Shown piece by piece: positions 1 to 64,000 of a stretch of DNA of 64,000 nt (positions are counted from its first letter, which is position 1; each line of letters starts with the position of its first letter). The position numbers and the translations under genes were made by a program. This DNA comes from Emticicia aquatilis (GTDB taxonomy: Bacteria; Bacteroidota; Bacteroidia; Cytophagales; Spirosomataceae): assembly GCF_014644295.1 (NCBI RefSeq), contig NZ_BMKK01000012.1:1-64000 (forward strand), given 5' to 3'. The notes below the pieces were generated by a model. That model did not search any database and was not told where the DNA came from. It worked only from the letters and a program-made list of their open reading frames with translations.

Positions 1-46
1 AACGTTATCAAATTAATTACTCTTTTAACTTAATTTCGTTCGGGGT

Positions 47-79
47 GCAAAGGTCTTAAATCTAAATTCTAAAAACAAA
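47..79 (-). promoter_or_regulatory. Bacteroidota-type promoter, tandem copy 1 (reads leftward)
   Basis: On the minus strand TTTG, a 20 nt spacer and GACCTTTGC followed by ACCCCG match the Bacteroidota sigma consensus (TTTG, then TAnnTTTG) with one base off in the -7 box. It is the most downstream of three similar promoters that all point out of the window. Confidence 0.6.
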
Positions 80-149
80 TTATTTCTGAACTTTATTTTC
101 TCAACCTCCCTCTCAACTAACTCCTCTTTCTTTCTCTCTTAATCGGGGT

Positions 150-182
150 GCAAAGGTCTGAAACTTATTTCTTATTTCCAAA
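150..182 (-). promoter_or_regulatory. Bacteroidota-type promoter, tandem copy 2 (reads leftward)
   Basis: This copy has TTTG, a 20 nt spacer and GACCTTTGC, again followed by ACCCCG, identical in spacing and core to copy 1 and lying 103 nt upstream of it. Confidence 0.6.
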
Positions 183-274
183 TCCTTTTTTACTTTTTTT
201 CAACTTAGTTTGCCATGCTCTTGCTACGCAACGTTCTGTTTACTTTTCCCACCTGACTCTCGTCGTTTGGGAGT

Positions 275-305
275 GCAAAGGTACGAACTCTTTTTTAATT
301 CGCAA
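275..305 (-). promoter_or_regulatory. Bacteroidota-type promoter, tandem copy 3 (reads leftward)
   Basis: TTG, a 19 nt spacer and TACCTTTGC (a full TAnnTTTG match) followed by ACTCCC lie 125 nt upstream of copy 2. Three stacked promoters suggest a heavily transcribed unit to the left, such as an rRNA operon; that gene is not in the window. Confidence 0.6.
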
Positions 306-891
306 TACCCTCCCAAAAAACACTTTTTGCACACATACGCTTTCCATCTTATTATCAGCGACTTATAAAATCTATCTCAACTAAAGATACAACAAGTTCT
401 TCTTATTATCCTATTAAAAACTTATTACCTGAGTATTTATAGCTATTGCACAACTTGGATTGTTATTCTACTATATTATTTAATGATAGATATTTCAAAC
501 AAATTAGGTTTGTCAGGGTTTTTCATTTGTTTATTCTACTATATAGAACTTAGCTAATATTATTCATCACGGAATTAATTCTGTGTCTTAGGGAACAAAG
601 GAATATGTTTCTTTGGATTCAAACTAAACAAGTTCAGTTTTGAAAGCATTCAGAAACTTTATTTTCTATTCATGTAATAATGTAGTTTCAAGTCTTTATA
701 CATATATATAGTATAGCTATGAATAAGTGTTTACTATTTATCTGTAATGTATTAGATTGGTTTGAGTTATATTCTGTAAGTTTGGCTATTGTAGCTGTGT
801 TGTTTCCTTATATATATAATATAGTATTGTATGACAAGCCAGTAGGTAGAGATTGGCTTAGGTATGTTTCACGAAATGTTTAATGTTTTTT
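306..891. other. AT-rich non-coding region before crtI
   Basis: Between the outward-facing promoters and crtI I see no credible gene. The only reading frame (148-384) overlaps two of the promoters, has no promoter of its own and resembles nothing. The region holds simple AT-rich DNA and one candidate plus-strand promoter near 757-785. Confidence 0.6.
757..785 (+). promoter_or_regulatory. candidate crtI promoter
   Basis: TTG, a 17 nt spacer and TAAGTTTGG fit the Bacteroidota consensus and lie about 105 nt before the crtI start. The spacer is at the short end of the usual range. Confidence 0.45.
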
Positions 892-2361
892 ATGAAGAAG
901 GTTATTGTTATTGGTGCGGGCTTTGCTGGTTTATCGGCTGCTACCAAATTGGCCGATGAAGGCTGCGATGTTACGATTATAGAAAAAAACTCGATGGCCG
1001 GTGGAAGGGCAAGGGTCTTTAATGAAAAAGGCTTTGTGTTTGATATGGGGCCGAGCTGGTATTGGATGCCCGATATTTTTGAACGCTACTTCGCTGAGTT
1101 TGGAAAGAAACCTTCGGACTATTATAATTTGGTGAGACTTGACCCTTCATATAAGGTTATATTTAATAAGGAAGAAGAAATATCGCTGCCTGCTAATATG
1201 CAAAAACTGGAAGAGCTTTTTGAGAGTATCGAAGTTGGTAGTGCAGCAAGGCTACGTGATTTCTTGGAAAAATCGAAATATAAATATGATGTAGGTATCG
1301 GAGAGTTTGTTTGGAAACCAAGTATTTCGATAACTGAGTTTTTTGATATTCGTTTGGCATCGAAGGCAATAAGCCTTGATTTGTTTGCTTCGTTTGGAAA
1401 ACACATTCGTAAGTTTTTCAAGAATGAGCGTTTGCTACAACTGATGGAGTTTCCGATTTTGTTTCTGGGTGCTACGCCACAGAATACTCCTGCACTATAT
1501 AGTTTAATGAATTATGCAGAGATTGCTCTCGGTACTTGGTATCCGATGGGTGGAATGCATGAGATTATTAAAGGGATGGTTGCGTTGGCTAAAGAAAAAG
1601 GCGTGAAGTTTAAGCTCAGTGAACCCGTAACGAAAATAGTTGTAGAAGGAAAGTTGGCAAAAACGGTAGTTACGGAAAAAGGAACATACGAAGCCGACGT
1701 TGTGATTGGCGGTGCGGATTATCATCATATTGAAAACAATCTGTTGACCGATAAAACTCGTAATTATGATGAGAAACACTGGGACAAACAAGTGATGGCC
1801 CCTTCTTCTCTTCTATTTTATTTAGGAGTAAATCGTAAGATTGATAAGCTGACTCACCATAATTTGTTCTTTGATGAAGATTTCAATGTACACGCCGACG
1901 AGATTTACACGAATCCGAAATGGCCATCGAAACCTTTATTTTATGCGTCGGCTCCTTCAAAGACTGATAACAGTGTAGCTCCCGAGGGTTCGGAGAATTT
2001 GTTTATCTTGATTCCGATTGCTCCTGATTTGGAAGACAACGAGGCAATCAGAGAAAAGTATTACCATATAGTAATGGATAGATTGGAAGCATACGTAGGA
2101 CACGACATCAGAAACCATGTGGTTTATAAGAGAAGTTTTGCGGTGGATGATTTCAAGAATGACTATAATTCGTATAAAGGAAATGCCTACGGATTGGCAA
2201 ATACTTTGATGCAAACGGCATTTTTGAAACCGAGTCTGAAAAACAAGAAAGTCAATAACCTTTATTATACTGGGCAGTTGACTGTGCCTGGGCCTGGGGT
2301 TCCACCTTCGTTGATTTCGGGTTTGGTGGTAGCTAAACAAGTAATGAAAGAAAATAACTAA
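892..2361 (+). CDS. crtI: phytoene desaturase (carotenoid biosynthesis)
   Basis: FAD-dependent desaturase expected to convert phytoene toward lycopene. The N-terminus has the dinucleotide-binding motif IGAGFAGLSAATKLA and the acidic end of the fold (IIEKNSMAGGRA), followed by DMGPSWYWMP typical of CrtI. The C-terminus carries the second FAD motif, TGQLTVPGPGVPPSLISG. At 489 residues it has normal CrtI length. I chose the ATG at 892, giving MKKVIVIG, over the in-frame ATG at 883, because the fold begins directly after it. crtB follows in the same direction 180 nt later, so the pair makes the first committed steps of a carotenoid pigment. Cyclase, ketolase and hydroxylase genes are not nearby. 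The gap to crtB holds an imperfect hairpin (2382-2421) without a T-run. Confidence 0.92.
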   Translation: MKKVIVIGAGFAGLSAATKLADEGCDVTIIEKNSMAGGRARVFNEKGFVFDMGPSWYWMPDIFERYFAEFGKKPSDYYNLVRLDPSYKVIFNKEEEISLPANMQKLEELFESIEVGSAARLRDFLEKSKYKYDVGIGEFVWKPSISITEFFDIRLASKAISLDLFASFGKHIRKFFKNERLLQLMEFPILFLGATPQNTPALYSLMNYAEIALGTWYPMGGMHEIIKGMVALAKEKGVKFKLSEPVTKIVVEGKLAKTVVTEKGTYEADVVIGGADYHHIENNLLTDKTRNYDEKHWDKQVMAPSSLLFYLGVNRKIDKLTHHNLFFDEDFNVHADEIYTNPKWPSKPLFYASAPSKTDNSVAPEGSENLFILIPIAPDLEDNEAIREKYYHIVMDRLEAYVGHDIRNHVVYKRSFAVDDFKNDYNSYKGNAYGLANTLMQTAFLKPSLKNKKVNNLYYTGQLTVPGPGVPPSLISGLVVAKQVMKENN

Positions 2362-2541
2362 TATCTCCGAAAAAATTATATTAATAAACTGTAAACACTT
2401 TTAGGGTTTGTTAGTTTATTAGTGTATATTGATTCGTGAAGGTATTTTGCAATGATATTTATCATATTTTACAATAGAGTGTAAAGTATTATTCGGAATC
2501 TACTAAATCTATTTTCCTAACAGTTTGAACAAAGAAATATA

Positions 2542-3378
2542 ATGTTGGATTTGTATGAAAAAACAACTTTTGGTTGTAGTAAACTCATAACGGAGCTTTA
2601 CAGTACATCCTTTACGTTAGGTATTAAGACACTTGACAAGAGATTCCATGAGCCAATTTTTGGTATCTATGGATTTGTACGATACGCTGATGAAATTGTA
2701 GATACATTTCATGGCTTCGATAAGAAAACTTTGCTCGACCGCTATAAGGCCGAGACTTATCTTGCCATTGAGGAAGGCATCAGTTTGAATCCAGTCTTAC
2801 ATTCGTTTCAGAAGGTTGTCAGAAAATATAATATCGAGCAAGACTTGATTGAGGCGTTTTTGCACAGCATGGAAATGGACTTATATAATATTGCTTACGA
2901 TGCCGATGGCTACAATGAATATATATATGGTTCGGCGGAAGTGGTTGGTCTGATGTGTTTACGAGTGTTTTGCGAAGGAAACGAAGCATTATACGATAAA
3001 TTGAAAGCCGATGCCCGTAGTTTAGGAGCCGCTTTTCAGAAAGTAAATTTCTTACGAGATTTGAAAAGCGATTTTAGTGAGCGTGGCCGAGTTTATTTCC
3101 CGGGGGTTGATTTCGAGAATTTTGATATTTCGGCAAAAGCCATTATTGAAGATGATATTCAGAGAGATTTTGATAATGCCTACCGAGGAATTATGGGGCT
3201 GCCAGAAGGAGCAAGAAAAGGAGTGTATTTGGCTTATGTTTATTATTTAAAACTTTTTGGAAGAATCAAGCAAACGGCTGCGAATAGAATTCAGCACGAA
3301 CGCATCAGAGTACCTGACAGAATAAAGTTTGCTCTACTCGCAAAAACCTTAGTACAAAGTAGTTTGAATGTACTTTAA
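2542..3378 (+). CDS. crtB: phytoene synthase
   Basis: Condenses two geranylgeranyl diphosphates into phytoene, the step before CrtI. Both aspartate-rich motifs that bind the Mg-diphosphate are visible: D50 and D54 in RYADEIVDTF, and D173 and D177 in FLRDLKSDFSERGR. The trans-isoprenyl synthase signature continues as GRVYFP. The 278-residue length is standard for bacterial CrtB. It lies downstream of crtI in the same direction and is closed by a hairpin terminator at 3422-3450. Co-transcription with crtI is plausible, but the 180 nt gap leaves room for its own promoter; I saw no convincing one. Confidence 0.92.
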   Translation: MLDLYEKTTFGCSKLITELYSTSFTLGIKTLDKRFHEPIFGIYGFVRYADEIVDTFHGFDKKTLLDRYKAETYLAIEEGISLNPVLHSFQKVVRKYNIEQDLIEAFLHSMEMDLYNIAYDADGYNEYIYGSAEVVGLMCLRVFCEGNEALYDKLKADARSLGAAFQKVNFLRDLKSDFSERGRVYFPGVDFENFDISAKAIIEDDIQRDFDNAYRGIMGLPEGARKGVYLAYVYYLKLFGRIKQTAANRIQHERIRVPDRIKFALLAKTLVQSSLNVL

Positions 3379-3421
3379 GATACATAACTAAGTCGCAATT
3401 CGACCTTCATCATAATTATTA

Positions 3422-3450
3422 GGCTATTGGGAAACCAGTAGCCTTTTTTC
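3422..3450 (+). terminator. intrinsic terminator of crtB
   Basis: GGCTATTGG and CCAGTAGCC form a nine-pair stem with one G-T wobble around a GAAA tetraloop, followed by a T-rich run. Confidence 0.75.
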
Positions 3451-3482
3451 TTTGGGTTAATTATAATTTTTACTACTTTTGC
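3451..3482 (+). promoter_or_regulatory. dnaN promoter
   Basis: TTTG, a 19 nt spacer and TACTTTTGC form a perfect Bacteroidota promoter directly after the crtB terminator. It implies a leader of roughly 185 nt before the dnaN ATG. Confidence 0.7.
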
Positions 3483-3672
3483 TGACTTATTCTGTGCCGA
3501 AAAATTTGGCATAATTTTCGTGAATAGGTATAGAAGTAGTCCACGGCCAATAGTCGATAAGTACACAGTAAGCGTTCATAATAAGAAAGTTATATAGCTG
3601 TTTGCTAATTAGTCGATTATAATTTTCAGATTACTTAAATAGAGATATAAATAGAAAAAACTGATAAAACCC

Positions 3673-4797
3673 ATGAAATTTGTTATTTCATCATCTACAT
3701 TACTAAAGCACCTTTCGACAATCAACGGTGTGATTGCCAGCAATCCGATTGTTCCGATTCTCGAAAACTTTTTGTTTCAATTAGATAAGAGCAATCTAAC
3801 TGTTACGGCATCTGATATGCAAACGGTTATGATTACCGAATTTGAAGTAGAATCTCGTGACAGTGGCTCGTTTGCTGTGCCAGCACGTTTATTACTCGAT
3901 ACTTTACGCAGCTTGCCTGAGCAACCTGTACAGATAAATATTGACGAAGAAACTTTTGGAACAGAATTAGTAACGGCTAATGGACGTTATAAATTGGCAG
4001 GAGAAAATCCGATGGATTTTCCGAGAGTTCCGCAGGTAAATCGTACATTCAGCATTGAAATGGATTCTGATACGCTTGCTTCGGCCATTGCAAATACGAT
4101 TTTTGCGACAAGCACTGATGATTTACGCCCTGCTATGACTGGGGTTTTCGTACAAGTTTCTGAAAGCTCAACCACATTTGTAGCTACTGATGGTCATCGT
4201 TTGATTCGCTACCGCCGTGAAGATGTAACTTCACCAAATAGCACTACGATGATTTTGCCTCGTAAAGCCTTGAATTTATTAAAATCATCGCTTCCAGCTG
4301 AAATGATGCCGGTGAAAGCTGAGTTTAGTAACTCAAATGCGTTCTTTAGCTTTGGACACATCAAAATGATTTGCCGATTGATTGATGAGCGTTTCCCTGA
4401 TTACGAAAATGTGATTCCACAAAATAATCCGAATAAATTACGCATCGAACGCACTGAGTTGTTGAGTACTTTGAAACGTATCTCAATTTACTCAAATAAA
4501 ACTACGCATCAGATTCGTTTGAAAATCTCGCAAAATGAACTGGTGATTTCGGCAGAAGATTTAGATTATTCAAACGAAGCAACTGAAAAACTTTCGTGCG
4601 AGTATGATGGCGAAGAAATGGAAATCGGTTTCAATGCGAAGTTTTTGATTGAAATGTTGAATAACTTGAGCGTGAAAAACATTTCGTTGGAGATGTCGCA
4701 GCCAAATCGTGCTGGTTTGATTATTCCTGTTGAAAAAACAGAGAATGAAGATACTTTGATGCTCGTTATGCCAGTGATGTTGAATACTTATGCGTAA
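3673..4797 (+). CDS. dnaN: DNA polymerase III sliding clamp (beta subunit)
   Basis: Ring-shaped clamp that tethers the replicative polymerase to DNA. The 374-residue protein begins MKFVISSSTLLKHLSTI and ends LMLVMPVML, matching the characteristic N-terminus and the conserved C-terminal VMPM-like tail of DnaN. The three clamp folds occupy about residues 1-120, 128-245 and 250-374, and the middle domain contains ATDGHRLIRYR, the family signature. Neighbours are unrelated (carotenoid genes upstream, sdh downstream on the other strand), so dnaN stands alone with its own promoter and long leader, as is common in Bacteroidota where it is not linked to dnaA. Confidence 0.97.
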   Translation: MKFVISSSTLLKHLSTINGVIASNPIVPILENFLFQLDKSNLTVTASDMQTVMITEFEVESRDSGSFAVPARLLLDTLRSLPEQPVQINIDEETFGTELVTANGRYKLAGENPMDFPRVPQVNRTFSIEMDSDTLASAIANTIFATSTDDLRPAMTGVFVQVSESSTTFVATDGHRLIRYRREDVTSPNSTTMILPRKALNLLKSSLPAEMMPVKAEFSNSNAFFSFGHIKMICRLIDERFPDYENVIPQNNPNKLRIERTELLSTLKRISIYSNKTTHQIRLKISQNELVISAEDLDYSNEATEKLSCEYDGEEMEIGFNAKFLIEMLNNLSVKNISLEMSQPNRAGLIIPVEKTENEDTLMLVMPVMLNTYA

Positions 4798-4876
4798 AAA
4801 TAATTTTGAAGCGGTTCGCCGCCCGTTCGGAATAATAGAATGAATAAATAGTTTCAAACTATCAATTATATTCAAC

Positions 4877-4912
4877 AAAAAATGCCTGTCTCTTTCAGAA
4901 ACAGGCATTTTT
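4877..4912. terminator. bidirectional terminator between dnaN and sdhB
   Basis: AAAAAATGCCTGT pairs with ACAGGCATTTTT around an 11 nt loop. Runs of A on one side and T on the other let it serve both converging genes. Confidence 0.8.
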
Positions 4913-4935
4913 GTATTCAAGACTCTAAGAATCTC

Positions 4936-5694
4936 TTATTTCGTCAAACTTGCTCCGAGATATTCACGGTTTAAGCGAGCGATATTCTCCAATGAGATTT
5001 CTTTTGGACATTCTGCTGCACAAGCACCAGTGTTTGTACAACTACCAAATCCTTCGGTGTCCATCTGAGCAACCATGTTTAATGCACGGTCTTGACGCTC
5101 AGCTTGTCCTTGTGGAAGGAGAGCCAATTGAGAAACTTTTGCCGAAACAAAAAGCATTGCTGAAGCATTTTTACAAGCAGCCACACACGCTCCACAACCA
5201 ATACAAGCCGCAGCCGAGAATGCTTTATCAGCTTCGTTTTTCGGAACTGGAATCGAGTTTCCGTCTTGTGCATTACCTGTATTTACCGATACGAAACCAC
5301 CCGATGCAATGATGCGGTCGAAGGCAGAACGGTCAACTACTAAGTCTTTGATAACTGGGAATGCTGTAGCTCTCCAAGGCTCAACTACGATAGTATCGCC
5401 ATCTTTGAAGCTACGCATGTGTAGCTGACAAGTTGTTACACCTTGCAATGGGCCATGCGGACGGCCATTGATATACATGCTACACATACCACAAATACCC
5501 TCACGGCAGTCATGGTCGAAAGCGATTGGTTCTTTGCCTTCAGAAACGAGTTGTTCGTTTAAAACATCGAACATTTCTAAGAAAGACATATCTTCTGAAA
5601 CGCCTTTCACTTCATAAGTTTCGAGATTCCCAGCAGTTCTACTGTTTTTTTGTCTCCAAACTTTGAGATTTATTGTCATATTACCATGCGACAT
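4936..5694 (-). CDS. sdhB: succinate dehydrogenase/fumarate reductase iron-sulfur subunit
   Basis: Electron-transfer subunit of respiratory complex II. All three clusters can be read: the plant-type [2Fe-2S] set in [10 protein letters not shown] with a later TTCQLH, the [4Fe-4S] set in [15 protein letters not shown], and the [3Fe-4S] set in [15 protein letters not shown]. The length of 252 residues is normal. Translation may begin at the ATG given or five codons later at [12 protein letters not shown], which matches the usual start of the family better. It is the last gene of a C-A-B operon and is separated from sdhA by 44 nt holding a small GC-rich hairpin. Confidence 0.95.
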
Positions 5695-5715
5695 ATTCTT
5701 ATCGGAGTTTTATAA

Positions 5716-5733
5716 AGCCCCCCTTTAGGGGCT
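5716..5733. repeat. short palindrome in the sdhA-sdhB spacer
   Basis: AGCCCC and GGGGCT flank a short CCTTTA loop, followed by GGGGGTT. The C-run/G-run character stands out in AT-rich DNA and resembles a dispersed Bacteroidota intergenic repeat also seen, in a related form, inside the gene at 48884. Confidence 0.45.
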
Positions 5734-5738
5734 GGGGG

Positions 5739-7724
5739 TTATTTATAATTTCTTTGTGCAATCTTGATGTTTTCGTAAACCAATGGTTCTTTGTTCAATT
5801 CCCATTGAGATTCGCCTTTGAATTCCCAAGCCGATACGAACATAAAGTTTTCGTCATCACGTTTGGCTTCGCCACCATCTTCTTGGTATTCTTCACGGAA
5901 GTGACCTCCACAAGACTCATTACGAGAAAGGGCATCAACGCACATTAATTCGCCTAATTCAATAAAATCGGCTACACGACCAGCTTTGTCGAGTTCTGGG
6001 TTGAAACCATCGGCATCGCCCAAAATTCTAACATCAGACCAGAATTCTTTTTTCAATGCTTGGATTTCAGAGATAGCTTCTTTCAAGCCTTTTTCGTTAC
6101 GAGCCATTCCACATTTCTCCCACATAATCTTACCGAGACGTTTGTGGAAAGATTCAGGAGATTGTGTTCCTTTGATGCTCAACAACTTGTTGATTCTATC
6201 TTTCACACTTTTTTCTGCTTCAACAAACGCTGGGTGGTCGGTTGGAATCGACTTAGTTTTGATTTCGCCAGAAAGATATGCACCAATTGTATAAGGAATA
6301 ACGAAGTATCCATCTGAAAGACCTTGCATCAAAGCCGAAGCTCCAAGACGGTTTGCACCGTGGTCAGAGAAGTTTGCTTCGCCCAAAGCATAAAGTCCTG
6401 GAATTGTAGTCATTAAGTTGTAATCTACCCACAAGCCACCCATTGTATAGTGTACTGCTGGGTAAATACGCATTGGTACTTCGTAAGGGTCTTCGCCAGT
6501 GATTTGTTTGTACATATCAAACAAGTTACCGTATTCTTCCTTCACTACTTCTTTACCTAATGCTACGAGCTGCTCAATAGTTGGGTTTTCGATACCCAAT
6601 TTCGATGCCTCTGCACGACCATATTTATTGATGAGATTTGACCTAAAGTCTAAGTAAACCGCTTGTTTGGTTGCACCTACACCGTAGCCAGCATCGCAAC
6701 GCTCCTTAGCTGCACGAGAAGCAATATCACGAGGAACGAGGTTACCAAATGCAGGATAACGTCTTTCCAAATAATAATCACGCTCGTCTTCCGGAATATC
6801 GTTAGCGGCTCTTGGGTCATCTTTTTTCTTAGGAACCCAAATACGACCATCGTTACGCAATGATTCTGACATCAAAGTAAGTTTCGATTGGTGGTCGCCC
6901 GATACAGGAATACAAGTTGGGTGAATCTGCGTAAAACACGGGTTTCCGAAGAATGCACCTTGACGGTGAGCTTTCCAGATTGCCGTTACGTTTGAACCCA
7001 TTGCATTGGTTGAAAGATAGAATACGTTTCCGTATCCACCCGTACAAAGCAATACAGCGTGTCCGAAATGGCGTTCTGTTTCGCCAGTAACTAAATTTCT
7101 TGCAATGATACCACGTGCTTTGCCATCAATCATTACAACTTCAAGCATTTCGTGACGTGAATACATTTTTACATTTCCAAGACCTACTTGACGCTCAAGT
7201 GCCGAATAAGCACCTAAGAGTAATTGTTGGCCAGTTTGTCCAGCAGCGTAGAACGTACGTTTTACTTGCGTACCACCGAACGAACGGTTTTTCAACATAC
7301 CGCCATAATCACGAGCAAATGGTACACCTTGAGCCACACATTGGTCAATGATATTAGCAGAGTTTTCGGCCAAACGGTGTACGTTTGACTCTCTCGCACG
7401 GTAATCACCACCTTTAATTGTATCGTAGAACAAACGGTAAGTTGAGTCACCATCGTTTTGATAGTTTTTAGCGGCATTGATACCCCCTTGTGCTGCAATT
7501 GAGTGAGCACGACGAGGAGAATCTTGAAAACAAAATGCTTTTACAGCATAGCCCATTTCGGCCAAAGTAGCAGCGGCTGATGCACCTGCCAAACCTGTTC
7601 CAACAACGATAATTTCGAGGTTACGCTTGTTGGCAGGGTTAACTAATGGTACAGTCGAACGATATTTTGTCCATTTTTCTGAAAGAGGTCCTTCAGGTGT
7701 CTTGGAGATTAATTTATCTGACAT
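5739..7724 (-). CDS. sdhA: succinate dehydrogenase/fumarate reductase flavoprotein subunit
   Basis: Catalytic subunit of complex II that oxidises succinate to fumarate and feeds electrons to SdhB. The FAD fold starts with [34 protein letters not shown] contains the histidine that normally binds FAD covalently. The fumarate-reductase signatures [17 protein letters not shown] and the flavin-site stretch [16 protein letters not shown] follow. I placed the start at MSDKLISK; eleven further codons upstream lack any family match. The product is 661 residues, typical of the Bacteroidota/epsilonproteobacterial form. It lies between sdhC (43 nt upstream) and sdhB. Confidence 0.96.
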
Positions 7725-7767
7725 TTTATTTCTATCAATTAGTTCTGTTATAATCAATTACCCATTA

Positions 7768-8547
7768 TTAATGCTGCAAAAAGAAGTAGATTGGCATTGC
7801 GGCAAATCCAAGTGGGATAGCAATCGCAAAAATCCAAGTACCAAGAAACTTCACAAGTGGTGTGTATTTAGGGTGATTCCAGCCCAAAGTTTGGAATGCA
7901 CTTTGGAATCCGTGATACAAGTGGTATCCAACAGCAACCATACCTAAGATGTAGAAAATTACCAACAATGGATTTTGGAACGAAATACCTACTTGCTCGT
8001 ATAGGTCTTTCACAACAATTGTGTGAGTCCCTGCCGCTTCGTTGGTCATTTCAACCATTTTCACTTCTTGAGTGTAAGTTTCTGGCATTTTCTGAGTTAC
8101 CACTTCACCAGTTATTACGTTTTCCGTATATTGTACATACGGAAGTGGCTCATTATGGAATTTGTACCAAAAATCTCCCATGTGAACAACGATGTAAACT
8201 AATAGGATTGTACCAAGAATCGCCATGTTGCGGCTTGAGAATGTCGATGAGTTTTTAACAACTGCATAACGAACTGGACGAGCCTTACGATTTTGAAATT
8301 CGAGGTAAAGTCCCCAAAAAGCATGGAACAAAATCAAAGCGTAGTTTACATAAGAAACAACTTTGATAAGCGGAAAAGTGGTCATGAAAACAGCATACTT
8401 ATTGAAAGCATAACCACCATCGTGTTTGAAAAGTTGTAGGTTTCCTATGAGGTGTACTAATAGAAAAGTACAAAGAAATAGCCCTGTAAGTGACATCAAG
8501 ACTTTCTTTCCAATTGAACTTGTTAACGTTTTTGTGAGCCAAGACAT
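7768..8547 (-). CDS. sdhC: succinate dehydrogenase cytochrome b subunit
   Basis: Membrane anchor that carries heme and reduces menaquinone. From MSWLTKTLTSSIGKK the protein has five membrane spans: about residues 20-40, 65-85, 115-135, 180-205 and 225-250. Histidines inside or next to spans (HLIGN, HAFWG, HMGDFW, YHLYHGFQSAF) are candidate heme ligands of the di-heme b type. At 259 residues it is longer than many relatives because of an extended loop of about 50 residues between spans 3 and 4. The reading frame continues upstream by 26 codons, but the chosen ATG begins the conserved sequence. It is the first gene of the sdhCAB operon. Confidence 0.92.
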   Translation of the reverse strand: MSWLTKTLTSSIGKKVLMSLTGLFLCTFLLVHLIGNLQLFKHDGGYAFNKYAVFMTTFPLIKVVSYVNYALILFHAFWGLYLEFQNRKARPVRYAVVKNSSTFSSRNMAILGTILLVYIVVHMGDFWYKFHNEPLPYVQYTENVITGEVVTQKMPETYTQEVKMVEMTNEAAGTHTIVVKDLYEQVGISFQNPLLVIFYILGMVAVGYHLYHGFQSAFQTLGWNHPKYTPLVKFLGTWIFAIAIPLGFAAMPIYFFLQH

Positions 8548-8622
8548 AGCCTTATCTGATAATTTTAATGGACAATTGACGAATTTTACATTCCTTTGAA
8601 AAGTACAATTACTTTCAACGCC

Positions 8623-8653
8623 CAAAAGTAAGCCACAAATAGATTAGAATCAA
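8623..8653 (-). promoter_or_regulatory. sdhCAB promoter
   Basis: On the minus strand TTG, a 20 nt spacer and TACTTTTGG match the Bacteroidota consensus about 75 nt before the sdhC ATG. Confidence 0.65.
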
Positions 8654-8802
8654 TAAAACTTTTCACTTTTTTGATAATTTATTATCGTTACAAAAATCCA
8701 ACATTTTGTTTTGTAAAATTGTTTTCAAAAAAACTATTGAATATTAACACAAGGATTACGTATTTTTCGTTTATGTTTATGTAAATCCTATATCAATTGT
8801 CT

Positions 8803-11670
8803 ATGAAAGCATTGAAATTTATACTTTTTTCGTTTATCATCGGTCTTTTAGCAATTTCTAATGCGAGGGCAACCCATATTCGAGCAGGAGAAATCACGGC
8901 AAAGAGAATCTCGAATACAAGTCTTACTTACAGAGTTACGTTAACCACATATACTGACCAAATAAATGGTGTAACTGCCAACGAAGGGCAAAATACGGTC
9001 AACTTCTACTTTGGTGTTACGGGTGTACCACTCTACACCGTCAAACGCAAGAAGAAAACACTCATCAATGCTTCGACAATGTGTAACGTCTATGATACGA
9101 CGTTTACGTTTCCAGCACAAGGAAGATACACGATTACGTGTGCCATTTCGAACCGAAATGTGAATACCGTAAACTTACCAGGGCGAACCGACGAAATTAG
9201 TTTTTTTGTCGAAACTACAATAGTTGTGAATGGTGCCTTAGGTTTGAATAATACACCAGTACTTCTCAATATTCCGATTGACACAGCGGGGGTTGGCAAG
9301 AAATTTATTCATAATCCAGGTGCTTTTGATGCTGATGGTGATAGTTTGGCGTATCGACTAACGATTCCGAAGCGAGATTTTGGTGAAGGCTCAGGAGCGG
9401 GTGAATTTATTGCAGGTTATAAAGACCCATCTACGCTTGGAACAAATTTGCTTACAGAAGATGGCTCGGGGGCATCAACATTTAGTATTAATTCAGTAAC
9501 AGGCGATTTGATTTGGAATGCACCCGGGAAGTGGACTACCCCGCAGTATCAGATAAATGTGGCATTCATTATAGAAGAATGGCGAAAGGGTGCTAATGGA
9601 CAGTATTCTAAAATCGGAGAAATTACCCGAGATATGCAGATTATTGTGGTAGAAACACCTAACAAACGACCCCTTCTGACCGTTCCGAACCAAATATGTG
9701 TGGAAGCAGGGCAAAAGGTAGAATTTAAAGTATCTGCCATTGATGGTGATAATAATAATGTAAAGATAACAACCAATAGTGGGGTTTATAACCGTGATGC
9801 TTCGGGTGGAGCTGCCAGTTTTGTTGCACCTTTAGAAGCGAAATTTATTCCGTTTAATCTAACACAAAAAAGCCCTGCCGAAGGCACATTTACTTGGGAA
9901 ACCAACTGCAAGCACGTACGAGGGCAAGCCTACGATGTATTATTTAAGGTAGAAGATTTTCCGGGAAGGTTTGCCGTTCAGCTGACTGATATTAAAACCG
10001 TAAAAATCAAGGTTATTCCACCTCGACCAAAAGGTTTATCAGCCAAAAACACCGAACGTGGCGTAGAACTCCGTTGGCAACAATACCCCGATTGCAGCAT
10101 TTCTAATGCCGAAATGATTGTTTATCGAAAAGAAGGGTGTTCAAACTATATTCCCGCACAATGTGAGGTTGGTCTTCCTACATCTTTAGGTTTTGTAGAA
10201 GTTGCTCGTATTTCGGTAAAAGACACTTTCTTCCTCGATACTAAAACTCAAAATGGGAAAATCTATAGTTATAGTCTTGTAGCGAGTTTGGCTTCTTCTG
10301 ATTTTGTTTCTATTCCGAGTGTTCCCTCAAACGAAGCTTGTGTAGGTAGCGAATTGCCACAAAGAGCTCCTGTGCTTACCAATGTAAGCATTGAAAGTAC
10401 AGATACTCAAACTGGTAGAATAAGTGTAAAATGGACTCGTCCGTTGGGTTTTGACTCAACCGAATATAAAGGACCTTATCAATATAAACTTTACCGTGCA
10501 ACAGGTATCAATGGCGGGACATTCCAGCTCGTAACAAGTATTTCAACCAAAGTTAGGAAAGGGGTTGCTGATACTGTTTTTGTTGATGGCGGTTTAAATA
10601 CATTACAAAACGGCTATACCTATAAAGTAGCGTTTTTGTACGAAAATGACAAAGTTCTGGCCGAAAGCCAAGTAGCAAGTAGTGTAAGATTAGTAGCAAC
10701 CTCTGATGCTCAGAAAGTCAGAATCAACTGGCAAGCTAATGTGCCATGGAGCAACGATAACCGCAAACACCGTGTTTACCGAGAGTCTCGCACAAGACCT
10801 GGCACATTTAATATCATTGCCGAAGTATCAGTTGGTGCAGTAAACACTTATACCTACCTTGATGATGGCGTAGATAGATTTCCTGACGATGGTACAACTA
10901 CAATTCAGATGAAAGTTGACACTTCGTATTGCTACAAAGTAGAAACGGTTGGTGCTTACGCTCGTTTACCACAACTGGGCTTGCTCAATAACTTATCGCA
11001 AGTGGCATGTGGCACACCGATTGATAATACACCGCCTTGTCCGCCAACGTTTAGTTCAGAAGAAATTAACTGTCAGAACCTCGACCGAAAGGCTATTTGT
11101 GAAGCAAGCAGTATTTCAAACAAATTTAGCTGGCGAACGCCACAAAGTGCTGGTGGTATAGTATGTAGGGTTGATATTCTGAAATACAACATTTACTATG
11201 CTCGCTACAAAGACGAACAACCTAAGTTTTTGGCATCAGTAACTGCCCCAGAAACTTCATTTACACACACAAAACCAATACAAGATGGTTTTGCAGGTTG
11301 TTACTATATCACAGCCGTGAATCGTTTAAACATTGAAAGTGCTCCAAGTAATATCATTTGTAAGGATAATTGCCCGATTGTAGAGCTACCAAACGTACTA
11401 ACTCCTAATGGCGACGGCAAGAACGATACCTTTACCCCAATGACTTGCTCGGCATTTATCAAAACTATCTCTATTGAAATTTATAACCGATACGGAGTAA
11501 AAGTTTATGAGTCGAGTGGCAATACGCTTAGTTGGGATGGTAAGACAAGTACTGGTGCCGACCTGCCATCGGGAACGTATTTTTATGTATCGCAAGTGGT
11601 GATTCAGCGTTTAGATAAAGCCGACGAAGTACCTACTACTATCAAAGGCTGGGTTGAGTTAATTAAATAA
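8803..11670 (+). CDS. type IX secreted, gliding-motility-type CTD protein with Ig/FN3-like domains
   Basis: Large secreted protein (955 residues) with an N-terminal signal peptide (hydrophobic ILFSFIIGLLAISNARA, cleavage near residue 24). The middle consists of beta-sandwich modules: a cadherin/Ig-like stretch around residues 120-410 (DADGDSLAYRL) and three or more fibronectin-III-like units to about residue 860 (KGLSAKNTERGVELRW and similar). The C-terminal 80 residues, with PNVLTPNGDGKNDTF, IEIYNRYGVKVYES and DLPSGTYFYV, are the type B sorting domain read by the type IX secretion system. The ATG at 8803 is preferred over an in-frame TTG two codons upstream. Role: surface adhesion or structure, exact ligand unknown. 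It stands alone. Confidence 0.88.
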   Translation: MKALKFILFSFIIGLLAISNARATHIRAGEITAKRISNTSLTYRVTLTTYTDQINGVTANEGQNTVNFYFGVTGVPLYTVKRKKKTLINASTMCNVYDTTFTFPAQGRYTITCAISNRNVNTVNLPGRTDEISFFVETTIVVNGALGLNNTPVLLNIPIDTAGVGKKFIHNPGAFDADGDSLAYRLTIPKRDFGEGSGAGEFIAGYKDPSTLGTNLLTEDGSGASTFSINSVTGDLIWNAPGKWTTPQYQINVAFIIEEWRKGANGQYSKIGEITRDMQIIVVETPNKRPLLTVPNQICVEAGQKVEFKVSAIDGDNNNVKITTNSGVYNRDASGGAASFVAPLEAKFIPFNLTQKSPAEGTFTWETNCKHVRGQAYDVLFKVEDFPGRFAVQLTDIKTVKIKVIPPRPKGLSAKNTERGVELRWQQYPDCSISNAEMIVYRKEGCSNYIPAQCEVGLPTSLGFVEVARISVKDTFFLDTKTQNGKIYSYSLVASLASSDFVSIPSVPSNEACVGSELPQRAPVLTNVSIESTDTQTGRISVKWTRPLGFDSTEYKGPYQYKLYRATGINGGTFQLVTSISTKVRKGVADTVFVDGGLNTLQNGYTYKVAFLYENDKVLAESQVASSVRLVATSDAQKVRINWQANVPWSNDNRKHRVYRESRTRPGTFNIIAEVSVGAVNTYTYLDDGVDRFPDDGTTTIQMKVDTSYCYKVETVGAYARLPQLGLLNNLSQVACGTPIDNTPPCPPTFSSEEINCQNLDRKAICEASSISNKFSWRTPQSAGGIVCRVDILKYNIYYARYKDEQPKFLASVTAPETSFTHTKPIQDGFAGCYYITAVNRLNIESAPSNIICKDNCPIVELPNVLTPNGDGKNDTFTPMTCSAFIKTISIEIYNRYGVKVYESSGNTLSWDGKTSTGADLPSGTYFYVSQVVIQRLDKADEVPTTIKGWVELIK

Positions 11671-11740
11671 AAGGTTGATTATCAGCAAAGAGAAAGCTAT
11701 TTGATTGAACATTGATGATAATTTTCAATTGTAAAAGTAC

Positions 11741-11749
11741 TATCTTTGC
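11741..11749 (+). promoter_or_regulatory. -7 element of the LytTR gene promoter
   Basis: TATCTTTGC followed by ACCCCG matches TAnnTTTG exactly and shares its downstream ACCCC with the left-edge promoters. I could not find a good -33 box at the right distance. Confidence 0.5.
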
Positions 11750-11831
11750 ACCCCGATTATTGGTATAGTTTTTGAGTATTCAACCAAAAACACCGAAACT
11801 GGGTCTAACGAAAACCTTATTAATATTACAA

Positions 11832-12728
11832 ATGAATATTTTACGTAGCTTTTTTGGCAGTATTAGCCAACTTATAGGAACATTTATTGCAGCATTTAAG
11901 AAGCCAATGGCCACATCTATCAGTTCGTTTAGAGGCTTCATTATCTCTCTTTTAGTTGGTTTGTTTGTGGCGATTGTTGCGGTTGGCGTACAGCCTTTCG
12001 GCATTTCAGAATTTGTAAATAGTTCTAAAACACTTTATTTGATTGGCTTTGGAGTAGTAGCTTTTGTGGGAATGTTGGTAGCAAAATTTGTTTTGCCAAT
12101 GATTCTTTCAAATTTTTATAATGACCAACAATGGACAGTCGCTCGTCAGGTTGTGCATCTTACAATTACTATCTTGATTGTAGGTACTTTGATAATGGCA
12201 TATAGCAATTATTTCAGTATTACAGCTTTTACGTTTGTTGATATCCTGAAAGCAGTAGCCATTGCAATCATTCCGATTACGCTTATTACTTTTATTCAGC
12301 AAAATTTGTTTCATAATAAGTTTTCTACAACTGCCGAAAACATCAATAGTAGCTTAGAATCAATCAATCCGCCAGCCAGCAAACAATTATTTCCTGTAAT
12401 GGTTTTTGGTGAAAGTGGTCAAAAATTGAGTTTGATTCCAAACCAACTGATTTATGCCGAAACCTCAAAGGATTCGACAGATTTCTATTGGCAAAGCCTA
12501 ATGGGCGTTGAAAAAACAACCATTCAGACACCACTCGCACAAGTAGAAAAAGAATTGGCAGCACACCCACAATTTGTGCGTTTGCACCGCAACTACGTAA
12601 TCAATATGCGTGGCATTCATAAAGTAGAAGGTAATGCTCGTGGATATCGTTTACGTATTGCACGCACGAAACACGAGATTCCTGTTTCATGGAAATTCCA
12701 CAAAAAATTGGAGCAAATTGGACAGTAG
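11832..12728 (+). CDS. membrane-bound LytTR DNA-binding regulator
   Basis: Four hydrophobic spans lie between about residues 25 and 160 (for example FIISLLVGLFVAIVAVGV and VAIAIIPITLITF), followed by a cytoplasmic C-terminal LytTR domain from about residue 195 (LIPNQLIYAETSKDST, FVRLHRNYVINMRGI, HEIPVSWKFHKKL). LytTR domains bind DNA; fused to a membrane part the protein probably senses a signal directly, without a partner histidine kinase, and none is adjacent. Start: the frame is open from a TTG at 11772, but ATG 11832 gives MNILRSFF and is more likely. A strong bidirectional terminator follows. Target genes are unknown. Confidence 0.82.
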   Translation: MNILRSFFGSISQLIGTFIAAFKKPMATSISSFRGFIISLLVGLFVAIVAVGVQPFGISEFVNSSKTLYLIGFGVVAFVGMLVAKFVLPMILSNFYNDQQWTVARQVVHLTITILIVGTLIMAYSNYFSITAFTFVDILKAVAIAIIPITLITFIQQNLFHNKFSTTAENINSSLESINPPASKQLFPVMVFGESGQKLSLIPNQLIYAETSKDSTDFYWQSLMGVEKTTIQTPLAQVEKELAAHPQFVRLHRNYVINMRGIHKVEGNARGYRLRIARTKHEIPVSWKFHKKLEQIGQ

Positions 12729-12805
12729 TATTTGGTTGATTGGTTATTAGATACTTGTTATTGGTTATTCACTTGTAATCAAATCTTTACTACTATTTAC
12801 ATAAT

Positions 12806-12844
12806 AAAAAGCCGCAGTTTGATTGATTCAAGTTGCGGCTTTTT
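12806..12844. terminator. bidirectional terminator between the LytTR gene and menB
   Basis: AAAAAGCCGCA pairs with TGCGGCTTTTT across a short loop, with A and T runs on either side for the two converging genes. Confidence 0.85.
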
Positions 12845-12860
12845 CTATATATTTTCTACC

Positions 12861-12890
12861 GATAACCAGTAACTAATAACAAGTCACCAA
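12861..12890. repeat. low-complexity GGTTATTAGTTACTGG-type repeat
   Basis: The stretch reads as imperfect copies of a TTGGTTATTAGTTACTGG-like motif in reverse. Related copies lie at about 12731-12771 and 30064-30090. It ends only 7 nt from the menB stop and has no coding capacity. Confidence 0.4.
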
Positions 12891-12897
12891 TCCCAAA

Positions 12898-13740
12898 TTA
12901 CGAATACTTCGGAAATTGGTCATAATCTGGCTTGCGTTTTTCTAAGAAAGCGTCACGTCCTTCACGAGCTTCGTCGGTCATATAGCCCAAACGAGTGGCC
13001 TCTCCTGCAAAAATTTGTTGTCCAACCAAACCATCATCAATCATATTGAAAGCATATTTCAACATTCTGATTGCCATCGGACTCTTCTCCAAAATCTCTT
13101 GAGCCCATTGATAAGCCGTTTCTTCTAATTCATCGTGCGGTACAACGGCATTGACCATTCCCATGTCGAATGCTTCTTGTGCCGAATAATTTCTGCCCAA
13201 AAAGAAAATCTCTCTTGCACGCTTCTGCCCTACTTGGCGAGCCAAATATGCCGAACCATACCCAGCGTCATAACTGGCTACGTTTGCATCAGTTTGTTTG
13301 AAAATAGCGTGTTCTTTGCTCGCAATCGTCATATCACAAACTACGTGAAGGCTATGTCCGCCACCAACTGCCCAACCAGGCACAACGGCAATTACGGGCT
13401 TTGTCATGAAGCGAATCTGACGCTGAACTTCCAAAATATTCAAACGCCCAACTCCTCTTTCGTCTTTATAGCCATCTTTGCCTCTGGCACGTTGGTCGCC
13501 ACCGCTACAAAATGCCCAAACACCATCTTTTGGTGCGGGGCCTTCGGCCGAAAGTAATACTACCCCAATAGAAGCATCGTTGCGAGCATCTTCAAAAGCA
13601 TCAATAAGTTCAAAAACTGTTTTCGGACGAAAAGCATTGCGTACTTCTGGACGATTAAAGGCAATTCTTGCCACGCCATTACGCTTTTTATAAGTTAAAT
13701 CTTTGTATTCTTTGGCAGTTTGCCATTCTGAACTTAGCAT
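12898..13740 (-). CDS. menB: 1,4-dihydroxy-2-naphthoyl-CoA synthase
   Basis: Crotonase-fold enzyme that closes the second ring of the naphthoquinone during menaquinone synthesis. Family signatures are clear: RPEVRNAFRPKTV near the start, FCSGGDQRARG at the CoA/oxyanion site, WAVGGGHSLHVVCDMTIAS, and the MenB-typical FKQTDANVASYDAGYGSAYLARQVG with its conserved Asp-Tyr pair; the C-terminus ends KRKPDYDQFPKYS. The length of 280 residues is normal. Menaquinone is the expected electron acceptor of the sdh complex encoded upstream. No other men gene is nearby. An FAD oxidoreductase lies 90 nt upstream in the same direction. Confidence 0.95.
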   Translation of the reverse strand: MLSSEWQTAKEYKDLTYKKRNGVARIAFNRPEVRNAFRPKTVFELIDAFEDARNDASIGVVLLSAEGPAPKDGVWAFCSGGDQRARGKDGYKDERGVGRLNILEVQRQIRFMTKPVIAVVPGWAVGGGHSLHVVCDMTIASKEHAIFKQTDANVASYDAGYGSAYLARQVGQKRAREIFFLGRNYSAQEAFDMGMVNAVVPHDELEETAYQWAQEILEKSPMAIRMLKYAFNMIDDGLVGQQIFAGEATRLGYMTDEAREGRDAFLEKRKPDYDQFPKYS

Positions 13741-13830
13741 ATTTTTAATTAATGTAGAATTTATAGTGAAAAATTAAAATGGCTAAAAATTTCTGTGGAC
13801 AGTCGACTATCGACCATGGACTATATTTTA

Positions 13831-15063
13831 TTACTCCATTATCATCTGAGCAACTTCTCGGCCTGTTTGCATGGCGGCATTGAGCGATGGATACGCCAGA
13901 TAATCTCCACAGCGATAAAGATTATCTCCGAGTTTAGAATTTTGGCGTTCACTTCCTGCACGGTATTGCACCAAAGATTCAGGAATATGATAGGTTTTCA
14001 AATGTTTCCAAACATTGACCGAAGCTCCAAACCAATCGAATAATTCTCGTTTGATTCTATTCGTTAAGTTTCTTTCATCCAATTTTTCTAAACCTTGAGT
14101 ACTTACCGAAATCAAAGATTTTCCCGCATTCCCGTAATGAGAAGAAATATCGCTTGGCACACACACATTATGCACTGCTCCTCGACGATTTGGGTTGAGT
14201 GCAATAAACTTTTCACCTTTTAATGGCGAAGATTCAGCCGAAAAATACGTACAAGTAGTTATGTTGTAAGTGCGTTCGTTGGTTTCGCCCAGCAATTTAT
14301 CGCTTGTTTTTGGGTCGGTGGCTACCACAATTCGGTCGGCTGTGATTACTGCTCCCCCATCCAGAAAGATTTGATTTCCTTCAAAACCTTTCACACGAGC
14401 ATTTTTGCGAATACTATTTCTTGGTAGCATTTCGGCAATTTGTTCGGGAATTGCCTGCATGCCATCGGCAGGAATAGCGGCATCACCTTTGAAAAATTGC
14501 TTAAATGTAAACTGGAAGAAATTGCTTGATGTCACCAAATCGTTTTCAAGAAAAACTCCTCCGTAAAATGGCTTGAAGAAATTATTAATCATCTTCTCGC
14601 TCCATCCATAATTTCTCAGAAAAGTGAGCGTATCGGTGGCTTCCATTTGGAAAAATTCATCGTCGGGAATTTCGGCCAATTCGTTAGCAAATTTTCTAAT
14701 TTTTAGTTTATCACTCAACGAGCCAACCGACGAAAACGCCATTGTCAGATACGCCATTTTATTGCGGAAAGGATTTTCCATTTTCATGAAACCCTTTTCG
14801 GCTTTTATCATTGCTCCCGAACCAAAATATTTTAGGTCGAGGTTATTATAATTGAGTATTTTCTTGGCTTCTGGATAATTTGTCAATAAAATCTGAAAAC
14901 CACGGTCGAGCAGAAAACCATCTACTTTATCAGTGCGAACACGTCCGCCCAAAGCATCAGAGCCTTCTAAAAGCATAAAACTATATCCTTTTTCGTTAAG
15001 GTACTTTGCACAAGTAAGTCCCGAAATACCACCACCAATGATTACTGTTGAAAAGTCATTCAT
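13831..15063 (-). CDS. FAD-dependent amine-oxidase/phytoene-desaturase-like oxidoreductase
   Basis: Flavoprotein of 410 residues. The N-terminus holds VIIGGGISGLTCAKYLNEKGY and LLEGSDALGGRVRTD, the FAD-binding fold with the GGR motif of the amine oxidase/protoporphyrinogen oxidase/desaturase superfamily. The C-terminus has YRCGDYLAYPSLNAAMQTGREVA, the second FAD contact. The substrate cannot be told from sequence; related proteins are annotated variously as carotenoid desaturase-like or NAD(P)-binding proteins. It is 90 nt upstream of menB on the same strand. On the other side it is divergent from an alpha/beta hydrolase, with a TATATTTGT box (15146-15154, minus strand) as a possible -7 element. 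Confidence 0.78.
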   Translation of the reverse strand: MNDFSTVIIGGGISGLTCAKYLNEKGYSFMLLEGSDALGGRVRTDKVDGFLLDRGFQILLTNYPEAKKILNYNNLDLKYFGSGAMIKAEKGFMKMENPFRNKMAYLTMAFSSVGSLSDKLKIRKFANELAEIPDDEFFQMEATDTLTFLRNYGWSEKMINNFFKPFYGGVFLENDLVTSSNFFQFTFKQFFKGDAAIPADGMQAIPEQIAEMLPRNSIRKNARVKGFEGNQIFLDGGAVITADRIVVATDPKTSDKLLGETNERTYNITTCTYFSAESSPLKGEKFIALNPNRRGAVHNVCVPSDISSHYGNAGKSLISVSTQGLEKLDERNLTNRIKRELFDWFGASVNVWKHLKTYHIPESLVQYRAGSERQNSKLGDNLYRCGDYLAYPSLNAAMQTGREVAQMIME

Positions 15064-15273
15064 AAACTTTTATTGAAGGTTTGACGTTTTTGAATTAAAA
15101 GTTTTGAAAATTCGATTTAAAAGCCCTATTTTGTCTTTAATAAGCACAAATATACCAAGCTTTGCGGTACAATTAATGAATTTTCAATAATTCATCCTAA
15201 TATCAGGGCTTTGCAATATTTAATCTTTTAGTACAACATAAATAAACAGCAATCAGTTTTTTTTATTTATCGA

Positions 15274-16047
15274 ATGAATTACGAAGTAAAACAAGAAGGC
15301 GAGTTCAAGTACATTGACGAAGGTCAAGGTGATACATTATTGATTCTACACGGACTTTTCGGAGCATTGAGCAATTTTGATGATGTAATCGAAGGTTTTA
15401 AACACCGTTGTAGAATTGTTATTCCTGTAATGCCCATCTACGATATGCCGATGCGTGAAGCAAGTTTGGAAGGTTTGCAGGCATTTATTGAGCGTTTTGT
15501 GGCTTACAAACAACTCGACGATATTATTATTTTAGGAAACTCACTTGGCGGACATGTTGGTTTGCTTTATACCTTAGCTCACCAAGAAAACATAAAAGCT
15601 TTGATTCTGACAGGAAGTTCGGGCTTATTTGAGAATACAATGGGCGGTTCATTCCCAAAACGTGGAAGTTACGAATATATCAAAGAAAGAGTTGCCTATA
15701 CTTTCTATGACCCAAATACGGCAACGAAAGAATTGATTGATGAATGCTTCGAGATTACATCAAGCATTCCGAAATGTATGAATATCGTACAGATTGCAAA
15801 ATCGGCTCAACGACACAACATGTCGAAAGATATTCAGAATATTCATGTTAAAACTTGCTTGATTTGGGGTTTGAATGATACCATTACGCCTCCGCACGTA
15901 GGTTTTGAGTTTAATCGCCTTATTAAAAATTCGGAATTATATTTCATTGATAAATGCTGCCACGCTCCGATGATGGAACGCCCTGCTGAATTTAATGTCT
16001 ATCTCGAAAACTTTCTTGATAAAATTCAAACAGAAGTGGCTGCGTAG
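15274..16047 (+). CDS. alpha/beta hydrolase
   Basis: A 257-residue alpha/beta hydrolase. The oxyanion region is ILHGLFGALSNF; the nucleophile elbow GNSLGGH places the catalytic serine at residue 90. The remaining triad members are probably D202 (GLNDTI) and H230 (CCHAPMMERP). There is no signal peptide, so it acts in the cytoplasm. Substrate unknown; relatives include esterases and C-C bond hydrolases. A CBS-domain gene starts 35 nt downstream in the same direction, suggesting an operon that ends at the terminator at 16752. Confidence 0.85.
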   Translation: MNYEVKQEGEFKYIDEGQGDTLLILHGLFGALSNFDDVIEGFKHRCRIVIPVMPIYDMPMREASLEGLQAFIERFVAYKQLDDIIILGNSLGGHVGLLYTLAHQENIKALILTGSSGLFENTMGGSFPKRGSYEYIKERVAYTFYDPNTATKELIDECFEITSSIPKCMNIVQIAKSAQRHNMSKDIQNIHVKTCLIWGLNDTITPPHVGFEFNRLIKNSELYFIDKCCHAPMMERPAEFNVYLENFLDKIQTEVAA

Positions 16048-16082
16048 TGTTTAACTATTAAACCTTTTGACTTTCATTCTCA

Positions 16083-16748
16083 ATGACGATTGCTGAAATT
16101 ATTAACCACGATTTGCCAATCTTAAAGCCCTCTGATACAGTAGGCAATGCTTTAAATTGGATGGAAGAAAACCGCATCGGGCAGTTAGTTGTTGTTGATG
16201 CAGGAAAATACGCAGGTATCGTCAGTGAAGATATTCTGATGGATTATGACGAAGATATGCAGCTCTCCGATGTGATGTTGCAGTTTTCGGAAATATCTTT
16301 GTTTGATTATCAGCATATTTATGAGTCATTGGGATTAATTTCAAAGTACCATTTACAGGTAATTGGTATTGTTGATGAAGAAGAAAACTTTGTTGGAATC
16401 ATCACAGCATCAGAAGTTTATACCAAATTTGGTGAGCTTCTTGGAAGCCAAGAGCCTGGGGCAGTTTTGGTGATTTCTATCAAAAACCGAGATTATTCAT
16501 TAGCCGAAATCAGCCGTTTAGTAGAGTCTGATAATGCTAAAATTTTAAGTAGTTATTTTACGGGAAATACTTATTTGAGCAACGATTCTGCAAGTTTAAC
16601 TTTAAAAATTAATCGAGAAAGTATTACATCAGTCGTGGCTACGCTTGAACGCTTCGGTTATACAGTTGAAGCCAGCTACGCTCACGAACCAATTGAGAGC
16701 ATCGAGCAAGAACGCTACAATATGCTCATGAAATATTTAAGTGTGTAA
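16083..16748 (+). CDS. CBS-domain protein
   Basis: A 221-residue cytoplasmic protein with two CBS motifs (about residues 5-58 and 70-125; GIVSEDILMDY and VGIITASEVYTKFG), which usually bind adenine nucleotides. The C-terminal part, from about residue 140 (GAVLVISIKNRDYSLAEISRLVESDNAKIL), looks like an ACT-type regulatory fold. No catalytic domain is attached, so it probably regulates another protein. It follows the alpha/beta hydrolase by 35 nt and is closed by a strong hairpin. Confidence 0.85.
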   Translation: MTIAEIINHDLPILKPSDTVGNALNWMEENRIGQLVVVDAGKYAGIVSEDILMDYDEDMQLSDVMLQFSEISLFDYQHIYESLGLISKYHLQVIGIVDEEENFVGIITASEVYTKFGELLGSQEPGAVLVISIKNRDYSLAEISRLVESDNAKILSSYFTGNTYLSNDSASLTLKINRESITSVVATLERFGYTVEASYAHEPIESIEQERYNMLMKYLSV

Positions 16749-16751
16749 AAT

Positions 16752-16783
16752 AAAAGCCGTAAAACTTCTGTTTTACGGCTTTT
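16752..16783. terminator. bidirectional terminator (CBS gene / MFS gene)
   Basis: A 14-pair perfect stem, AAAAGCCGTAAAAC with GTTTTACGGCTTTT, encloses a TTCT loop. The same AGCCGTAAAAC core recurs in the terminator at 56144. Confidence 0.9.
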
Positions 16784-16787
16784 GAAT

Positions 16788-18002
16788 TTAATGTGCGTTC
16801 TTCTTTAAAGTTCTGACTATCAGCAATAAGCTTATCAAGCTGAGTACTGCTGCCGCCATAAAAGGAGCTCCTGGAAAATAAATAGCAGCCCCTTTTTCTG
16901 TAAATTTATAAAAAAGCGTAGTCATCAAAATTGGCCCAATGATGGCCGCTACACTATTTAAGCTCGTCAGTGAACCTTGCAATTCTCCTTGTTCATTGGC
17001 TGGTACTTGCGTAGAAATAATACCCTGCATGGCAGGCCCCGCCAAACCACCTAAAGAAAACGGAACCATAATGGCATACATCATCCAGCCTTGATTGGCA
17101 AATGAATAAGCAACCGAACAAATAATTGTAAACATAAAACCTATATAAATAGCATTTTTTGTACCCAGTTTTGGAATTGCTATGCGGGTAAGGCCGCCTT
17201 GCACCAAGGCAATCATTACTCCGATAAATGTCAACGACCATCCAATTTCTTTATTCGTCCAATTGAATCTTTCTTTAACAAAATAAGACCATGTACCTTG
17301 AGTAGAAAAGTTGGCGATATAAACCAAAAACAAAGCAGCCACTAAGCCAATCAACATCGGGAAACGGCGAAGGTTTATCAAAGCTCCGACAGGATTTGCT
17401 CTTTTCCAATCGAATTTACGTCTGTTTTCGAGTTTCAATGATTCTGGTAAAATAAAAAAACCATAAAGCCAGTTGATTAACGTCAGTACACCAGATACCA
17501 TAAATGGCACTCTTGTACCGAAATCACTCGCCAAACCACCTATAATTGGCCCTACAATAAAACCTAAGCCAAAAGCCGCTCCAATCATACCAAAATTTTG
17601 AGCTCTTTTTTCGGGTGTGCTGATATCTGCCATGTAGGCTGCAGCGGTTGTAAAACTCGCTCCCATTATACCAGCAATCAAACGGCCGACAAAAAGCCAG
17701 CCAATAGTTGGTGCAAAAATCAAAAGTAAATAATCAAGACCAAAGCCAAAGAGCGATGCCAAGAGAACGGGTCTTCTTCCAAATTGGTCGCTCAGACCGC
17801 CCACAATTGGCGAGCAGACAAACTGCGTCACAGAATAAGCAGCAAACAAAAAACCTCCATAACGAGCCGCACCACTCACATCGGTATGAGCCAGTTCCGA
17901 AATCAACGATGGCATTACGGGAATAATGATTCCAAAGCCGATTGCATCCAGAAGTATTGTAATAAATATAAATATTGTAGCAGCGTTACGTTTTTCGGAC
18001 AT
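16788..18002 (-). CDS. MFS transporter, TCR/Tet-like drug:H+ antiporter family
   Basis: Twelve-span major facilitator protein of 404 residues. The N-terminal half carries DAIGFGIIIPVMPSLI in span 1 and the antiporter loop motif GGLSDQFGRRPVLLASL between spans 2 and 3, both hallmarks of the TetA-type DHA1 group; span 5 has GAAFGLGFIVGPIIGG, the antiporter motif C. Export of drugs or other small molecules is inferred; calling it a tetracycline resistance gene would go beyond the evidence. The YfhO gene lies 23 nt upstream on the same strand, so the two may be co-transcribed. Confidence 0.85.
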   Translation of the reverse strand: MSEKRNAATIFIFITILLDAIGFGIIIPVMPSLISELAHTDVSGAARYGGFLFAAYSVTQFVCSPIVGGLSDQFGRRPVLLASLFGFGLDYLLLIFAPTIGWLFVGRLIAGIMGASFTTAAAYMADISTPEKRAQNFGMIGAAFGLGFIVGPIIGGLASDFGTRVPFMVSGVLTLINWLYGFFILPESLKLENRRKFDWKRANPVGALINLRRFPMLIGLVAALFLVYIANFSTQGTWSYFVKERFNWTNKEIGWSLTFIGVMIALVQGGLTRIAIPKLGTKNAIYIGFMFTIICSVAYSFANQGWMMYAIMVPFSLGGLAGPAMQGIISTQVPANEQGELQGSLTSLNSVAAIIGPILMTTLFYKFTEKGAAIYFPGAPFMAAAVLSLISLLLIVRTLKKNAH

Positions 18003-18025
18003 TTTTTTATTTTTATTAGTTCAGT

Positions 18026-20530
18026 TTAAATTTCTTTCTCTTCTTCAATAGTCTCTATAACTTTTTTCTTACGACGGCTAAAAAATACTATCCCAGCCCC
18101 CCAAAGCAAAATAGAGATTATAGAAACGTAAGTTCCTTCTTTTACATACGGAGGCTCAAATGCCAACTCTACTTTATGATTACCCTTTTCTAAGAGAATC
18201 CCCATTAACCCAGCATCAACTTTTTCAATGGTTGCTTCTTTTCCATCTACCATCGCCGACCAACCTTTGTCATGCGGAATAGCTAAAAACAGCACCTTTG
18301 AAGCATCTAAATTAATGTTTCCTTTAATAAGGTTAGGTTTAAACTCTGTGATTTGGAGTGTGTCTCGTTTAGCTTTATCTATCCAGCTCTTTAGTACCTC
18401 GAAAGTAATTCCCATATCAGGGATATTTGCAGACGTCACCTGTTTAAAACCTTTTAATTTGGCCTGAAAATCCGAAGTAACAGCAACTGTTTGTAATAGT
18501 ATAGCTTGTCGGCTAACAGAATCAAGTTTATCAAAGTTTGCTTCAGATATATAACTATCAAAAGTTACACCAAGTGGAAAAGTATCTTTAACTTTAAAAA
18601 TTTTTACATCTCTTAGTGTTGTTATTGAATCTTGATTTGCATTCTTTAAATATGAGGCGTTTATATCTTTGGTTAAAAAGTATTTGACTCCACACACTCT
18701 TTGAATCAATGGAGAAGCAATAACCCCATACAACCATCTACTCCCATTTTCATCATTCTTCCTGATGAGTTTTACACTTTCTAAAAAACGAACATAATTT
18801 AATTGATTAAAAGAGTGATAAGAACGTGTACCAAAATAACCTTGTATTTTGGCATCATTTACACTTCCATGGATTGCTGTACCTGAAGAGTAATTCTTTT
18901 CGATGCGATAGAAGTTAGAATCATTCTTTTTCAAGTATTCTACTGCATCAATAGTTGCATCTTTAAAGCCAGATGAAGTATCTAAAAGTTCCTGCTTAGT
19001 ATAAGCATCTCGTCTTTTTATTGAACCCGTAGTAAAAAATAATATTTCAACAATAACTAAAAATCCTAAAAGTACAAATGCAACTTTCCTAAAGTTGCTA
19101 CTTTTAACCATTAATAGCACTCCTCCATACAATACTAAAAAAATATTTATAGCACTTTTAATACTTTTATCAATTCTTTGTCCATCCGAAACAACCATAT
19201 TAACAGCTACTAAAAGTATAACAATTGTTGTAGCCAAAACAATAAGATTTATTTTACCAGTCTCATAAATATAATTGAAGGCTCTTGTACTATAAAATAT
19301 CAATAAACAAGCTATAAAAAGTGAAATAGTTCTATAATAATCACCTGTAAATAACCAAAATGCATAGCGAAAGAAGGGAAAAAATATAATTATCAAAACC
19401 AAAGCTGTTAAAGCTCCATAAATAATTTGTTGTTTTTTTTCGAGTTGAGTAAAAAATAACGGAGTTAAGATTAAACTCAACAGCCCACAATAGAAAATTG
19501 GGGCTTCCATATAATTTTGCCAACCACTATAAGATTTACCATCACCCAAAATATCACTTGAAAACATTCTGAGTAATACGGTTGAATACTCATTCCAATT
19601 CGCTAAACTCAAAATAGGAATCTGTTTTAGTTTATCTCCATAAGAGTAATCTCCACTAACACGTGGACTATCAATCATTTGTTGTAGGTTACTCCATGAT
19701 TGAAATGAACTAATCCCTACCCCTAACACACCTAATCCTAATAGTATAAGAATAAACTTTATGAAACTTACACTTTTTAAATCTCCTTTTTCGGCATGCC
19801 TAACAACAATATAAACAATCAACAGAAGGCCATATAGATATAAATCAAAAGGTTGGTGAATACCTACCAATGCTATTCCGAGAGGAAGTATAAACCACCT
19901 ATTTTTCAATGAAGCTTGTTCAACCCCATAGAGTAATAAAGCAACGTGTAATACTTCCAATGGAAACTTATCAACAGTCCATGTTCCGCCAATAATTACG
20001 TATCCACAAAAAGTGTAAAGAATTCCACCTATTATCGCAGGATAGTTTTTAATAGATAAACTTTTTAGGTATAAACAAAAAAATATACCCGCCAAAAACA
20101 TATATATTACTTGCATCCAAATCATCACGGACGCACTATCTGTTTTGAATATCAAAAAAAGGAGTGAACTAATCGGGTCAAACCAAAATGGATGAACATT
20201 TTGTCCTAATCCTTGTTGAAATGACCATTTAGGCATATCGCCAAACTTTTCTAAATAACTTGCATGATGATAAAACTGAGGGTATATAAGATTATATGAG
20301 TCACTACCTATATCCTTAAACATGTACGCATATCTCCCAAAAAGAAAACCTCTATAAATCCAAATAAGCATTAAAGCAATAATTCCTGCGAATAATATAA
20401 GAAGTCTATTTGATGAAATTTTATCAAATAAAAACACTTGAGAAGAGGCTGAAACTCTCTCATCATTACTAATCGCTGTCTCGTTTATTGGATTAGTCAA
20501 CTTTTCATGACTTTTCTTTTTCTTACTCAT
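18026..20530 (-). CDS. YfhO-family polytopic membrane protein
   Basis: An 834-residue membrane protein with about a dozen spans in the first 520 residues (first span LLILFAGIIALMLIWIYRGF). An extracytoplasmic domain of about 280 residues follows (ending VDGKEATIEKVDAGLMGILL and VELAFEPPYVKEGT, the YfhO C-terminal signature), then a last span. YfhO proteins are GT-C-like and have been linked to glycosylation of cell-wall polymers in Firmicutes; the substrate here is unknown. The start at MSKKKKSHEKL fits a positively charged N-terminus; nine upstream codons are dropped. The sequence is visibly AT-richer than menB or sdh. The LamG gene is 115 nt upstream. Confidence 0.82.
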   Translation of the reverse strand: MSKKKKSHEKLTNPINETAISNDERVSASSQVFLFDKISSNRLLILFAGIIALMLIWIYRGFLFGRYAYMFKDIGSDSYNLIYPQFYHHASYLEKFGDMPKWSFQQGLGQNVHPFWFDPISSLLFLIFKTDSASVMIWMQVIYMFLAGIFFCLYLKSLSIKNYPAIIGGILYTFCGYVIIGGTWTVDKFPLEVLHVALLLYGVEQASLKNRWFILPLGIALVGIHQPFDLYLYGLLLIVYIVVRHAEKGDLKSVSFIKFILILLGLGVLGVGISSFQSWSNLQQMIDSPRVSGDYSYGDKLKQIPILSLANWNEYSTVLLRMFSSDILGDGKSYSGWQNYMEAPIFYCGLLSLILTPLFFTQLEKKQQIIYGALTALVLIIIFFPFFRYAFWLFTGDYYRTISLFIACLLIFYSTRAFNYIYETGKINLIVLATTIVILLVAVNMVVSDGQRIDKSIKSAINIFLVLYGGVLLMVKSSNFRKVAFVLLGFLVIVEILFFTTGSIKRRDAYTKQELLDTSSGFKDATIDAVEYLKKNDSNFYRIEKNYSSGTAIHGSVNDAKIQGYFGTRSYHSFNQLNYVRFLESVKLIRKNDENGSRWLYGVIASPLIQRVCGVKYFLTKDINASYLKNANQDSITTLRDVKIFKVKDTFPLGVTFDSYISEANFDKLDSVSRQAILLQTVAVTSDFQAKLKGFKQVTSANIPDMGITFEVLKSWIDKAKRDTLQITEFKPNLIKGNINLDASKVLFLAIPHDKGWSAMVDGKEATIEKVDAGLMGILLEKGNHKVELAFEPPYVKEGTYVSIISILLWGAGIVFFSRRKKKVIETIEEEKEI

Positions 20531-20645
20531 AATAATATAAATAGTTAAAATCCTCAATCTACAAAAATATCAAGTATTTGTAAAACCTAACATAAGACAA
20601 ATACATTATAGACTTATTTTTTATTAATTAAACTATCTGATACAC

Positions 20646-21623
20646 TTAATTACAGCCTCCTATTTCAGCAATAAATTTTGTACCACTATTTGCCATAAAA
20701 CCAGAGTTTAATTCTATTGACTTAGCATTAAGTATTAATTGTGCAGTTCCCCCTACTTTATTTGTTGCAACTATTTTTCCATTTTGTGCGGATGCTCTTT
20801 TTAAATAGCTTCCTTCCAAATAATCGTCCGAAGGACTTGTCAATGATATTTGGCTTAGACACGAGCTTGAATTATACAAATTAGTAATTTCAGTCTGTGT
20901 CAAAGCACGATTCCAGATACCGTAATCATCTAATTTTCCTAAAAATACCTCTGCTGGAATATCAGCAGAAAGCCCTCCAATTACAATTTTACACAAATAT
21001 GAATTAGCAATAGTGCTACCGGTAACAGACTTATCCAAAACTCCATTTATGTAAAACCTATAATTATTCCCTTCTTTTACCAATACCAAATGATTCCAAG
21101 TATTTATTGTCCGATTTGAATTAGAATTACCATTCAAAAATACAATATCCCAACTTCTCTGATTAGGCATTGCTCCTGCCAAAAAAACATACTTATTATC
21201 CCAATTATTATAAAACGGATTATTACTACCATACATAGTAATGGCAATTCCATTATGCGGTGAAGTATTAAAAACTACCTGACTATCATTATAATTATTA
21301 GGATTTAAAAAACTTGTTGAATATGTCCAACAAGAAATAGTAAACGCATTCCAAGCAACATTAAAAATGGAATTATCAATATCAATTCTGCTATTCGAAC
21401 CATTAAATTGGTAAGCACTATTGGGATTAGAGAATCTATCAGTTGTCAGAGTAATATTCTGAGGAGTACCGTGATTAGCATTGCCACTTTCATCATTTGT
21501 GTTGTTATTAAAACCCCAGTATCCAACTAATCCATCTGATGGTACATAACTTGGAACTTGGGCAAATACGTCGTAAAAACTAATCAATAAAGTTGTAAGT
21601 AAAGATAGTAGTGTAATTTTCAT
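20646..21623 (-). CDS. secreted LamG (concanavalin-like) domain protein
   Basis: A 325-residue exported protein: signal peptide MKITLLSLLTTLLISFYDVFA, then a LamG/concanavalin-like sandwich from about residue 30 to 215 (GLVGYWGFNNNTNDESGN, FTISCWTYS, WNHLVLVKEGNNYRFYINGV, GKLDDYGIWNRALTQTEI). The last 70 residues (GKIVATNKVGGTAQLILNA, ELNSGFMANSGTKFIAEIGGC) resemble the short C-terminal module called the 3-coathanger stack in Bacteroidota surface proteins; this match is from memory. It probably binds glycans at the surface. The start was set at the signal peptide rather than 16 codons earlier. A good promoter lies at 21675-21704. Confidence 0.82.
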   Translation of the reverse strand: MKITLLSLLTTLLISFYDVFAQVPSYVPSDGLVGYWGFNNNTNDESGNANHGTPQNITLTTDRFSNPNSAYQFNGSNSRIDIDNSIFNVAWNAFTISCWTYSTSFLNPNNYNDSQVVFNTSPHNGIAITMYGSNNPFYNNWDNKYVFLAGAMPNQRSWDIVFLNGNSNSNRTINTWNHLVLVKEGNNYRFYINGVLDKSVTGSTIANSYLCKIVIGGLSADIPAEVFLGKLDDYGIWNRALTQTEITNLYNSSSCLSQISLTSPSDDYLEGSYLKRASAQNGKIVATNKVGGTAQLILNAKSIELNSGFMANSGTKFIAEIGGCN

Positions 21624-21674
21624 ATATGTGTCAGCAGTATTTACTAAATTGAGGCTTATATAATTGTCCAACCA

Positions 21675-21704
21675 ACAAAAGTATCATTTTTCTCTAAAAA
21701 CAAA
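21675..21704 (-). promoter_or_regulatory. promoter of the LamG-YfhO genes
   Basis: Minus-strand TTTG, a 17 nt spacer and TACTTTTGT match the consensus. Its -33 box overlaps the T-run of the tuf terminator. Confidence 0.6.
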
Positions 21705-21734
21705 AAGAGCATTCTCTTTCGAGAATGCTCTTTT
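21703..21734 (-). terminator. tuf terminator
   Basis: AAAAGAGCATTCTC and GAGAATGCTCTTTT form a 14-pair stem with a four-base loop, 22 nt past the tuf stop codon. Confidence 0.88.
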
Positions 21735-21755
21735 ATATTTTCAGCTTAAAAAAGA

Positions 21756-22943
21756 TTAAGCGATGATTTCTGTTACTTGACCAGCACCTACAGTACGTCC
21801 ACCTTCACGAATCGCAAAACGAAGACCTTTATCCATAGCAATTGCACTGATTAATTTAACTTCAATAGTGATGTTATCACCTGGCATTACCATCTCTACT
21901 CCTGCTGGTAACGTGATTTCTCCTGTTACGTCAGTTGTACGGAAGTAGAATTGAGGACGGTATTTGTTAAAGAATGGAGTGTGACGTCCACCTTCTTCTT
22001 TGCTCAATACGTAAACCTCAGCTTTGAAGTGAGCGTGTGGTTTTACTGAACCTGGCTTACAAATAACCATACCACGTTTGATATCTGATTTCTCAATACC
22101 ACGAAGCAATAAACCTACGTTATCACCAGCTTCTCCACGATCAAGGATTTTACGGAACATCTCAACACCAGTTACAACTGATTTCAAGTTTTCAGCACCC
22201 ATACCTAAGATTTCAACTGGCTCAGAAGAGTTGATTACACCTGTTTCGATACGACCAGTAGCAACTGTTCCACGACCTGTGATTGAGAATACGTCTTCAA
22301 CTGGCATCAAGAATGGTTTGTCAGTTGCACGTGGAGGAAGTGGAATAAATGTATCCACAGCTTCCATTAACTCATCTATTTTCGCAACCCAAGTAGGCTC
22401 GCCGTTCAAGCCACCAAGAGCTGAACCTTGAATTACTGGGATATTATCGCCATCATATTTATAGAATGACAATAATTCACGGATTTCCATTTCTACTAAC
22501 TCTAATAACTCTGGGTCATCAACCATATCCACTTTATTCATGAATACAACTAATTGAGGTACACCTACTTGGCGAGCCAAAAGGATGTGCTCACGAGTTT
22601 GTGGCATCGGACCGTCAGTTGCAGCAACTACAAGAATAGCACCGTCCATTTGAGCAGCACCAGTTACCATGTTCTTAACGTAGTCAGCGTGACCAGGACA
22701 GTCAACGTGTGCATAGTGACGGTTGGCTGTTGCATATTCTACGTGAGCTGTATTGATAGTAATACCACGCTCTTTTTCTTCAGGAGCATTATCGATTGAC
22801 GAGAAATCTCTTTTCTCTGCCAAACCTTTTTCTGCAAGTACTTTCGTGATGGCAGCCGTCAAAGTAGTCTTACCGTGGTCAACGTGACCGATGGTACCGA
22901 TATTTACGTGAGGCTTACTACGGTCAAAATTCTCTTTTGCCAT
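21756..22943 (-). CDS. tuf: elongation factor Tu
   Basis: GTPase that delivers aminoacyl-tRNA to the ribosome. The 395 residues contain every G motif: GHVDHGKT (P-loop), [12 protein letters not shown] (switch I), DCPGH (G3), NKVD (G4) and GSAL (G5). Domain 2 ([19 protein letters not shown]) and domain 3 ([20 protein letters not shown]) are intact. It is the last member of a tRNA-Tyr, tRNA-Gly, tRNA-Thr, tuf unit, the same tRNA order found before tufB in many bacteria. It is closed by its own terminator, and a LamG gene rather than secE-nusG follows. Confidence 0.98.
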
Positions 22944-23005
22944 GATTGATAAAGTCTATTATTATTGTTCTTATATACTTAATTTAAACTAATGCTAATA
23001 TAAAT

Positions 23006-23031
23006 ATGAAACTTAAAGCTTTAAGTTTCAT
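23006..23031. promoter_or_regulatory. perfect 26-nt palindrome in the tuf leader
   Basis: ATGAAACTTAAAG is followed directly by its reverse complement, giving a 13-pair perfect inverted repeat between tRNA-Thr and tuf. In RNA it would form a hairpin about 60 nt before the tuf start. It has no T-run, so it could be a processing or stability element rather than a terminator. Confidence 0.5.
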
Positions 23032-23070
23032 CGTTTAGGAAGTCTCCTTATTATGAATAAGAAAGAAAAG

Positions 23071-23142
<72 letters not shown>

Positions 23143-23222
23143 TTTTCAGTGAGCAGCTACGAGCAAAACAGCAATCAATCGAAGATTAACAACTGTCAAT
23201 TGTTAACTGTTTACTTACTAAG

Positions 23223-23295
23223 AGCGGGAGACGGGTCTCGAACCCGCCACCTATAGCTTGGAAGGCTATCGCTCTACCAAATGAGCTACTCCCGC
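23223..23295 (-). tRNA. tRNA-Gly (anticodon TCC)
   Basis: A 73 nt cloverleaf: acceptor GCGGGAG with CTCCCGC, anticodon stem ATAGC/GCTAT around loop CTTCCAA, and T-arm GCGGG/CCCGT around TTCGAGA. No encoded CCA. Confidence 0.96.
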
Positions 23296-23318
23296 TTGAA
23301 ATTCATTAAATTAAAGAG

Positions 23319-23401
23319 TGGGGGCGGATGGATTCGAACCACCGTAAGCGTAAGCTAGCAGATTTACAGTCTGCCCCATTTGGCCACTCTGGTACACCCC
23401 C
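23319..23401 (-). tRNA. tRNA-Tyr (anticodon GTA)
   Basis: An 83 nt class II tRNA: acceptor GGGGGTG with CGCCCCC, anticodon stem GCAGA/TCTGC around loop CTGTAAA, a long variable arm (TAGCTTACGCTTA region) and the T-loop TTCGAAT. It is the first gene after the promoter. Confidence 0.96.
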
Positions 23402-23462
23402 TTTTACTATTTCTATACCCTTTTCAGAAACTTCGTTGTTTACTTTGTCGCTGAATTGGAGT

Positions 23463-23494
23463 GCAAAATTATATCCTTTTTTTATTTTGTCAAA
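23463..23494 (-). promoter_or_regulatory. promoter of the tRNA-tuf unit
   Basis: Minus-strand TTTG, a 19 nt spacer and TAATTTTGC match the Bacteroidota consensus perfectly, about 60 nt before tRNA-Tyr. Confidence 0.75.
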
Positions 23495-23795
23495 TAGTTA
23501 GCCACTTTTTTTTTCATTTTTTTTCAAATAATATTTTTCACCTCATATCTACTCTACCATGTTCAACGTGCCAACTTTCTGAGTTTCAGATGTTTACGTA
23601 TGAGTAAATATTATGTTTTTATAGGTTTTTTATCAAAAAACTTAGCAAACGGTAGCAAAAAAGGTACTTTTTTTTGTGCTTATGGCATAGGCTTTGCAAT
23701 TATACCCTAACGAATTGCTTAGTACTATTAAAATTTGTTTTCCTTATAAAGATTTTATTCTGCTGGATTATAAAATCTAAAAACCTCTATAATTT
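23495..23795. other. AT-rich gap between the tRNA-tuf promoter and the repeat-protein gene
   Basis: No gene, tRNA or repeat was found here. A TAGGCTTTGC box near 23689-23698 is a poor match to a -7 element and is not called as the promoter of the next gene. Confidence 0.5.
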
Positions 23796-26700
23796 ATGAA
23801 ACAAGCACCATTATATGAAAAGTATAAGAGTAAACTTTTGTACTTGATTGTTGGTTGTTGTATTCTTTTAGTCCCAGAAACTTTTGCTCAAATTTCAGGA
23901 ACTGTATTTAAAGATTTCAATAATGATGGCAACCAAACACCACCGTATGAACTCGGTATGCGTAATATTACGGTTAGCGTATATAAAGCGTCGACACCGA
24001 CTGTAGTAAAGCAAACAGATATTAATGGCAATTATAGTTTTACTGCCCAAGAAGTACCTGCTGGCTCAATGGTTAGGATTGAATTCACTGGTCTTGGGGC
24101 TCATAGCGATGGCAAAAGAGCAGGATATAGTAATACTAATGTTCAATTTCTAACCGTCCCGACTGGAGGAGCAAGCAATGTTAATTTGGGAATTCTGACA
24201 ATTAATGATTACTGTCAACCAGATGGGACTTTAATTTATACTCCTTGCTATGTTAGTGGTAATGCTTTAGGTGGTGGCTCAGCAGGAGATGACGATGCTC
24301 TCGTTTCTCTTCCTTATTATGCAACTGGTGTGGGTGGAACTACTGGGCCAATGCCCGTGCATATAGCTAAAGCTTCGGAAGTTGGCTCTCTTTGGGGAAT
24401 GGACTATCAAGCTCGTGGTAAAACTGTTTTAACGAGTGCTATTACCAGACGGCACGTTGGACTCGGGCCATTGGGAACGGGTGGGATTTATAAATTTGAT
24501 GCAGTAACAAATGCTTTAGGTCAACTCATTGATGTAAAAACATTGGGTATTGATACTGGCCCTGACCCACATACAGATTTACCAGCTGATAAGCTCCTTA
24601 CAAGCCAAGATGCTGCCAGTGTAGCTGCAGCAGGAAAAGTAGGAATTGGCGGAATTGCTCTTTCGGGTGATGAAAAAACATTATACATGGTTAACCTTTA
24701 CGACCGTAAGCTTTATAGTTTTTTTGTGGGAGTGCCTGCAAAAACACCAAGTATTACTTCGGTAAAATCGTATAGTATACCAAATCCTTGTCCTAACGGT
24801 GATTATAGGCCTTGGGGCGTAAAAGAATACCAAGGAAACTTCTATTTAGGGGTTGTATGTACGAACGAGACTTCACAAGATTCTACCACTTTATCTGGTA
24901 CAATTTACAAGTTTAATCCTAAAACGGGGGAGTTTTCAGTTTTATACCAATTCCCACTTACTTATAAAAGAGGACAAGCTGATGCAACTGAAGCTTGTCA
25001 AAACATCAGATATTGGCGTCCATGGAGTAATACATTCCCTGTTGCCTGTTCATCTTTTTTTGATGCCGAATACGGTAAATTTGTAGGCTCGGCAATTAAT
25101 CCACAACCTATTATTTCAGATGTAGAATTCGATACTGACGGGAGTATGATTATTGGTCTAATGGATAGATTTGGTCTTATTACTGGCTTTAAAGCAATGG
25201 CACCTGTTGATGATGGCAAATTGTATGATGGTTTTGTGAGTGGAGATATTCTTAGAGTTTATAACAATAATGGTGTTTACGAGATGGAAAATAATGGTCA
25301 AGCCGGTCCATTGACTGGAAGTGGGGTAAATAACGATGAAGGTTTTGGCGGTGGTGAGTTTTATGGCAGAGATTATTGGAAGTTTTTTGACAAACCAGCT
25401 CACAGTGAAATTACAAACGGAGGCTTAATGCTAATGCCTGGAACTGGCGAAGTATTGGCATCAGCCATGGACCCTGTTGATGAAGTCTTTCATGCAGGCG
25501 GTTTTCATATTTACGATAATAAAGATGGCTCATTACTAAGAAGTTTTGCGGTATATGCAGGTAAAAAGGGCACACTTGGTAAATCAGGTGGCGTGGGAGA
25601 TATGAAAGCTGCCTGTGGGGTGTCGTTTATTGAATTAGGCAATCGTATTTGGATTGATAGTAACAAAAACGGAGTTCAAGACCCTGATGAGAAAGGGGTT
25701 GGAGGTGTAGAAATCACACTACATGATATGGAAAAAGGTGGCGTGCAAGTAGGAAGTACCGTTACTTCTTCTAATGGTGAGTATAGTTTTAATAACTCGA
25801 ACGTTACGGACACTGTTAAGTATGAACACAAATATCAGATTCGTGTTAATATGGCTCAAAATGGTGTTAAAACCAAAGAATTAATAGATGTAGCACCAGG
25901 TGGTAATACTTTGCCTCCTGACGAAGAAGAAACACCTGAAAGAATGCGAGATTCGGATGCAAAATGGGTGCAAGAAATACCCAACGCACCAGTAAATAAA
26001 GCTCGCCTTTCTAATGCCGCTGATTTGGCGGGCTATGCCATTATTGACTTTCAAACAGGGGCAACAACACTTTCTAACCATAGTTTAGATATTGGTCTGA
26101 CAGGGTGTACACCACCTACTGGTGTTGTTGCTTCAAGTAACTCACCCGTGGTTGAAGGAACTGTTATCAATTTTACGGCATCAAGTACAGGTGGTACCGC
26201 TTATTCATGGACAGGACCAAATGGATTTAACTCGACAACACAAAATCCGAGTATAGCTTCGGCCACTTTAGCAGCCAGCGGAACTTATTCGGTTACGATT
26301 CTATCTTCAGGAACTTGTACGGCTACCGCTACTACGGCTGTAATTGTTACGCCGACTTGTACGCCACCTACTTTAATTACAGCATCGAGCAATTCGCCTG
26401 TCAATCAAGGAAGTACTATCAATTTTACGGCATCAAGTACTGGCGGAACAAAATATAATTGGACTGGACCAAACGGGTTTTCTTCAACAACGCAAAACCC
26501 AAGCATTGCATCGGCTGCTTTAACAACGAGTGGAACTTATACGGTTACGATTCTATCTTCGGGGACTTGTACGGCTACCGCTACTACCGCTATAGTTGTT
26601 ACACCAACTTGTACACCGCCTACTTTAGTCACGGCATCGAGTAATTCACCTGTAGTTGAAGGGAATCCCATTAATTTTACAGTAACCAGTACTGGAGGCA

Positions 26701-27923
26701 CAGCTTATGCTTGGACAGGACCAAATGGATTCACTTCGACTATTCAAAATCCAAGTATTTCGTCAGCGACTTTAGCAGCCAGTGGCACTTATAATTTGAT
26801 AATTCTATCAAGCGGAACTTGCTTAGTAACTGTCACTACGGCCGTGATTGTTACACCAACTTGTACGCCACCTACTTTGGTTACGGCTTCGAGTAACTCT
26901 CCTGTTAATCAAGGGAGTGCGATTAACTTTACTGCTTCAAGTACGGGTGGGACAAAATATAATTGGACTGGACCGAATGGATTTACTTCAACAGCACAAA
27001 ATCCGAGCATTGCCTCTGCTACTTTAGCCGCAAATGGCACATATACTTTAACAGTACTCTCATCAGGAACTTGTACGGCTACTGCCACGACAACGGTTAA
27101 TGTCATTGTACCTAATATCTGTACGCCTCCTGCTTTGGTTACGGCTTCGAGTAATTCACCCGTCAACCAAGGAAGTACGATTAACTTTACAGCTTCAAGT
27201 ACAGGTGGTACTGTGTATAATTGGACTGGACCGAATGGATTTACTTCAACATTACAGAATCCGAGTATTACGTCAGCATCTTCATCAAATGAGGGTATTT
27301 ATACCCTATCAGTTATTTCGTCGGGAACATGTTCTGCGACTGCTACTACGAATATTATCATTTCAGTAGGGCTTTGTACGCCACCTACTTTGGTTACAGC
27401 TTCGAGTAATTCGCCTGTCAATCAAGGAAGTGCGATTAACTTTACAGCCTCAAGTACTGGCGGAACAAAATATACTTGGAGTGGGCCAAATGGTTTTAGT
27501 TCAACACTTCAAAATCCAACCATAAACTCGGCTCCTTTGGCTGCCAGCGGCACTTACACGCTCATAGTACTTTCGACAGGTACTTGTACGGCCACAGCCA
27601 CCACTCAGGTGCTTGTGACCCCAACTTGTACGCCACCGACGTTGGTTACTGCATCAAGCAATATTAATATCGAAGATGGAGGTACTATTAATCTAAAATT
27701 AACAGTGGTTGGGGCAACGTCGTTTTCTTGGAGTGGACCAAACGGATTTACTTCAAATTTACAAAATCCGAGCATTAGTCCTGCTACTTACATCAGGACA
27801 GGGACATATACAGTTACGGCAAAATCAAGCAATAATTGTACGACAACCGCCTCCGTCTTTGTAATGGTTCTACCCCCTTGTTCGCTTGCTTGTGTACCAA
27901 TTAAGGTCAGAAAAATAAAATAA
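23796..27923 (+). CDS. giant secreted SdrD-B and Ig-like repeat protein
   Basis: A 1375-residue exported protein. A signal peptide (LLYLIVGCCILLVPETFAQ, residues about 14-33) is followed by an SdrD-B/Cna-B-like module (SGTVFKDFNNDGNQT), a propeller-like region of about 500 residues and a second SdrD-B module (LGNRIWIDSNKNGVQDPDEKG). Then come seven tandem Ig/PKD-like repeats of about 84-86 residues from residue 771, each starting CTPPT-V-ASSNSPV and containing W-GPNGF-ST-QNPSI. No classical type IX sorting domain is visible; the protein ends with a short cysteine-rich, basic tail (PCSLACVPIKVRKIK) that might be an alternative signal. Likely a cell-surface or matrix protein. Single-gene unit closed by a perfect hairpin. 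Confidence 0.82.
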   Translation: MKQAPLYEKYKSKLLYLIVGCCILLVPETFAQISGTVFKDFNNDGNQTPPYELGMRNITVSVYKASTPTVVKQTDINGNYSFTAQEVPAGSMVRIEFTGLGAHSDGKRAGYSNTNVQFLTVPTGGASNVNLGILTINDYCQPDGTLIYTPCYVSGNALGGGSAGDDDALVSLPYYATGVGGTTGPMPVHIAKASEVGSLWGMDYQARGKTVLTSAITRRHVGLGPLGTGGIYKFDAVTNALGQLIDVKTLGIDTGPDPHTDLPADKLLTSQDAASVAAAGKVGIGGIALSGDEKTLYMVNLYDRKLYSFFVGVPAKTPSITSVKSYSIPNPCPNGDYRPWGVKEYQGNFYLGVVCTNETSQDSTTLSGTIYKFNPKTGEFSVLYQFPLTYKRGQADATEACQNIRYWRPWSNTFPVACSSFFDAEYGKFVGSAINPQPIISDVEFDTDGSMIIGLMDRFGLITGFKAMAPVDDGKLYDGFVSGDILRVYNNNGVYEMENNGQAGPLTGSGVNNDEGFGGGEFYGRDYWKFFDKPAHSEITNGGLMLMPGTGEVLASAMDPVDEVFHAGGFHIYDNKDGSLLRSFAVYAGKKGTLGKSGGVGDMKAACGVSFIELGNRIWIDSNKNGVQDPDEKGVGGVEITLHDMEKGGVQVGSTVTSSNGEYSFNNSNVTDTVKYEHKYQIRVNMAQNGVKTKELIDVAPGGNTLPPDEEETPERMRDSDAKWVQEIPNAPVNKARLSNAADLAGYAIIDFQTGATTLSNHSLDIGLTGCTPPTGVVASSNSPVVEGTVINFTASSTGGTAYSWTGPNGFNSTTQNPSIASATLAASGTYSVTILSSGTCTATATTAVIVTPTCTPPTLITASSNSPVNQGSTINFTASSTGGTKYNWTGPNGFSSTTQNPSIASAALTTSGTYTVTILSSGTCTATATTAIVVTPTCTPPTLVTASSNSPVVEGNPINFTVTSTGGTAYAWTGPNGFTSTIQNPSISSATLAASGTYNLIILSSGTCLVTVTTAVIVTPTCTPPTLVTASSNSPVNQGSAINFTASSTGGTKYNWTGPNGFTSTAQNPSIASATLAANGTYTLTVLSSGTCTATATTTVNVIVPNICTPPALVTASSNSPVNQGSTINFTASSTGGTVYNWTGPNGFTSTLQNPSITSASSSNEGIYTLSVISSGTCSATATTNIIISVGLCTPPTLVTASSNSPVNQGSAINFTASSTGGTKYTWSGPNGFSSTLQNPTINSAPLAASGTYTLIVLSTGTCTATATTQVLVTPTCTPPTLVTASSNINIEDGGTINLKLTVVGATSFSWSGPNGFTSNLQNPSISPATYIRTGTYTVTAKSSNNCTTTASVFVMVLPPCSLACVPIKVRKIK

Positions 27924-27960
27924 AAAAAGGCTATCCGAATGTGATTCGGATAGCCTTTTT
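27924..27960. terminator. bidirectional terminator
   Basis: A perfect 17-pair stem (AAAAAGGCTATCCGAAT and its complement) with a GTG loop separates two converging genes. Confidence 0.92.
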
Positions 27961-27984
27961 ACTAAATTTTCTTACAGAAATATT

Positions 27985-29037
27985 TTATAATCTAAGTCCG
28001 ATACTCCATGCTTGTAAGCCTTTAGCATTAGTTTGTTCGGCTTTAAATATTGGATTCAAGTCATATCTCACAAATAAAGTAGCACCTTTTCGTTTACCAA
28101 GTTCAGCAGTAAGACCGTATCTAAAATCTTCTAAACCATAGCTTCCTTTGATTTTTTCTTTCTTTCCTCCTTCGTATTTTAGTTTACTGTATCCACCTAT
28201 TCGGTAGCCAATGTATCCTCCCAAACCAATTCTAAATTTAGCTTCTTCAAAACCAAAATTAAGCATCATCGGAAGATTCAACATCGGTACAACTAATTTG
28301 CTTTTCGATAATTTTTGTCCAAAATCTTTGAAAACTACTTGTTTACCAGACATTTCAACAACATTATTTTCTTGAAACATAAAATTATTCCAAGCTACTT
28401 CTGGACCGTAAGTAAGAGCTAAATCTACTTGTTTTCCGTTGATTAAAGTAATATTTCTTTGCAGTGAAAGTGCCACATATCTCGAACCCCACGTATCCAA
28501 TTCAGAACCAGTCGTTGAGCTTTTTGTCCAGTTGTTTAGCCCTACATAAAGGCCCATGTCACTGCGTGAGAAGAATCTTCCCGAACCCGATTTTTTCTTC
28601 TTTGCTTCACGGTCATCGTCATCAGAGTCATCGTCTTGGTCTTCTTCTTTATAAACTCTATTTTCACGACTCCAATGGTCTTCTCTGTCATTGCGGAGTG
28701 TGTCACGAGCAATCATTTCTTTTGGAGCTCGTAAAACGATTTTAATATCTCGACCATCACGAGCAACCACCAAGATTGTGTCTTGCTTCGAGCCGTCCGT
28801 TCCTGCCAAAATGATTGCTTTTTTTCTTTCGAGAGAATCAACCCCTACGCTTTTCAAAACGTTTTCAAGGTCGAGTGTTTTCGGCAAATCGAAATCTCGC
28901 TTGCTTGAGGTATAGACAGTTACTCGTTTTTTTACACCTTTGTCGGTAAACTCAACGATGGTAGTATCTGATTTAAAATTGGCTTTTACTGATAAAGTGC
29001 TGATTATCAGCAATAAGGCTAAGTGCAGTTTTTTCAT
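27985..29037 (-). CDS. outer-membrane beta-barrel protein in a sigma-factor operon
   Basis: A 350-residue exported protein with signal peptide MKKLHLALLLIISTLSVKA. The first 125 residues are soluble, then comes a strongly acidic stretch (DQDDDSDDDDREAKKKK) and, from about residue 150, alternating amphipathic strands typical of a small barrel (GLYVGLNNW, YVALSLQRNI, GLGGYIGYRIGG, LFVRYDLNPIF). No specific family is recognised. It is the last of three minus-strand genes after an ECF sigma factor and a membrane anti-sigma-like protein (51 nt gap to the latter). This suggests an envelope-stress module, by inference from context. Confidence 0.7.
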   Translation of the reverse strand: MKKLHLALLLIISTLSVKANFKSDTTIVEFTDKGVKKRVTVYTSSKRDFDLPKTLDLENVLKSVGVDSLERKKAIILAGTDGSKQDTILVVARDGRDIKIVLRAPKEMIARDTLRNDREDHWSRENRVYKEEDQDDDSDDDDREAKKKKSGSGRFFSRSDMGLYVGLNNWTKSSTTGSELDTWGSRYVALSLQRNITLINGKQVDLALTYGPEVAWNNFMFQENNVVEMSGKQVVFKDFGQKLSKSKLVVPMLNLPMMLNFGFEEAKFRIGLGGYIGYRIGGYSKLKYEGGKKEKIKGSYGLEDFRYGLTAELGKRKGATLFVRYDLNPIFKAEQTNAKGLQAWSIGLRL

Positions 29038-29088
29038 TGTTGTATTCTATTTTTTCGTCTAATACTGATAGTTCGGACAAACTTCTAT

Positions 29089-30027
29089 TTATTCTTTGCG
29101 TTGTAATCTACTTACTTTTCGTTGTACGAAATCACGTACATCGGTGATGTCTTCTTTAATTACGCTATCATCCACACGAGCCAAAACATCTTTTACACCA
29201 AGTTTCTTCAAATCTACTTTTTCGCCGTATTTGAAGTGTTTGTATTCACCGTAAAGTTTAGCGATGAACGATTTTTCCTTTTCATCTTTTTCTTCGCCCA
29301 AACGTTTTGCATCAGCCAAAGAAGTATTAGAATCTTGACTGATTGAAGGAATCACCTCGGCTTCGGGAGCGGCTGGCTCAAGAACCACCACAACCGACTC
29401 ACCAATATCCGTTTTGAAAATTCCTTGCGATGTTTGTTCGGCTGGTTTGGTTGTTTCGACTACTGGAGTTTCGAAAATTGGCGTTGTATTAGTAGCAACG
29501 CTTATTTCCTCTTCAGGCGAATCATCAACGATTTTATTCGGTACTGACTGAGTTATAGGGTTTAGGTTTGCAATAGTGTTTTTGGGCGTATTTATCACAA
29601 CTGGCTGAAATTGTTTTTTAGTCGTTGGTAAGTTTTGCTTGGTTGTGTTTTCTGATGTTTGTTTTTTATTTTCAATTGATGCAATAGATTGATTATTAGC
29701 TACTTCTGACACACTCTCAACTGAATTTTTCTTTACAGTTGGTACATCATGAGATGGAGCATCGTGAGATGGAACATCCGCACTTGCAACTGTTGGACTA
29801 ACAGATGTATCATTTTGAGTCAAAAATCCAACCGAAAGAGCAATAGCAATACCTGCCGCAGCGGCATAGTACGTCCAATTACGATTACCCAAGAAAAAGC
29901 CTACCTTCGGTTTTTGTTGTTTTTCTTGTAAACGTGCCTGAAACTTCTCAAAAGCTTTTTGAGAAGGCTCTTGTCGATGTTCTGCCAATTTTTTGGCAAA
30001 AAGGTCGTCAATCGGATGTTTTTTCAT
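29089..30027 (-). CDS. single-pass membrane protein, probable anti-sigma factor
   Basis: A 312-residue protein: a cytoplasmic N-terminus of about 50 residues (MKKHPIDDLFAKKLAEHRQ, EKFQARLQEKQQ), one membrane span at about 51-70 (WTYYAAAAGIAIALSVGFLT), and a long Thr/Pro/Val-rich periplasmic part. The C-terminal end is basic and helical (VQRKVSRLQRKE). It follows an ECF sigma factor gene on the same strand, the usual place for an anti-sigma factor; no conserved zinc anti-sigma motif is visible, so the role is inferred. Start moved six codons in from the longest frame. Confidence 0.62.
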   Translation of the reverse strand: MKKHPIDDLFAKKLAEHRQEPSQKAFEKFQARLQEKQQKPKVGFFLGNRNWTYYAAAAGIAIALSVGFLTQNDTSVSPTVASADVPSHDAPSHDVPTVKKNSVESVSEVANNQSIASIENKKQTSENTTKQNLPTTKKQFQPVVINTPKNTIANLNPITQSVPNKIVDDSPEEEISVATNTTPIFETPVVETTKPAEQTSQGIFKTDIGESVVVVLEPAAPEAEVIPSISQDSNTSLADAKRLGEEKDEKEKSFIAKLYGEYKHFKYGEKVDLKKLGVKDVLARVDDSVIKEDITDVRDFVQRKVSRLQRKE

Positions 30028-30131
30028 TTTTATTATTACGTTCATTTCTTTTCAAATTTAGTTCTTGGTTATCAGTTACTGGTTATTAGTTTTATTGCCA
30101 ATAAAAAGTAGCTAATCAACGAGTAACCAAA

Positions 30132-30689
30132 TTATCCAAAAGCTTTATTTTCTAATTTAACTAACTTCGCCTGCAACATTGCTCTTGCTCGGCTTAACTG
30201 CGATTTTGATGTACCTTCCGAAATCCCGAGCATTTCGCCGATTTCGATATGGTTGTAACCTTCGATGGCATACAGATTAAAAACTGTTCGGTAGCCAACT
30301 GGTAATTCTTCAATGAGTTTCATCAAATCCGATGCTTCGAGGTCGGTGCTGAATGATGATTCGTTGGGTTCTTCAATAGCATATTCGAGGTCAACGACAA
30401 TCATTTTTTTGCTTCTGACATACATCAAGGCTTCGTTTACCATGATTTTACGAATCCATCCTTCAAAACTCCCTTGGAACGTAAACTGGTCGATTTTATC
30501 GAAAACCCGCATAAAACCATCAATCATCACATCTTCTGCTTCCATTTTATCACCCACGTAGCGAGTGCAGACCGCCAGCATTTTCGACGAGAACTTTTCG
30601 TAAAGTCGAGTCTGTGCTTTGGGGTCTTGCCGCTGTACGGCCTTTGCGAGGTCGTATTCGTTCGAGAAAAGTGATAAAAGTTTAGCCAT
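30132..30689 (-). CDS. ECF-type RNA polymerase sigma factor
   Basis: A 185-residue sigma-70 family regulator. Region 2 is about residues 25-90 (RLYEKFSSKMLAVCTRYVGD, EDVMIDGFMRVFDKIDQF) and region 4 about 125-180 (LPVGYRTVFNLYAIEGYNHI, EIGEMLGISEGTSKSQLSRA), with the helix-turn-helix at the end. It directs transcription of an alternative gene set and probably its own operon with the two downstream genes. The gap to the next gene is about 104 nt and contains a TTACTGGTTATTAG repeat. Confidence 0.92.
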   Translation of the reverse strand: MAKLLSLFSNEYDLAKAVQRQDPKAQTRLYEKFSSKMLAVCTRYVGDKMEAEDVMIDGFMRVFDKIDQFTFQGSFEGWIRKIMVNEALMYVRSKKMIVVDLEYAIEEPNESSFSTDLEASDLMKLIEELPVGYRTVFNLYAIEGYNHIEIGEMLGISEGTSKSQLSRARAMLQAKLVKLENKAFG

Positions 30690-30744
30690 AAAATCTTGTG
30701 TTCAATAGCAAGATGCAAAAACTTGTCGAGAGGGTTGCATGAAA

Positions 30745-30772
30745 ATTGAGAATTAAGAATTGAGAATTAAGA
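30745..30772. repeat. two tandem copies of a 14-nt repeat
   Basis: ATTGAGAATTAAGA occurs twice without a gap, followed by ATTA. Function unknown; it is intergenic filler between the sigma factor and tRNA-Cys. Confidence 0.6.
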
Positions 30773-30870
30773 ATTAGGCTGTAAGTCACTAATTATCAAT
30801 TACTTAGAAATACCCAATTCTTTGAGAATTTTCTTTTTACTTAAAGATTATATTTTTTTTCAGAAAATCT

Positions 30871-30903
30871 TTGGGAGTTTGGCACGAGTCTTGTACTTTT
30901 GCA
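30871..30903 (+). promoter_or_regulatory. tRNA-Cys promoter
   Basis: TTTG, a 20 nt spacer and TACTTTTGC match the consensus perfectly, 74 nt before the tRNA. Confidence 0.72.
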
Positions 30904-30976
30904 ATCCGATTCCTCGGCTTCGCTCGGAAACCAAAATTGTTTGAATGGTGAGTGAGCGTAGTCGAACTCAAAATAT

Positions 30977-31047
30977 GGTCCTGTGGCCGAGTGGCTAGGC
31001 AGAGCTCTGCAAAAGCTTCTACAGCGGTTCGAATCCGCTCGGGACCT
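30977..31047 (+). tRNA. tRNA-Cys (anticodon GCA)
   Basis: A 71 nt cloverleaf: acceptor GGTCCTG with CGGGACC, anticodon stem GAGCT/AGCTT around loop CTGCAAA, T-arm AGCGG/CCGCT around TTCGAAT. It is a single-gene unit with its own promoter and terminator. Confidence 0.95.
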
Positions 31048-31058
31048 CAAAAAAATGC

Positions 31059-31086
31059 AAAAAGCACCTCAAAAGGGTGCTTTTTT
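31059..31086. terminator. tRNA-Cys terminator
   Basis: AAAAAGCACC and GGTGCTTTTT form a ten-pair stem followed by more T. It may also serve the converging minus-strand operon. Confidence 0.85.
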
Positions 31087-31110
31087 GTATTATAAATCAT
31101 CCATTTACCT

Positions 31111-32442
31111 TCATAGACCCGTCTCCTCAGGAGCTTCCTCAGTTGCTACTTCTGACGTAAATGTATCAAATGGTTGTCCATTGCTTCTGGCGGTCATACT
31201 TTTATCACAACTTTCCCATACAAAATCTTTTCCTTTATTCACAAATTTACCAGGGCTTGTCATCGGTTCGCCATTCAAGTAAATCTGATTTACTTGCGAT
31301 ACATTATAAAATCCATTGGCTATGATTGAATAATAATTTCCATCTGATAGCTGCACAAGTGCATGGAAAACCGTGCGGTCTTTGTTTTGCTCTTGCCCAA
31401 TGCGTAGAGGCATTTTTTTTGCCGTTACGGGTTGTATATCACACGATTCTTTCAACACTAAGCCTTTCATTGAAGGAGTATTTTCGATGGCATTGACAAT
31501 CATGGTTCGGTAAGCAAATTCGAGATGCTTTAACTCATAATAATCTTCTTTGATTGGCTCAAAAATAGCCTTGTATAAATCCTGCTTTTTCTTGTCGGTA
31601 GTAAAATACTTTGAATAAACATATCCCTCGTTATTATTGAACAAGAAGCTAAAAAATGGTGTATCGCTCACAATCACCTTATAATAACCCCCTTGTAGGT
31701 CGTTTGAATACAATTTTAACTCCGAGGTCGTTGGTACTTCCACATTATTTTTATCCATATTTTTGCCAAAGAGGTCGGCACTACCCAGAAATTTCCCATC
31801 TTTTTTTGATGAATCTCTGATAATCAGTTCATTACTTAAGGCATAGACAGTTCCGAGTTTTTGGTATTCATAAAATTCATAACCTACATAAGCTAACACT
31901 CCCAGCAACGCTATAAAGAAAACATTTCGAGTTGTGTGATTTGGTGCAACATAATTATCGGCCGAAACTGTTCTTGGTGGAGGCGTGGTAGTCGAGGGTG
32001 ACGTTGGTTTGGGCGTACGCTCAACCTCAACACTGGGTCTCGGTGCTGGTTCAAGTGGCTTTTGCTCTACATTATAAGTAGGCGTCACACGCTCTATATC
32101 AACTTTGGGCGTTGACTCAGGATAATTTCGCTCCAAATTATACACATGAACTACGGGTTCTATTCTCGGTATTTCCTCAATTACATCTGGCGTTATGTAT
32201 TCGGTATTTTTTCTGAGTTCTTCTTCACTTTTCAGTGCTGTAAAAGTTCTTTCTTCCGAACTTCCATCTAACGAAAACTTTTCATAAACCAATGAGAGAT
32301 ATTGACTAATCTGCTGATTATCAATTCTTTTCAGAGCATCCAATTTATCGCTCGAAAACCTAATCTGTGGATGTTTTCTTTCCAGGAATTTAAGAAATTC
32401 AATAAAGTTGTTTTGATTAATATTCGACATATCGTTACTCAT
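31111..32442 (-). CDS. single-pass membrane protein of the SEDS-PBP cluster
   Basis: A 443-residue protein of no recognised family. Residues 1-60 are soluble and helical (FIEFLKFLERKHPQIRFSSD), 90-165 are rich in Pro, Thr and Glu (a flexible linker), a span lies at about 174-192 (NVFFIALLGVLAYVGYEFY), and the C-terminal 245 residues face the other side. That part opens with an SH3-like stretch (LIIRDSSKKDGKFLGSADLF, GYVYSKYFTTDKK). It is the last gene of the five-gene minus-strand cluster and overlaps its upstream neighbour by 4 nt (ATGA), so translation is coupled. A role in the envelope machine is inferred from this linkage; SH3-like domains often bind peptidoglycan or other proteins. Confidence 0.72.
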   Translation of the reverse strand: MSNDMSNINQNNFIEFLKFLERKHPQIRFSSDKLDALKRIDNQQISQYLSLVYEKFSLDGSSEERTFTALKSEEELRKNTEYITPDVIEEIPRIEPVVHVYNLERNYPESTPKVDIERVTPTYNVEQKPLEPAPRPSVEVERTPKPTSPSTTTPPPRTVSADNYVAPNHTTRNVFFIALLGVLAYVGYEFYEYQKLGTVYALSNELIIRDSSKKDGKFLGSADLFGKNMDKNNVEVPTTSELKLYSNDLQGGYYKVIVSDTPFFSFLFNNNEGYVYSKYFTTDKKKQDLYKAIFEPIKEDYYELKHLEFAYRTMIVNAIENTPSMKGLVLKESCDIQPVTAKKMPLRIGQEQNKDRTVFHALVQLSDGNYYSIIANGFYNVSQVNQIYLNGEPMTSPGKFVNKGKDFVWESCDKSMTARSNGQPFDTFTSEVATEEAPEETGL

Positions 32443-32885
32443 TTGTTATAGGCTAATTCAGATAATTTATAAACCACATCGGTCGGTACGAAAGCGTATT
32501 TTATCTGCCCCGCTGTTTCGATTTTAAAACTTGCCTCGACTATATTTTTCTCATGTTTTATCGAAAACCTATCGTCGTCAGTTTCCAGCAGTCTTGGGTT
32601 ATCGTTATAAAAATTTGTAATACTATTACCTTGATTACGCAGTTTAACTTGAAATCTATCATCATCTGCCATCGAAACCGTGGCATCATCTTCATAAACC
32701 AAATCAATGATTTTGGTCAGACTATCTACTCGAATCTTCACGATATTTCTCTCAGAAAGTTCATCGTTTTTTTCGGGTTTGCGTAATTCAAACGGTTTAG
32801 GCTTAATTGATAAATTCCAGACATAAATCCCCAATACAAGTATAATAATGCCCAAGAAGGCATAGATTTTTTGCATATTTTTCAT
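32439..32885 (-). CDS. small membrane-anchored protein of the SEDS-PBP cluster
   Basis: A 148-residue protein with an N-terminal anchor (IYAFLGIIILVLGIYVWNLSI, residues about 6-26) and an extracytoplasmic part of about 120 residues rich in short beta strands (IDLVYEDDATVSMADDDRF, IKYAFVPTDVVYKLSELA). No family is recognised. Its ATG directly follows the stop codon of the giant SEDS-PBP gene, and its stop overlaps the next start, so it is firmly part of the operon. It may be a small accessory subunit of that complex. Confidence 0.7.
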   Translation of the reverse strand: MKNMQKIYAFLGIIILVLGIYVWNLSIKPKPFELRKPEKNDELSERNIVKIRVDSLTKIIDLVYEDDATVSMADDDRFQVKLRNQGNSITNFYNDNPRLLETDDDRFSIKHEKNIVEASFKIETAGQIKYAFVPTDVVYKLSELAYNK

Positions 32886-35800
32886 CTATCTCATGTAATT
32901 TTTAAAGGATTCAGAATCAATAATTTGATTGATAATGGCTCGATAAACCGCCCATTCTTGGTTATCGGCTTCGTTGGCCGTAAAATAAACCACATAAAAC
33001 TTATTCGGTTGACCAAAAGTTTGGGTTAAATCATTTTGCGAAATTATCAAAGCCAAACGCTTCGAATCGTTCTGTTTTCCTTCTTTAATTGTTCCAGTTT
33101 TGGCGTAGCAATAATAATTTCGGTAAACATTCGTGCCACCAAATAGACCTGATGCCGTTCCACCTCCGAGCAATACTTGTTTCATGCCTTCAAGTAGATT
33201 TTGTTGCATAAAATCTACAAAAGTTTCATTCTGCCAAGTGCTGTCAATTTTCCAAGTCGATTTTCCAAAATCACGGTTCGTGAGGTGCAGGCTATAATCT
33301 TTGTTTTGACTAATCATCTTGCCAAACATCTCGGTCATTTTCATTGGCGTCACGTTATACGGTGTTCCGCCCAAGGTTGGGTTTTTCAAACCATTGAAAA
33401 AATTGGTGAGTGCATTTGGGTGTTTTCGTTCGGCTTGAATAAAATACGATTGCTCAGGAAAACTCCATAAAAATCCGCCTACTTGTTGCTCTCGAAGTTT
33501 ATCATAGACCACTGAATCGGCGTAATCTACCCTACCCTTACCTTTGATATTTCGGTCGGTTTTGTCAATATCCTCGACTATTAAGCCCAAATTTTTGTCG
33601 ATTCCGAGAGCCAAAAGCGATTTTTCATTTCCGAAGTAGGTTTTTTCGTCTTTTGAGCTTCGAGGCCATGCTTTTTCTTTGAACGATTTCAAACGATAAG
33701 ACACACCCGCAACTTCAAGTGCAGGAAACTGATTATTCGGGTCGCTTAAATTACTCGAAAGTGCATTTTCGATTTTGTACTGGTTGTTTTTCTTAAAATC
33801 GTCTCGGTGATATGACCCCAAAAACAACAATGCAGAATGATAAAAATTGCTCGATGTTTTAAGATAGTCAACGGGCTTAACTGTCCCAAAATGCTCACCA
33901 TGTTCGTCTATCCAACCTTTTCTTTTTGGAAGCACATACCCTGCATATTGCCCAGCCGATTCGTTTGTATCACCGATTTGTAACGAAAATACACTCGCTT
34001 GAGCTGGCTGTAAAATCAAATTTTCCCAACCAGCATTGAGCTGGGATGCAACCGAAGCATAAACTAATGGCTTAATTGACGAACCTGGGCCGTAAGCCAA
34101 ATGCAGCAAATTGGTATTTCCCCATTGGTCACGCTCGTTTTTGTTATTGCTAAAGAAAAAATACTTTTGGTTCATTTCTTCAATCGCAAGGGCATTGTTA
34201 GGGTCGATTAATTTTCTGTTTTTCACATAATCTTGCATCAACCTAATTTTTCCATCACCATCGGCGGCCATTACGGCAAATTTGAAATTAGGCACATTCT
34301 TAAACTTATTGCGGAAACTATATAAAACCGTGTCATGTACTTGCTTATTCAGCTCATAATCGAGCGAAATAGTGGCGTTCGTTTTCAACAAAGTATCAAC
34401 ATTATAGGCCGATTTCAGAGCATTGCTGTAATTATACGCCCAAAATAATTTTTCGGCCATCGGATAAACCATACGTTGCTTGCCATTGACCCAATAATTA
34501 CTCATAAAAGCATGATTATTGTTTTTTGAAAACGACACCAAGAAATGCTTTTTGTCTTCGGTCACTTGGGCGAGTTCGTCAATATCGAATTTATTCACAA
34601 ATCCGCTAATATCTTGACTCAAAACTTCTTCTCTTTGGCTCGAAACAATATCAATGGTAGTGGTTTTGCGTTTGACTTCGTTCTGCAAATTGAGCAATAC
34701 AATTGGCTCCGAAATACCCACAAACCAAGTAGCTGGCAATACCGCAACTTTAAGCGTACCACCCTCTGAACCCGCAAAAAACGGAAACTTTGTGGTATTG
34801 ATTATTCGGTTATGAATCTTGAGTATCGGATAAACCGTCGAGTCGGCACTTTCTTGATACAGATTCCCTTTCCAAGCGGTTTTGTCTTGATAAGGCGGTA
34901 ATTCAAGATACAAATGTTTGTTATAGACCGACTGATAAAGGTCGCTGTCGTAGCGAATATAAATCGGACTATCTTGCCTAAAAGCATAAGCAGGATTTTT
35001 ACGCAGAATATCAAAAATACTCTGCGAATAAGTGTCCGAAGTATCGTACAAAGCCTTAAATTCATCAGATTTCACCAAAATCGACAGGATTTTTGATAAA
35101 TCTTGCGGAATCATATTTTCTTTGTTCAATGCTCCATTATTGCTCGTTCGGAGCGTATCTTGAATATCATTGAATAAGCCATTGAGGTTTTTATTGATGG
35201 CGGTTTCGGTTTTGCTCAACGTAATCTGAAAGTTTTCTTCTCGCAGATTATTCGACCGACCGCTCACCAACAAAAACACCGCCACCGTTCCGAAAAATAT
35301 ACCATAACGAGTAAAATCGTAGGTCGGAGCAATGGTTTTGATTTTGCGTTCGATGGGCTGATTGAGCAACGGAATAAAAAACAGCGTCAGCGGCAACAGC
35401 AAACTCAGTTTACTGGTCAGACTCAAAAACGGAAAATCTTGACCAAAAAACACAAAGCGATTCGTAGAAGCCAACCACACAAAAAAGCCCAACGTAAAGA
35501 CAAAAATCAAAGCGATGCTTCCACCGTAAGACTGCGGGGCAAACTGAGTTTTATTATTTGAATCTTGCTGATATAATTGGTAGCCCATCAGATGCACGAG
35601 CATCGGAATTGCCAAAAGCATGAGCAATAAATACACGATTAAAGAACCAAACTCAGCAATCACATAGCGTGGCAAAACCACATCACGAGTTTGAGTCGAA
35701 TAATTGACCCCACGATTGAAATGTGGCTTAAAATCAATGCGTTTTGAATCGTTTTCGGTCTTATTGAGGTAACTATTGATAAACCATTGACCCTCGGCAG

Positions 35801-38426
35801 TTTCGATGATTTTTCGTTCTTTAAACGAACTATAATCACTTTCGGCAATCAAATCATCAATCGGCTGATAGATTAATGACGCTCGCTGTGCCACACTTTT
35901 GATTTGGTCGTCGATGATTTTATCAATAAAGTTTCTCGAAAACGGAATAACCAACACCAAAACTAAAGCCAAACCCATACCCAAAATTTTGTTCTGATTT
36001 TTCTTGGGCTTGGTCAAGTACAAATAAAGCGTTGAGCAAGCAATGACAATAATCAGAATGATATTTCGGTGAATTAAGAGCTTATGAAAGAGCGGTTTAT
36101 AACCAATAAAAAGCAAATAAATGAACAACGAAAGAATGCCGTAAATCCAGTAATTGTTGGGTTGCCAAAACATCGACCAACGGCTACCCGATTGAGCAGA
36201 ATAGGGTTTGCGGAGGAAACTAACGAAGATATTTTTGAGTAAAAGAAACAACAAAAACAACACGCCAAATCCTCTATCAAAAATGGCAAAAAACACAAAA
36301 GTGGCCAAAGTCAGGTAAAACTCTTGGTTTTCGGCCAAATAATTGAAAAACTTGTGCGTAAAACCTAAGATTTTATTACGGAAATACGGCTCGGTTTTCG
36401 GCTGAAAATCGGTTTGTTGGTTGATTCTTACGGAGAAAAATAAGTAAGAAACCAAAGGAATGAAAATACCAAAAATACGAACGATGAGGTCGAAATTGGC
36501 GATTTTTAGCAATAGTCCACAAACCAACAAAAGTCCGATATGGAAATACAAATATCGTTTTGGTTCGGCGTGATACTTTGCCAATAATTGCTCAAAAGCG
36601 GACTTTTTCCAACGATAAATATTCAGAAAAACGATGAATAAAGCTGGCACTAAAAACGTCAGCGGCACGGGAAGCGTGAAACTTCCGAGCGTAAAATCGA
36701 ACTGAATGAGGGTATTTTCGAGTTCATATTTACTAATATTTTCGAGTGGTGGAAAAGTGGCTACTCGCCAAAGCAAAATAAAACGATAAGCCAACAGGGC
36801 ATAGATAACCGTAAAAATAATCGGTTCGATGCGTTCGAGTTTTTGGCCAGCATTGAAAAGCAAAGTAAAAACCAACAGCAAAAATAGTATCGAAAGATAC
36901 ATTAGGTTGCTGTTGAGCGAGAAACCATTTGCCGAAAAATCTCGGATGTGAAAAAGCCATTCGTGGTTTTTATCTTGCGAACTAAGCGTAAAGTTTTTCT
37001 TGAAAACCGAAGCCTTTTGGTCATTTTGAAAATTATCAGTCATTTCGCCCGAAAAACCTACACCTGCTTGATTGATAGTGTAAATCATCGTTCCAGAAAA
37101 AAGATTCGACTGGGCATTTCGGAGGTTTTCGTGAAACAAAAAGCCTTCTTTCAACGACGAAGCATTGAGTAGCTGCGTGTAATGATTATTCAAAAACCGC
37201 ACTTGCTTTGTGCCGATTTCAATCGCATCTTTCTGAGCCGATAAGTCAAAAAATTGTGAAAAATCGAATATTAAAGCAGCATTTTTAGTGCTATTCGGAT
37301 ACTTGTTTTTATCCATCGCACTAAAGAAATATTGTTTACGAATATTATAGAAACCAATAAAAAATCTACTATCGGCCTCAATCGTAGCTTTTGATTGTAG
37401 CGTAGGCGAAACCACCGAACCATCAACTGTTAAAGAATAGCCATTCTCAAAAAAATCATTCGTCGGGAAAAGCGTAAGGCTATTTTCTGTGTTCGGATTT
37501 TTCAGTAAATAAGCATCCCCGATATTTTGCAAGATACGCTCCAGCACTTGCTTCGACTGAGCTTTTTTCGACACAAAACCGTCGTTTTCAATCAAAATTG
37601 TGTATAATTTCTTACCTTTTTCGAGAGCAACATCGGTTACTTCGATTTCGTCTTCAAATGATGAACTGAGATTCAATTGCCTTAAAATACTTTTGGCATC
37701 GCAGCGAATCGTAAGACTATAAACGTTTCTGATTTGGTGTTTACCGAGTAGTCTTTTCCACAAAGGAGCTTCATCAACGGTTTTAATATTGGTGCAACGC
37801 ACACTCACGCTATCATTGCTGATGGTAAAGTTATTATTGATGGATTTTCGGAAAATAGTATTGACGGGCGTAAATGCTTCATCAGCTGATTTTCTAACAA
37901 AAACAGGCTCGAAATAATGGTCGAAACTCAACTCAAAACCGCCATTATTGGTCTGTCTGGCTTTGAAAGTGCCGTTTTCGTTACTCCAAAGACCATCAAC
38001 CGAAGGCTGACTGGCGTTGGTAGAAAGCGTAAGCGATTGATTGAAAGCCACCCCGATATTCGACACGGCATGATAATCAGCATTATTGAAATAGGGCTTC
38101 GACTCGCTGGGTTGCTGGTATTTTCGCAGGACATAAACTGATGCAAGGAATGTCAAAGTCAGCAGTGTTAGGCCCAGAAAAGTTGAGAAAAACTTGTAGG
38201 TTGCAAGGCGTTTAGCGTTGAGTTCTTGCTTGTTTAGACTCGGAAATCTTTTCTGAAATTCTGCTCCATCAATGATTCGCTCAGAACTGATGATTCCGAG
38301 AAAAAACAACAACGAAAACACAATAACGCCACACAAAAACAGCGAAAATAAATTCAGAAAAAAGTAAAGACCAACCACCAAACCAATCAACAGCAACGAC
38401 AAAATTATAATTTTTGATTTGGTCAT
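32886..38426 (-). CDS. natural fusion of SEDS-like glycosyltransferase and class B penicillin-binding transpeptidase
   Basis: A 1846-residue protein. Residues 1-100 hold three spans; 100-505 form an extracytoplasmic beta-rich domain; about 14 spans fill 507-1055; the rest lies outside the cytoplasm. The C-terminal part carries the three transpeptidase motifs in order: S1449-S-I-K (GPGSSIKP), S1525-S-N (TSSNFYH) and K1776-T-G (YAKTGTIK). The late span block resembles FtsW/RodA: D915 and E925 in RDVVLPRYVIAEFGSL match the catalytic-loop pattern HxDFIFxxxxEExG, and FGQDFPFLSLTSKLSLLLPL (around P999) matches the TGLPLPFxSYGGSS segment. SEDS proteins polymerise glycan strands and class B PBPs crosslink them; the two are normally separate proteins. 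The SEDS half is divergent, so its activity is inferred. Confidence 0.8.
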   Translation of the reverse strand: MTKSKIIILSLLLIGLVVGLYFFLNLFSLFLCGVIVFSLLFFLGIISSERIIDGAEFQKRFPSLNKQELNAKRLATYKFFSTFLGLTLLTLTFLASVYVLRKYQQPSESKPYFNNADYHAVSNIGVAFNQSLTLSTNASQPSVDGLWSNENGTFKARQTNNGGFELSFDHYFEPVFVRKSADEAFTPVNTIFRKSINNNFTISNDSVSVRCTNIKTVDEAPLWKRLLGKHQIRNVYSLTIRCDAKSILRQLNLSSSFEDEIEVTDVALEKGKKLYTILIENDGFVSKKAQSKQVLERILQNIGDAYLLKNPNTENSLTLFPTNDFFENGYSLTVDGSVVSPTLQSKATIEADSRFFIGFYNIRKQYFFSAMDKNKYPNSTKNAALIFDFSQFFDLSAQKDAIEIGTKQVRFLNNHYTQLLNASSLKEGFLFHENLRNAQSNLFSGTMIYTINQAGVGFSGEMTDNFQNDQKASVFKKNFTLSSQDKNHEWLFHIRDFSANGFSLNSNLMYLSILFLLLVFTLLFNAGQKLERIEPIIFTVIYALLAYRFILLWRVATFPPLENISKYELENTLIQFDFTLGSFTLPVPLTFLVPALFIVFLNIYRWKKSAFEQLLAKYHAEPKRYLYFHIGLLLVCGLLLKIANFDLIVRIFGIFIPLVSYLFFSVRINQQTDFQPKTEPYFRNKILGFTHKFFNYLAENQEFYLTLATFVFFAIFDRGFGVLFLLFLLLKNIFVSFLRKPYSAQSGSRWSMFWQPNNYWIYGILSLFIYLLFIGYKPLFHKLLIHRNIILIIVIACSTLYLYLTKPKKNQNKILGMGLALVLVLVIPFSRNFIDKIIDDQIKSVAQRASLIYQPIDDLIAESDYSSFKERKIIETAEGQWFINSYLNKTENDSKRIDFKPHFNRGVNYSTQTRDVVLPRYVIAEFGSLIVYLLLMLLAIPMLVHLMGYQLYQQDSNNKTQFAPQSYGGSIALIFVFTLGFFVWLASTNRFVFFGQDFPFLSLTSKLSLLLPLTLFFIPLLNQPIERKIKTIAPTYDFTRYGIFFGTVAVFLLVSGRSNNLREENFQITLSKTETAINKNLNGLFNDIQDTLRTSNNGALNKENMIPQDLSKILSILVKSDEFKALYDTSDTYSQSIFDILRKNPAYAFRQDSPIYIRYDSDLYQSVYNKHLYLELPPYQDKTAWKGNLYQESADSTVYPILKIHNRIINTTKFPFFAGSEGGTLKVAVLPATWFVGISEPIVLLNLQNEVKRKTTTIDIVSSQREEVLSQDISGFVNKFDIDELAQVTEDKKHFLVSFSKNNNHAFMSNYWVNGKQRMVYPMAEKLFWAYNYSNALKSAYNVDTLLKTNATISLDYELNKQVHDTVLYSFRNKFKNVPNFKFAVMAADGDGKIRLMQDYVKNRKLIDPNNALAIEEMNQKYFFFSNNKNERDQWGNTNLLHLAYGPGSSIKPLVYASVASQLNAGWENLILQPAQASVFSLQIGDTNESAGQYAGYVLPKRKGWIDEHGEHFGTVKPVDYLKTSSNFYHSALLFLGSYHRDDFKKNNQYKIENALSSNLSDPNNQFPALEVAGVSYRLKSFKEKAWPRSSKDEKTYFGNEKSLLALGIDKNLGLIVEDIDKTDRNIKGKGRVDYADSVVYDKLREQQVGGFLWSFPEQSYFIQAERKHPNALTNFFNGLKNPTLGGTPYNVTPMKMTEMFGKMISQNKDYSLHLTNRDFGKSTWKIDSTWQNETFVDFMQQNLLEGMKQVLLGGGTASGLFGGTNVYRNYYCYAKTGTIKEGKQNDSKRLALIISQNDLTQTFGQPNKFYVVYFTANEADNQEWAVYRAIINQIIDSESFKNYMR

Positions 38427-39577
38427 TTTGACGAATCGTTTTTAATGATATACCCATTGATATTCACATTTTTAAGCTCATTGACCTCGTACTGTTTCAG
38501 CACATCAATGATATGAAGCACCAATTTATTATCGGTGTTGGTCGTATTAGCCGAAAAATCAATGGTTTTGAGCAACGAATGCGTTTGTGGGTTTCGGAAC
38601 TGTTGCAGATTAAGCATATCTTGCTCATTGCTCACGCCATTTTTGTGCTTCACATAACTCATAAAATGAAAAGCCAAAGGCAGCAGATTCTCAACGAGTT
38701 TTTGTTGGGTTTCTCGGTTGGCTGGGTAGTCGGTATCGTCTTTGAAATGCACGATAAACGGCCTAACGTATTCGTTCAGAATGGCAGTCAGATATTCTTT
38801 TTCTTGGCTGTTTTGCGTCTCAATTTCCTGCAAAGCTTTTTGGTGGCTTTGCTTGGTACTTTCCAATTCTCGGCTCAATTCTTCGTAATCTTTACCCAAT
38901 TTTATCGAATCGAAGTATTTATTCAGCAAGGCATCAAGGGCTGACAAGTCGGAGTAGTTGCCTCTCATGCCCAACTCGCTTTTTATTTCATTAATCTTAT
39001 CTTTTAGTGGGTCGTCACTGGTCGAAGTTGTTTTCTTTTTTGCCATGAGATATAAATAAGTTAGTAAACCGATTGTCAAAACCAAAATTCCGATGATTCC
39101 CCAGAGCATTTCTTTGGTAAAAAAACCGCTCGACGAAGCCACTGCCTCATCCGCAACAGCAATGGGCGAAATTACCAAAGAAGATTGATGATTGGGCAAA
39201 CTATAAATACGATTTATTAAATGGTTAATTACGTCAGTGCCAAAACGTGGGTCGGGCGTGTAATACTTGGTTTTTAGGTCGGCTTCTTCGCAGCCCAACA
39301 AGCCATAAATACGATTACGGGCTTCTTGGCTGTTATCTTGCATTAAAAACAGCGTATCGTTTTTGATGGCTTTCCCAAAAAGAGAAACCGTGATACTATC
39401 TTCTTGGCTCGAAATAGTGAAAGTACAGCCATCTTTTAAATTGGAATTGACTTGTAGTTTAAGACCAACCGTGCGTTCGGAGAGATTTCCTGCATTGGCA
39501 ATTTTGAGGGTATCGGCCAAGCACCAAGCTACCTTCGGTAAAACAAAAAGCAATACTGCAAGCGTGTATTTTAGCAT
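38423..39577 (-). CDS. signal-anchored coiled-coil membrane protein of the SEDS-PBP cluster
   Basis: A 384-residue protein with a signal sequence (MLKYTLAVLLFVLPKVAWC), an extracytoplasmic domain of about 130 residues, a span at about 157-178 (LWGIIGILVLTIGLLTYLYL) and a cytoplasmic part of 200 residues. The latter has a coiled coil near 230-262 (ELSRELESTKQSHQKALQEI) and a helical C-terminus. The stop overlaps the giant gene's start by 4 nt. The topology, joining periplasm and cytoplasm through a coiled coil, recalls linkers such as RodZ or MreC only by arrangement; no homology is seen. It could connect the actin-fold ATPase with the SEDS-PBP protein. Confidence 0.7.
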   Translation of the reverse strand: MLKYTLAVLLFVLPKVAWCLADTLKIANAGNLSERTVGLKLQVNSNLKDGCTFTISSQEDSITVSLFGKAIKNDTLFLMQDNSQEARNRIYGLLGCEEADLKTKYYTPDPRFGTDVINHLINRIYSLPNHQSSLVISPIAVADEAVASSSGFFTKEMLWGIIGILVLTIGLLTYLYLMAKKKTTSTSDDPLKDKINEIKSELGMRGNYSDLSALDALLNKYFDSIKLGKDYEELSRELESTKQSHQKALQEIETQNSQEKEYLTAILNEYVRPFIVHFKDDTDYPANRETQQKLVENLLPLAFHFMSYVKHKNGVSNEQDMLNLQQFRNPQTHSLLKTIDFSANTTNTDNKLVLHIIDVLKQYEVNELKNVNINGYIIKNDSSK

Positions 39578-39636
39578 ATTTTGGGCAATTTTAAATGCGT
39601 TTGTATAATTTCAATAAGTCGTCAGAGTAATAAATT

Positions 39637-39789
39637 TCCCCTCCTTTTTTCAAGGAGGGGTGGCAAAATTCTGACAAAGTCGAATTTTGACGGGGTGGTT
39701 TGTTCCAAATTGAACACTTTTTAGCTTGTTCTGTGCAAAAAAACCACCCCGCCGACTGTCGTCAGGCACCCCTCCTTGAAAAAAGGAGC
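39637..39789. repeat. long imperfect inverted repeat in the envelope cluster
   Basis: The left arm (CCCCTCCTTTTTTCAAGGAG, then GGGTGGCAAAATTCTGAC and CGGGGTGGTTT) faces a right arm (AAACCACCCCGCC, GGCACCCCTCCTTG, AAAAAAGGAG). Each outer arm also folds on itself. This 150 nt element sits in the 298 nt gap between the ATPase gene and the rest of the cluster and looks like a dispersed MITE/REP-like element; it might also attenuate transcription. Confidence 0.7.
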
Positions 39790-39875
39790 GACCGTCGCAC
39801 GGGGGAAACCCCAACCTTGCGTAACTCCTATTAATATAGAAAAATGATATATCTATTTCTACAATTCTTTCACCC

Positions 39876-42359
39876 TCAATCAGGCAATAAACTAATCAAA
39901 TTCAATAAATTTTCATCGGGTGCTGGCTGGTTTCCTTTCAAAGACTGAATATATTCAATATCTATTTTAGCAGGAAACAGCGACGGTATCAAATATTGCA
40001 ACGTAACGGTGTCAATCTCAGAATTCTGTTCGAGTCCCGAATAACCTTTTATCTGATTGCTTTTTGAAATATTCCTGACATAAAAACCCTCTTTCGTAAA
40101 AATCAAATCGGGTGGGGTTTCAAGCCATTTTTTATCGTGGAAATTAGTATCGGCAACTGTATAAAGCGTATTTCCGATTAAAAATTTCAACGAATCTAAA
40201 TCATTGATTCGATAGGAGTTTTTCGACTCGTCATAATTATCGTGCATATTGCTCAGACGCAGCAAGAAATCAAAAAACGCTGGCATTTTGGCCTTGGTTG
40301 GCGTTGGAGCTTTCTCTTGTTTGCGAGTAGAAATCTGAATCGGGAAACCAACTAATTCGGGATGCACGATGTAACCGCTGGCAAAAATCCCATCTAAACA
40401 AATGGCTTTTAGTTGGCTGGCTTCGGTTGGCATTTTTATCAAATTGCTCGAAAAACCCAAGTCTTTCGTCATTTTTTCTTTGAGTTTCTCCAAAAGCGGA
40501 GCAAATAAAAATCCTCGACCCGTCAATAAAATACCTTCACAATCAATTCCTTTTTCGATGTTTGTCACTACTCCTTTCATGTTTTCAACAATATTGGAAG
40601 TAATTACCTCACAAGCGTTTTCAACATAGCCGCCCCAATCATAAAAACCATCGACTTTCTGCAAGAGCAAATTGAGGTTGGCGATGGTGGCCGTAAATTC
40701 GTTATTAGCAAAAGTGCGGAGATTGACATCGCCACTTTGAGCGGCCGCATTCCACGCTCGTTCGACCGCCTCTTGGTTTTCGGGTGAACGCTTGCTATAC
40801 TGAAATTTAAGCGATTCAATTTTCTCGAAAAGCTGATTCATTTGTCCTTTTTCGGCCTTTTCGAGCGATTCTAAGAAAAACGCCTTCGTAGCCGCAGGAT
40901 TAAGCGAGTTTTTGAGAATAAAATGCAAAATCGACTCGAAGAAAGCGTAGCTTATCAGATTGCCCGCCCCCGCAAAACCATTGCGATACAAAGATTTGAT
41001 TTTGCGTGAATTATTCGACCCCGTTTGGATAATCGAAAAATCGGTTGTGCCTTTGCCGCAATCAACGATAATGTAGTATTTATTGGCACTGATTTCGTTG
41101 AGTCCTTTGCTGAAATAGCCCAAAAATGCAGCATCACTTTCCGAAATCGTCACTACCTCCCAAGCCTTTATTTTGTGGGCGTAGGCGTGTTGCTGTAAAT
41201 CCTTGAAAATCTCGTTGATAACCTCTTTTGTGTTGGCTACTTCGTGAATACTATAAATATTTGGCACCAAAACCGTAAAACGAATGAATGTATTTTCGCT
41301 TTCATCGTCAAGCACGTTGTGCAGGGTTGCCTCAATAAACGATTTCAGAATCGTAGAATACGCCTGATTTTTGAGGTCGTCTAAACTCAGCGAACGCACT
41401 TTGTCGTTGAGGATTGACTGGAAATCTATAAACTTCAAAATATCGCCGTGTTTGTGGGCCAATTTGAGGTTTGAAAGCTGATGAAAATTATTGGTCAGAT
41501 TAGAATTGAGTTCGTTTTTCTGCACCAAAAACTTCAATTCATCTTCATTTTTGATAAACCTATCTTTTCTTTCGTGAAAATCATGCAGTTTTTTCTTCAA
41601 AAAGAAAATCGACTTGAGGAAGTCGGTGTTTTTCTCGAATTGAATAAAATTTTGGTCGTCTTCGGTGAGTCCTTTGAAATCCTTGACCAATTTAAACAAA
41701 CTTTTAGAAGGACTTTTCTTGGTATATCGGCGGTTGATGTATTGATAATTGCTGACTTTCAGTTGCGATGCCTCCGACCCAAAATCAAGTCCGAAATGGT
41801 GGAAACAGCTTGCATGAGCTAAATGAAAATGTAGCCTATTTTGGTAGGTTTTGCCATTGCTTTCGTACGAAAAATGGCAGTTGATATAATCTTGCTGAAT
41901 CGGTTCTTCGGGAATATGGTCGATGTAATGACCGATGATTTTAAAATCATTGGCATTATCAATGACCGAAAACTCAATATCGCCCAAGAGATAAGAATTT
42001 TGCTGAAAAGTAGTCTGAACAACCGTTGGCTGTGGTTTTGTTGGATTTTTCCAATCATCTTCTTCGTCGGTGTTAGCTTGAAACGCAGCGGGTTTGCTCG
42101 ACGTCGATAAATGAATGTGTAATTGCGGAATTGTGGCATCAAACGACACATTCAACTGCAAATTGGCCAACAAAACATCACTTTCATTGGTCACGAGGGT
42201 CTGCATCAATTTGCTTTTATCAATCGAAAACAGCGTAAAAGCGTTGTTTTCTAAGGGTAATTCGATGATAAAAGACTCGTTACTTTCAGAAAATCTTCCT
42301 TTTAAATCAAGGTAATTGGTGCGGCGGTTGTTAATGGTAAGTGGAAGGATGTATTTCAT
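39876..42359 (-). CDS. actin/Hsp70-fold ATPase of the SEDS-PBP cluster
   Basis: An 827-residue cytoplasmic protein without spans. Actin-superfamily signatures are visible: the phosphate-2-like motif YIIVDCGKGTTDFSII (D433), the connect-like segment GFAGAGNLISYAFFE and the adenosine motif GILLTGRGFLFAPLLEKL (around G614). LDFGSEASQLKV near residue 190 is a good phosphate-1 motif. Length and spacing resemble large Hsp70/SrfB-like proteins rather than MreB, FtsA or DnaK. The first 180 residues are beta-rich and the last 170 are unique. Being first in a minus-strand cluster with a SEDS-PBP fusion suggests it may scaffold or power an envelope-building complex; this role is inference. A -7 box lies just upstream. 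Confidence 0.75.
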   Translation of the reverse strand: MKYILPLTINNRRTNYLDLKGRFSESNESFIIELPLENNAFTLFSIDKSKLMQTLVTNESDVLLANLQLNVSFDATIPQLHIHLSTSSKPAAFQANTDEEDDWKNPTKPQPTVVQTTFQQNSYLLGDIEFSVIDNANDFKIIGHYIDHIPEEPIQQDYINCHFSYESNGKTYQNRLHFHLAHASCFHHFGLDFGSEASQLKVSNYQYINRRYTKKSPSKSLFKLVKDFKGLTEDDQNFIQFEKNTDFLKSIFFLKKKLHDFHERKDRFIKNEDELKFLVQKNELNSNLTNNFHQLSNLKLAHKHGDILKFIDFQSILNDKVRSLSLDDLKNQAYSTILKSFIEATLHNVLDDESENTFIRFTVLVPNIYSIHEVANTKEVINEIFKDLQQHAYAHKIKAWEVVTISESDAAFLGYFSKGLNEISANKYYIIVDCGKGTTDFSIIQTGSNNSRKIKSLYRNGFAGAGNLISYAFFESILHFILKNSLNPAATKAFFLESLEKAEKGQMNQLFEKIESLKFQYSKRSPENQEAVERAWNAAAQSGDVNLRTFANNEFTATIANLNLLLQKVDGFYDWGGYVENACEVITSNIVENMKGVVTNIEKGIDCEGILLTGRGFLFAPLLEKLKEKMTKDLGFSSNLIKMPTEASQLKAICLDGIFASGYIVHPELVGFPIQISTRKQEKAPTPTKAKMPAFFDFLLRLSNMHDNYDESKNSYRINDLDSLKFLIGNTLYTVADTNFHDKKWLETPPDLIFTKEGFYVRNISKSNQIKGYSGLEQNSEIDTVTLQYLIPSLFPAKIDIEYIQSLKGNQPAPDENLLNLISLLPD

Positions 42360-42391
42360 AAAGTAATAGCTAAGAAAGGATTAATGCGTAA

Positions 42392-42427
42392 ACAAATTTA
42401 CTATTTATTCCAAAAAACTGATGCCAA
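42392..42427 (-). promoter_or_regulatory. candidate promoter of the envelope cluster
   Basis: TAAATTTGT is a full -7 match about 33 nt before the ATPase start; the nearest TTG is 24 nt upstream of it, a longer spacer than usual. Confidence 0.42.
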
Positions 42428-42544
42428 TACCAAAGATTTATTGGCTTTTGCATTAACGTAAGTATTGGGCGATTTATTTATATCTGAAAGATACTTTATT
42501 TGAGCTATTATGCCACCCAAAAGGTTTTGCGGAGAATAATTTTG

Positions 42545-42573
42545 CTAATCTCCGCAAATTATGCGGAGATTAG
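42545..42573. repeat. CTCCGCA palindrome beside the Fic remnant
   Basis: CTAATCTCCGCA and TGCGGAGATTAG form a 12-pair perfect inverted repeat around AATTA. A third half-site, TTGCGGAGA, lies at 42526-42534. It may be an operator or a relic of the mobile region. Confidence 0.6.
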
Positions 42574-42583
42574 AGATTCTTGA

Positions 42584-42742
42584 TTAATATTTACCTCTTC
42601 AAAATGGGCAAAAATTGCCAAATACTCACCCGATACCGCTCTGAGAGATATACAAGATTTGATAAAGAAAGAAGTACTACAAAAAGAAGCCGCTGGTGGT
42701 AGAAGTACTAATTATGAGTTGGTTGTGCCAGTTAATAAATAA
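42584..42742 (+). pseudogene. C-terminal remnant of a Fic-family protein
   Basis: An open stretch of about 52 codons without a start encodes SSKWAKIAKYSPDTALRDIQ, DLIKKEVLQKEAAGGRSTNY and ELVVPVNK before a TAA. This is the winged-helix tail that follows the Fic AMP-transferase domain in many Bacteroidota Fic proteins. The catalytic HPFxxGNGR part is absent and an in-frame TGA lies just upstream, so the rest has been deleted. It sits at the left border of the AT-rich accessory insert and indicates earlier gene turnover here. Confidence 0.72.
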
Positions 42743-42870
42743 AGGGGTGGAAATTAAAATATAGATTGGGGATTGAATATATTTGAGGGGGAAATAGTTA
42801 AAGTTAAAACAGCATACATTTTGCTATCTTTACCACCATAAATTCTCCTTAAAAAAAAGAAAATTTAATT

Positions 42871-43443
42871 ATGCTATACACTGAATATAAACTTGCAGCA
42901 GAAAAACACATAAAAACTTGCCTTGGAATAGCACAGGCTATTGATAAACTTAATGCTCTTGATAATAGTGCATTATTAGTTTCTTCAAATAAACAAGCGA
43001 CACTTCATAATATGTTTTATATGTGTGGTTATGTACTTGAATCTATTAGTACGTATAGTGTATACAAGCATTATGGTTGGAGACCTAATAGAAATGTAAA
43101 AACTACTGACCATCATTTTAGCTCAATTTGTAATTTTTCATTCTACCCATCTGATGGTTATCCTTATTATGTACACGAACATAAATTTCAAACAAATCAA
43201 TTTGAAGTTTTAAAAGTACCTTTCGGCAATACAGGTGTACCCTTGATTGATAATTCTGTATCCGTAGACATTGATATACAAATTTTATTTAATATCTGGA
43301 AACCTGAAATAAGATACCATGAAGCTAATAGAAACTATCCATATTTACTCAACTCACATATTAATTTCAACGAAACTAATATTTTAAAATTCATCAATTT
43401 TACAAATCAAATTTATAATTCTCTCATACAAATAGTAGGTTAA
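42871..43443 (+). CDS. small HEPN-like protein, partner of the dual ATPase
   Basis: A 190-residue cytoplasmic protein. The N-terminal half is helical: LAAEKHIKTCLGIAQAIDKL, then NMFYMCGYVLESISTYSVYK, which resembles the two core helices of HEPN proteins (the xYYxxGYxxE pattern). RNVKTTDH (R, six residues, H) could be a HEPN ribonuclease motif but is a loose fit. The C-terminal half has no recognised features. The stop is 1 nt from the start of the ATPase gene, so the two are surely an operon. A TATCTTTAC box at 42825-42833 is the best promoter candidate, one base off consensus. Codon use is very AT-rich compared with flanking genes. HEPN assignment is tentative. Confidence 0.6.
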   Translation: MLYTEYKLAAEKHIKTCLGIAQAIDKLNALDNSALLVSSNKQATLHNMFYMCGYVLESISTYSVYKHYGWRPNRNVKTTDHHFSSICNFSFYPSDGYPYYVHEHKFQTNQFEVLKVPFGNTGVPLIDNSVSVDIDIQILFNIWKPEIRYHEANRNYPYLLNSHINFNETNILKFINFTNQIYNSLIQIVG

Positions 43444-43444
43444 T

Positions 43445-46363
43445 ATGATTAAAATACTCGAAATATCTCAACTAATTTCTTCTAAACTTGATTTATTAAA
43501 AAATAGTGTAATTGAAGATTATAGGATAATAGTTCGCCTTAACCTCGAACTCGATATTCTTATTATAACATCTGAAAAAAAAGTAATAGAGCAATTAAAG
43601 TCTGATTTCTCTAAATATAAAGTGACATTCAAACAAATACTCAAAGAAGATTTTGAAGAACACATGTATTTAAAAAACACTTTTCAAAGTAATGAAACGG
43701 TAAATCTTGGACTTAAATACAGATTTAACTCTTTGCTAAGTAAAAGTCCAAACAGTTTATTTAAGGTTCAAAAAAAACATTCTACACCAATATTAACATT
43801 CTATTCTTACAAAGGAGGAATGGGAAGAACAACAACACTTACATCTTATGCTTTAGACCTTGCAATCAATCATAACAAAAAGGTATGTATTATTGACTGT
43901 GATTTTGAGGCACCAGGCTATTTAAACTTTTTCAATCTTGGGAATAATGAGATTCTTAAATCTGGAACAAAAAATGGAATTGTTGAATACTTAACTGATT
44001 ACAATTTTCAGAAAGATATAGATATAAATGATTACATTATCACATTAACCGAAAGTCATGAAAAAAGATTGAAAAATCTTTTTATTATTCCTGCTGGCAA
44101 TCTTAGTGAAACCAGTATTGGTAATGATAACCAAAATTACACAACACATAGAGACCATTATTTAGAAGGACTTTCACGCATCGATTTAGCTAATGAGGCT
44201 AATATTATTAACGGTTTTGAATCCCTTTTTGAAAAAATAAACTCTACAATAAAACCTGACATTATATTAATTGACTCAAGAACTGGTTTTAATGATATTT
44301 TCGGGGTAACAGCACTTATACTTTCTGATTTAATTGTAGGTTTTTTTGGAAGTAGCGAACAAACAAAACCTGGTCTAAGATTTATACTTGATAGATTCTA
44401 CGACCTTAAAATTAAATTTGAACGAAAAACAGAACTTATTTTAGTTAATTCTATTTTACCAGATAATGAAAAAATGAGTAATGATTTTCATTCATCCTTC
44501 ATCAATGAAGTAGGGAAATACGTCGAATTCATTCAAGAGAAAAAATTAAATAAAGCAATAACAGAACAAGCTCAGCTACCTGCTTTTTATAAATTAACAC
44601 GAAATAATATTTTAGAAAAAATCGGAATAAAAGAAGATGAAAGTTATGAGCAAGATTATATTGACCATATCAAGATAATAAGAGACAAATCTTTTGTAGA
44701 TTATAATGTAATTTTTAACGCTATAAGTGAAAGTGATTCTGTAAATAAAATATTCGAAAAAATTATTGTTTCGAATCATGTAAAAACAATAGAACTCAAA
44801 AATACAATTTTAAGACGCCTCAAGCAGCTTTTGAGAAATGATGATGGTAAACCGAAGTTATTTGCTGAAGATGCTGAGGTTAAACCCGAAACTTTTTTTT
44901 ATCGTGAACAAATGAATGAACTTTTTCAGCGAGAAAAATTTATCATTCAAGGTTTTAAAGGAACAGGAAAAACCTATCTGTATAAAGCCTTAGTAAACCC
45001 AAAACTTGATGAGGTAAAAAAAGAATTGTTAAGACGCTCAGAAATAAATACCAATTCTGACTATCGGTTTATTGATATTATTTCCTTAAAAGGTAAAGGC
45101 GAACCTAAATCTTTTGATTTTAAAAGAATCAAAACAAGTGAAATTAAAGAAAAAAGATACTATTTTACTAATTTTTGGTTGGTCTACACATGGAATTCTA
45201 TTTTGTTGGATGCAAAAACTAAACTTAACTATAATCTAGATTCTGAGTTACAGTCTTATGTGCAAGCGATTAATCCTGATACAGATACAAAACGGAGATT
45301 TGAAGAGCTAATAAATAGTGAAGATAAAATTATCATTATAGAAAAGGAGCTTAAATTATTAGATGAATTTTTAGTAAATAATAAAATTAACTTAGTTGTT
45401 TTATATGACCAGCTTGATAATTTAATTGAACCCAATGAATGGGGAGATTCTGTTTCTCCTCTTATTGACTATTGGTGGGATAACCTTAATAGATTCAAGA
45501 ACATTAGCCCTAAAATATTTATTAGAACGGACTTATATAGAAGATTAAAAGGAACAAATACAAGTCGCTTGGAAAGTAATAAAATTAAAATTGAATGGTC
45601 AAGAGAAGAGGTTTATTCATTCTTTTTCAAACTTATTTTCTCAAATACAGATTCGTATAATGCCTTGTTTGAAATAATGCAGAGAAGTAATAGATATGAT
45701 GAAGTATTCATTAGTAATACAAAAAAATATCTTTCAAAGAATCAAAATCAATTAAACTTATATAGAAATGAGATTGAACCATTCATGACGATTTTCTTTG
45801 GTAAAGAGGTAAGAAGCAATACAGGTTCTTTAGGTAATACTTTTGATTGGTTCTATTTTAATTTAACAAATGCCGACCAAAAATCAATTAGTTTAAGACC
45901 ATTTATCAATCTTGTGGATGGTTCAATTGACAAATCTTTACAAGACCCAGAAAAACATATCACACAGATAATAGACCAAAAATACTTTGCTACCAGAGAA
46001 AATCGAGACAATGCGGTAAAACAGCACTTTGATGATTTAGTGAGAGAGGATTTTAATAAAGATTTACAAATAATTTTCAACTTTTTAAAGGAAAAAGGAA
46101 ACGCCTACAAGCAAATCTTTCTTTACAAAACTGAACTTTACGAACTTTTAGAGAAGATATTTGCGGAAAATGAAAAGCTATTAGATAGTAAATCTGTGGA
46201 AGAATTGAAAGAAATTCTTGTGTCCAACGGAATAATCCATGAAAATGTTAAACCAGACGAAAACATATTTTATTTTGCTCAACTATATAAGTATTGGCTT
46301 GGTTTACAAAGTAGAAAGTATGAATTCAAACAAGTTTTGCGTAAATCCTCGTATAGGAAATAA
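43445..46363 (+). CDS. dual NTPase: MinD/ParA-like KGGMGR ATPase fused to a second P-loop NTPase
   Basis: A 972-residue cytoplasmic protein. After a 115-residue N-terminal region comes a MinD/ParA-type ATPase: FYSYKGGMGRTTTLTSYALD (deviant Walker A, K123, with Arg128 where Lys is usual), CIIDCDFEAPGYLN (D151, D153) and ILIDSRTGFND (D277). A second P-loop, IIQGFKGTGKTYLYKAL (K509), is followed by a Walker-B-like VVLYDQLDNLIE (D655) and FIRTDLYRRLKGT. The C-terminal 250 residues are helical. KGGVGR-variant ATPases of this kind are found in defence and conflict loci. With the HEPN-like gene 1 nt upstream it forms a compact two-gene unit in AT-rich DNA between core genes. The function is inferred. 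Confidence 0.8.
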   Translation: MIKILEISQLISSKLDLLKNSVIEDYRIIVRLNLELDILIITSEKKVIEQLKSDFSKYKVTFKQILKEDFEEHMYLKNTFQSNETVNLGLKYRFNSLLSKSPNSLFKVQKKHSTPILTFYSYKGGMGRTTTLTSYALDLAINHNKKVCIIDCDFEAPGYLNFFNLGNNEILKSGTKNGIVEYLTDYNFQKDIDINDYIITLTESHEKRLKNLFIIPAGNLSETSIGNDNQNYTTHRDHYLEGLSRIDLANEANIINGFESLFEKINSTIKPDIILIDSRTGFNDIFGVTALILSDLIVGFFGSSEQTKPGLRFILDRFYDLKIKFERKTELILVNSILPDNEKMSNDFHSSFINEVGKYVEFIQEKKLNKAITEQAQLPAFYKLTRNNILEKIGIKEDESYEQDYIDHIKIIRDKSFVDYNVIFNAISESDSVNKIFEKIIVSNHVKTIELKNTILRRLKQLLRNDDGKPKLFAEDAEVKPETFFYREQMNELFQREKFIIQGFKGTGKTYLYKALVNPKLDEVKKELLRRSEINTNSDYRFIDIISLKGKGEPKSFDFKRIKTSEIKEKRYYFTNFWLVYTWNSILLDAKTKLNYNLDSELQSYVQAINPDTDTKRRFEELINSEDKIIIIEKELKLLDEFLVNNKINLVVLYDQLDNLIEPNEWGDSVSPLIDYWWDNLNRFKNISPKIFIRTDLYRRLKGTNTSRLESNKIKIEWSREEVYSFFFKLIFSNTDSYNALFEIMQRSNRYDEVFISNTKKYLSKNQNQLNLYRNEIEPFMTIFFGKEVRSNTGSLGNTFDWFYFNLTNADQKSISLRPFINLVDGSIDKSLQDPEKHITQIIDQKYFATRENRDNAVKQHFDDLVREDFNKDLQIIFNFLKEKGNAYKQIFLYKTELYELLEKIFAENEKLLDSKSVEELKEILVSNGIIHENVKPDENIFYFAQLYKYWLGLQSRKYEFKQVLRKSSYRK

Positions 46364-46392
46364 TCTCTCTAAGGTAGGAATATTATTTCAAA

Positions 46393-46432
46393 TGTTTATC
46401 CAAGTCCTCTTTCTATTGAACTTGGATAAACA
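46393..46432. terminator. hairpin between converging genes
   Basis: TGTTTATCCAAGT and ACTTGGATAAACA form a perfect 13-pair stem with a 14 nt loop, 30 nt past the dual ATPase stop. A clear T-run is lacking, so termination may be weak. Confidence 0.6.
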
Positions 46433-46475
46433 AGACTTTAGTTTAAAAAGGTTTATTAAACCACCTACAAATCTC

Positions 46476-47105
46476 CTACTTCAAAATCTTAATCTTAATA
46501 TCTTTAAAATAGGCGATGCTTTTGGGGTCGTGTCCTTGTAGGGCAACCGTACCCGAACTCAATCTTTTTAGTCCACGGTTTTCGGGGAGGGTGTCAGGCT
46601 CGGTATAATCAACCGCTACTTTATCATCAATTTTTATGATGATGTGCTTGTCTTGCACAATGATATGGTATTCGTACCACTCGTTGTCTTTCGCAAAGTT
46701 TTCTTTCACATCATTTATGCCATACAAACTTCCTGTTTTACGCCAGTCGGTGTGCGTTTGGTTTACTTGCACTTCGTAGCCTTTTTCGGGCCAGCCTTTT
46801 GCCTGATAGGCCGTATGAATAAATATACCAGAGTTTGAGCCAGGTAGCGTTTTGGCTTTTAATTTAAACTCAAAATTCTTAAAATCGTGGTTACCAACTT
46901 TGCCTTCGTAGAATAAGTGGGCTCGTTCGCCCGCTACTTTAATTGTTCCGTCTTCGATAGAAAATGTGGCAGGGTGGTCTTCGTTTATTTTCCAGCCGTC
47001 AAACGATTTGCCATCAAAAAGAGAAACCCAACCTTTTTCTTTTTTCTGTGAAAAGGCCAAACTGACCGACAACAACAAACACAACAACAATGATAGTTTT
47101 TTCAT
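46476..47105 (-). CDS. secreted DUF1080 protein (3-keto-disaccharide hydrolase family)
   Basis: A 209-residue exported protein: signal peptide MKKLSLLLCLLLSVSLAFS, then one DUF1080 concanavalin-like domain with the family landmarks WVSLFDGKSFDGWK, FEFKLKAKTLPGSNSGIFIH, GYEVQVNQTH, GSLYGIN and WYEYHIIVQDKHIIIKIDD. Characterised members hydrolyse 3-keto-glycosides. No oxidoreductase that would make the 3-keto sugar is adjacent; the nearest is the zinc dehydrogenase at 48884. The next minus-strand gene upstream is an MFS transporter, 108 nt away. Confidence 0.9.
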   Translation of the reverse strand: MKKLSLLLCLLLSVSLAFSQKKEKGWVSLFDGKSFDGWKINEDHPATFSIEDGTIKVAGERAHLFYEGKVGNHDFKNFEFKLKAKTLPGSNSGIFIHTAYQAKGWPEKGYEVQVNQTHTDWRKTGSLYGINDVKENFAKDNEWYEYHIIVQDKHIIIKIDDKVAVDYTEPDTLPENRGLKRLSSGTVALQGHDPKSIAYFKDIKIKILK

Positions 47106-47213
47106 GATTAAAATTGATTCGTAGGATTGAATATTAGTTTAAAGACCCTAATTTACGAATACATTTTTTGTAATGATGTTGCTCTCGGTTAATAATTATT
47201 TCCAATGCCATTT

Positions 47214-48530
47214 TCAACTCAAATTCTTTGATTTTAGGCTATACACGGCCAGTCCAGTTACCAAAAGCGGCAGCGAAAAAAGGCTAAAAAGCATCTGAAT
47301 ACTTAGACCCGCATCAGACAAAACCCCAAAAAGTGTTGGCCCAAGAATAGCCCCCATTCGCCCCACCCCTATCGAAAACCCAACACCCGTCGTGCGAATT
47401 TCGGTTGGATAAACCCTCGAAATTGTTGGATACATACCATTGAAACCACCTTGCACAAAAATTCCGATAAAGAAAATCATTACGAATATCATGGCAGTAT
47501 TGAGCGTAAAATTGCCGTAAATCAGCATCACGGCAAAGGCCAAAAGCATAAAACTCAACACAGTTTTTTTCAAGCCCAATCGACCAGCTACCCAACCCAT
47601 CGAAGCCGTGCCGATGGCCGCTCCTGCGTTGAGTGCGATACCTACGTAAGTGGCCATTTCAAAAGGTAAACCTGCTTCTTTGGCAATGTTTGGCACCCAA
47701 CTCATGAGCGTGTAGAGCGTTAGAAAACCGAAGAAAATAGCCACCCAAACCTTAAAAGTAGAATTTCGGTAAGCTGGCTCAAATAATTCTTTTATCGGGG
47801 CGGCTGTTTGTTCAGTTGGTTTTTGTGGCAATGCTTCTATGCCATCATGTCCCATTTTATTGAGCAAATTATTGATTTTTTGTTGAGCATTTTCGGGTTG
47901 TTTTTTTGCCAGAAACTCCAACGAATCGGTCATGTAAACAAACACTCCGATAAGCATCAACAACGAAATACCGCCCGCAAACAAAAAGGCAAATCGCCAA
48001 CCAAATTCGGGAATGGCATAGGCACAGAAAAAGCCTGTAAAAATTGCCCCAACTGGCCAACCAGCCTGCACCAGTCCGACGTTGAAGTCTCGGTTTTTAT
48101 TGTTTGAAAACTCCGAAGCCGTGGCGGCCATCGTTGGCAAAATTCCCCCAATACCCAAGCCAGTGAGGAAACGTAAGAGTAATAATTGTGTATAACTCGT
48201 GCAGAAAAACACCAACAACATTCCGCTCGTGATAAAGCTCAAAGAAATAAGAAAAACCTTACGGCGACCGAGTTTATCACCCAACGGAGCGAGCAAAAAT
48301 GCCCCTGCCATCATACCTGCCAAACCCGCACTAAAGACATAGCCCATTTCGGTTTTTGATAGACCCCATTCCTTCGTAATATCTGAGCCAGAAAACGACA
48401 CCACCAGCACATCAATGCCATCGTTCATGTTTAGCACAAAGCAAATAGCCACGATTATGATTTGGAAAGTACTCATCGGGCTATTGTCAATGAGATTTTT
48501 AAAGCGGTTTTGTAAGTCTGAATAGGTCAT
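47214..48530 (-). CDS. MFS transporter, aromatic-acid/sugar-acid symporter type
   Basis: A 438-residue twelve-span transporter. The start MTYSDLQNRF was chosen over an ATG 12 codons earlier. Span 1 carries CFVLNMNDGIDVLVVSFSG, followed by GALLLAPLG-like FLLAPLGDKLGRRKVF between spans 2 and 3, a pattern of the AAHS/ACS organic-acid symporters, and RFLTGLGIGGILPTMAATAS in span 4. The C-terminal half has YPTEIRTTGVGFSIGVGRMG, typical of the same group. The substrate is not known; an organic acid is likely. Divergent from the zinc dehydrogenase across a repeat-filled gap. Confidence 0.85.
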   Translation of the reverse strand: MTYSDLQNRFKNLIDNSPMSTFQIIIVAICFVLNMNDGIDVLVVSFSGSDITKEWGLSKTEMGYVFSAGLAGMMAGAFLLAPLGDKLGRRKVFLISLSFITSGMLLVFFCTSYTQLLLLRFLTGLGIGGILPTMAATASEFSNNKNRDFNVGLVQAGWPVGAIFTGFFCAYAIPEFGWRFAFLFAGGISLLMLIGVFVYMTDSLEFLAKKQPENAQQKINNLLNKMGHDGIEALPQKPTEQTAAPIKELFEPAYRNSTFKVWVAIFFGFLTLYTLMSWVPNIAKEAGLPFEMATYVGIALNAGAAIGTASMGWVAGRLGLKKTVLSFMLLAFAVMLIYGNFTLNTAMIFVMIFFIGIFVQGGFNGMYPTISRVYPTEIRTTGVGFSIGVGRMGAILGPTLFGVLSDAGLSIQMLFSLFSLPLLVTGLAVYSLKSKNLS

Positions 48531-48671
48531 AGGTTGAATTAGAATCAAACCGCAAAAATGCTTCATTTCAAATAAATAAGCTATTTTCTGAATAAAATAT
48601 ATTTTCTTTGCGGCTTATTTTATCATTGTTGTAGCTATGATGTTTATGAAATAGTAAAATAAAGGGAGAAT

Positions 48672-48831
48672 AATGCCACCCCTTCGGGGTTCACGTTTAT
48701 ATTTGACTGTTTTTCTATAATCATATCACCTCTTCGAGGTTTTAAAATTTGAATAGAGTCAATCCCGAAGGGATGATATGATTATAGCATAAACATTCAA
48801 CAAGTAACCAAAATCCCGAAGGGATGACATA
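48672..48831. repeat. cluster of CCCGAAGGG-type palindromic repeats
   Basis: Four short palindromes occur in about 155 nt: CACCCCTTCGGGGTT, ACCTCTTCGAGGTT, ATCCCGAAGGGAT and again ATCCCGAAGGGAT. CTATAATCATATCA before the second is repeated inverted after the third. They fill the divergent gap between the MFS and dehydrogenase genes (48531-48883), which otherwise holds nothing I recognise. Confidence 0.78.
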
Positions 48832-48883
48832 ATAACTCCGCACTTTTCTAAAACAAAACAATCATTACTAATCATAGATTTTC

Positions 48884-49906
48884 ATGCGTAGTGCATTTTT
48901 AAATAAACCCAACGAAATTTTGTTAGAAGACATCGAAATTCCCGAACCAAAGTTCGGTGAAGTGCGGGTGCGTTTATCAAAAGTGGGTATTTGTGGCTCA
49001 GATGTGCATTTGTTTTTGGGGCATCGTTTATTGGCCAATCCAACCATTTTCGGTCACGAAGGTTTAGGGTTTATTGATAAAATCGGAGAAGGTGTAAGCA
49101 ATCGTAGCGTTGGAGAAAGAGTGGCTATTGAACCCAATATTCCGTGCCGAAAATGCCAGTATTGCATGAGTGGACGTGGAAATATTTGCACCAACAAGCG
49201 AGTAATAGGACTAACCGAAGCAGGTTGTTTTGCCGAATATATCACGCTACCTGCCGATTTTGCGTGGAAAATTCCCGACGAAATCAGTGATGAAGATGCG
49301 GTAGTGCTTGAACCAACTGCCGTTGCGGTGCATGCTCTTTTTAGCACAAAAACCAAACCTGGCGACACCATTGCGGTCATTGGGCTGGGGGCAATTGGAT
49401 TGCTGCTTACGCATTTGTCACTTTCGTTGGGTTATCGGGTTTTTGTGAGCGAACTCAATGCTGCAAAATTAAAAATCGCTACCGACTTAGGAGCAAGCCC
49501 CCTAACCCCCGATGGAGGAACTTTGGATGCTCAAGCCAAATTTTTAGAAGAAAACTGGGTAAACAATAATGTTTCGGCGGTGTTTGAATGTGCGGGTTCG
49601 GCACATACTGCTTCGTTGGCTACGGCAGCGGCACCTCGTGGCTCAGAGATTGTTTTGGTCGGGCTTTCGGGAAATTTGGCAACTTTCACCCCTCTAAAAA
49701 TCGCCCGTGAAGGCATTCAGATTGTGCCTTCAATCATCTACGACCACCCTTTTGATTTTGCCCGAGCCTTGCAACTGATTCGCTCAAAAATCATTCGTCC
49801 GAGTTTAATTATATCGAGCTATGCGTCTTTAGAAAACCTCCAAAGTGCTTTAGAGCTGGCCGCCACAGGAAACGAAAGTAAAATAGTAGTAAATATTACA
49901 GCATAA
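48884..49906 (+). CDS. zinc-dependent alcohol/sorbitol dehydrogenase family protein
   Basis: A 340-residue medium-chain dehydrogenase. Catalytic zinc site: C37 region (VGICGSDVHLF) and GHEGLGFIDKIGEGV; structural zinc: CRKCQYCMSGRGNIC; NAD fold: IAVIGLGAIGLLLTHLSL. Resembles sorbitol, idonate and threonine dehydrogenases; the substrate is probably a polyol or sugar acid. Odd feature: just after ATDLGA the codons for SPLTPDGGTL come from an AGCCCCCTAACCCCCGATGG sequence that looks like a dispersed repeat inserted in frame. The stop overlaps the start of an AEC transporter by 1 nt, so the pair is an operon. Confidence 0.87.
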   Translation: MRSAFLNKPNEILLEDIEIPEPKFGEVRVRLSKVGICGSDVHLFLGHRLLANPTIFGHEGLGFIDKIGEGVSNRSVGERVAIEPNIPCRKCQYCMSGRGNICTNKRVIGLTEAGCFAEYITLPADFAWKIPDEISDEDAVVLEPTAVAVHALFSTKTKPGDTIAVIGLGAIGLLLTHLSLSLGYRVFVSELNAAKLKIATDLGASPLTPDGGTLDAQAKFLEENWVNNNVSAVFECAGSAHTASLATAAAPRGSEIVLVGLSGNLATFTPLKIAREGIQIVPSIIYDHPFDFARALQLIRSKIIRPSLIISSYASLENLQSALELAATGNESKIVVNITA

Positions 49907-50826
49907 TGAGTCAAACTAACAGCGTTTTTATACTTACCTTATCTATTATTGGTTTAGGATTTTTTATAAAAAAATATAATTTCATTACTGAAAAAGAAGG
50001 AAAAACTATCTCAAAGTTTTTGATGCACACCACTTTTCCTGCTTTGATGATTTTCTCGACGGCTCGTGTAAAACTCGACTCGTCTCTTTTACTGCTTCCG
50101 CTATTTTGTATTGTTTTTTGCTCAATCATGATTGCCATTGCATGGGTTTGGTTTGCCAAATATCCGAATGATTTGCGTGGTGTTCTGACGATGGGTGCGG
50201 GTGGACTAAACGTTGGTCTTTTTGGCTTTCCGCTCATCGAAGGCCTTTTCGGAAAAGAAGCGATGGTCTATGCCGTAATGTTTGATATTGGCAATACAAT
50301 TATGACTTTTGGCGTGGTTTATCCAATCGGAAGTTATTTTTCGTCGAACCATAAAGGCTTACCTGCATTCGGCACTTTAATCAAGAAAATTTTTAGTTTA
50401 CCGCCTGTTTTGGGCTTATTTATTGGCTTGATAATCAATGTTTCTAATGTAGAAATGCCCACTTTATTTTTTGATTTTCTGGGTACACTCGCCCAAGCCA
50501 ATAAGGCATTGGTGTTGCTCTTGATGGGTATTTATTTAAGTTTTGAACTAAACAAAAAACAAGTAATAGCCATCTCGAAGGTATTGGTAATTCGTTATGC
50601 CGTAGGAATATTATTCGTGCTGGGCATTTACTTTAGTTTTTCGCACGATAGTTTATTATATGCAGTCTTGATTATCTGCGTAACGCTTCCGTCGGGCATG
50701 ACAATCTTGCCTTTCGCAGACGAACTTAATTATGATACACGCATTCCAGGTACACTGGTTAATATTTCGCTGCTTATTAGCTTTGTCTTGATGTGGGGCT
50801 TAGTTTTGGGGCTGCATTTGAATTAA
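49906..50826 (+). CDS. AEC-family (auxin efflux carrier-like) transporter
   Basis: A 306-residue membrane protein with about ten spans. Landmarks are KFLMHTTFPALMIFSTARV near the first discontinuous helix, GAGGLNVGLFGFPLIEGLFG in span 4 and CVTLPSGMTILPFADELNYD near the C-terminus. AEC proteins carry organic anions such as malate or related acids. Translational coupling with the zinc dehydrogenase suggests that the transporter moves its substrate or product. It is followed directly by a long palindrome at 50831. Confidence 0.85.
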   Translation: MSQTNSVFILTLSIIGLGFFIKKYNFITEKEGKTISKFLMHTTFPALMIFSTARVKLDSSLLLLPLFCIVFCSIMIAIAWVWFAKYPNDLRGVLTMGAGGLNVGLFGFPLIEGLFGKEAMVYAVMFDIGNTIMTFGVVYPIGSYFSSNHKGLPAFGTLIKKIFSLPPVLGLFIGLIINVSNVEMPTLFFDFLGTLAQANKALVLLLMGIYLSFELNKKQVIAISKVLVIRYAVGILFVLGIYFSFSHDSLLYAVLIICVTLPSGMTILPFADELNYDTRIPGTLVNISLLISFVLMWGLVLGLHLN

Positions 50827-50830
50827 TTTT

Positions 50831-50885
50831 GTAACACAATTCTCCGAATTGTGCTGTGTTAGAACAATTCGGAGAATTGTGTTAC
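50831..50885. repeat. 22-pair perfect palindrome between converging genes
   Basis: GTAACACAATTCTCCGAATTGT and its exact complement flank an 11 nt loop. It lies 4 nt after the AEC stop and 10 nt before the end of the phosphoesterase gene. It could work as a two-way terminator, but the lack of T-runs and the REP-like look suggest a dispersed repeat. Confidence 0.75.
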
Positions 50886-50895
50886 ATTATGCAAG

Positions 50896-53601
50896 TCAAT
50901 CTTCGTCCTCTTCTTCTTCGCTACCCGACATTTTTGCTGGGTATGGCTTTGAGCCTTTGGCCGAATACCATAATATTCGATTCAGCATATTATCATTTCC
51001 TCGGTCAATTCTATTAAAAGCAAATTTTATCGACTGATTCGTAAATTTCAATGCCGCTCCTTTCTGAACATTGGCGGGTTTGTTCATTTCATTGAGCGGT
51101 ACGAGGTTTTTCTTATGCGTAAACTGATAACTTCGGTCAATTTTATCGGTGAAACAATCAAACATCGGCGAAGCCGTTGCATCAATGATATTCATCGGAG
51201 GCAAGCCCAAGATTTGCTCAATCGTGCGTAGCAATGAAGTTTGGTTATAATTCGTGTGTACGGTTTTCTGCAAGCGAGAATAATTACTGACCACATAACC
51301 AGTCGTGCGGTAGGCACTCACGTGGTCCCAACCCGCTTGTGAATCATCTTCACTGATAAAAATTACGGTCGAGTCAGCAAAACGACTTTTCATAATTGCT
51401 TCAACGATTCGCCCAACAGCCAAATCATTATCGGCCACCATGGCTCGTGGCGTTGGAAACTTAGGATTCATGCCTGTTGTGTGGTCGTTTGGCAACGACA
51501 TAATCATCAGATTTGGCAAAGTGCCATTCGGGTCAGCCTCGGCGGCTTTTAGTTCTTTCAAAAACGCATCAGCTCGCATTTGGTCGCTGATTATTTCATT
51601 ATCGCAACCTGGGAAATCGGTTGCCAAAATTGGTCGAACTCTCGAAATAGTAGTAGTGTTGGTATAAGGAAAAGACTCGCCTTTTTGTTGTAAATCATAC
51701 AAACTAAACCAATCATATTTTTTCTCATCGAACTCACATGTACAGGCTTCGCCGTAAATTCTGACGCTCTTTCCGTGGTCGAGGGCATTATTCCAAATCA
51801 AGCCTTTTTTATTATATACCAACGCATCGTATAGTACGTGCGGATAGCTACGAAACCACGCTCGCACGCTCTTTTCGGTATAATCTGTTACCATTCCAGC
51901 ACTTGCCCAATGATGCCCTTCGGCCGAAGCTTTCCCCGAAACGTGATAATTATCCATCAATAAATATTCACGAGCAATACTGTGCTGATTGGGCGTAATG
52001 CTATCACCAAAAATACACAACGAAGCCATACCGTCGCCCTCTTTCATGTCGCCCAAAACTTGGTCATAAGTGCGGTTTTCCTTGATGATATACAAAACGT
52101 GCTTAAACACCGAAGGCTCTCCGATTCGCTCAGGAACAGGGCGGGGAGCGATGTTTTTTCGAGGTAATAATTCGGCTAATTTTACACGCTTATACAAACT
52201 CTGGTTTTTTACTTTTTCGGTAAAAGTTTTAAGTTTTCCTTCATCAGGCAGCGGAATAAACGAAATTGAAGCCAGTTGTTTATGTGAATTATAGGCTTTA
52301 TCGGCCTTGATGGCATCTTTCAATTTGTGGGCAGCTCTTGCTCCGATGGCTTCGAGATTAGTCACGTACAATTCGCCTGCATTGACCACGATTCCCGACG
52401 GATAGGCCTGCGTTGGAATATAGCCTTTCACAAAACTTTGTCCATTTCCTTGACTGCTGGCATTTTTTCCGAGCGAAACCACCGCAATTGCATTATCCAT
52501 GCCATTGGCTACGTACAGCACCGTACCCGACCCGTCCAACGCTAAAGCATTGGGCGTGCTACCGATGAGCGTTTCGTTATCTTTGAAAAGTCCGACGAAA
52601 ATCGAATCAATGACTTGCAATTTTTGGGCATCAATGACCGAAACATGGTCACTGTTTCCATTGGCTACATAAACAAACTTTTTATCGGGACTCGAAACAA
52701 CCGCATTTGGGTGCAAACCAACATTTATTTCTTTGAGAGCTTGCCCCGTATTTATATCAAAAACCGAAACTGTTCCTCTCGAAATTGCTCCTGTTTGTGG
52801 GTTTATATAGGCATTTCCCCACGGCACACCTGCCGTTTCTTTACCATCGGCTGGATTGGTTATTGGACCAGCCCAGTTTGTCACAAAAGCCTTATTATCA
52901 ACAACTTTTAAACCATAAGGAGCAACTCCAGTAGGCTTCGACCAAACAACTTCGCCGTTACTTACCTTCGATTTTACGAGTTGGTTATTGCCATTTAGCA
53001 CCGTGTAGAGAAACAACTCGCCATTTTCGTTTTTTATTTCTACTTCATTGGGCAAAGCCACCGTAGCAGGGGCTTCGGCCTTATACGTAAAGGCCTTGAT
53101 AAACTTAATTTCTTTGCCAGTCCAAGCGGCTTGCATCACATAAGAATTGGGTGTTTCTCGGCCACCCGCTCCCCAAAAAATATAAACAGAGTCTTTGACG
53201 GTCACGGCTTTAATTCCAGAAAACGAACTCATATTGCTTTTATACGGTGGAGCTTTATCATAACTCCAACGATTGACCAAAACGTGCGTTTTACTATCAA
53301 AAACCGCCACGCCATAGCGGTCTTCGACAACTACCAAAGCCGTATTCGGAATCATCACTAAATCAAGACTGTGGTTTTCGAGGTCGGGATTTCCGAAATT
53401 GACTGACTCACCCGCTCCATCAATGATGCGGTTATAGGGCATCAAATACGGGGAATTTTCGGCAAAAAGAGTGGTATCATCGTAGCGTAATGACGATTGA
53501 TTGACAGCCGTGTAAGTATCTTTTTTGGTAGATTTACAACTCAAAAAATTAACTATTATGAGTGTAGCAATCGCAAAAATGAGGAGGTTATTTTTTTGCA
53601 T
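50896..53601 (-). CDS. YncE-like beta-propeller lipoprotein with C-terminal phosphoesterase
   Basis: A 901-residue lipoprotein: lipobox VNFLSCKS at residues 17-24. Residues 60-470 form a YncE/YVTN-type propeller (VSVFDINTGQALKEINVGLH, PDKKFVYVANGNSDHVSVID). Residues 500-850 are a phosphoesterase of the phospholipase C/acid phosphatase superfamily (PF04185 type): IKENRTYDQVLGDMKEGDG, GHHWASAGMVTDY, SLPNDHTTGM and ISEDDSQAGWDHV provide metal and phosphate contacts. The C-terminus ends in an acidic run (EEEEDED). Such proteins are annotated as bifunctional YncE/alkaline-phosphatase-like; the natural substrate is unknown. Alone on its strand. Confidence 0.85.
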   Translation of the reverse strand: MQKNNLLIFAIATLIIVNFLSCKSTKKDTYTAVNQSSLRYDDTTLFAENSPYLMPYNRIIDGAGESVNFGNPDLENHSLDLVMIPNTALVVVEDRYGVAVFDSKTHVLVNRWSYDKAPPYKSNMSSFSGIKAVTVKDSVYIFWGAGGRETPNSYVMQAAWTGKEIKFIKAFTYKAEAPATVALPNEVEIKNENGELFLYTVLNGNNQLVKSKVSNGEVVWSKPTGVAPYGLKVVDNKAFVTNWAGPITNPADGKETAGVPWGNAYINPQTGAISRGTVSVFDINTGQALKEINVGLHPNAVVSSPDKKFVYVANGNSDHVSVIDAQKLQVIDSIFVGLFKDNETLIGSTPNALALDGSGTVLYVANGMDNAIAVVSLGKNASSQGNGQSFVKGYIPTQAYPSGIVVNAGELYVTNLEAIGARAAHKLKDAIKADKAYNSHKQLASISFIPLPDEGKLKTFTEKVKNQSLYKRVKLAELLPRKNIAPRPVPERIGEPSVFKHVLYIIKENRTYDQVLGDMKEGDGMASLCIFGDSITPNQHSIAREYLLMDNYHVSGKASAEGHHWASAGMVTDYTEKSVRAWFRSYPHVLYDALVYNKKGLIWNNALDHGKSVRIYGEACTCEFDEKKYDWFSLYDLQQKGESFPYTNTTTISRVRPILATDFPGCDNEIISDQMRADAFLKELKAAEADPNGTLPNLMIMSLPNDHTTGMNPKFPTPRAMVADNDLAVGRIVEAIMKSRFADSTVIFISEDDSQAGWDHVSAYRTTGYVVSNYSRLQKTVHTNYNQTSLLRTIEQILGLPPMNIIDATASPMFDCFTDKIDRSYQFTHKKNLVPLNEMNKPANVQKGAALKFTNQSIKFAFNRIDRGNDNMLNRILWYSAKGSKPYPAKMSGSEEEEDED

Positions 53602-53765
53602 AACGAAGTGTAAAATGAATAATTTTCAAAAATAAGCAACAAACGCCAATACTTACGGTTTTTGAGATTAAGGTTTGTTTAATAAAGTTACGACTAACCC
53701 AAAATTAGCCCCACAAATTCCACAAAATCTCATTATATTTGACTGATTCAAACTAAACCTAAAAC

Positions 53766-56139
53766 ATGAAAAACTTCATCAAAACGCTGCTTATTTCTGC
53801 CATAAGCATCTCTGCCTTTGCCCAAACAATCAATATCAAGATTCTGCAACAGCCCGTAGAGGTTTATAAAGATAAATGGGGCGTTTCGCATATTTATGCC
53901 CAAAATGAGCATGATTTGTTCGTAACGCAAGGCTACGTGGCGGCTTCTGACCGACTTTTTCAGCTCGAAATGTGGCGAAGACAGGCCACTGGCACAGTAG
54001 CCGAACTGCTGGGCGAACGTGAACTACAGCGAGATATTGGCACAAGATTGTTTAAGTTTCGGGGAAATCTAACGGCCGAATTGCAGCATTATCATCCACG
54101 AAGCAAACAAATTATTGAGGCTTTTGTGGCGGGAATAAACGCCTACATTGCCGAAGCCCGACAAAAACCAGAAGACCTACCTTTTGAATTTAAACTACTC
54201 AATACATTGCCCGATTTCTGGACAGCCGAAGTGGTAATCAGCCGCCATCAAGGGCTTTTGAGCAATATCGAAGACGAAATCAATAATGCACGTTTAGTGA
54301 AGATTTTAGGAGCAGATAAAATGCGAGAATTATCGTGGTTTCACCCAAAAAATTCAGATAACGAACCCAACCTCGAACTTGATAAAATGCTTGATAACGA
54401 TGTGCTTTTTGAGCATATTTTAGAATATTACGAAGCATTTAGAGCTCCTCTAAAATTTCCGAAACCAGATAATAAAGTGGGCTTGCTCGATGATTTTCAA
54501 GATTGGTACAAAGACGAAAAAGACAATGTTGGCTCAAATAATTGGATAGTTTCGGGCAAACTTACCGAAAGTGGTTACCCGATGCTGGCAAATGACCCGC
54601 ATAGGGCTCAATCTACGCCATCGCTACGTTATTGGGTGCATTTACACGCCCCAAATTGGAATGTAATTGGTGGCGGCGAACCAACTTTGCCAGGTGTTTC
54701 GATTGGTCATAACGAATACGGTGCTTGGGGTTTGACTATTTTTGAAACCGACAACGAAGACCTATATGTTTACGAAACCAACCCTAAAAACCCAAATCAA
54801 TATAAATATAAAGGTGTTTGGGAAACCATAAAAGTTATTATCGGATACGGTTAAAATCAAAGGACAAGCCCCAAAAATAGTTCAACTAAAATATACTCGA
54901 CACGGGCCAGTTGTTTTTGAAGATGCAAAAAACAATCATTTGTATGCCGTTCGGGCGGGTTGGCAAGAAGTAGGATGTGCTCCATATTTGGCCAGTTTAC
55001 GCATGAATCAAGCTAAAAGTTGGGAAGAATTTCGCAAAGCTTGCACCTTTAGCCGCATTCCAGGTGAAAACATGATTTGGGCAGATAAAAAAGGACATAT
55101 CGGCTGGCAAGCAGTGGGTATTTCACCGATTCGTAAAAATTGGTCGGGCTTAGTACCAGTGCCAGGCGATGGCCGTTATGAATGGGGAGGTTATTTGCCT
55201 ATCGAGCTTTTGCCCAATAAATTCGACCCAGTTGAAGGCTTTGTGGTTACGGCCAATAACAACCTCACTCCCAACAATTTCCCGAATCGAAATGCCATTG
55301 GTTGGCGATGGGCTCATCCTGTGCGTGCTAATCGTATTGAAGAAGTGTTGAGTTCGGGCAAAAAACATACTTTAGAAGAGTTTGCATTGCTACAAAGTGA
55401 CTATGTTTCGCTTACGGCTCGTGTGTTAGTTCCGATGTTAAAAAGATTGCCTATTGATGAAAAGTATCGTATCCTCAAATCAAAACTCAAAAACTGGGAC
55501 ACTTTTGAACTCAGTCCAGAATCGACCAACGCCACAGTTTATGTTGAATGGGAAAGTTTATTACAAAAGGCGGTTCATAAACTGGCAGTTCCCGAAAAAG
55601 CCCAAAAGTACATGAAGACAATTCCGACCAAACGTCTGACCGATTGGCTCGTAACCCCTCCGCCATTTTTGGGAGCCAACCCGTTACTAATTCGAGATTC
55701 GATTTTGATTGCGTGTTTCAAGCAAGCAGTTGATAATATTACTGTAAGACTTGGCAAAGATGAAAACCAATGGCAATACGGTCAAGCTAACAATAAGCAC
55801 ATCAAACTTACGCACGCCCTTTCAGATTGGGTAACTGACCCAACTTTGAAAGCAAAAATCAATCTTGGGCCAATTCCTCGTGGTGGTTATGGCGAAACCG
55901 TTAATAATTCAAGTAATAACCTCAACCAAACGCACGGAGCATCGTTCAAAATAATTGTGGATACCGAAAACTGGGATAGAACTCTGGGAATCAATAACCC
56001 TGGTCAATCAGGCGACCCACGCTCTGAGCATTACGGAGATTTATTTAATTTGTGGGGAACTGGCGGTTATTTTCCAGTATATTTCACAAAATCAAAAATC
56101 GTTGCAGTCTCGGAGAAAGTTTTGGTTTTGAAGCCGTGA
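53766..56139 (+). pseudogene. penicillin acylase family protein, split by a frameshift
   Basis: Ntn-hydrolase of the penicillin/acyl-homoserine-lactone acylase family, broken into two frames. Part one (53766-54854) has signal peptide MKNFIKTLLISAISISAFA, the alpha-chain start (DKWGVSHIYAQNEHDLFVTQGY) and the catalytic N-terminal serine of the beta chain at residue 257 (VGSNNWIVSGK). Reading shifts to the next frame near 54835-54841: IKVI in frame one continues as SDTVKIKGQAPKIVQLKYTR in the other. It then runs to 56139 with YTRHGPVVFE and NNLTPNNFPNRN. One extra base (an A in ATTATCGG) explains it. Everything else is intact, so this is either a very recent pseudogene or a sequencing error. 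Confidence 0.85.
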
Positions 56140-56143
56140 AAAT

Positions 56144-56183
56144 AAAAAGAGCCGTAAAACAAAAATGTTTTACGGCTCTTTTT
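56144..56183. terminator. bidirectional terminator
   Basis: An 18-pair perfect stem (AAAAAGAGCCGTAAAACA with its complement) and AAAA loop separates the acylase from the converging amine oxidase gene. Its core matches the terminator at 16752. Confidence 0.92.
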
Positions 56184-56185
56184 AT

Positions 56186-57526
56186 CTAACTCAATATTTC
56201 CTTCGCCACTCTTTCACCCGAGCGAATCGCTCCGTCGATGTAGCCATTCCACACATCAGAGGTTTCTGTTCCTGCCCAATGAATATTGCCGACTGGCTCA
56301 CGCAGAGCTTTTCCGAGCGATGTCCACGCTCCCGTAGGCATAAGGCCTGCGTAACACCCACGAGTAAATTCTTCCGCTGCCCAACTGTGGTCGATGTAAG
56401 TAATCGGATTTCGGGCTTTTTCGCCGTAAAACTTAGCAAATGAATCCAAAATCGAAGTTTTTCGCTCTTCTTCTGATAAATTTGAAAACGCTTTTGCTTG
56501 ATTTCCCAACACAAAACCCATCATTATTCCTTTGCTTCCATCTTTGGGTGAATTATCAAAAGTCACAGTCGTATAACCTTCATTAGTAGCCGATAAGCCA
56601 TTTAAACCCGCTTCTCGCCAAAAGGGTTTGTCATAAATCGCATACGTTTTCCAGACAGTTCCCATTGGCATTCGTTGAGTAAGTTGTTCACGATTAGCTG
56701 GCATAAGTGGGAAATAATTGATTCGTCCAGCCAAAGTTGGCGGAAGTGCCACTACAACTTTTTTTGCCAAAAACTCAAAACCATCGCCTTTGATAGTAAC
56801 AATATCGTTTTCTTGCGAAATACTCCTCACTACCGAATTTAATCTGATTTTATCTTTGAAAGTTTCGGCCAAACGCAAAGCGGGCTGCGATGCTCCGCCC
56901 AAAATGCGTTCTTCTTGAGCCCCATTTTTTACATTCATCAAGGTATCTAAATCTCGCCCCGATTTTGTGTAGAAAAGTGCATGAAGCATCGAAACTTCGT
57001 TGGGGTCGGCTGCCCAAATAGCTTCGGCAGCAAGTTTAAACATAATTTTAGCAGTCTTGAAACTCATTTGCTTATCCATCCAAGTGGCCAAAGTCATAGA
57101 GTCATAATATTCCGCATTAAGCGACTCCCACGGTTTTTCTAAATCAATGGTTTTTGAGAGTTTATTCATTCGCTTAATAGCAAAATCTAAACTCAGCAAC
57201 GAACCAATCGGCAATGGCGGAATCAGACCTTTGTAGCGTTTTACTTTACCATTAAAAAGCAAGGTACTTTTTCCTTCATCATAAGTCGGGAAAGTTTGAA
57301 TGCCAAATTCCTTGGCCAAAGCATAGATTTTATCTTGCGTAGGCCCAACCCAAGCTGCTCCTAAATCCAAATAACTGCCATCGTCGTAATATTTTGTATA
57401 AACTCTCCCCCCGACCCTATCACGAGCTTCGAGCAGTAAAACATCTTTTTCGGCTTTGAGGAGTTCACGGGTAGCGGTCAAGCCAGCATAGCCAGCTCCA
57501 ATGACAATGGCATCGTAGATTTTCAT
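56186..57526 (-). CDS. flavin monoamine oxidase family protein
   Basis: A 446-residue FAD enzyme. N-terminus: AIVIGAGYAGLTATRELLKA and LLEARDRVGGRVYTKY, the Rossmann fold and GGR motif of monoamine oxidases. Middle: VKNGAQEERILGGASQP. C-terminus: GNIHWAGTETSDVWNGYIDGA, the FAD-contact signature. There is no signal peptide. Substrates may be amines or polyamines; the sequence does not say. It converges on the acylase pseudogene. Confidence 0.9.
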   Translation of the reverse strand: MKIYDAIVIGAGYAGLTATRELLKAEKDVLLLEARDRVGGRVYTKYYDDGSYLDLGAAWVGPTQDKIYALAKEFGIQTFPTYDEGKSTLLFNGKVKRYKGLIPPLPIGSLLSLDFAIKRMNKLSKTIDLEKPWESLNAEYYDSMTLATWMDKQMSFKTAKIMFKLAAEAIWAADPNEVSMLHALFYTKSGRDLDTLMNVKNGAQEERILGGASQPALRLAETFKDKIRLNSVVRSISQENDIVTIKGDGFEFLAKKVVVALPPTLAGRINYFPLMPANREQLTQRMPMGTVWKTYAIYDKPFWREAGLNGLSATNEGYTTVTFDNSPKDGSKGIMMGFVLGNQAKAFSNLSEEERKTSILDSFAKFYGEKARNPITYIDHSWAAEEFTRGCYAGLMPTGAWTSLGKALREPVGNIHWAGTETSDVWNGYIDGAIRSGERVAKEILS

Positions 57527-57640
57527 ATTTTTAGAGGAGGTTGAATTTTGTGTAATTTACAAAAAGGTCACAGAGTAAACCTAAGTTTTACACAGTGTTT
57601 CACAAAGTTTTTTTAATTCTTTGTTGATTTGTACGGAAAT

Positions 57641-57673
57641 AGCGACGGCATCGCTCAAAGCGATGCCGTCGCT
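57641..57673. repeat. GC-rich 15-pair perfect hairpin
   Basis: AGCGACGGCATCGCT and AGCGATGCCGTCGCT flank CAA. The arm is itself nearly palindromic. With no T-run on either side and a base composition unlike its surroundings, it looks like a dispersed repeat rather than a terminator. The rest of the 57527-57725 gap shows nothing else. Confidence 0.72.
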
Positions 57674-57725
57674 GGTCTTACCATATAGAACATTTGAAAA
57701 TGTCCCAACTATAAAAGTTTATTTC

Positions 57726-58925
57726 CTAAAATCTCTTCAAAACCAATTCACTCACCGTTTGACCAATCGAAAGTGAAGAAGTGGCCGCTGGCGATGGTGC
57801 ATTACAAACATTGATAGCTTGTTGGTTCTCGAAAATCGCAAAATCATCTACCAATCCACCTTCACGGTCGCAGGCTTGAGCTCTCACGCCCGCTGCACCC
57901 GCCACGAGGTCATCTGATTGAATTTCTGGAATCAATTCTTGTAAAGCCTTCGTAAATGCCGCTTTCGAGAACGAACGATACATTTCGCCCAAACCAGTTT
58001 GCCAATATTTGGCCGCTACCTTTCTGAATCCTGGCCAAGCGAGGGTTTCAAACAATTCGCCAAAATGAATATCCAATTTCTTGTACCCTTCTCTACGGAA
58101 AGCCAAAACTGCATTGGGCCCCGCCTCTACGCCACCGTGAATCATGCGAGTAAAATGCACCCCCAAAAATGGGAAGTTGGGGTCAGGAACTGGGTAAATA
58201 AGATTTTTTACGAGGTATTGTTTTTCGGGTTTAATCTCAAAGTATTCGCCTCTAAATGGCGTGATTCTAAGATTATTGGCACGCTCATCGGTCATTTGTC
58301 CAACTTTATCAGAATAAAGACCTGCACAGTTTACGACCAATTTTGTTTCGTAGGTATTCTTTGAAGTTTTCACTACCGAAACTCCGTTTTTTGTAGAAAT
58401 TCCTTCAACTTTTTCATTAAAAGCAATTTCTCCGCCCAGTTTTTGAGTTTTGGCTAAGTATTTCTTGCAAACATCCGTATAATCAATGATACCCGTTTGC
58501 GGTACAAAGAAGCCCTTCAAGCCTTTTACGTGCGGCTCATATTCTTTCAATTGTTCTGATGAAAGCATCTTAAAACCATCTAAGCCATTTTGTTTTCCAC
58601 GCTCAAAAAGCCCATCAAGAATTGAAATTTGTTCTGGGCGGGTAGCTACCACTACTTTTCCGCAGAGGTCATATTTTATTTCCTCTTTTTCACAGAAATC
58701 TAACAACATCTGATAGCCTCTGATACAATTCGTTGCTTTCAAGCTACCTGGTTTGTAATAAAGCCCCGAGTGAATCACGCCGCTATTATGCCCCGTTTGG
58801 TGTTTGGCTACTACATCTTCTTTTTCGATGATAAGCAATTTCAAACTTGGGTTTTGCTCTTTTATACGCAAAGCAGTGGCAAGCCCAACGATACCTCCAC
58901 CGATTACTGTTACATCATAAATCAT
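57726..58925 (-). CDS. lhgO: L-2-hydroxyglutarate oxidase
   Basis: A 399-residue FAD-dependent oxidase/dehydrogenase that returns L-2-hydroxyglutarate to 2-oxoglutarate. It has the DAO fold start (VTVIGGGIVGLATALRI), LLIIEKEDVVAKHQTGHNSG and the family-specific VIHSGLYYKPGSLKATNCIRG, then the C-terminal GAAGVRAQACDREGGLVDDF. The length matches LhgO. There is no signal peptide. It is a single gene; no csiD or gab genes are nearby. The 295 nt gap upstream contains AT-rich low-complexity DNA and the promoter of the next gene. Confidence 0.93.
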   Translation of the reverse strand: MIYDVTVIGGGIVGLATALRIKEQNPSLKLLIIEKEDVVAKHQTGHNSGVIHSGLYYKPGSLKATNCIRGYQMLLDFCEKEEIKYDLCGKVVVATRPEQISILDGLFERGKQNGLDGFKMLSSEQLKEYEPHVKGLKGFFVPQTGIIDYTDVCKKYLAKTQKLGGEIAFNEKVEGISTKNGVSVVKTSKNTYETKLVVNCAGLYSDKVGQMTDERANNLRITPFRGEYFEIKPEKQYLVKNLIYPVPDPNFPFLGVHFTRMIHGGVEAGPNAVLAFRREGYKKLDIHFGELFETLAWPGFRKVAAKYWQTGLGEMYRSFSKAAFTKALQELIPEIQSDDLVAGAAGVRAQACDREGGLVDDFAIFENQQAINVCNAPSPAATSSLSIGQTVSELVLKRF

Positions 58926-59163
58926 TGTTTTGAAATTAAGACTGGGTCGCCCGTGCGATGCTGAATTAAGAATGTAGAATAAAAGCTTATTCGAATCTCA
59001 AAATCAACATTACGGTCAGTAAATAATTAATTTAAAAATATATTTTCAAAGAAAAATTTGAGTAATCAACTTTAACTAAATGGAATTTCTAACACATTTA
59101 TCTCATAATTCATATCTAATAACTCATAATTATTGCCCTTTCATTTAAAAAGTACAATTTTTC

Positions 59164-59195
59164 TTGGCGAATTGAATTACCAAACTTAAATTTGT
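59164..59195 (+). promoter_or_regulatory. promoter of the small lipoprotein gene
   Basis: TTG, a 20 nt spacer and TAAATTTGT match the consensus, only about 26 nt before the ATG. Confidence 0.65.
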
Positions 59196-59220
59196 GCAAA
59201 TTTAACGACAACATTCAGAC

Positions 59221-59469
59221 ATGAAAAAGTTTAGTGTTTTATTATTTGCAGTAGCAGCGGTTTCGTTGGCTTCATGCGATTATCAAAAAACCAATCGTAT
59301 TGAACAAAAAGACGTTCGTCAAGGTGATGAGTGGGTTTATGGTGTAAGTCCAGACTCAGCAGCACGTCAATTAAAAAATAAATATACGGCTAATCCTGAG
59401 CTTGAGAAACGCACACAAGCGATTCAAGAGAAATTATTCGGTTTAGGAAAATCTAACGAAGGTGCATAA
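59221..59469 (+). CDS. small lipoprotein
   Basis: An 82-residue protein with a lipoprotein signal (MKKFSVLLFAVAAVSLASC, lipobox LASC, acylated Cys19), leaving a mature chain of 64 mostly helical, charged residues (DSAARQLKNKYTANPEL and EKRTQAIQEKLFGLGK). No family is recognised. It has a good promoter and a single-gene layout, so it is probably real. Next is an epimerase gene 138 nt downstream. Confidence 0.82.
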   Translation: MKKFSVLLFAVAAVSLASCDYQKTNRIEQKDVRQGDEWVYGVSPDSAARQLKNKYTANPELEKRTQAIQEKLFGLGKSNEGA

Positions 59470-59607
59470 TTGCCTCAGATGATTTGCTTATAGTAGGCAG
59501 TTTACAGTTTATAATGGCATTCTGTGCTACATACACTGTAATATGCCTATTTTTATTTTTTATACCCCACGATGCTCCAACATCATCAAAAAACGAAACT
59601 TCAATAA

Positions 59608-60669
59608 ATGAACATAGCATTAGTTACAGGTTCGGCAGGTTTGATTGGTAGTGAATCAGTTGCCTTTTTTGCCGAAAAATTTGATTTAGTAATTGGTATC
59701 GACAATAACCTTCGTTCGTATTTCTTCGGAGCAGAGGCTTCTACCGACTGGAATCGTAAAGGTTTAGAAGAAAAATTCAGTAATTACAAGCACTACAAAG
59801 CTGATATTCGTTCGGAAGAAGAAATCAATAAAATCTTTGCCGAATACGGTGCTGACATTAAACTTGTTGTACACACAGCTGCACAACCAAGCCACGACTG
59901 GGCTGCCCGTGAGCCATTTACTGACTTCACAGTAAACGCCAACGGTACGCTCGTGATGCTCGAAGCAACCCGTAAATACTCTCCAGAAGCTGTATTTATC
60001 TTTACTTCGACCAATAAAGTTTATGGCGATACTCCTAATTACTTGCCATTGGTAGAGTTAGAAACTCGTTGGGAAATCGACCAAAATCACCCATATTTCA
60101 CTAACGGTATCGACGAGTTGATGTCAATCGACCACTCGAAGCACTCTATTTTTGGTGCATCGAAAGTAGCGGCTGACGTAATGGTACAAGAATACGGTAG
60201 ATATTTCGGTATGAAAACTGCTGTTTTCCGTGGCGGATGCCTAACTGGCCCTAACCACTCGGGAGCTCAACTACACGGTTTCTTGGCTTATTTAATGAAA
60301 TGTGCCATTACAGGAAATCACTACACAATTTTCGGTTATAAAGGAAAACAAGTACGTGACAATATTCATAGCTGGGATTTAGTAAATATGTTCTGGCATT
60401 TCTATCAAAATCCTCGTGCTGGCGAAGTTTATAATGCTGGTGGTGGACGCTTCTCGAACTGCTCAATGCAAGAGGGAATTGCGATTTGTGAGGAAATCAC
60501 AGGAAATAAAATGAGTTACAGCTACGCCGAAGACAATCGTAGTGGCGACCATATCTGGTATATTTCTGACCTTACGAAGTTCAAGAATCACTACCCAGAA
60601 TGGACGTGGAAATATGACTTAAAAACTACGCTTACTCAGATGTATGATAACATCAGCAAGCGTGTGTAG
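59608..60669 (+). CDS. NAD-dependent sugar-nucleotide epimerase (CDP-paratose 2-epimerase-like)
   Basis: A 353-residue extended short-chain dehydrogenase. NAD fold: [18 protein letters not shown]; active site: the Ser/Thr in [12 protein letters not shown] and a YxxxK-like site replaced here by [11 protein letters not shown]. The [17 protein letters not shown] stretch and [11 protein letters not shown] match the CDP-paratose/CDP-tyvelose epimerase subgroup. Note that the usual catalytic Tyr before the lysine appears as Phe-Gly-Ala-Ser-Lys, as in that subgroup. It acts on nucleotide sugars for surface polysaccharide. A glycosyltransferase follows 176 nt downstream. Confidence 0.85.
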
Positions 60670-60690
60670 TTAGAAAATATTTTTTATTGA

Positions 60691-60730
60691 TAAGCCTTAG
60701 AACTATTAAAGTTTTAAGGCTTATTTATTT
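60691..60730 (+). terminator. terminator of the epimerase gene
   Basis: TAAGCCTTA and TAAGGCTTA form a nine-pair stem (with inner AAC/GTT pairing) followed by TTTATTTT. Confidence 0.75.
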
Positions 60731-60770
60731 TAAAACCTTCAACTATAAGCAAGCTATTGGAGATTTTATG

Positions 60771-60779
60771 TATTTTTGC
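60771..60779 (+). promoter_or_regulatory. -7 element before the glycosyltransferase gene
   Basis: TATTTTTGC is a full TAnnTTTG match 67 nt before the start codon. The nearest TTG upstream is too close, so the -33 box is unclear. Confidence 0.45.
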
Positions 60780-60845
60780 ACTTTATTTCCATCATTATTT
60801 TGGCAATAAAAGTTTGAATCTGTTAATTTTTGAAAACCTCAATCA

Positions 60846-61583
60846 ATGAAATTAAGCGTTGTAATTCCTGCCTATAACGAGGAAGAAAGTATCTCCGAAA
60901 CCCTAAGAAGTTTATATAATACTTTAAAGAAATACGATATTCCGCACGAAATTTGGGTAACAAACGATAACTCAAAAGACAATACATTGGAGGTTTTGCA
61001 GGAATTACAGAAAGAAATACCAAGCTTAGTTTTTGAAACAAACAAAGGACCAAATGGTTTTGGCTATGCCGTACGCTATGGTTTGGAGCGTTTTTCTGGC
61101 GATTGCGTAGCGGTTTTTATGGCCGATATGTCAGACGACCCAGAGGATTTAGTAAAATACTACAAAACTATGCTCGCCGAAAACGTTGATGCAGTTTTTG
61201 GTAGCCGTTGGATAAAAGGCGGAAAAGTAATTGATTATCCAGCCGTCAAGAAAATCATCAATCGAGTAGCTAATTTTATCATAAAAATGGTGATTGGTAT
61301 CAAATACAATGATACGACCAATGCCTTTAAACTTTATAAGCGTGAAACAATGGAAGGCTTGAAGCCTTTTCTTTCGCCACACTTTAACTTAACTGTTGAA
61401 CTTCCACTTAAAACTATCGTTAGAGGCTATTCTTACAGTGTTGTTCCTAATAGTTGGACTAACCGAAAATACGGAGAATCGAAACTCAAAATCAAAGAAA
61501 TGGGTAGCCGTTATTTCTTTATTTTGGTTTATTGTTTTGTAGAAAAATTCTTCTCTCGTGGAGATTACATGAAGAAAACATAA
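60846..61583 (+). CDS. family 2 glycosyltransferase (dolichol-phosphate-mannose synthase-like)
   Basis: A 245-residue GT-A enzyme: SVVIPAYNEEESISETL at the nucleotide site, VTNDNSKDNT, and the metal-binding VFMADMSDDPEDLVKYY. The acceptor part has GSRWIKGGKVIDYP. One hydrophobic stretch (FIIKMVIGI) is the only possible membrane contact. Members of this group transfer a sugar to polyprenyl phosphate. With the epimerase upstream it may serve glycan or surface polysaccharide synthesis, but the terminator between them argues against one transcript. Confidence 0.87.
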   Translation: MKLSVVIPAYNEEESISETLRSLYNTLKKYDIPHEIWVTNDNSKDNTLEVLQELQKEIPSLVFETNKGPNGFGYAVRYGLERFSGDCVAVFMADMSDDPEDLVKYYKTMLAENVDAVFGSRWIKGGKVIDYPAVKKIINRVANFIIKMVIGIKYNDTTNAFKLYKRETMEGLKPFLSPHFNLTVELPLKTIVRGYSYSVVPNSWTNRKYGESKLKIKEMGSRYFFILVYCFVEKFFSRGDYMKKT

Positions 61584-61665
61584 TTTAGCTCAGATTTTGT
61601 AAAAATTATGTTTTATTTTTACTTGATTATTATTTAAAATCCATTTTTTCTTTTGCTATAAAACC

Positions 61666-62232
61666 ATGAAACTTTCTAATCCACCATTTGACTTAATATC
61701 TCAACTAAGTTCAGGAAAATTTGGTCAATATTTCAAAAAAATATGTATTCCCAAAAAACGTATTTTACTTGTCCCAGATGAAGTAAACCACAAAATTTAC
61801 TTTATCGAAAAGGGGTTAATGCGTTGTTATTACTACGCTAACGGTGAGGAAATAACATCTTGGTTAGCTTGCGAAAATAATATAATTTGTTCAATGGCAA
61901 GTTTTTTTACACAAAAACCATCAAATGAATATATCGAAACATTGGAAGAATCTATTGCTTGGGAAATTTCCTTTGAAAGTTTAAGTAAATGTCAAGAAAC
62001 AAATCACGATGTACCCATATCAAATTCCCTACTATTAAAAGAAATAATAGAGCAATTTGATAAAATAACAATGATACTAAGACATTTAGCACCAGATGAA
62101 AGATACCTTTTTATGCTTAATAATTATCCAAACATTGTTCATCGCACACCCTTGAAATATTTATCATCATATCTTGGAATGGCACCTTCTACTACAAGCC
62201 GAATTAGAACAACATTAATGAAACATGAATAA
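61666..62232 (+). CDS. Crp/Fnr-family transcriptional regulator
   Basis: A 188-residue regulator: a cyclic-nucleotide-type jelly roll (KRILLVPDEVNHKIYFIEKG, GLMRCYYYANGEEITSW, about residues 25-110) and a C-terminal winged helix of which TPLKYLSSYLGMAPSTTSRI is the recognition part. The cAMP-binding arginine motif is not conserved, as in most Bacteroidota members. Targets unknown; the lectin-repeat gene follows 159 nt downstream. The sequence is AT-richer than the epimerase. Confidence 0.85.
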   Translation: MKLSNPPFDLISQLSSGKFGQYFKKICIPKKRILLVPDEVNHKIYFIEKGLMRCYYYANGEEITSWLACENNIICSMASFFTQKPSNEYIETLEESIAWEISFESLSKCQETNHDVPISNSLLLKEIIEQFDKITMILRHLAPDERYLFMLNNYPNIVHRTPLKYLSSYLGMAPSTTSRIRTTLMKHE

Positions 62233-62391
62233 AAATACGTGTACTTACATCTATTGCTTAAATAGATTTTTTTTAGTCATTTTAATCAAAATACTTACTC
62301 CATTTTTAAACTTGATTTAATACTTTTAAGCACCCAAATCATTGTTTTTTCTCTCTACGTTTGTCTTTCAATTATTAAAACACGAACGTTT

Positions 62392-64000
62392 ATGAAAAAA
62401 TCTTTTCTGTTCTCTGTAATTTTATCCATGCTATTTTCTGTAACATTTGCACAGACATTTCAAGCAGGATGCTACACGATTAAAAATCAAAACTCTAATT
62501 TAGCCATTCAAGATGATGACATTATTAGACAGCAAGGCGTTAATAATGGTAATAATCAAAAATGGAATTTTGAAGCCACAAGCGGGGGTTATTTCAAAAT
62601 TACTTCCCAAAGTTCATCAGAAGTCATTACTTCATCTAACTGCAATAACGGAAATCAATTAAAAACTGAACCTTGGAATGGTGCTAACAATCAACAATGG
62701 AGAGTGGAAGCAAGGGACGGTGGAACTTTTGCTTTGATTAACAGAGACTGTGATAAAGGTTTTCTCATTCCCGATTGGAGTACTAATGCTGGGCAAGCTG
62801 TCGTATTATATGGTCAAGGAGACGATGCTCAAATGAGGTTCTTCCTCACAAGTTGTGGTGGAACAGTTAGTTGTTTATGCTCTAACGGACAACCTTGCCC
62901 TAATGGAGATATAAATCAATGTCCTACTACTCCTCCAACATTTCAAGCAGGATGCTACACGATTAAAAATCAAAACTCTAATTTAGCCATTCAAGATGAT
63001 GACATTATTAGACAGCAAGGCGTTAATAATGGTAATAATCAAAAATGGAATTTTGAAGCGACAAGTGGCGGTTATTTCAAAATTACCTCCCAAAGTTCAT
63101 CAGAAGTCATTACTTCATCTAACTGCAATAACGGAAATCAATTAAAAACTGAACCTTGGAATGGTGCTAACAATCAACAATGGAGAGTAGAGGCAAGAGA
63201 CGGCGGAACTTTTGCTTTGATTAACAGAGAGTGTGATAAAGGTTTTCTCATTCCCGATTGGAGTACTAACGCTGGACAAGCGGTTGTACTCTATGGTCAA
63301 GGAGACGATGCTCAAATGAGATTCTTCCTCACAAGTTGTGGTGGAACAGTTAGTTGTTTATGCTCTAACGGACAGCCTTGTCCTAATGGAGATATAAATC
63401 AATGTCCTACTACACCTCCAACATTTCAAGCAGGTTGCTACACAATTAGAAATAAACATTCTAATTTAGCCATTCAAGATGATGATTTTGTTAAACAACA
63501 AGGTGTGGGAACTGGCAATAATCAAAAATGGAATTTCGAAGCCACAAGCGGAGGATATTTCAAAATTACTTCCCAAAGTTCATCAGAAGTGATTACTACA
63601 TCTAATTGTAACAATGGAAATTTATTGAAAACTGAGCTTTGGAATGGAGCCAACAATCAGCAATGGAGAGTTGAAGCAAGAGACGGTGGAACATACGCCA
63701 TCATTAATAGAGAGTGTGATAAAGGGTTCATTATTCCTGAATGGAGTACAACACCTGGACAAAATGTCAAACTATATGGTCAGGGAGACAATGATGAAAT
63801 GAGATTTATCCTCACAAGTTGTGGTGGGACAGGTTGTACTTCTCCAATACCCAGTATTTCTTCAAATCTTCCGTGTTTAAATAGTGGACAGTCTGCAACA
63901 CTCACAGCAACTGGTTGTAATGGAACTATTTCATGGTCGAATGGAAGTAATGGGACTACAATTACAGTTGGAACAGGGACTTACTCAGCTAACTGTACTC
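62392..64000 (+). CDS. secreted protein with three ricin-type lectin repeats (partial, runs off the window)
   Basis: An open frame from ATG 62392 to the window end, at least 536 residues. The signal peptide (MKKSFLFSVILSMLFSVTFA) is followed by three tandem 161-residue units starting at nt 62455, 62938 and 63421. Each begins TFQAGCYTIKNQNSNLAIQD and has NNQKWNFEATSGGYFKI, NNQQWRVEARDGG and GQGDDAQMRFFLTSCGG, consistent with a ricin-B beta-trefoil (QxW motifs). Units 1 and 2 are almost identical in DNA, unit 3 less so. After unit 3 an Ig-like domain begins (SSNLPCLNSGQSATLTATGC). It probably binds glycans; further domains and a sorting signal would lie beyond the edge. TACGTTTGT at 62356-62364 is a candidate -7 box. 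Confidence 0.82.
   Translation, partial: MKKSFLFSVILSMLFSVTFAQTFQAGCYTIKNQNSNLAIQDDDIIRQQGVNNGNNQKWNFEATSGGYFKITSQSSSEVITSSNCNNGNQLKTEPWNGANNQQWRVEARDGGTFALINRDCDKGFLIPDWSTNAGQAVVLYGQGDDAQMRFFLTSCGGTVSCLCSNGQPCPNGDINQCPTTPPTFQAGCYTIKNQNSNLAIQDDDIIRQQGVNNGNNQKWNFEATSGGYFKITSQSSSEVITSSNCNNGNQLKTEPWNGANNQQWRVEARDGGTFALINRECDKGFLIPDWSTNAGQAVVLYGQGDDAQMRFFLTSCGGTVSCLCSNGQPCPNGDINQCPTTPPTFQAGCYTIRNKHSNLAIQDDDFVKQQGVGTGNNQKWNFEATSGGYFKITSQSSSEVITTSNCNNGNLLKTELWNGANNQQWRVEARDGGTYAIINRECDKGFIIPEWSTTPGQNVKLYGQGDNDEMRFILTSCGGTGCTSPIPSISSNLPCLNSGQSATLTATGCNGTISWSNGSNGTTITVGTGTYSANCT

Follow-up and report, generated by a model that had tools for sequence, protein, structure and literature searches.

A 1846-residue protein of Emticicia aquatilis, encoded as the third of five genes in an operon, is probably a single-chain peptidoglycan synthase, in which a SEDS-like polymerase would pass its product to a fused transpeptidase and which, with an ATPase and further partners from the same operon, would act beside the normal wall-synthesis machines. 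The DNA analysed, referred to below as the window, comprises forward-strand positions 1-64,000 of contig NZ_BMKK01000012.1 (assembly GCF_014644295.1; contig C12 in our own labelling). The features are listed in Table 1.

Table 1. Features of the giant gene and its operon (window coordinates; residues are those of the giant protein)
Feature	Position	Strand	Basis
Giant gene (1846 aa) for a class B PBP with a fused SEDS-like domain	32886..38426	minus	uninterrupted ORF, ATG start
Beta-rich, presumably extracytoplasmic domain, residues 105-500	36927..38114	minus	AlphaFold model
SEDS-like polytopic domain, residues 530-1030	35337..36839	minus	profile-profile comparison (significant from about residue 800 on), model helices
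Codon of R848 (R210 of E. coli RodA in the alignment)	35883..35885	minus	profile alignment; invariant in 38 aligned members
Codon of D915 (catalytic D262 of RodA in the alignment)	35682..35684	minus	profile alignment; invariant in 38 aligned members
GQDFPFLSLTS segment (residues 995-1005; G333..P337..S340 of RodA in the alignment)	35412..35444	minus	profile alignment
Class B PBP-type part (anchor span, pedestal, transpeptidase), residues 1034-1846	32889..35327	minus	structure search, profile alignment
S1449xxK1452, corresponding to PBP2 S330/K333	34071..34082	minus	profile alignment
S1525xN1527, corresponding to PBP2 S387xD389	33846..33854	minus	profile alignment
K1776TGT, corresponding to PBP2 K544SGT	33090..33101	minus	extended, low-threshold alignment only
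Actin/Hsp70 (ASKHA) type ATPase, 827 aa, first gene of the operon	39876..42359	minus	motifs, weak Pfam matches, profile match
Bitopic protein, 384 aa: one span between an extracytoplasmic part with signal peptide and a coiled cytosolic part	38423..39577	minus	by eye
148-aa protein, one N-terminal span	32439..32885	minus	by eye
Bitopic protein, 443 aa: cytosolic N-terminal part, proline-rich linker, span at about 172-191, outer part	31111..32442	minus	

A first-pass annotation of this DNA had proposed one 1846-residue polypeptide, and the reading frame was indeed found to run unbroken from an ATG over 1846 codons of the minus strand. Homologues in three further genomes of the genus were 65-67% identical across query residues 2-1846 and free of stops; the giant gene is therefore no chance ORF. 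An alignment of the giant protein was built from 38 of the 46 loci, leaving out fragments, near-duplicates and some unused loci (L115 and L120, for example); the ATPase alignment took in 34 of 42, and alignment A8, 36 of 38. Eight of the 60 listed plasmid matches were taken as rows, and rows with fewer than 40 residues in a slice were excluded. The residues singled out in the annotation (S1449xxK, S1525xN, K1776TG, D915, E925 and a segment near 999) were all located where it had placed them, and S1449, K1452, S1525, N1527, K1776TGT, D915, E925, P999 and S1002 were invariant across the 38 aligned relatives. The predicted topology also agreed with it. Read by eye on the AlphaFold helices, about three membrane helices lie ahead of residue 105 (residues 1-104) and 14 spans, the approximate number expected, at residues 504-1056, while the anticipated outer domain of ca. 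400 residues before the spans is seen in the model as a beta-rich region at residues 117-496. Foldseek and VIA searches with the model of this domain (residues 105-500) returned no significant fold match, and Pfam, NCBIfam and PDB sequence searches recognised neither half of the giant protein.

The relationship of the C-terminal half was established from structure and profile searches. Foldseek with model 2, which includes the PBP half, gave 55 matches at E ≤ 1e-3 (best 3.5e-8), and the best 50 rows of each of the Foldseek and VIA lists for this model were PBPs, which we take to be of class B. The structural match to a PBP2 chain begins at about residue 1181 of the giant protein and residue 65 of that chain. 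Profile-profile comparison of the C-terminal half with class B PBPs gave an E value of 1.5e-12 and placed S1449, K1452 and S1525 on S330, K333 and S387 of PBP2. A helix at residues 1034-1056, read by eye in the model, corresponds to the PBP anchor span and directly follows the last SEDS-like span. No GT51 domain was found in Pfam and NCBIfam scans of the giant protein, and the absence of a direct match to PF00905 is the outcome of a detection test and not a biological feature. We conclude that the fold match to the predicted structure, together with the register of the motif residues, confirms a class B PBP transpeptidase fold in the C-terminal half, as the first-pass annotation had proposed.

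To compare the membrane domain with SEDS proteins, 51 rows of the giant family were set against 42 SEDS rows (several phyla), with 38-39 of the 51 rows retained by the hhalign filter. E values of 5.2e-5, 2.9e-4 and 7.3e-4 were obtained for residues 800-1045, 640-1045 and 505-1045, respectively; earlier, narrower profiles had reached P values of 0.013-0.086 only. Five controls with one side reversed gave E values of 0.17-0.52, and rival membrane families compared with residues 800-1045 gave 0.036 (Wzy_C), 0.10 (CcsA) and 0.49 (MraY). None of 200 segment-shuffled decoys matched the real score in either of two regions; the best decoy scored 32.0 versus 43.3 in the longer region, and came close to the real score in the shorter one (40.3 versus 41.9). 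Three disjoint clades, each used alone, agreed in the SEDS residues on which they placed D, E and G..P..S (E = 0.021, 0.005 and 8e-5, the first two values being weak). In this register, R848, D915, E925, G995, P999 and S1002 correspond to R210, D262, E271, G333, P337 and S340 of E. coli RodA, so that D915, which the annotation had wished to see compared with the catalytic aspartate, falls on that very residue. SEDS proteins have the catalytic Asp in the loop before span 8 and an Arg at the end of span 7, and D915 and R848 align with these two residues. PMC10449877 describes D262 of RodA as the catalytic residue and gives binding of pyrophosphate as the proposed role of R210; in PMC8765783, dominant-negative changes of FtsW are located in or beside outer loops 2 to 5. 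The model helices, read by eye, are compatible with ten SEDS spans, an inserted hairpin (residues ca. 760-805) and the PBP anchor. Placed by eye, residues R554, R650 and D717.G719 lie in outer loops matching R48, R101/R109 and the PD.G turn of RodA; the automatic alignment does not confirm this, and spans 1-6 are without reliable alignment, D717 being placed on RodA P112 or P67 and not on the PD.G turn.

Family models gave a different result. None of 36 members of the giant family matched PF01098 or the NCBIfam SEDS models, and a PDB sequence search revealed no direct match of the giant protein to SEDS. The Foldseek and VIA lists for model 1, the middle part of which has a pLDDT of about 60, contained no SEDS entry. 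There is no proline at the position aligned with RodA P257 (the LPE motif), ahead of T911-Q912-x-x-D915; according to PMC10449877, the P257A change abolishes RodA activity. Two split members keep the D..E stretch and lack the GQDFP motif, and the SEDS profile is closer to Wzy_C (E = 6.7e-10) than to the giant family. Because of the missing P257 counterpart, the split members without GQDFP, the closer SEDS-Wzy relation and the model 1 search, the domain is named SEDS-like here and kept out of PF01098. We conclude that the profile comparisons support a remote relation of the membrane domain to SEDS proteins in its catalytic half. The SEDS assignment of the first-pass annotation is partly supported, as remote homology over the catalytic C-terminal part; no member matches a SEDS model, and spans 1-6 gave no reliable alignment.

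The giant gene lies in a run of five consecutive minus-strand genes, which code for proteins of 827 (the ATPase), 384, 1846, 148 and 443 amino acids. The ATPase gene is followed by a gap of 298 bases; all other neighbours abut or overlap by 4 bases, as the 384-aa gene does with the giant gene at its start. The ATPase motifs DFGSE.SQ, D.GKGTTD.S and L.GR.F, presumably the phosphate-1, phosphate-2 and adenosine motifs, were invariant and in this order in 34 members. Weak Pfam matches were obtained to DDR (8 of 34 members), Actin (6 of 34) and MreB (6 of 34), with a best E value of 0.002, and an alignment of four proteins of the same genome found with the MreB model was matched at the profile level with an E value of 3.6e-4. 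Judged by its sequence, the 827-aa protein is an ATPase of the actin/Hsp70 (ASKHA) type. In 42 of 46 loci it is encoded upstream of the giant gene and in the same orientation, with one or two additional ORFs between the two; in the other four (L102, L106, L109 and L131) the contig ends no more than 112 bases from the start of the giant ORF, and the presence of the ATPase cannot be judged. The first-pass annotation had no means of seeing that an operon with such an ATPase is conserved. No match to MreC, MreD or RodZ was found among the nine window proteins scanned. The outer part of the 443-aa protein appeared SH3b-like by eye and had no Pfam match.

The following mechanism is proposed. The SEDS-like domain would polymerise a lipid-linked wall precursor by means of D915 and R848, and the glycan chain would be handed directly to the fused class B transpeptidase, where S1449/K1452, S1525/N1527 and K1776 would serve in crosslinking. 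Catalysis by the giant protein is suggested by the invariance of these residues; we infer polymerase activity, lipid II as its substrate, and the occasion on which the enzyme would be used. The cytosolic ATPase and the small membrane-crossing partners may link, position or switch the synthase, with control by the ATPase possibly running through the bitopic 384-aa and 443-aa proteins, by analogy with MreB and RodZ/MreC, which serve RodA-PBP2. The ATPase may also form filaments; its coupling to the synthase is suggested by gene order and by groups shared between trees. The giant protein would work alongside the normal machines of elongation and division and would not replace them.

Separate wall genes, for which the first-pass annotation had suggested a search, are present elsewhere in the host genome: two SEDS genes (contigs C6 and C7), seven PF00905 matches and an MreB. 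The PF01098 and PF00905 matches are distributed over contigs C6, C7, C10, C11 and C14, with none on the window contig, which agrees with the earlier placement of the giant gene outside canonical wall clusters. A Chitinophagaceae genome (G411) also carries SEDS and PBP genes beside the giant system. Since canonical genes coexist with it, the system looks additional and does not appear to be a replacement.

Like RodA-PBP2 and FtsW-FtsI, the giant protein combines a SEDS-like polymerase with a class B transpeptidase, has the key residues in register, and has the PBP anchor helix right after the final SEDS span. It differs from these pairs in being one chain encoded in its own operon, in an extra N-terminal part of 500 residues that includes the beta-rich outer domain, in the inserted helix hairpin, in a SEDS half below the detection level of family models, and in the lack of a proline at RodA P257. 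The elongasome (MreB, MreC/D, RodZ, RodA and PBP2) is similar by analogy, as it joins an ATPase of actin-fold type and bitopic linkers to a SEDS-bPBP pair, whereas the operon ATPase is of a much larger ASKHA family and is not MreB, the genome having its own MreB elsewhere. The first-pass annotation had regarded a covalent SEDS-PBP unit with extra domains, outside the dcw or mre clusters, as unusual. A SEDS-PBP fusion as such is already on record in PMC10449877, which cites the Rhodococcus RHA1 genome, and another was found by us. The second fusion (L084:8335-12000, minus strand), from another Bacteroidota family, is 1221 aa long and likewise has SEDS first and PBP second in one ORF. Unlike the giant protein, it matches PF01098 (E = 8e-51) and PF00905 (E = 5e-35) strongly; it also contains a CarboxypepD_reg domain and adjoins an FHA/FhaA_N gene, and no relatives of the giant-operon genes were found beside it. 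Among the matches listed in the open-licence PMC literature, no title dealt with such an operon. What is new, as far as we have seen, is that the SEDS half diverges to an extreme degree, that there is a large outer domain, and that the operon with the ATPase is conserved.

Other functions of the giant protein were weighed against the same data. The membrane domain could polymerise or transfer another undecaprenyl-linked glycan, in the manner of Wzy/WaaL, with the transpeptidase attaching or crosslinking this glycan to peptidoglycan, which would make the protein an anchoring enzyme for surface polymers. The O-antigen polymerase/ligase superfamily is a relative of SEDS at the profile level (the E value of 6.7e-10 given above), the giant domain is far from canonical SEDS, and the outer domain of 400 aa and the missing P257 suggest a different substrate. 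We nevertheless consider this function unlikely, since the fit to SEDS (5e-5) is far better than that to Wzy_C (0.036), each of the three clades favours SEDS (though Wzy_C reached 0.021 in one), and glycan-assembly Pfam matches were absent from the flanking genes scanned in one relative (L114). Moreover, a class B PBP is the typical partner of SEDS proteins, and we know of no fused transpeptidase in the Wzy/WaaL superfamily.

It is less probable still that the membrane domain is unrelated to SEDS and is a polytopic scaffold anchoring an unusual class B PBP, with convergent motifs. The lack of direct HMM or PDB-sequence matches and of SEDS entries in the model 1 search, with its middle part at low pLDDT, is in line with such a scaffold; the profile E values, reversed controls, rival families, decoys and three-clade register favour SEDS instead, as do the invariant Arg and Asp found on outer loops in SEDS order when the helices are read by eye. 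That canonical synthase genes are already present in the host would also suit a catalytically dead, ATPase-driven sensor or regulator of wall synthesis. Invariance of the aligned catalytic residues of both halves across 38 members is hardly to be expected of a dead enzyme, and we regard this role as very improbable. A single-chain synthase remains our preferred interpretation of the giant protein.

Wall synthases are enzyme pairs under the direction of cytoskeletal ATPases, which act on them through many parts that hold together loosely. If our interpretation is true, this compact operon, which encodes its own ATPase and a single chain uniting polymerase and crosslinker, would make it possible to test directly how polymerisation and crosslinking are coupled to each other and to steering by the cytoskeleton, and the sequence range of SEDS-like enzymes would be widened far past the current family models. 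More tentatively, and with the balance of our judgement somewhat against it, some Bacteroidota might possess a third, horizontally moving wall machine besides the elongasome and the divisome, made of a one-chain SEDS-PBP synthase, its own large actin-like ATPase and transmembrane linkers, and devoted to a specialised wall zone or a wall-linked polymer.

The giant gene was found in 7 of 150 genomes of its own family (itself included), 2 of 291 of its order, 2 of 395 of its phylum, and 20 of 195 of the Chitinophagaceae, two of the latter in split form. The 45 named loci come from Emticicia, Taibaiella, Edaphocola, Persicitalea, Terrimonas and many Bacteroidota MAGs. A quick tree of the giant protein grouped the Emticicia rows with Taibaiella/Edaphocola and L099 (15 rows, support 100), apart from Persicitalea, which suggests that the gene has moved from one family to another. 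The ATPase and giant trees have their main groups in common, with several long branches uncertainly placed. Two genomes, both of one genus, encode the giant as a pair of adjacent genes (595/590 and 1188/1187 aa) downstream of a related ATPase; the break in these loci (L144:9314-14671 and L145:7943-13282) is near the R650 region and cuts off the outer domain together with the first spans. The Taibaiella lutea giant (L104:9923-15100; also L157) is 1725 aa long, lacks profile positions ca. 1150-1260, and has no 150-aa gene downstream.

Several minor features were observed around the operon. The 298-base gap between the ATPase and 384-aa genes, which is short or absent in three relatives viewed (L090-L092), holds a terminator-like hairpin of 9 pairs (6 GC) on the minus strand (window 39638-39660), perhaps an attenuator; hairpin-type matches in the scanned region numbered 18, versus 11.0 in shuffles. 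Directly upstream of the operon, an AT-rich stretch (GC 0.28-0.31; window 42871-46363), perhaps an island, holds a 190-aa ORF without matches and a 972-aa ORF with a ParA/AAA_31-like P-loop. A 1375-aa protein with SdrD_B and Ig-like domains is encoded at window 23796-27923, and members of the same similarity cluster adjoin the operon in several Taibaiella/Edaphocola loci, although repeats may inflate this clustering. In 18 loci, all of cluster 6 (L114:4366-5205 among them), the ATPase gene is preceded by one for an additional protein of ca. 279 aa; the L114 copy has no Pfam match, and by eye the protein consists of one span and a GYF-like cytosolic part.
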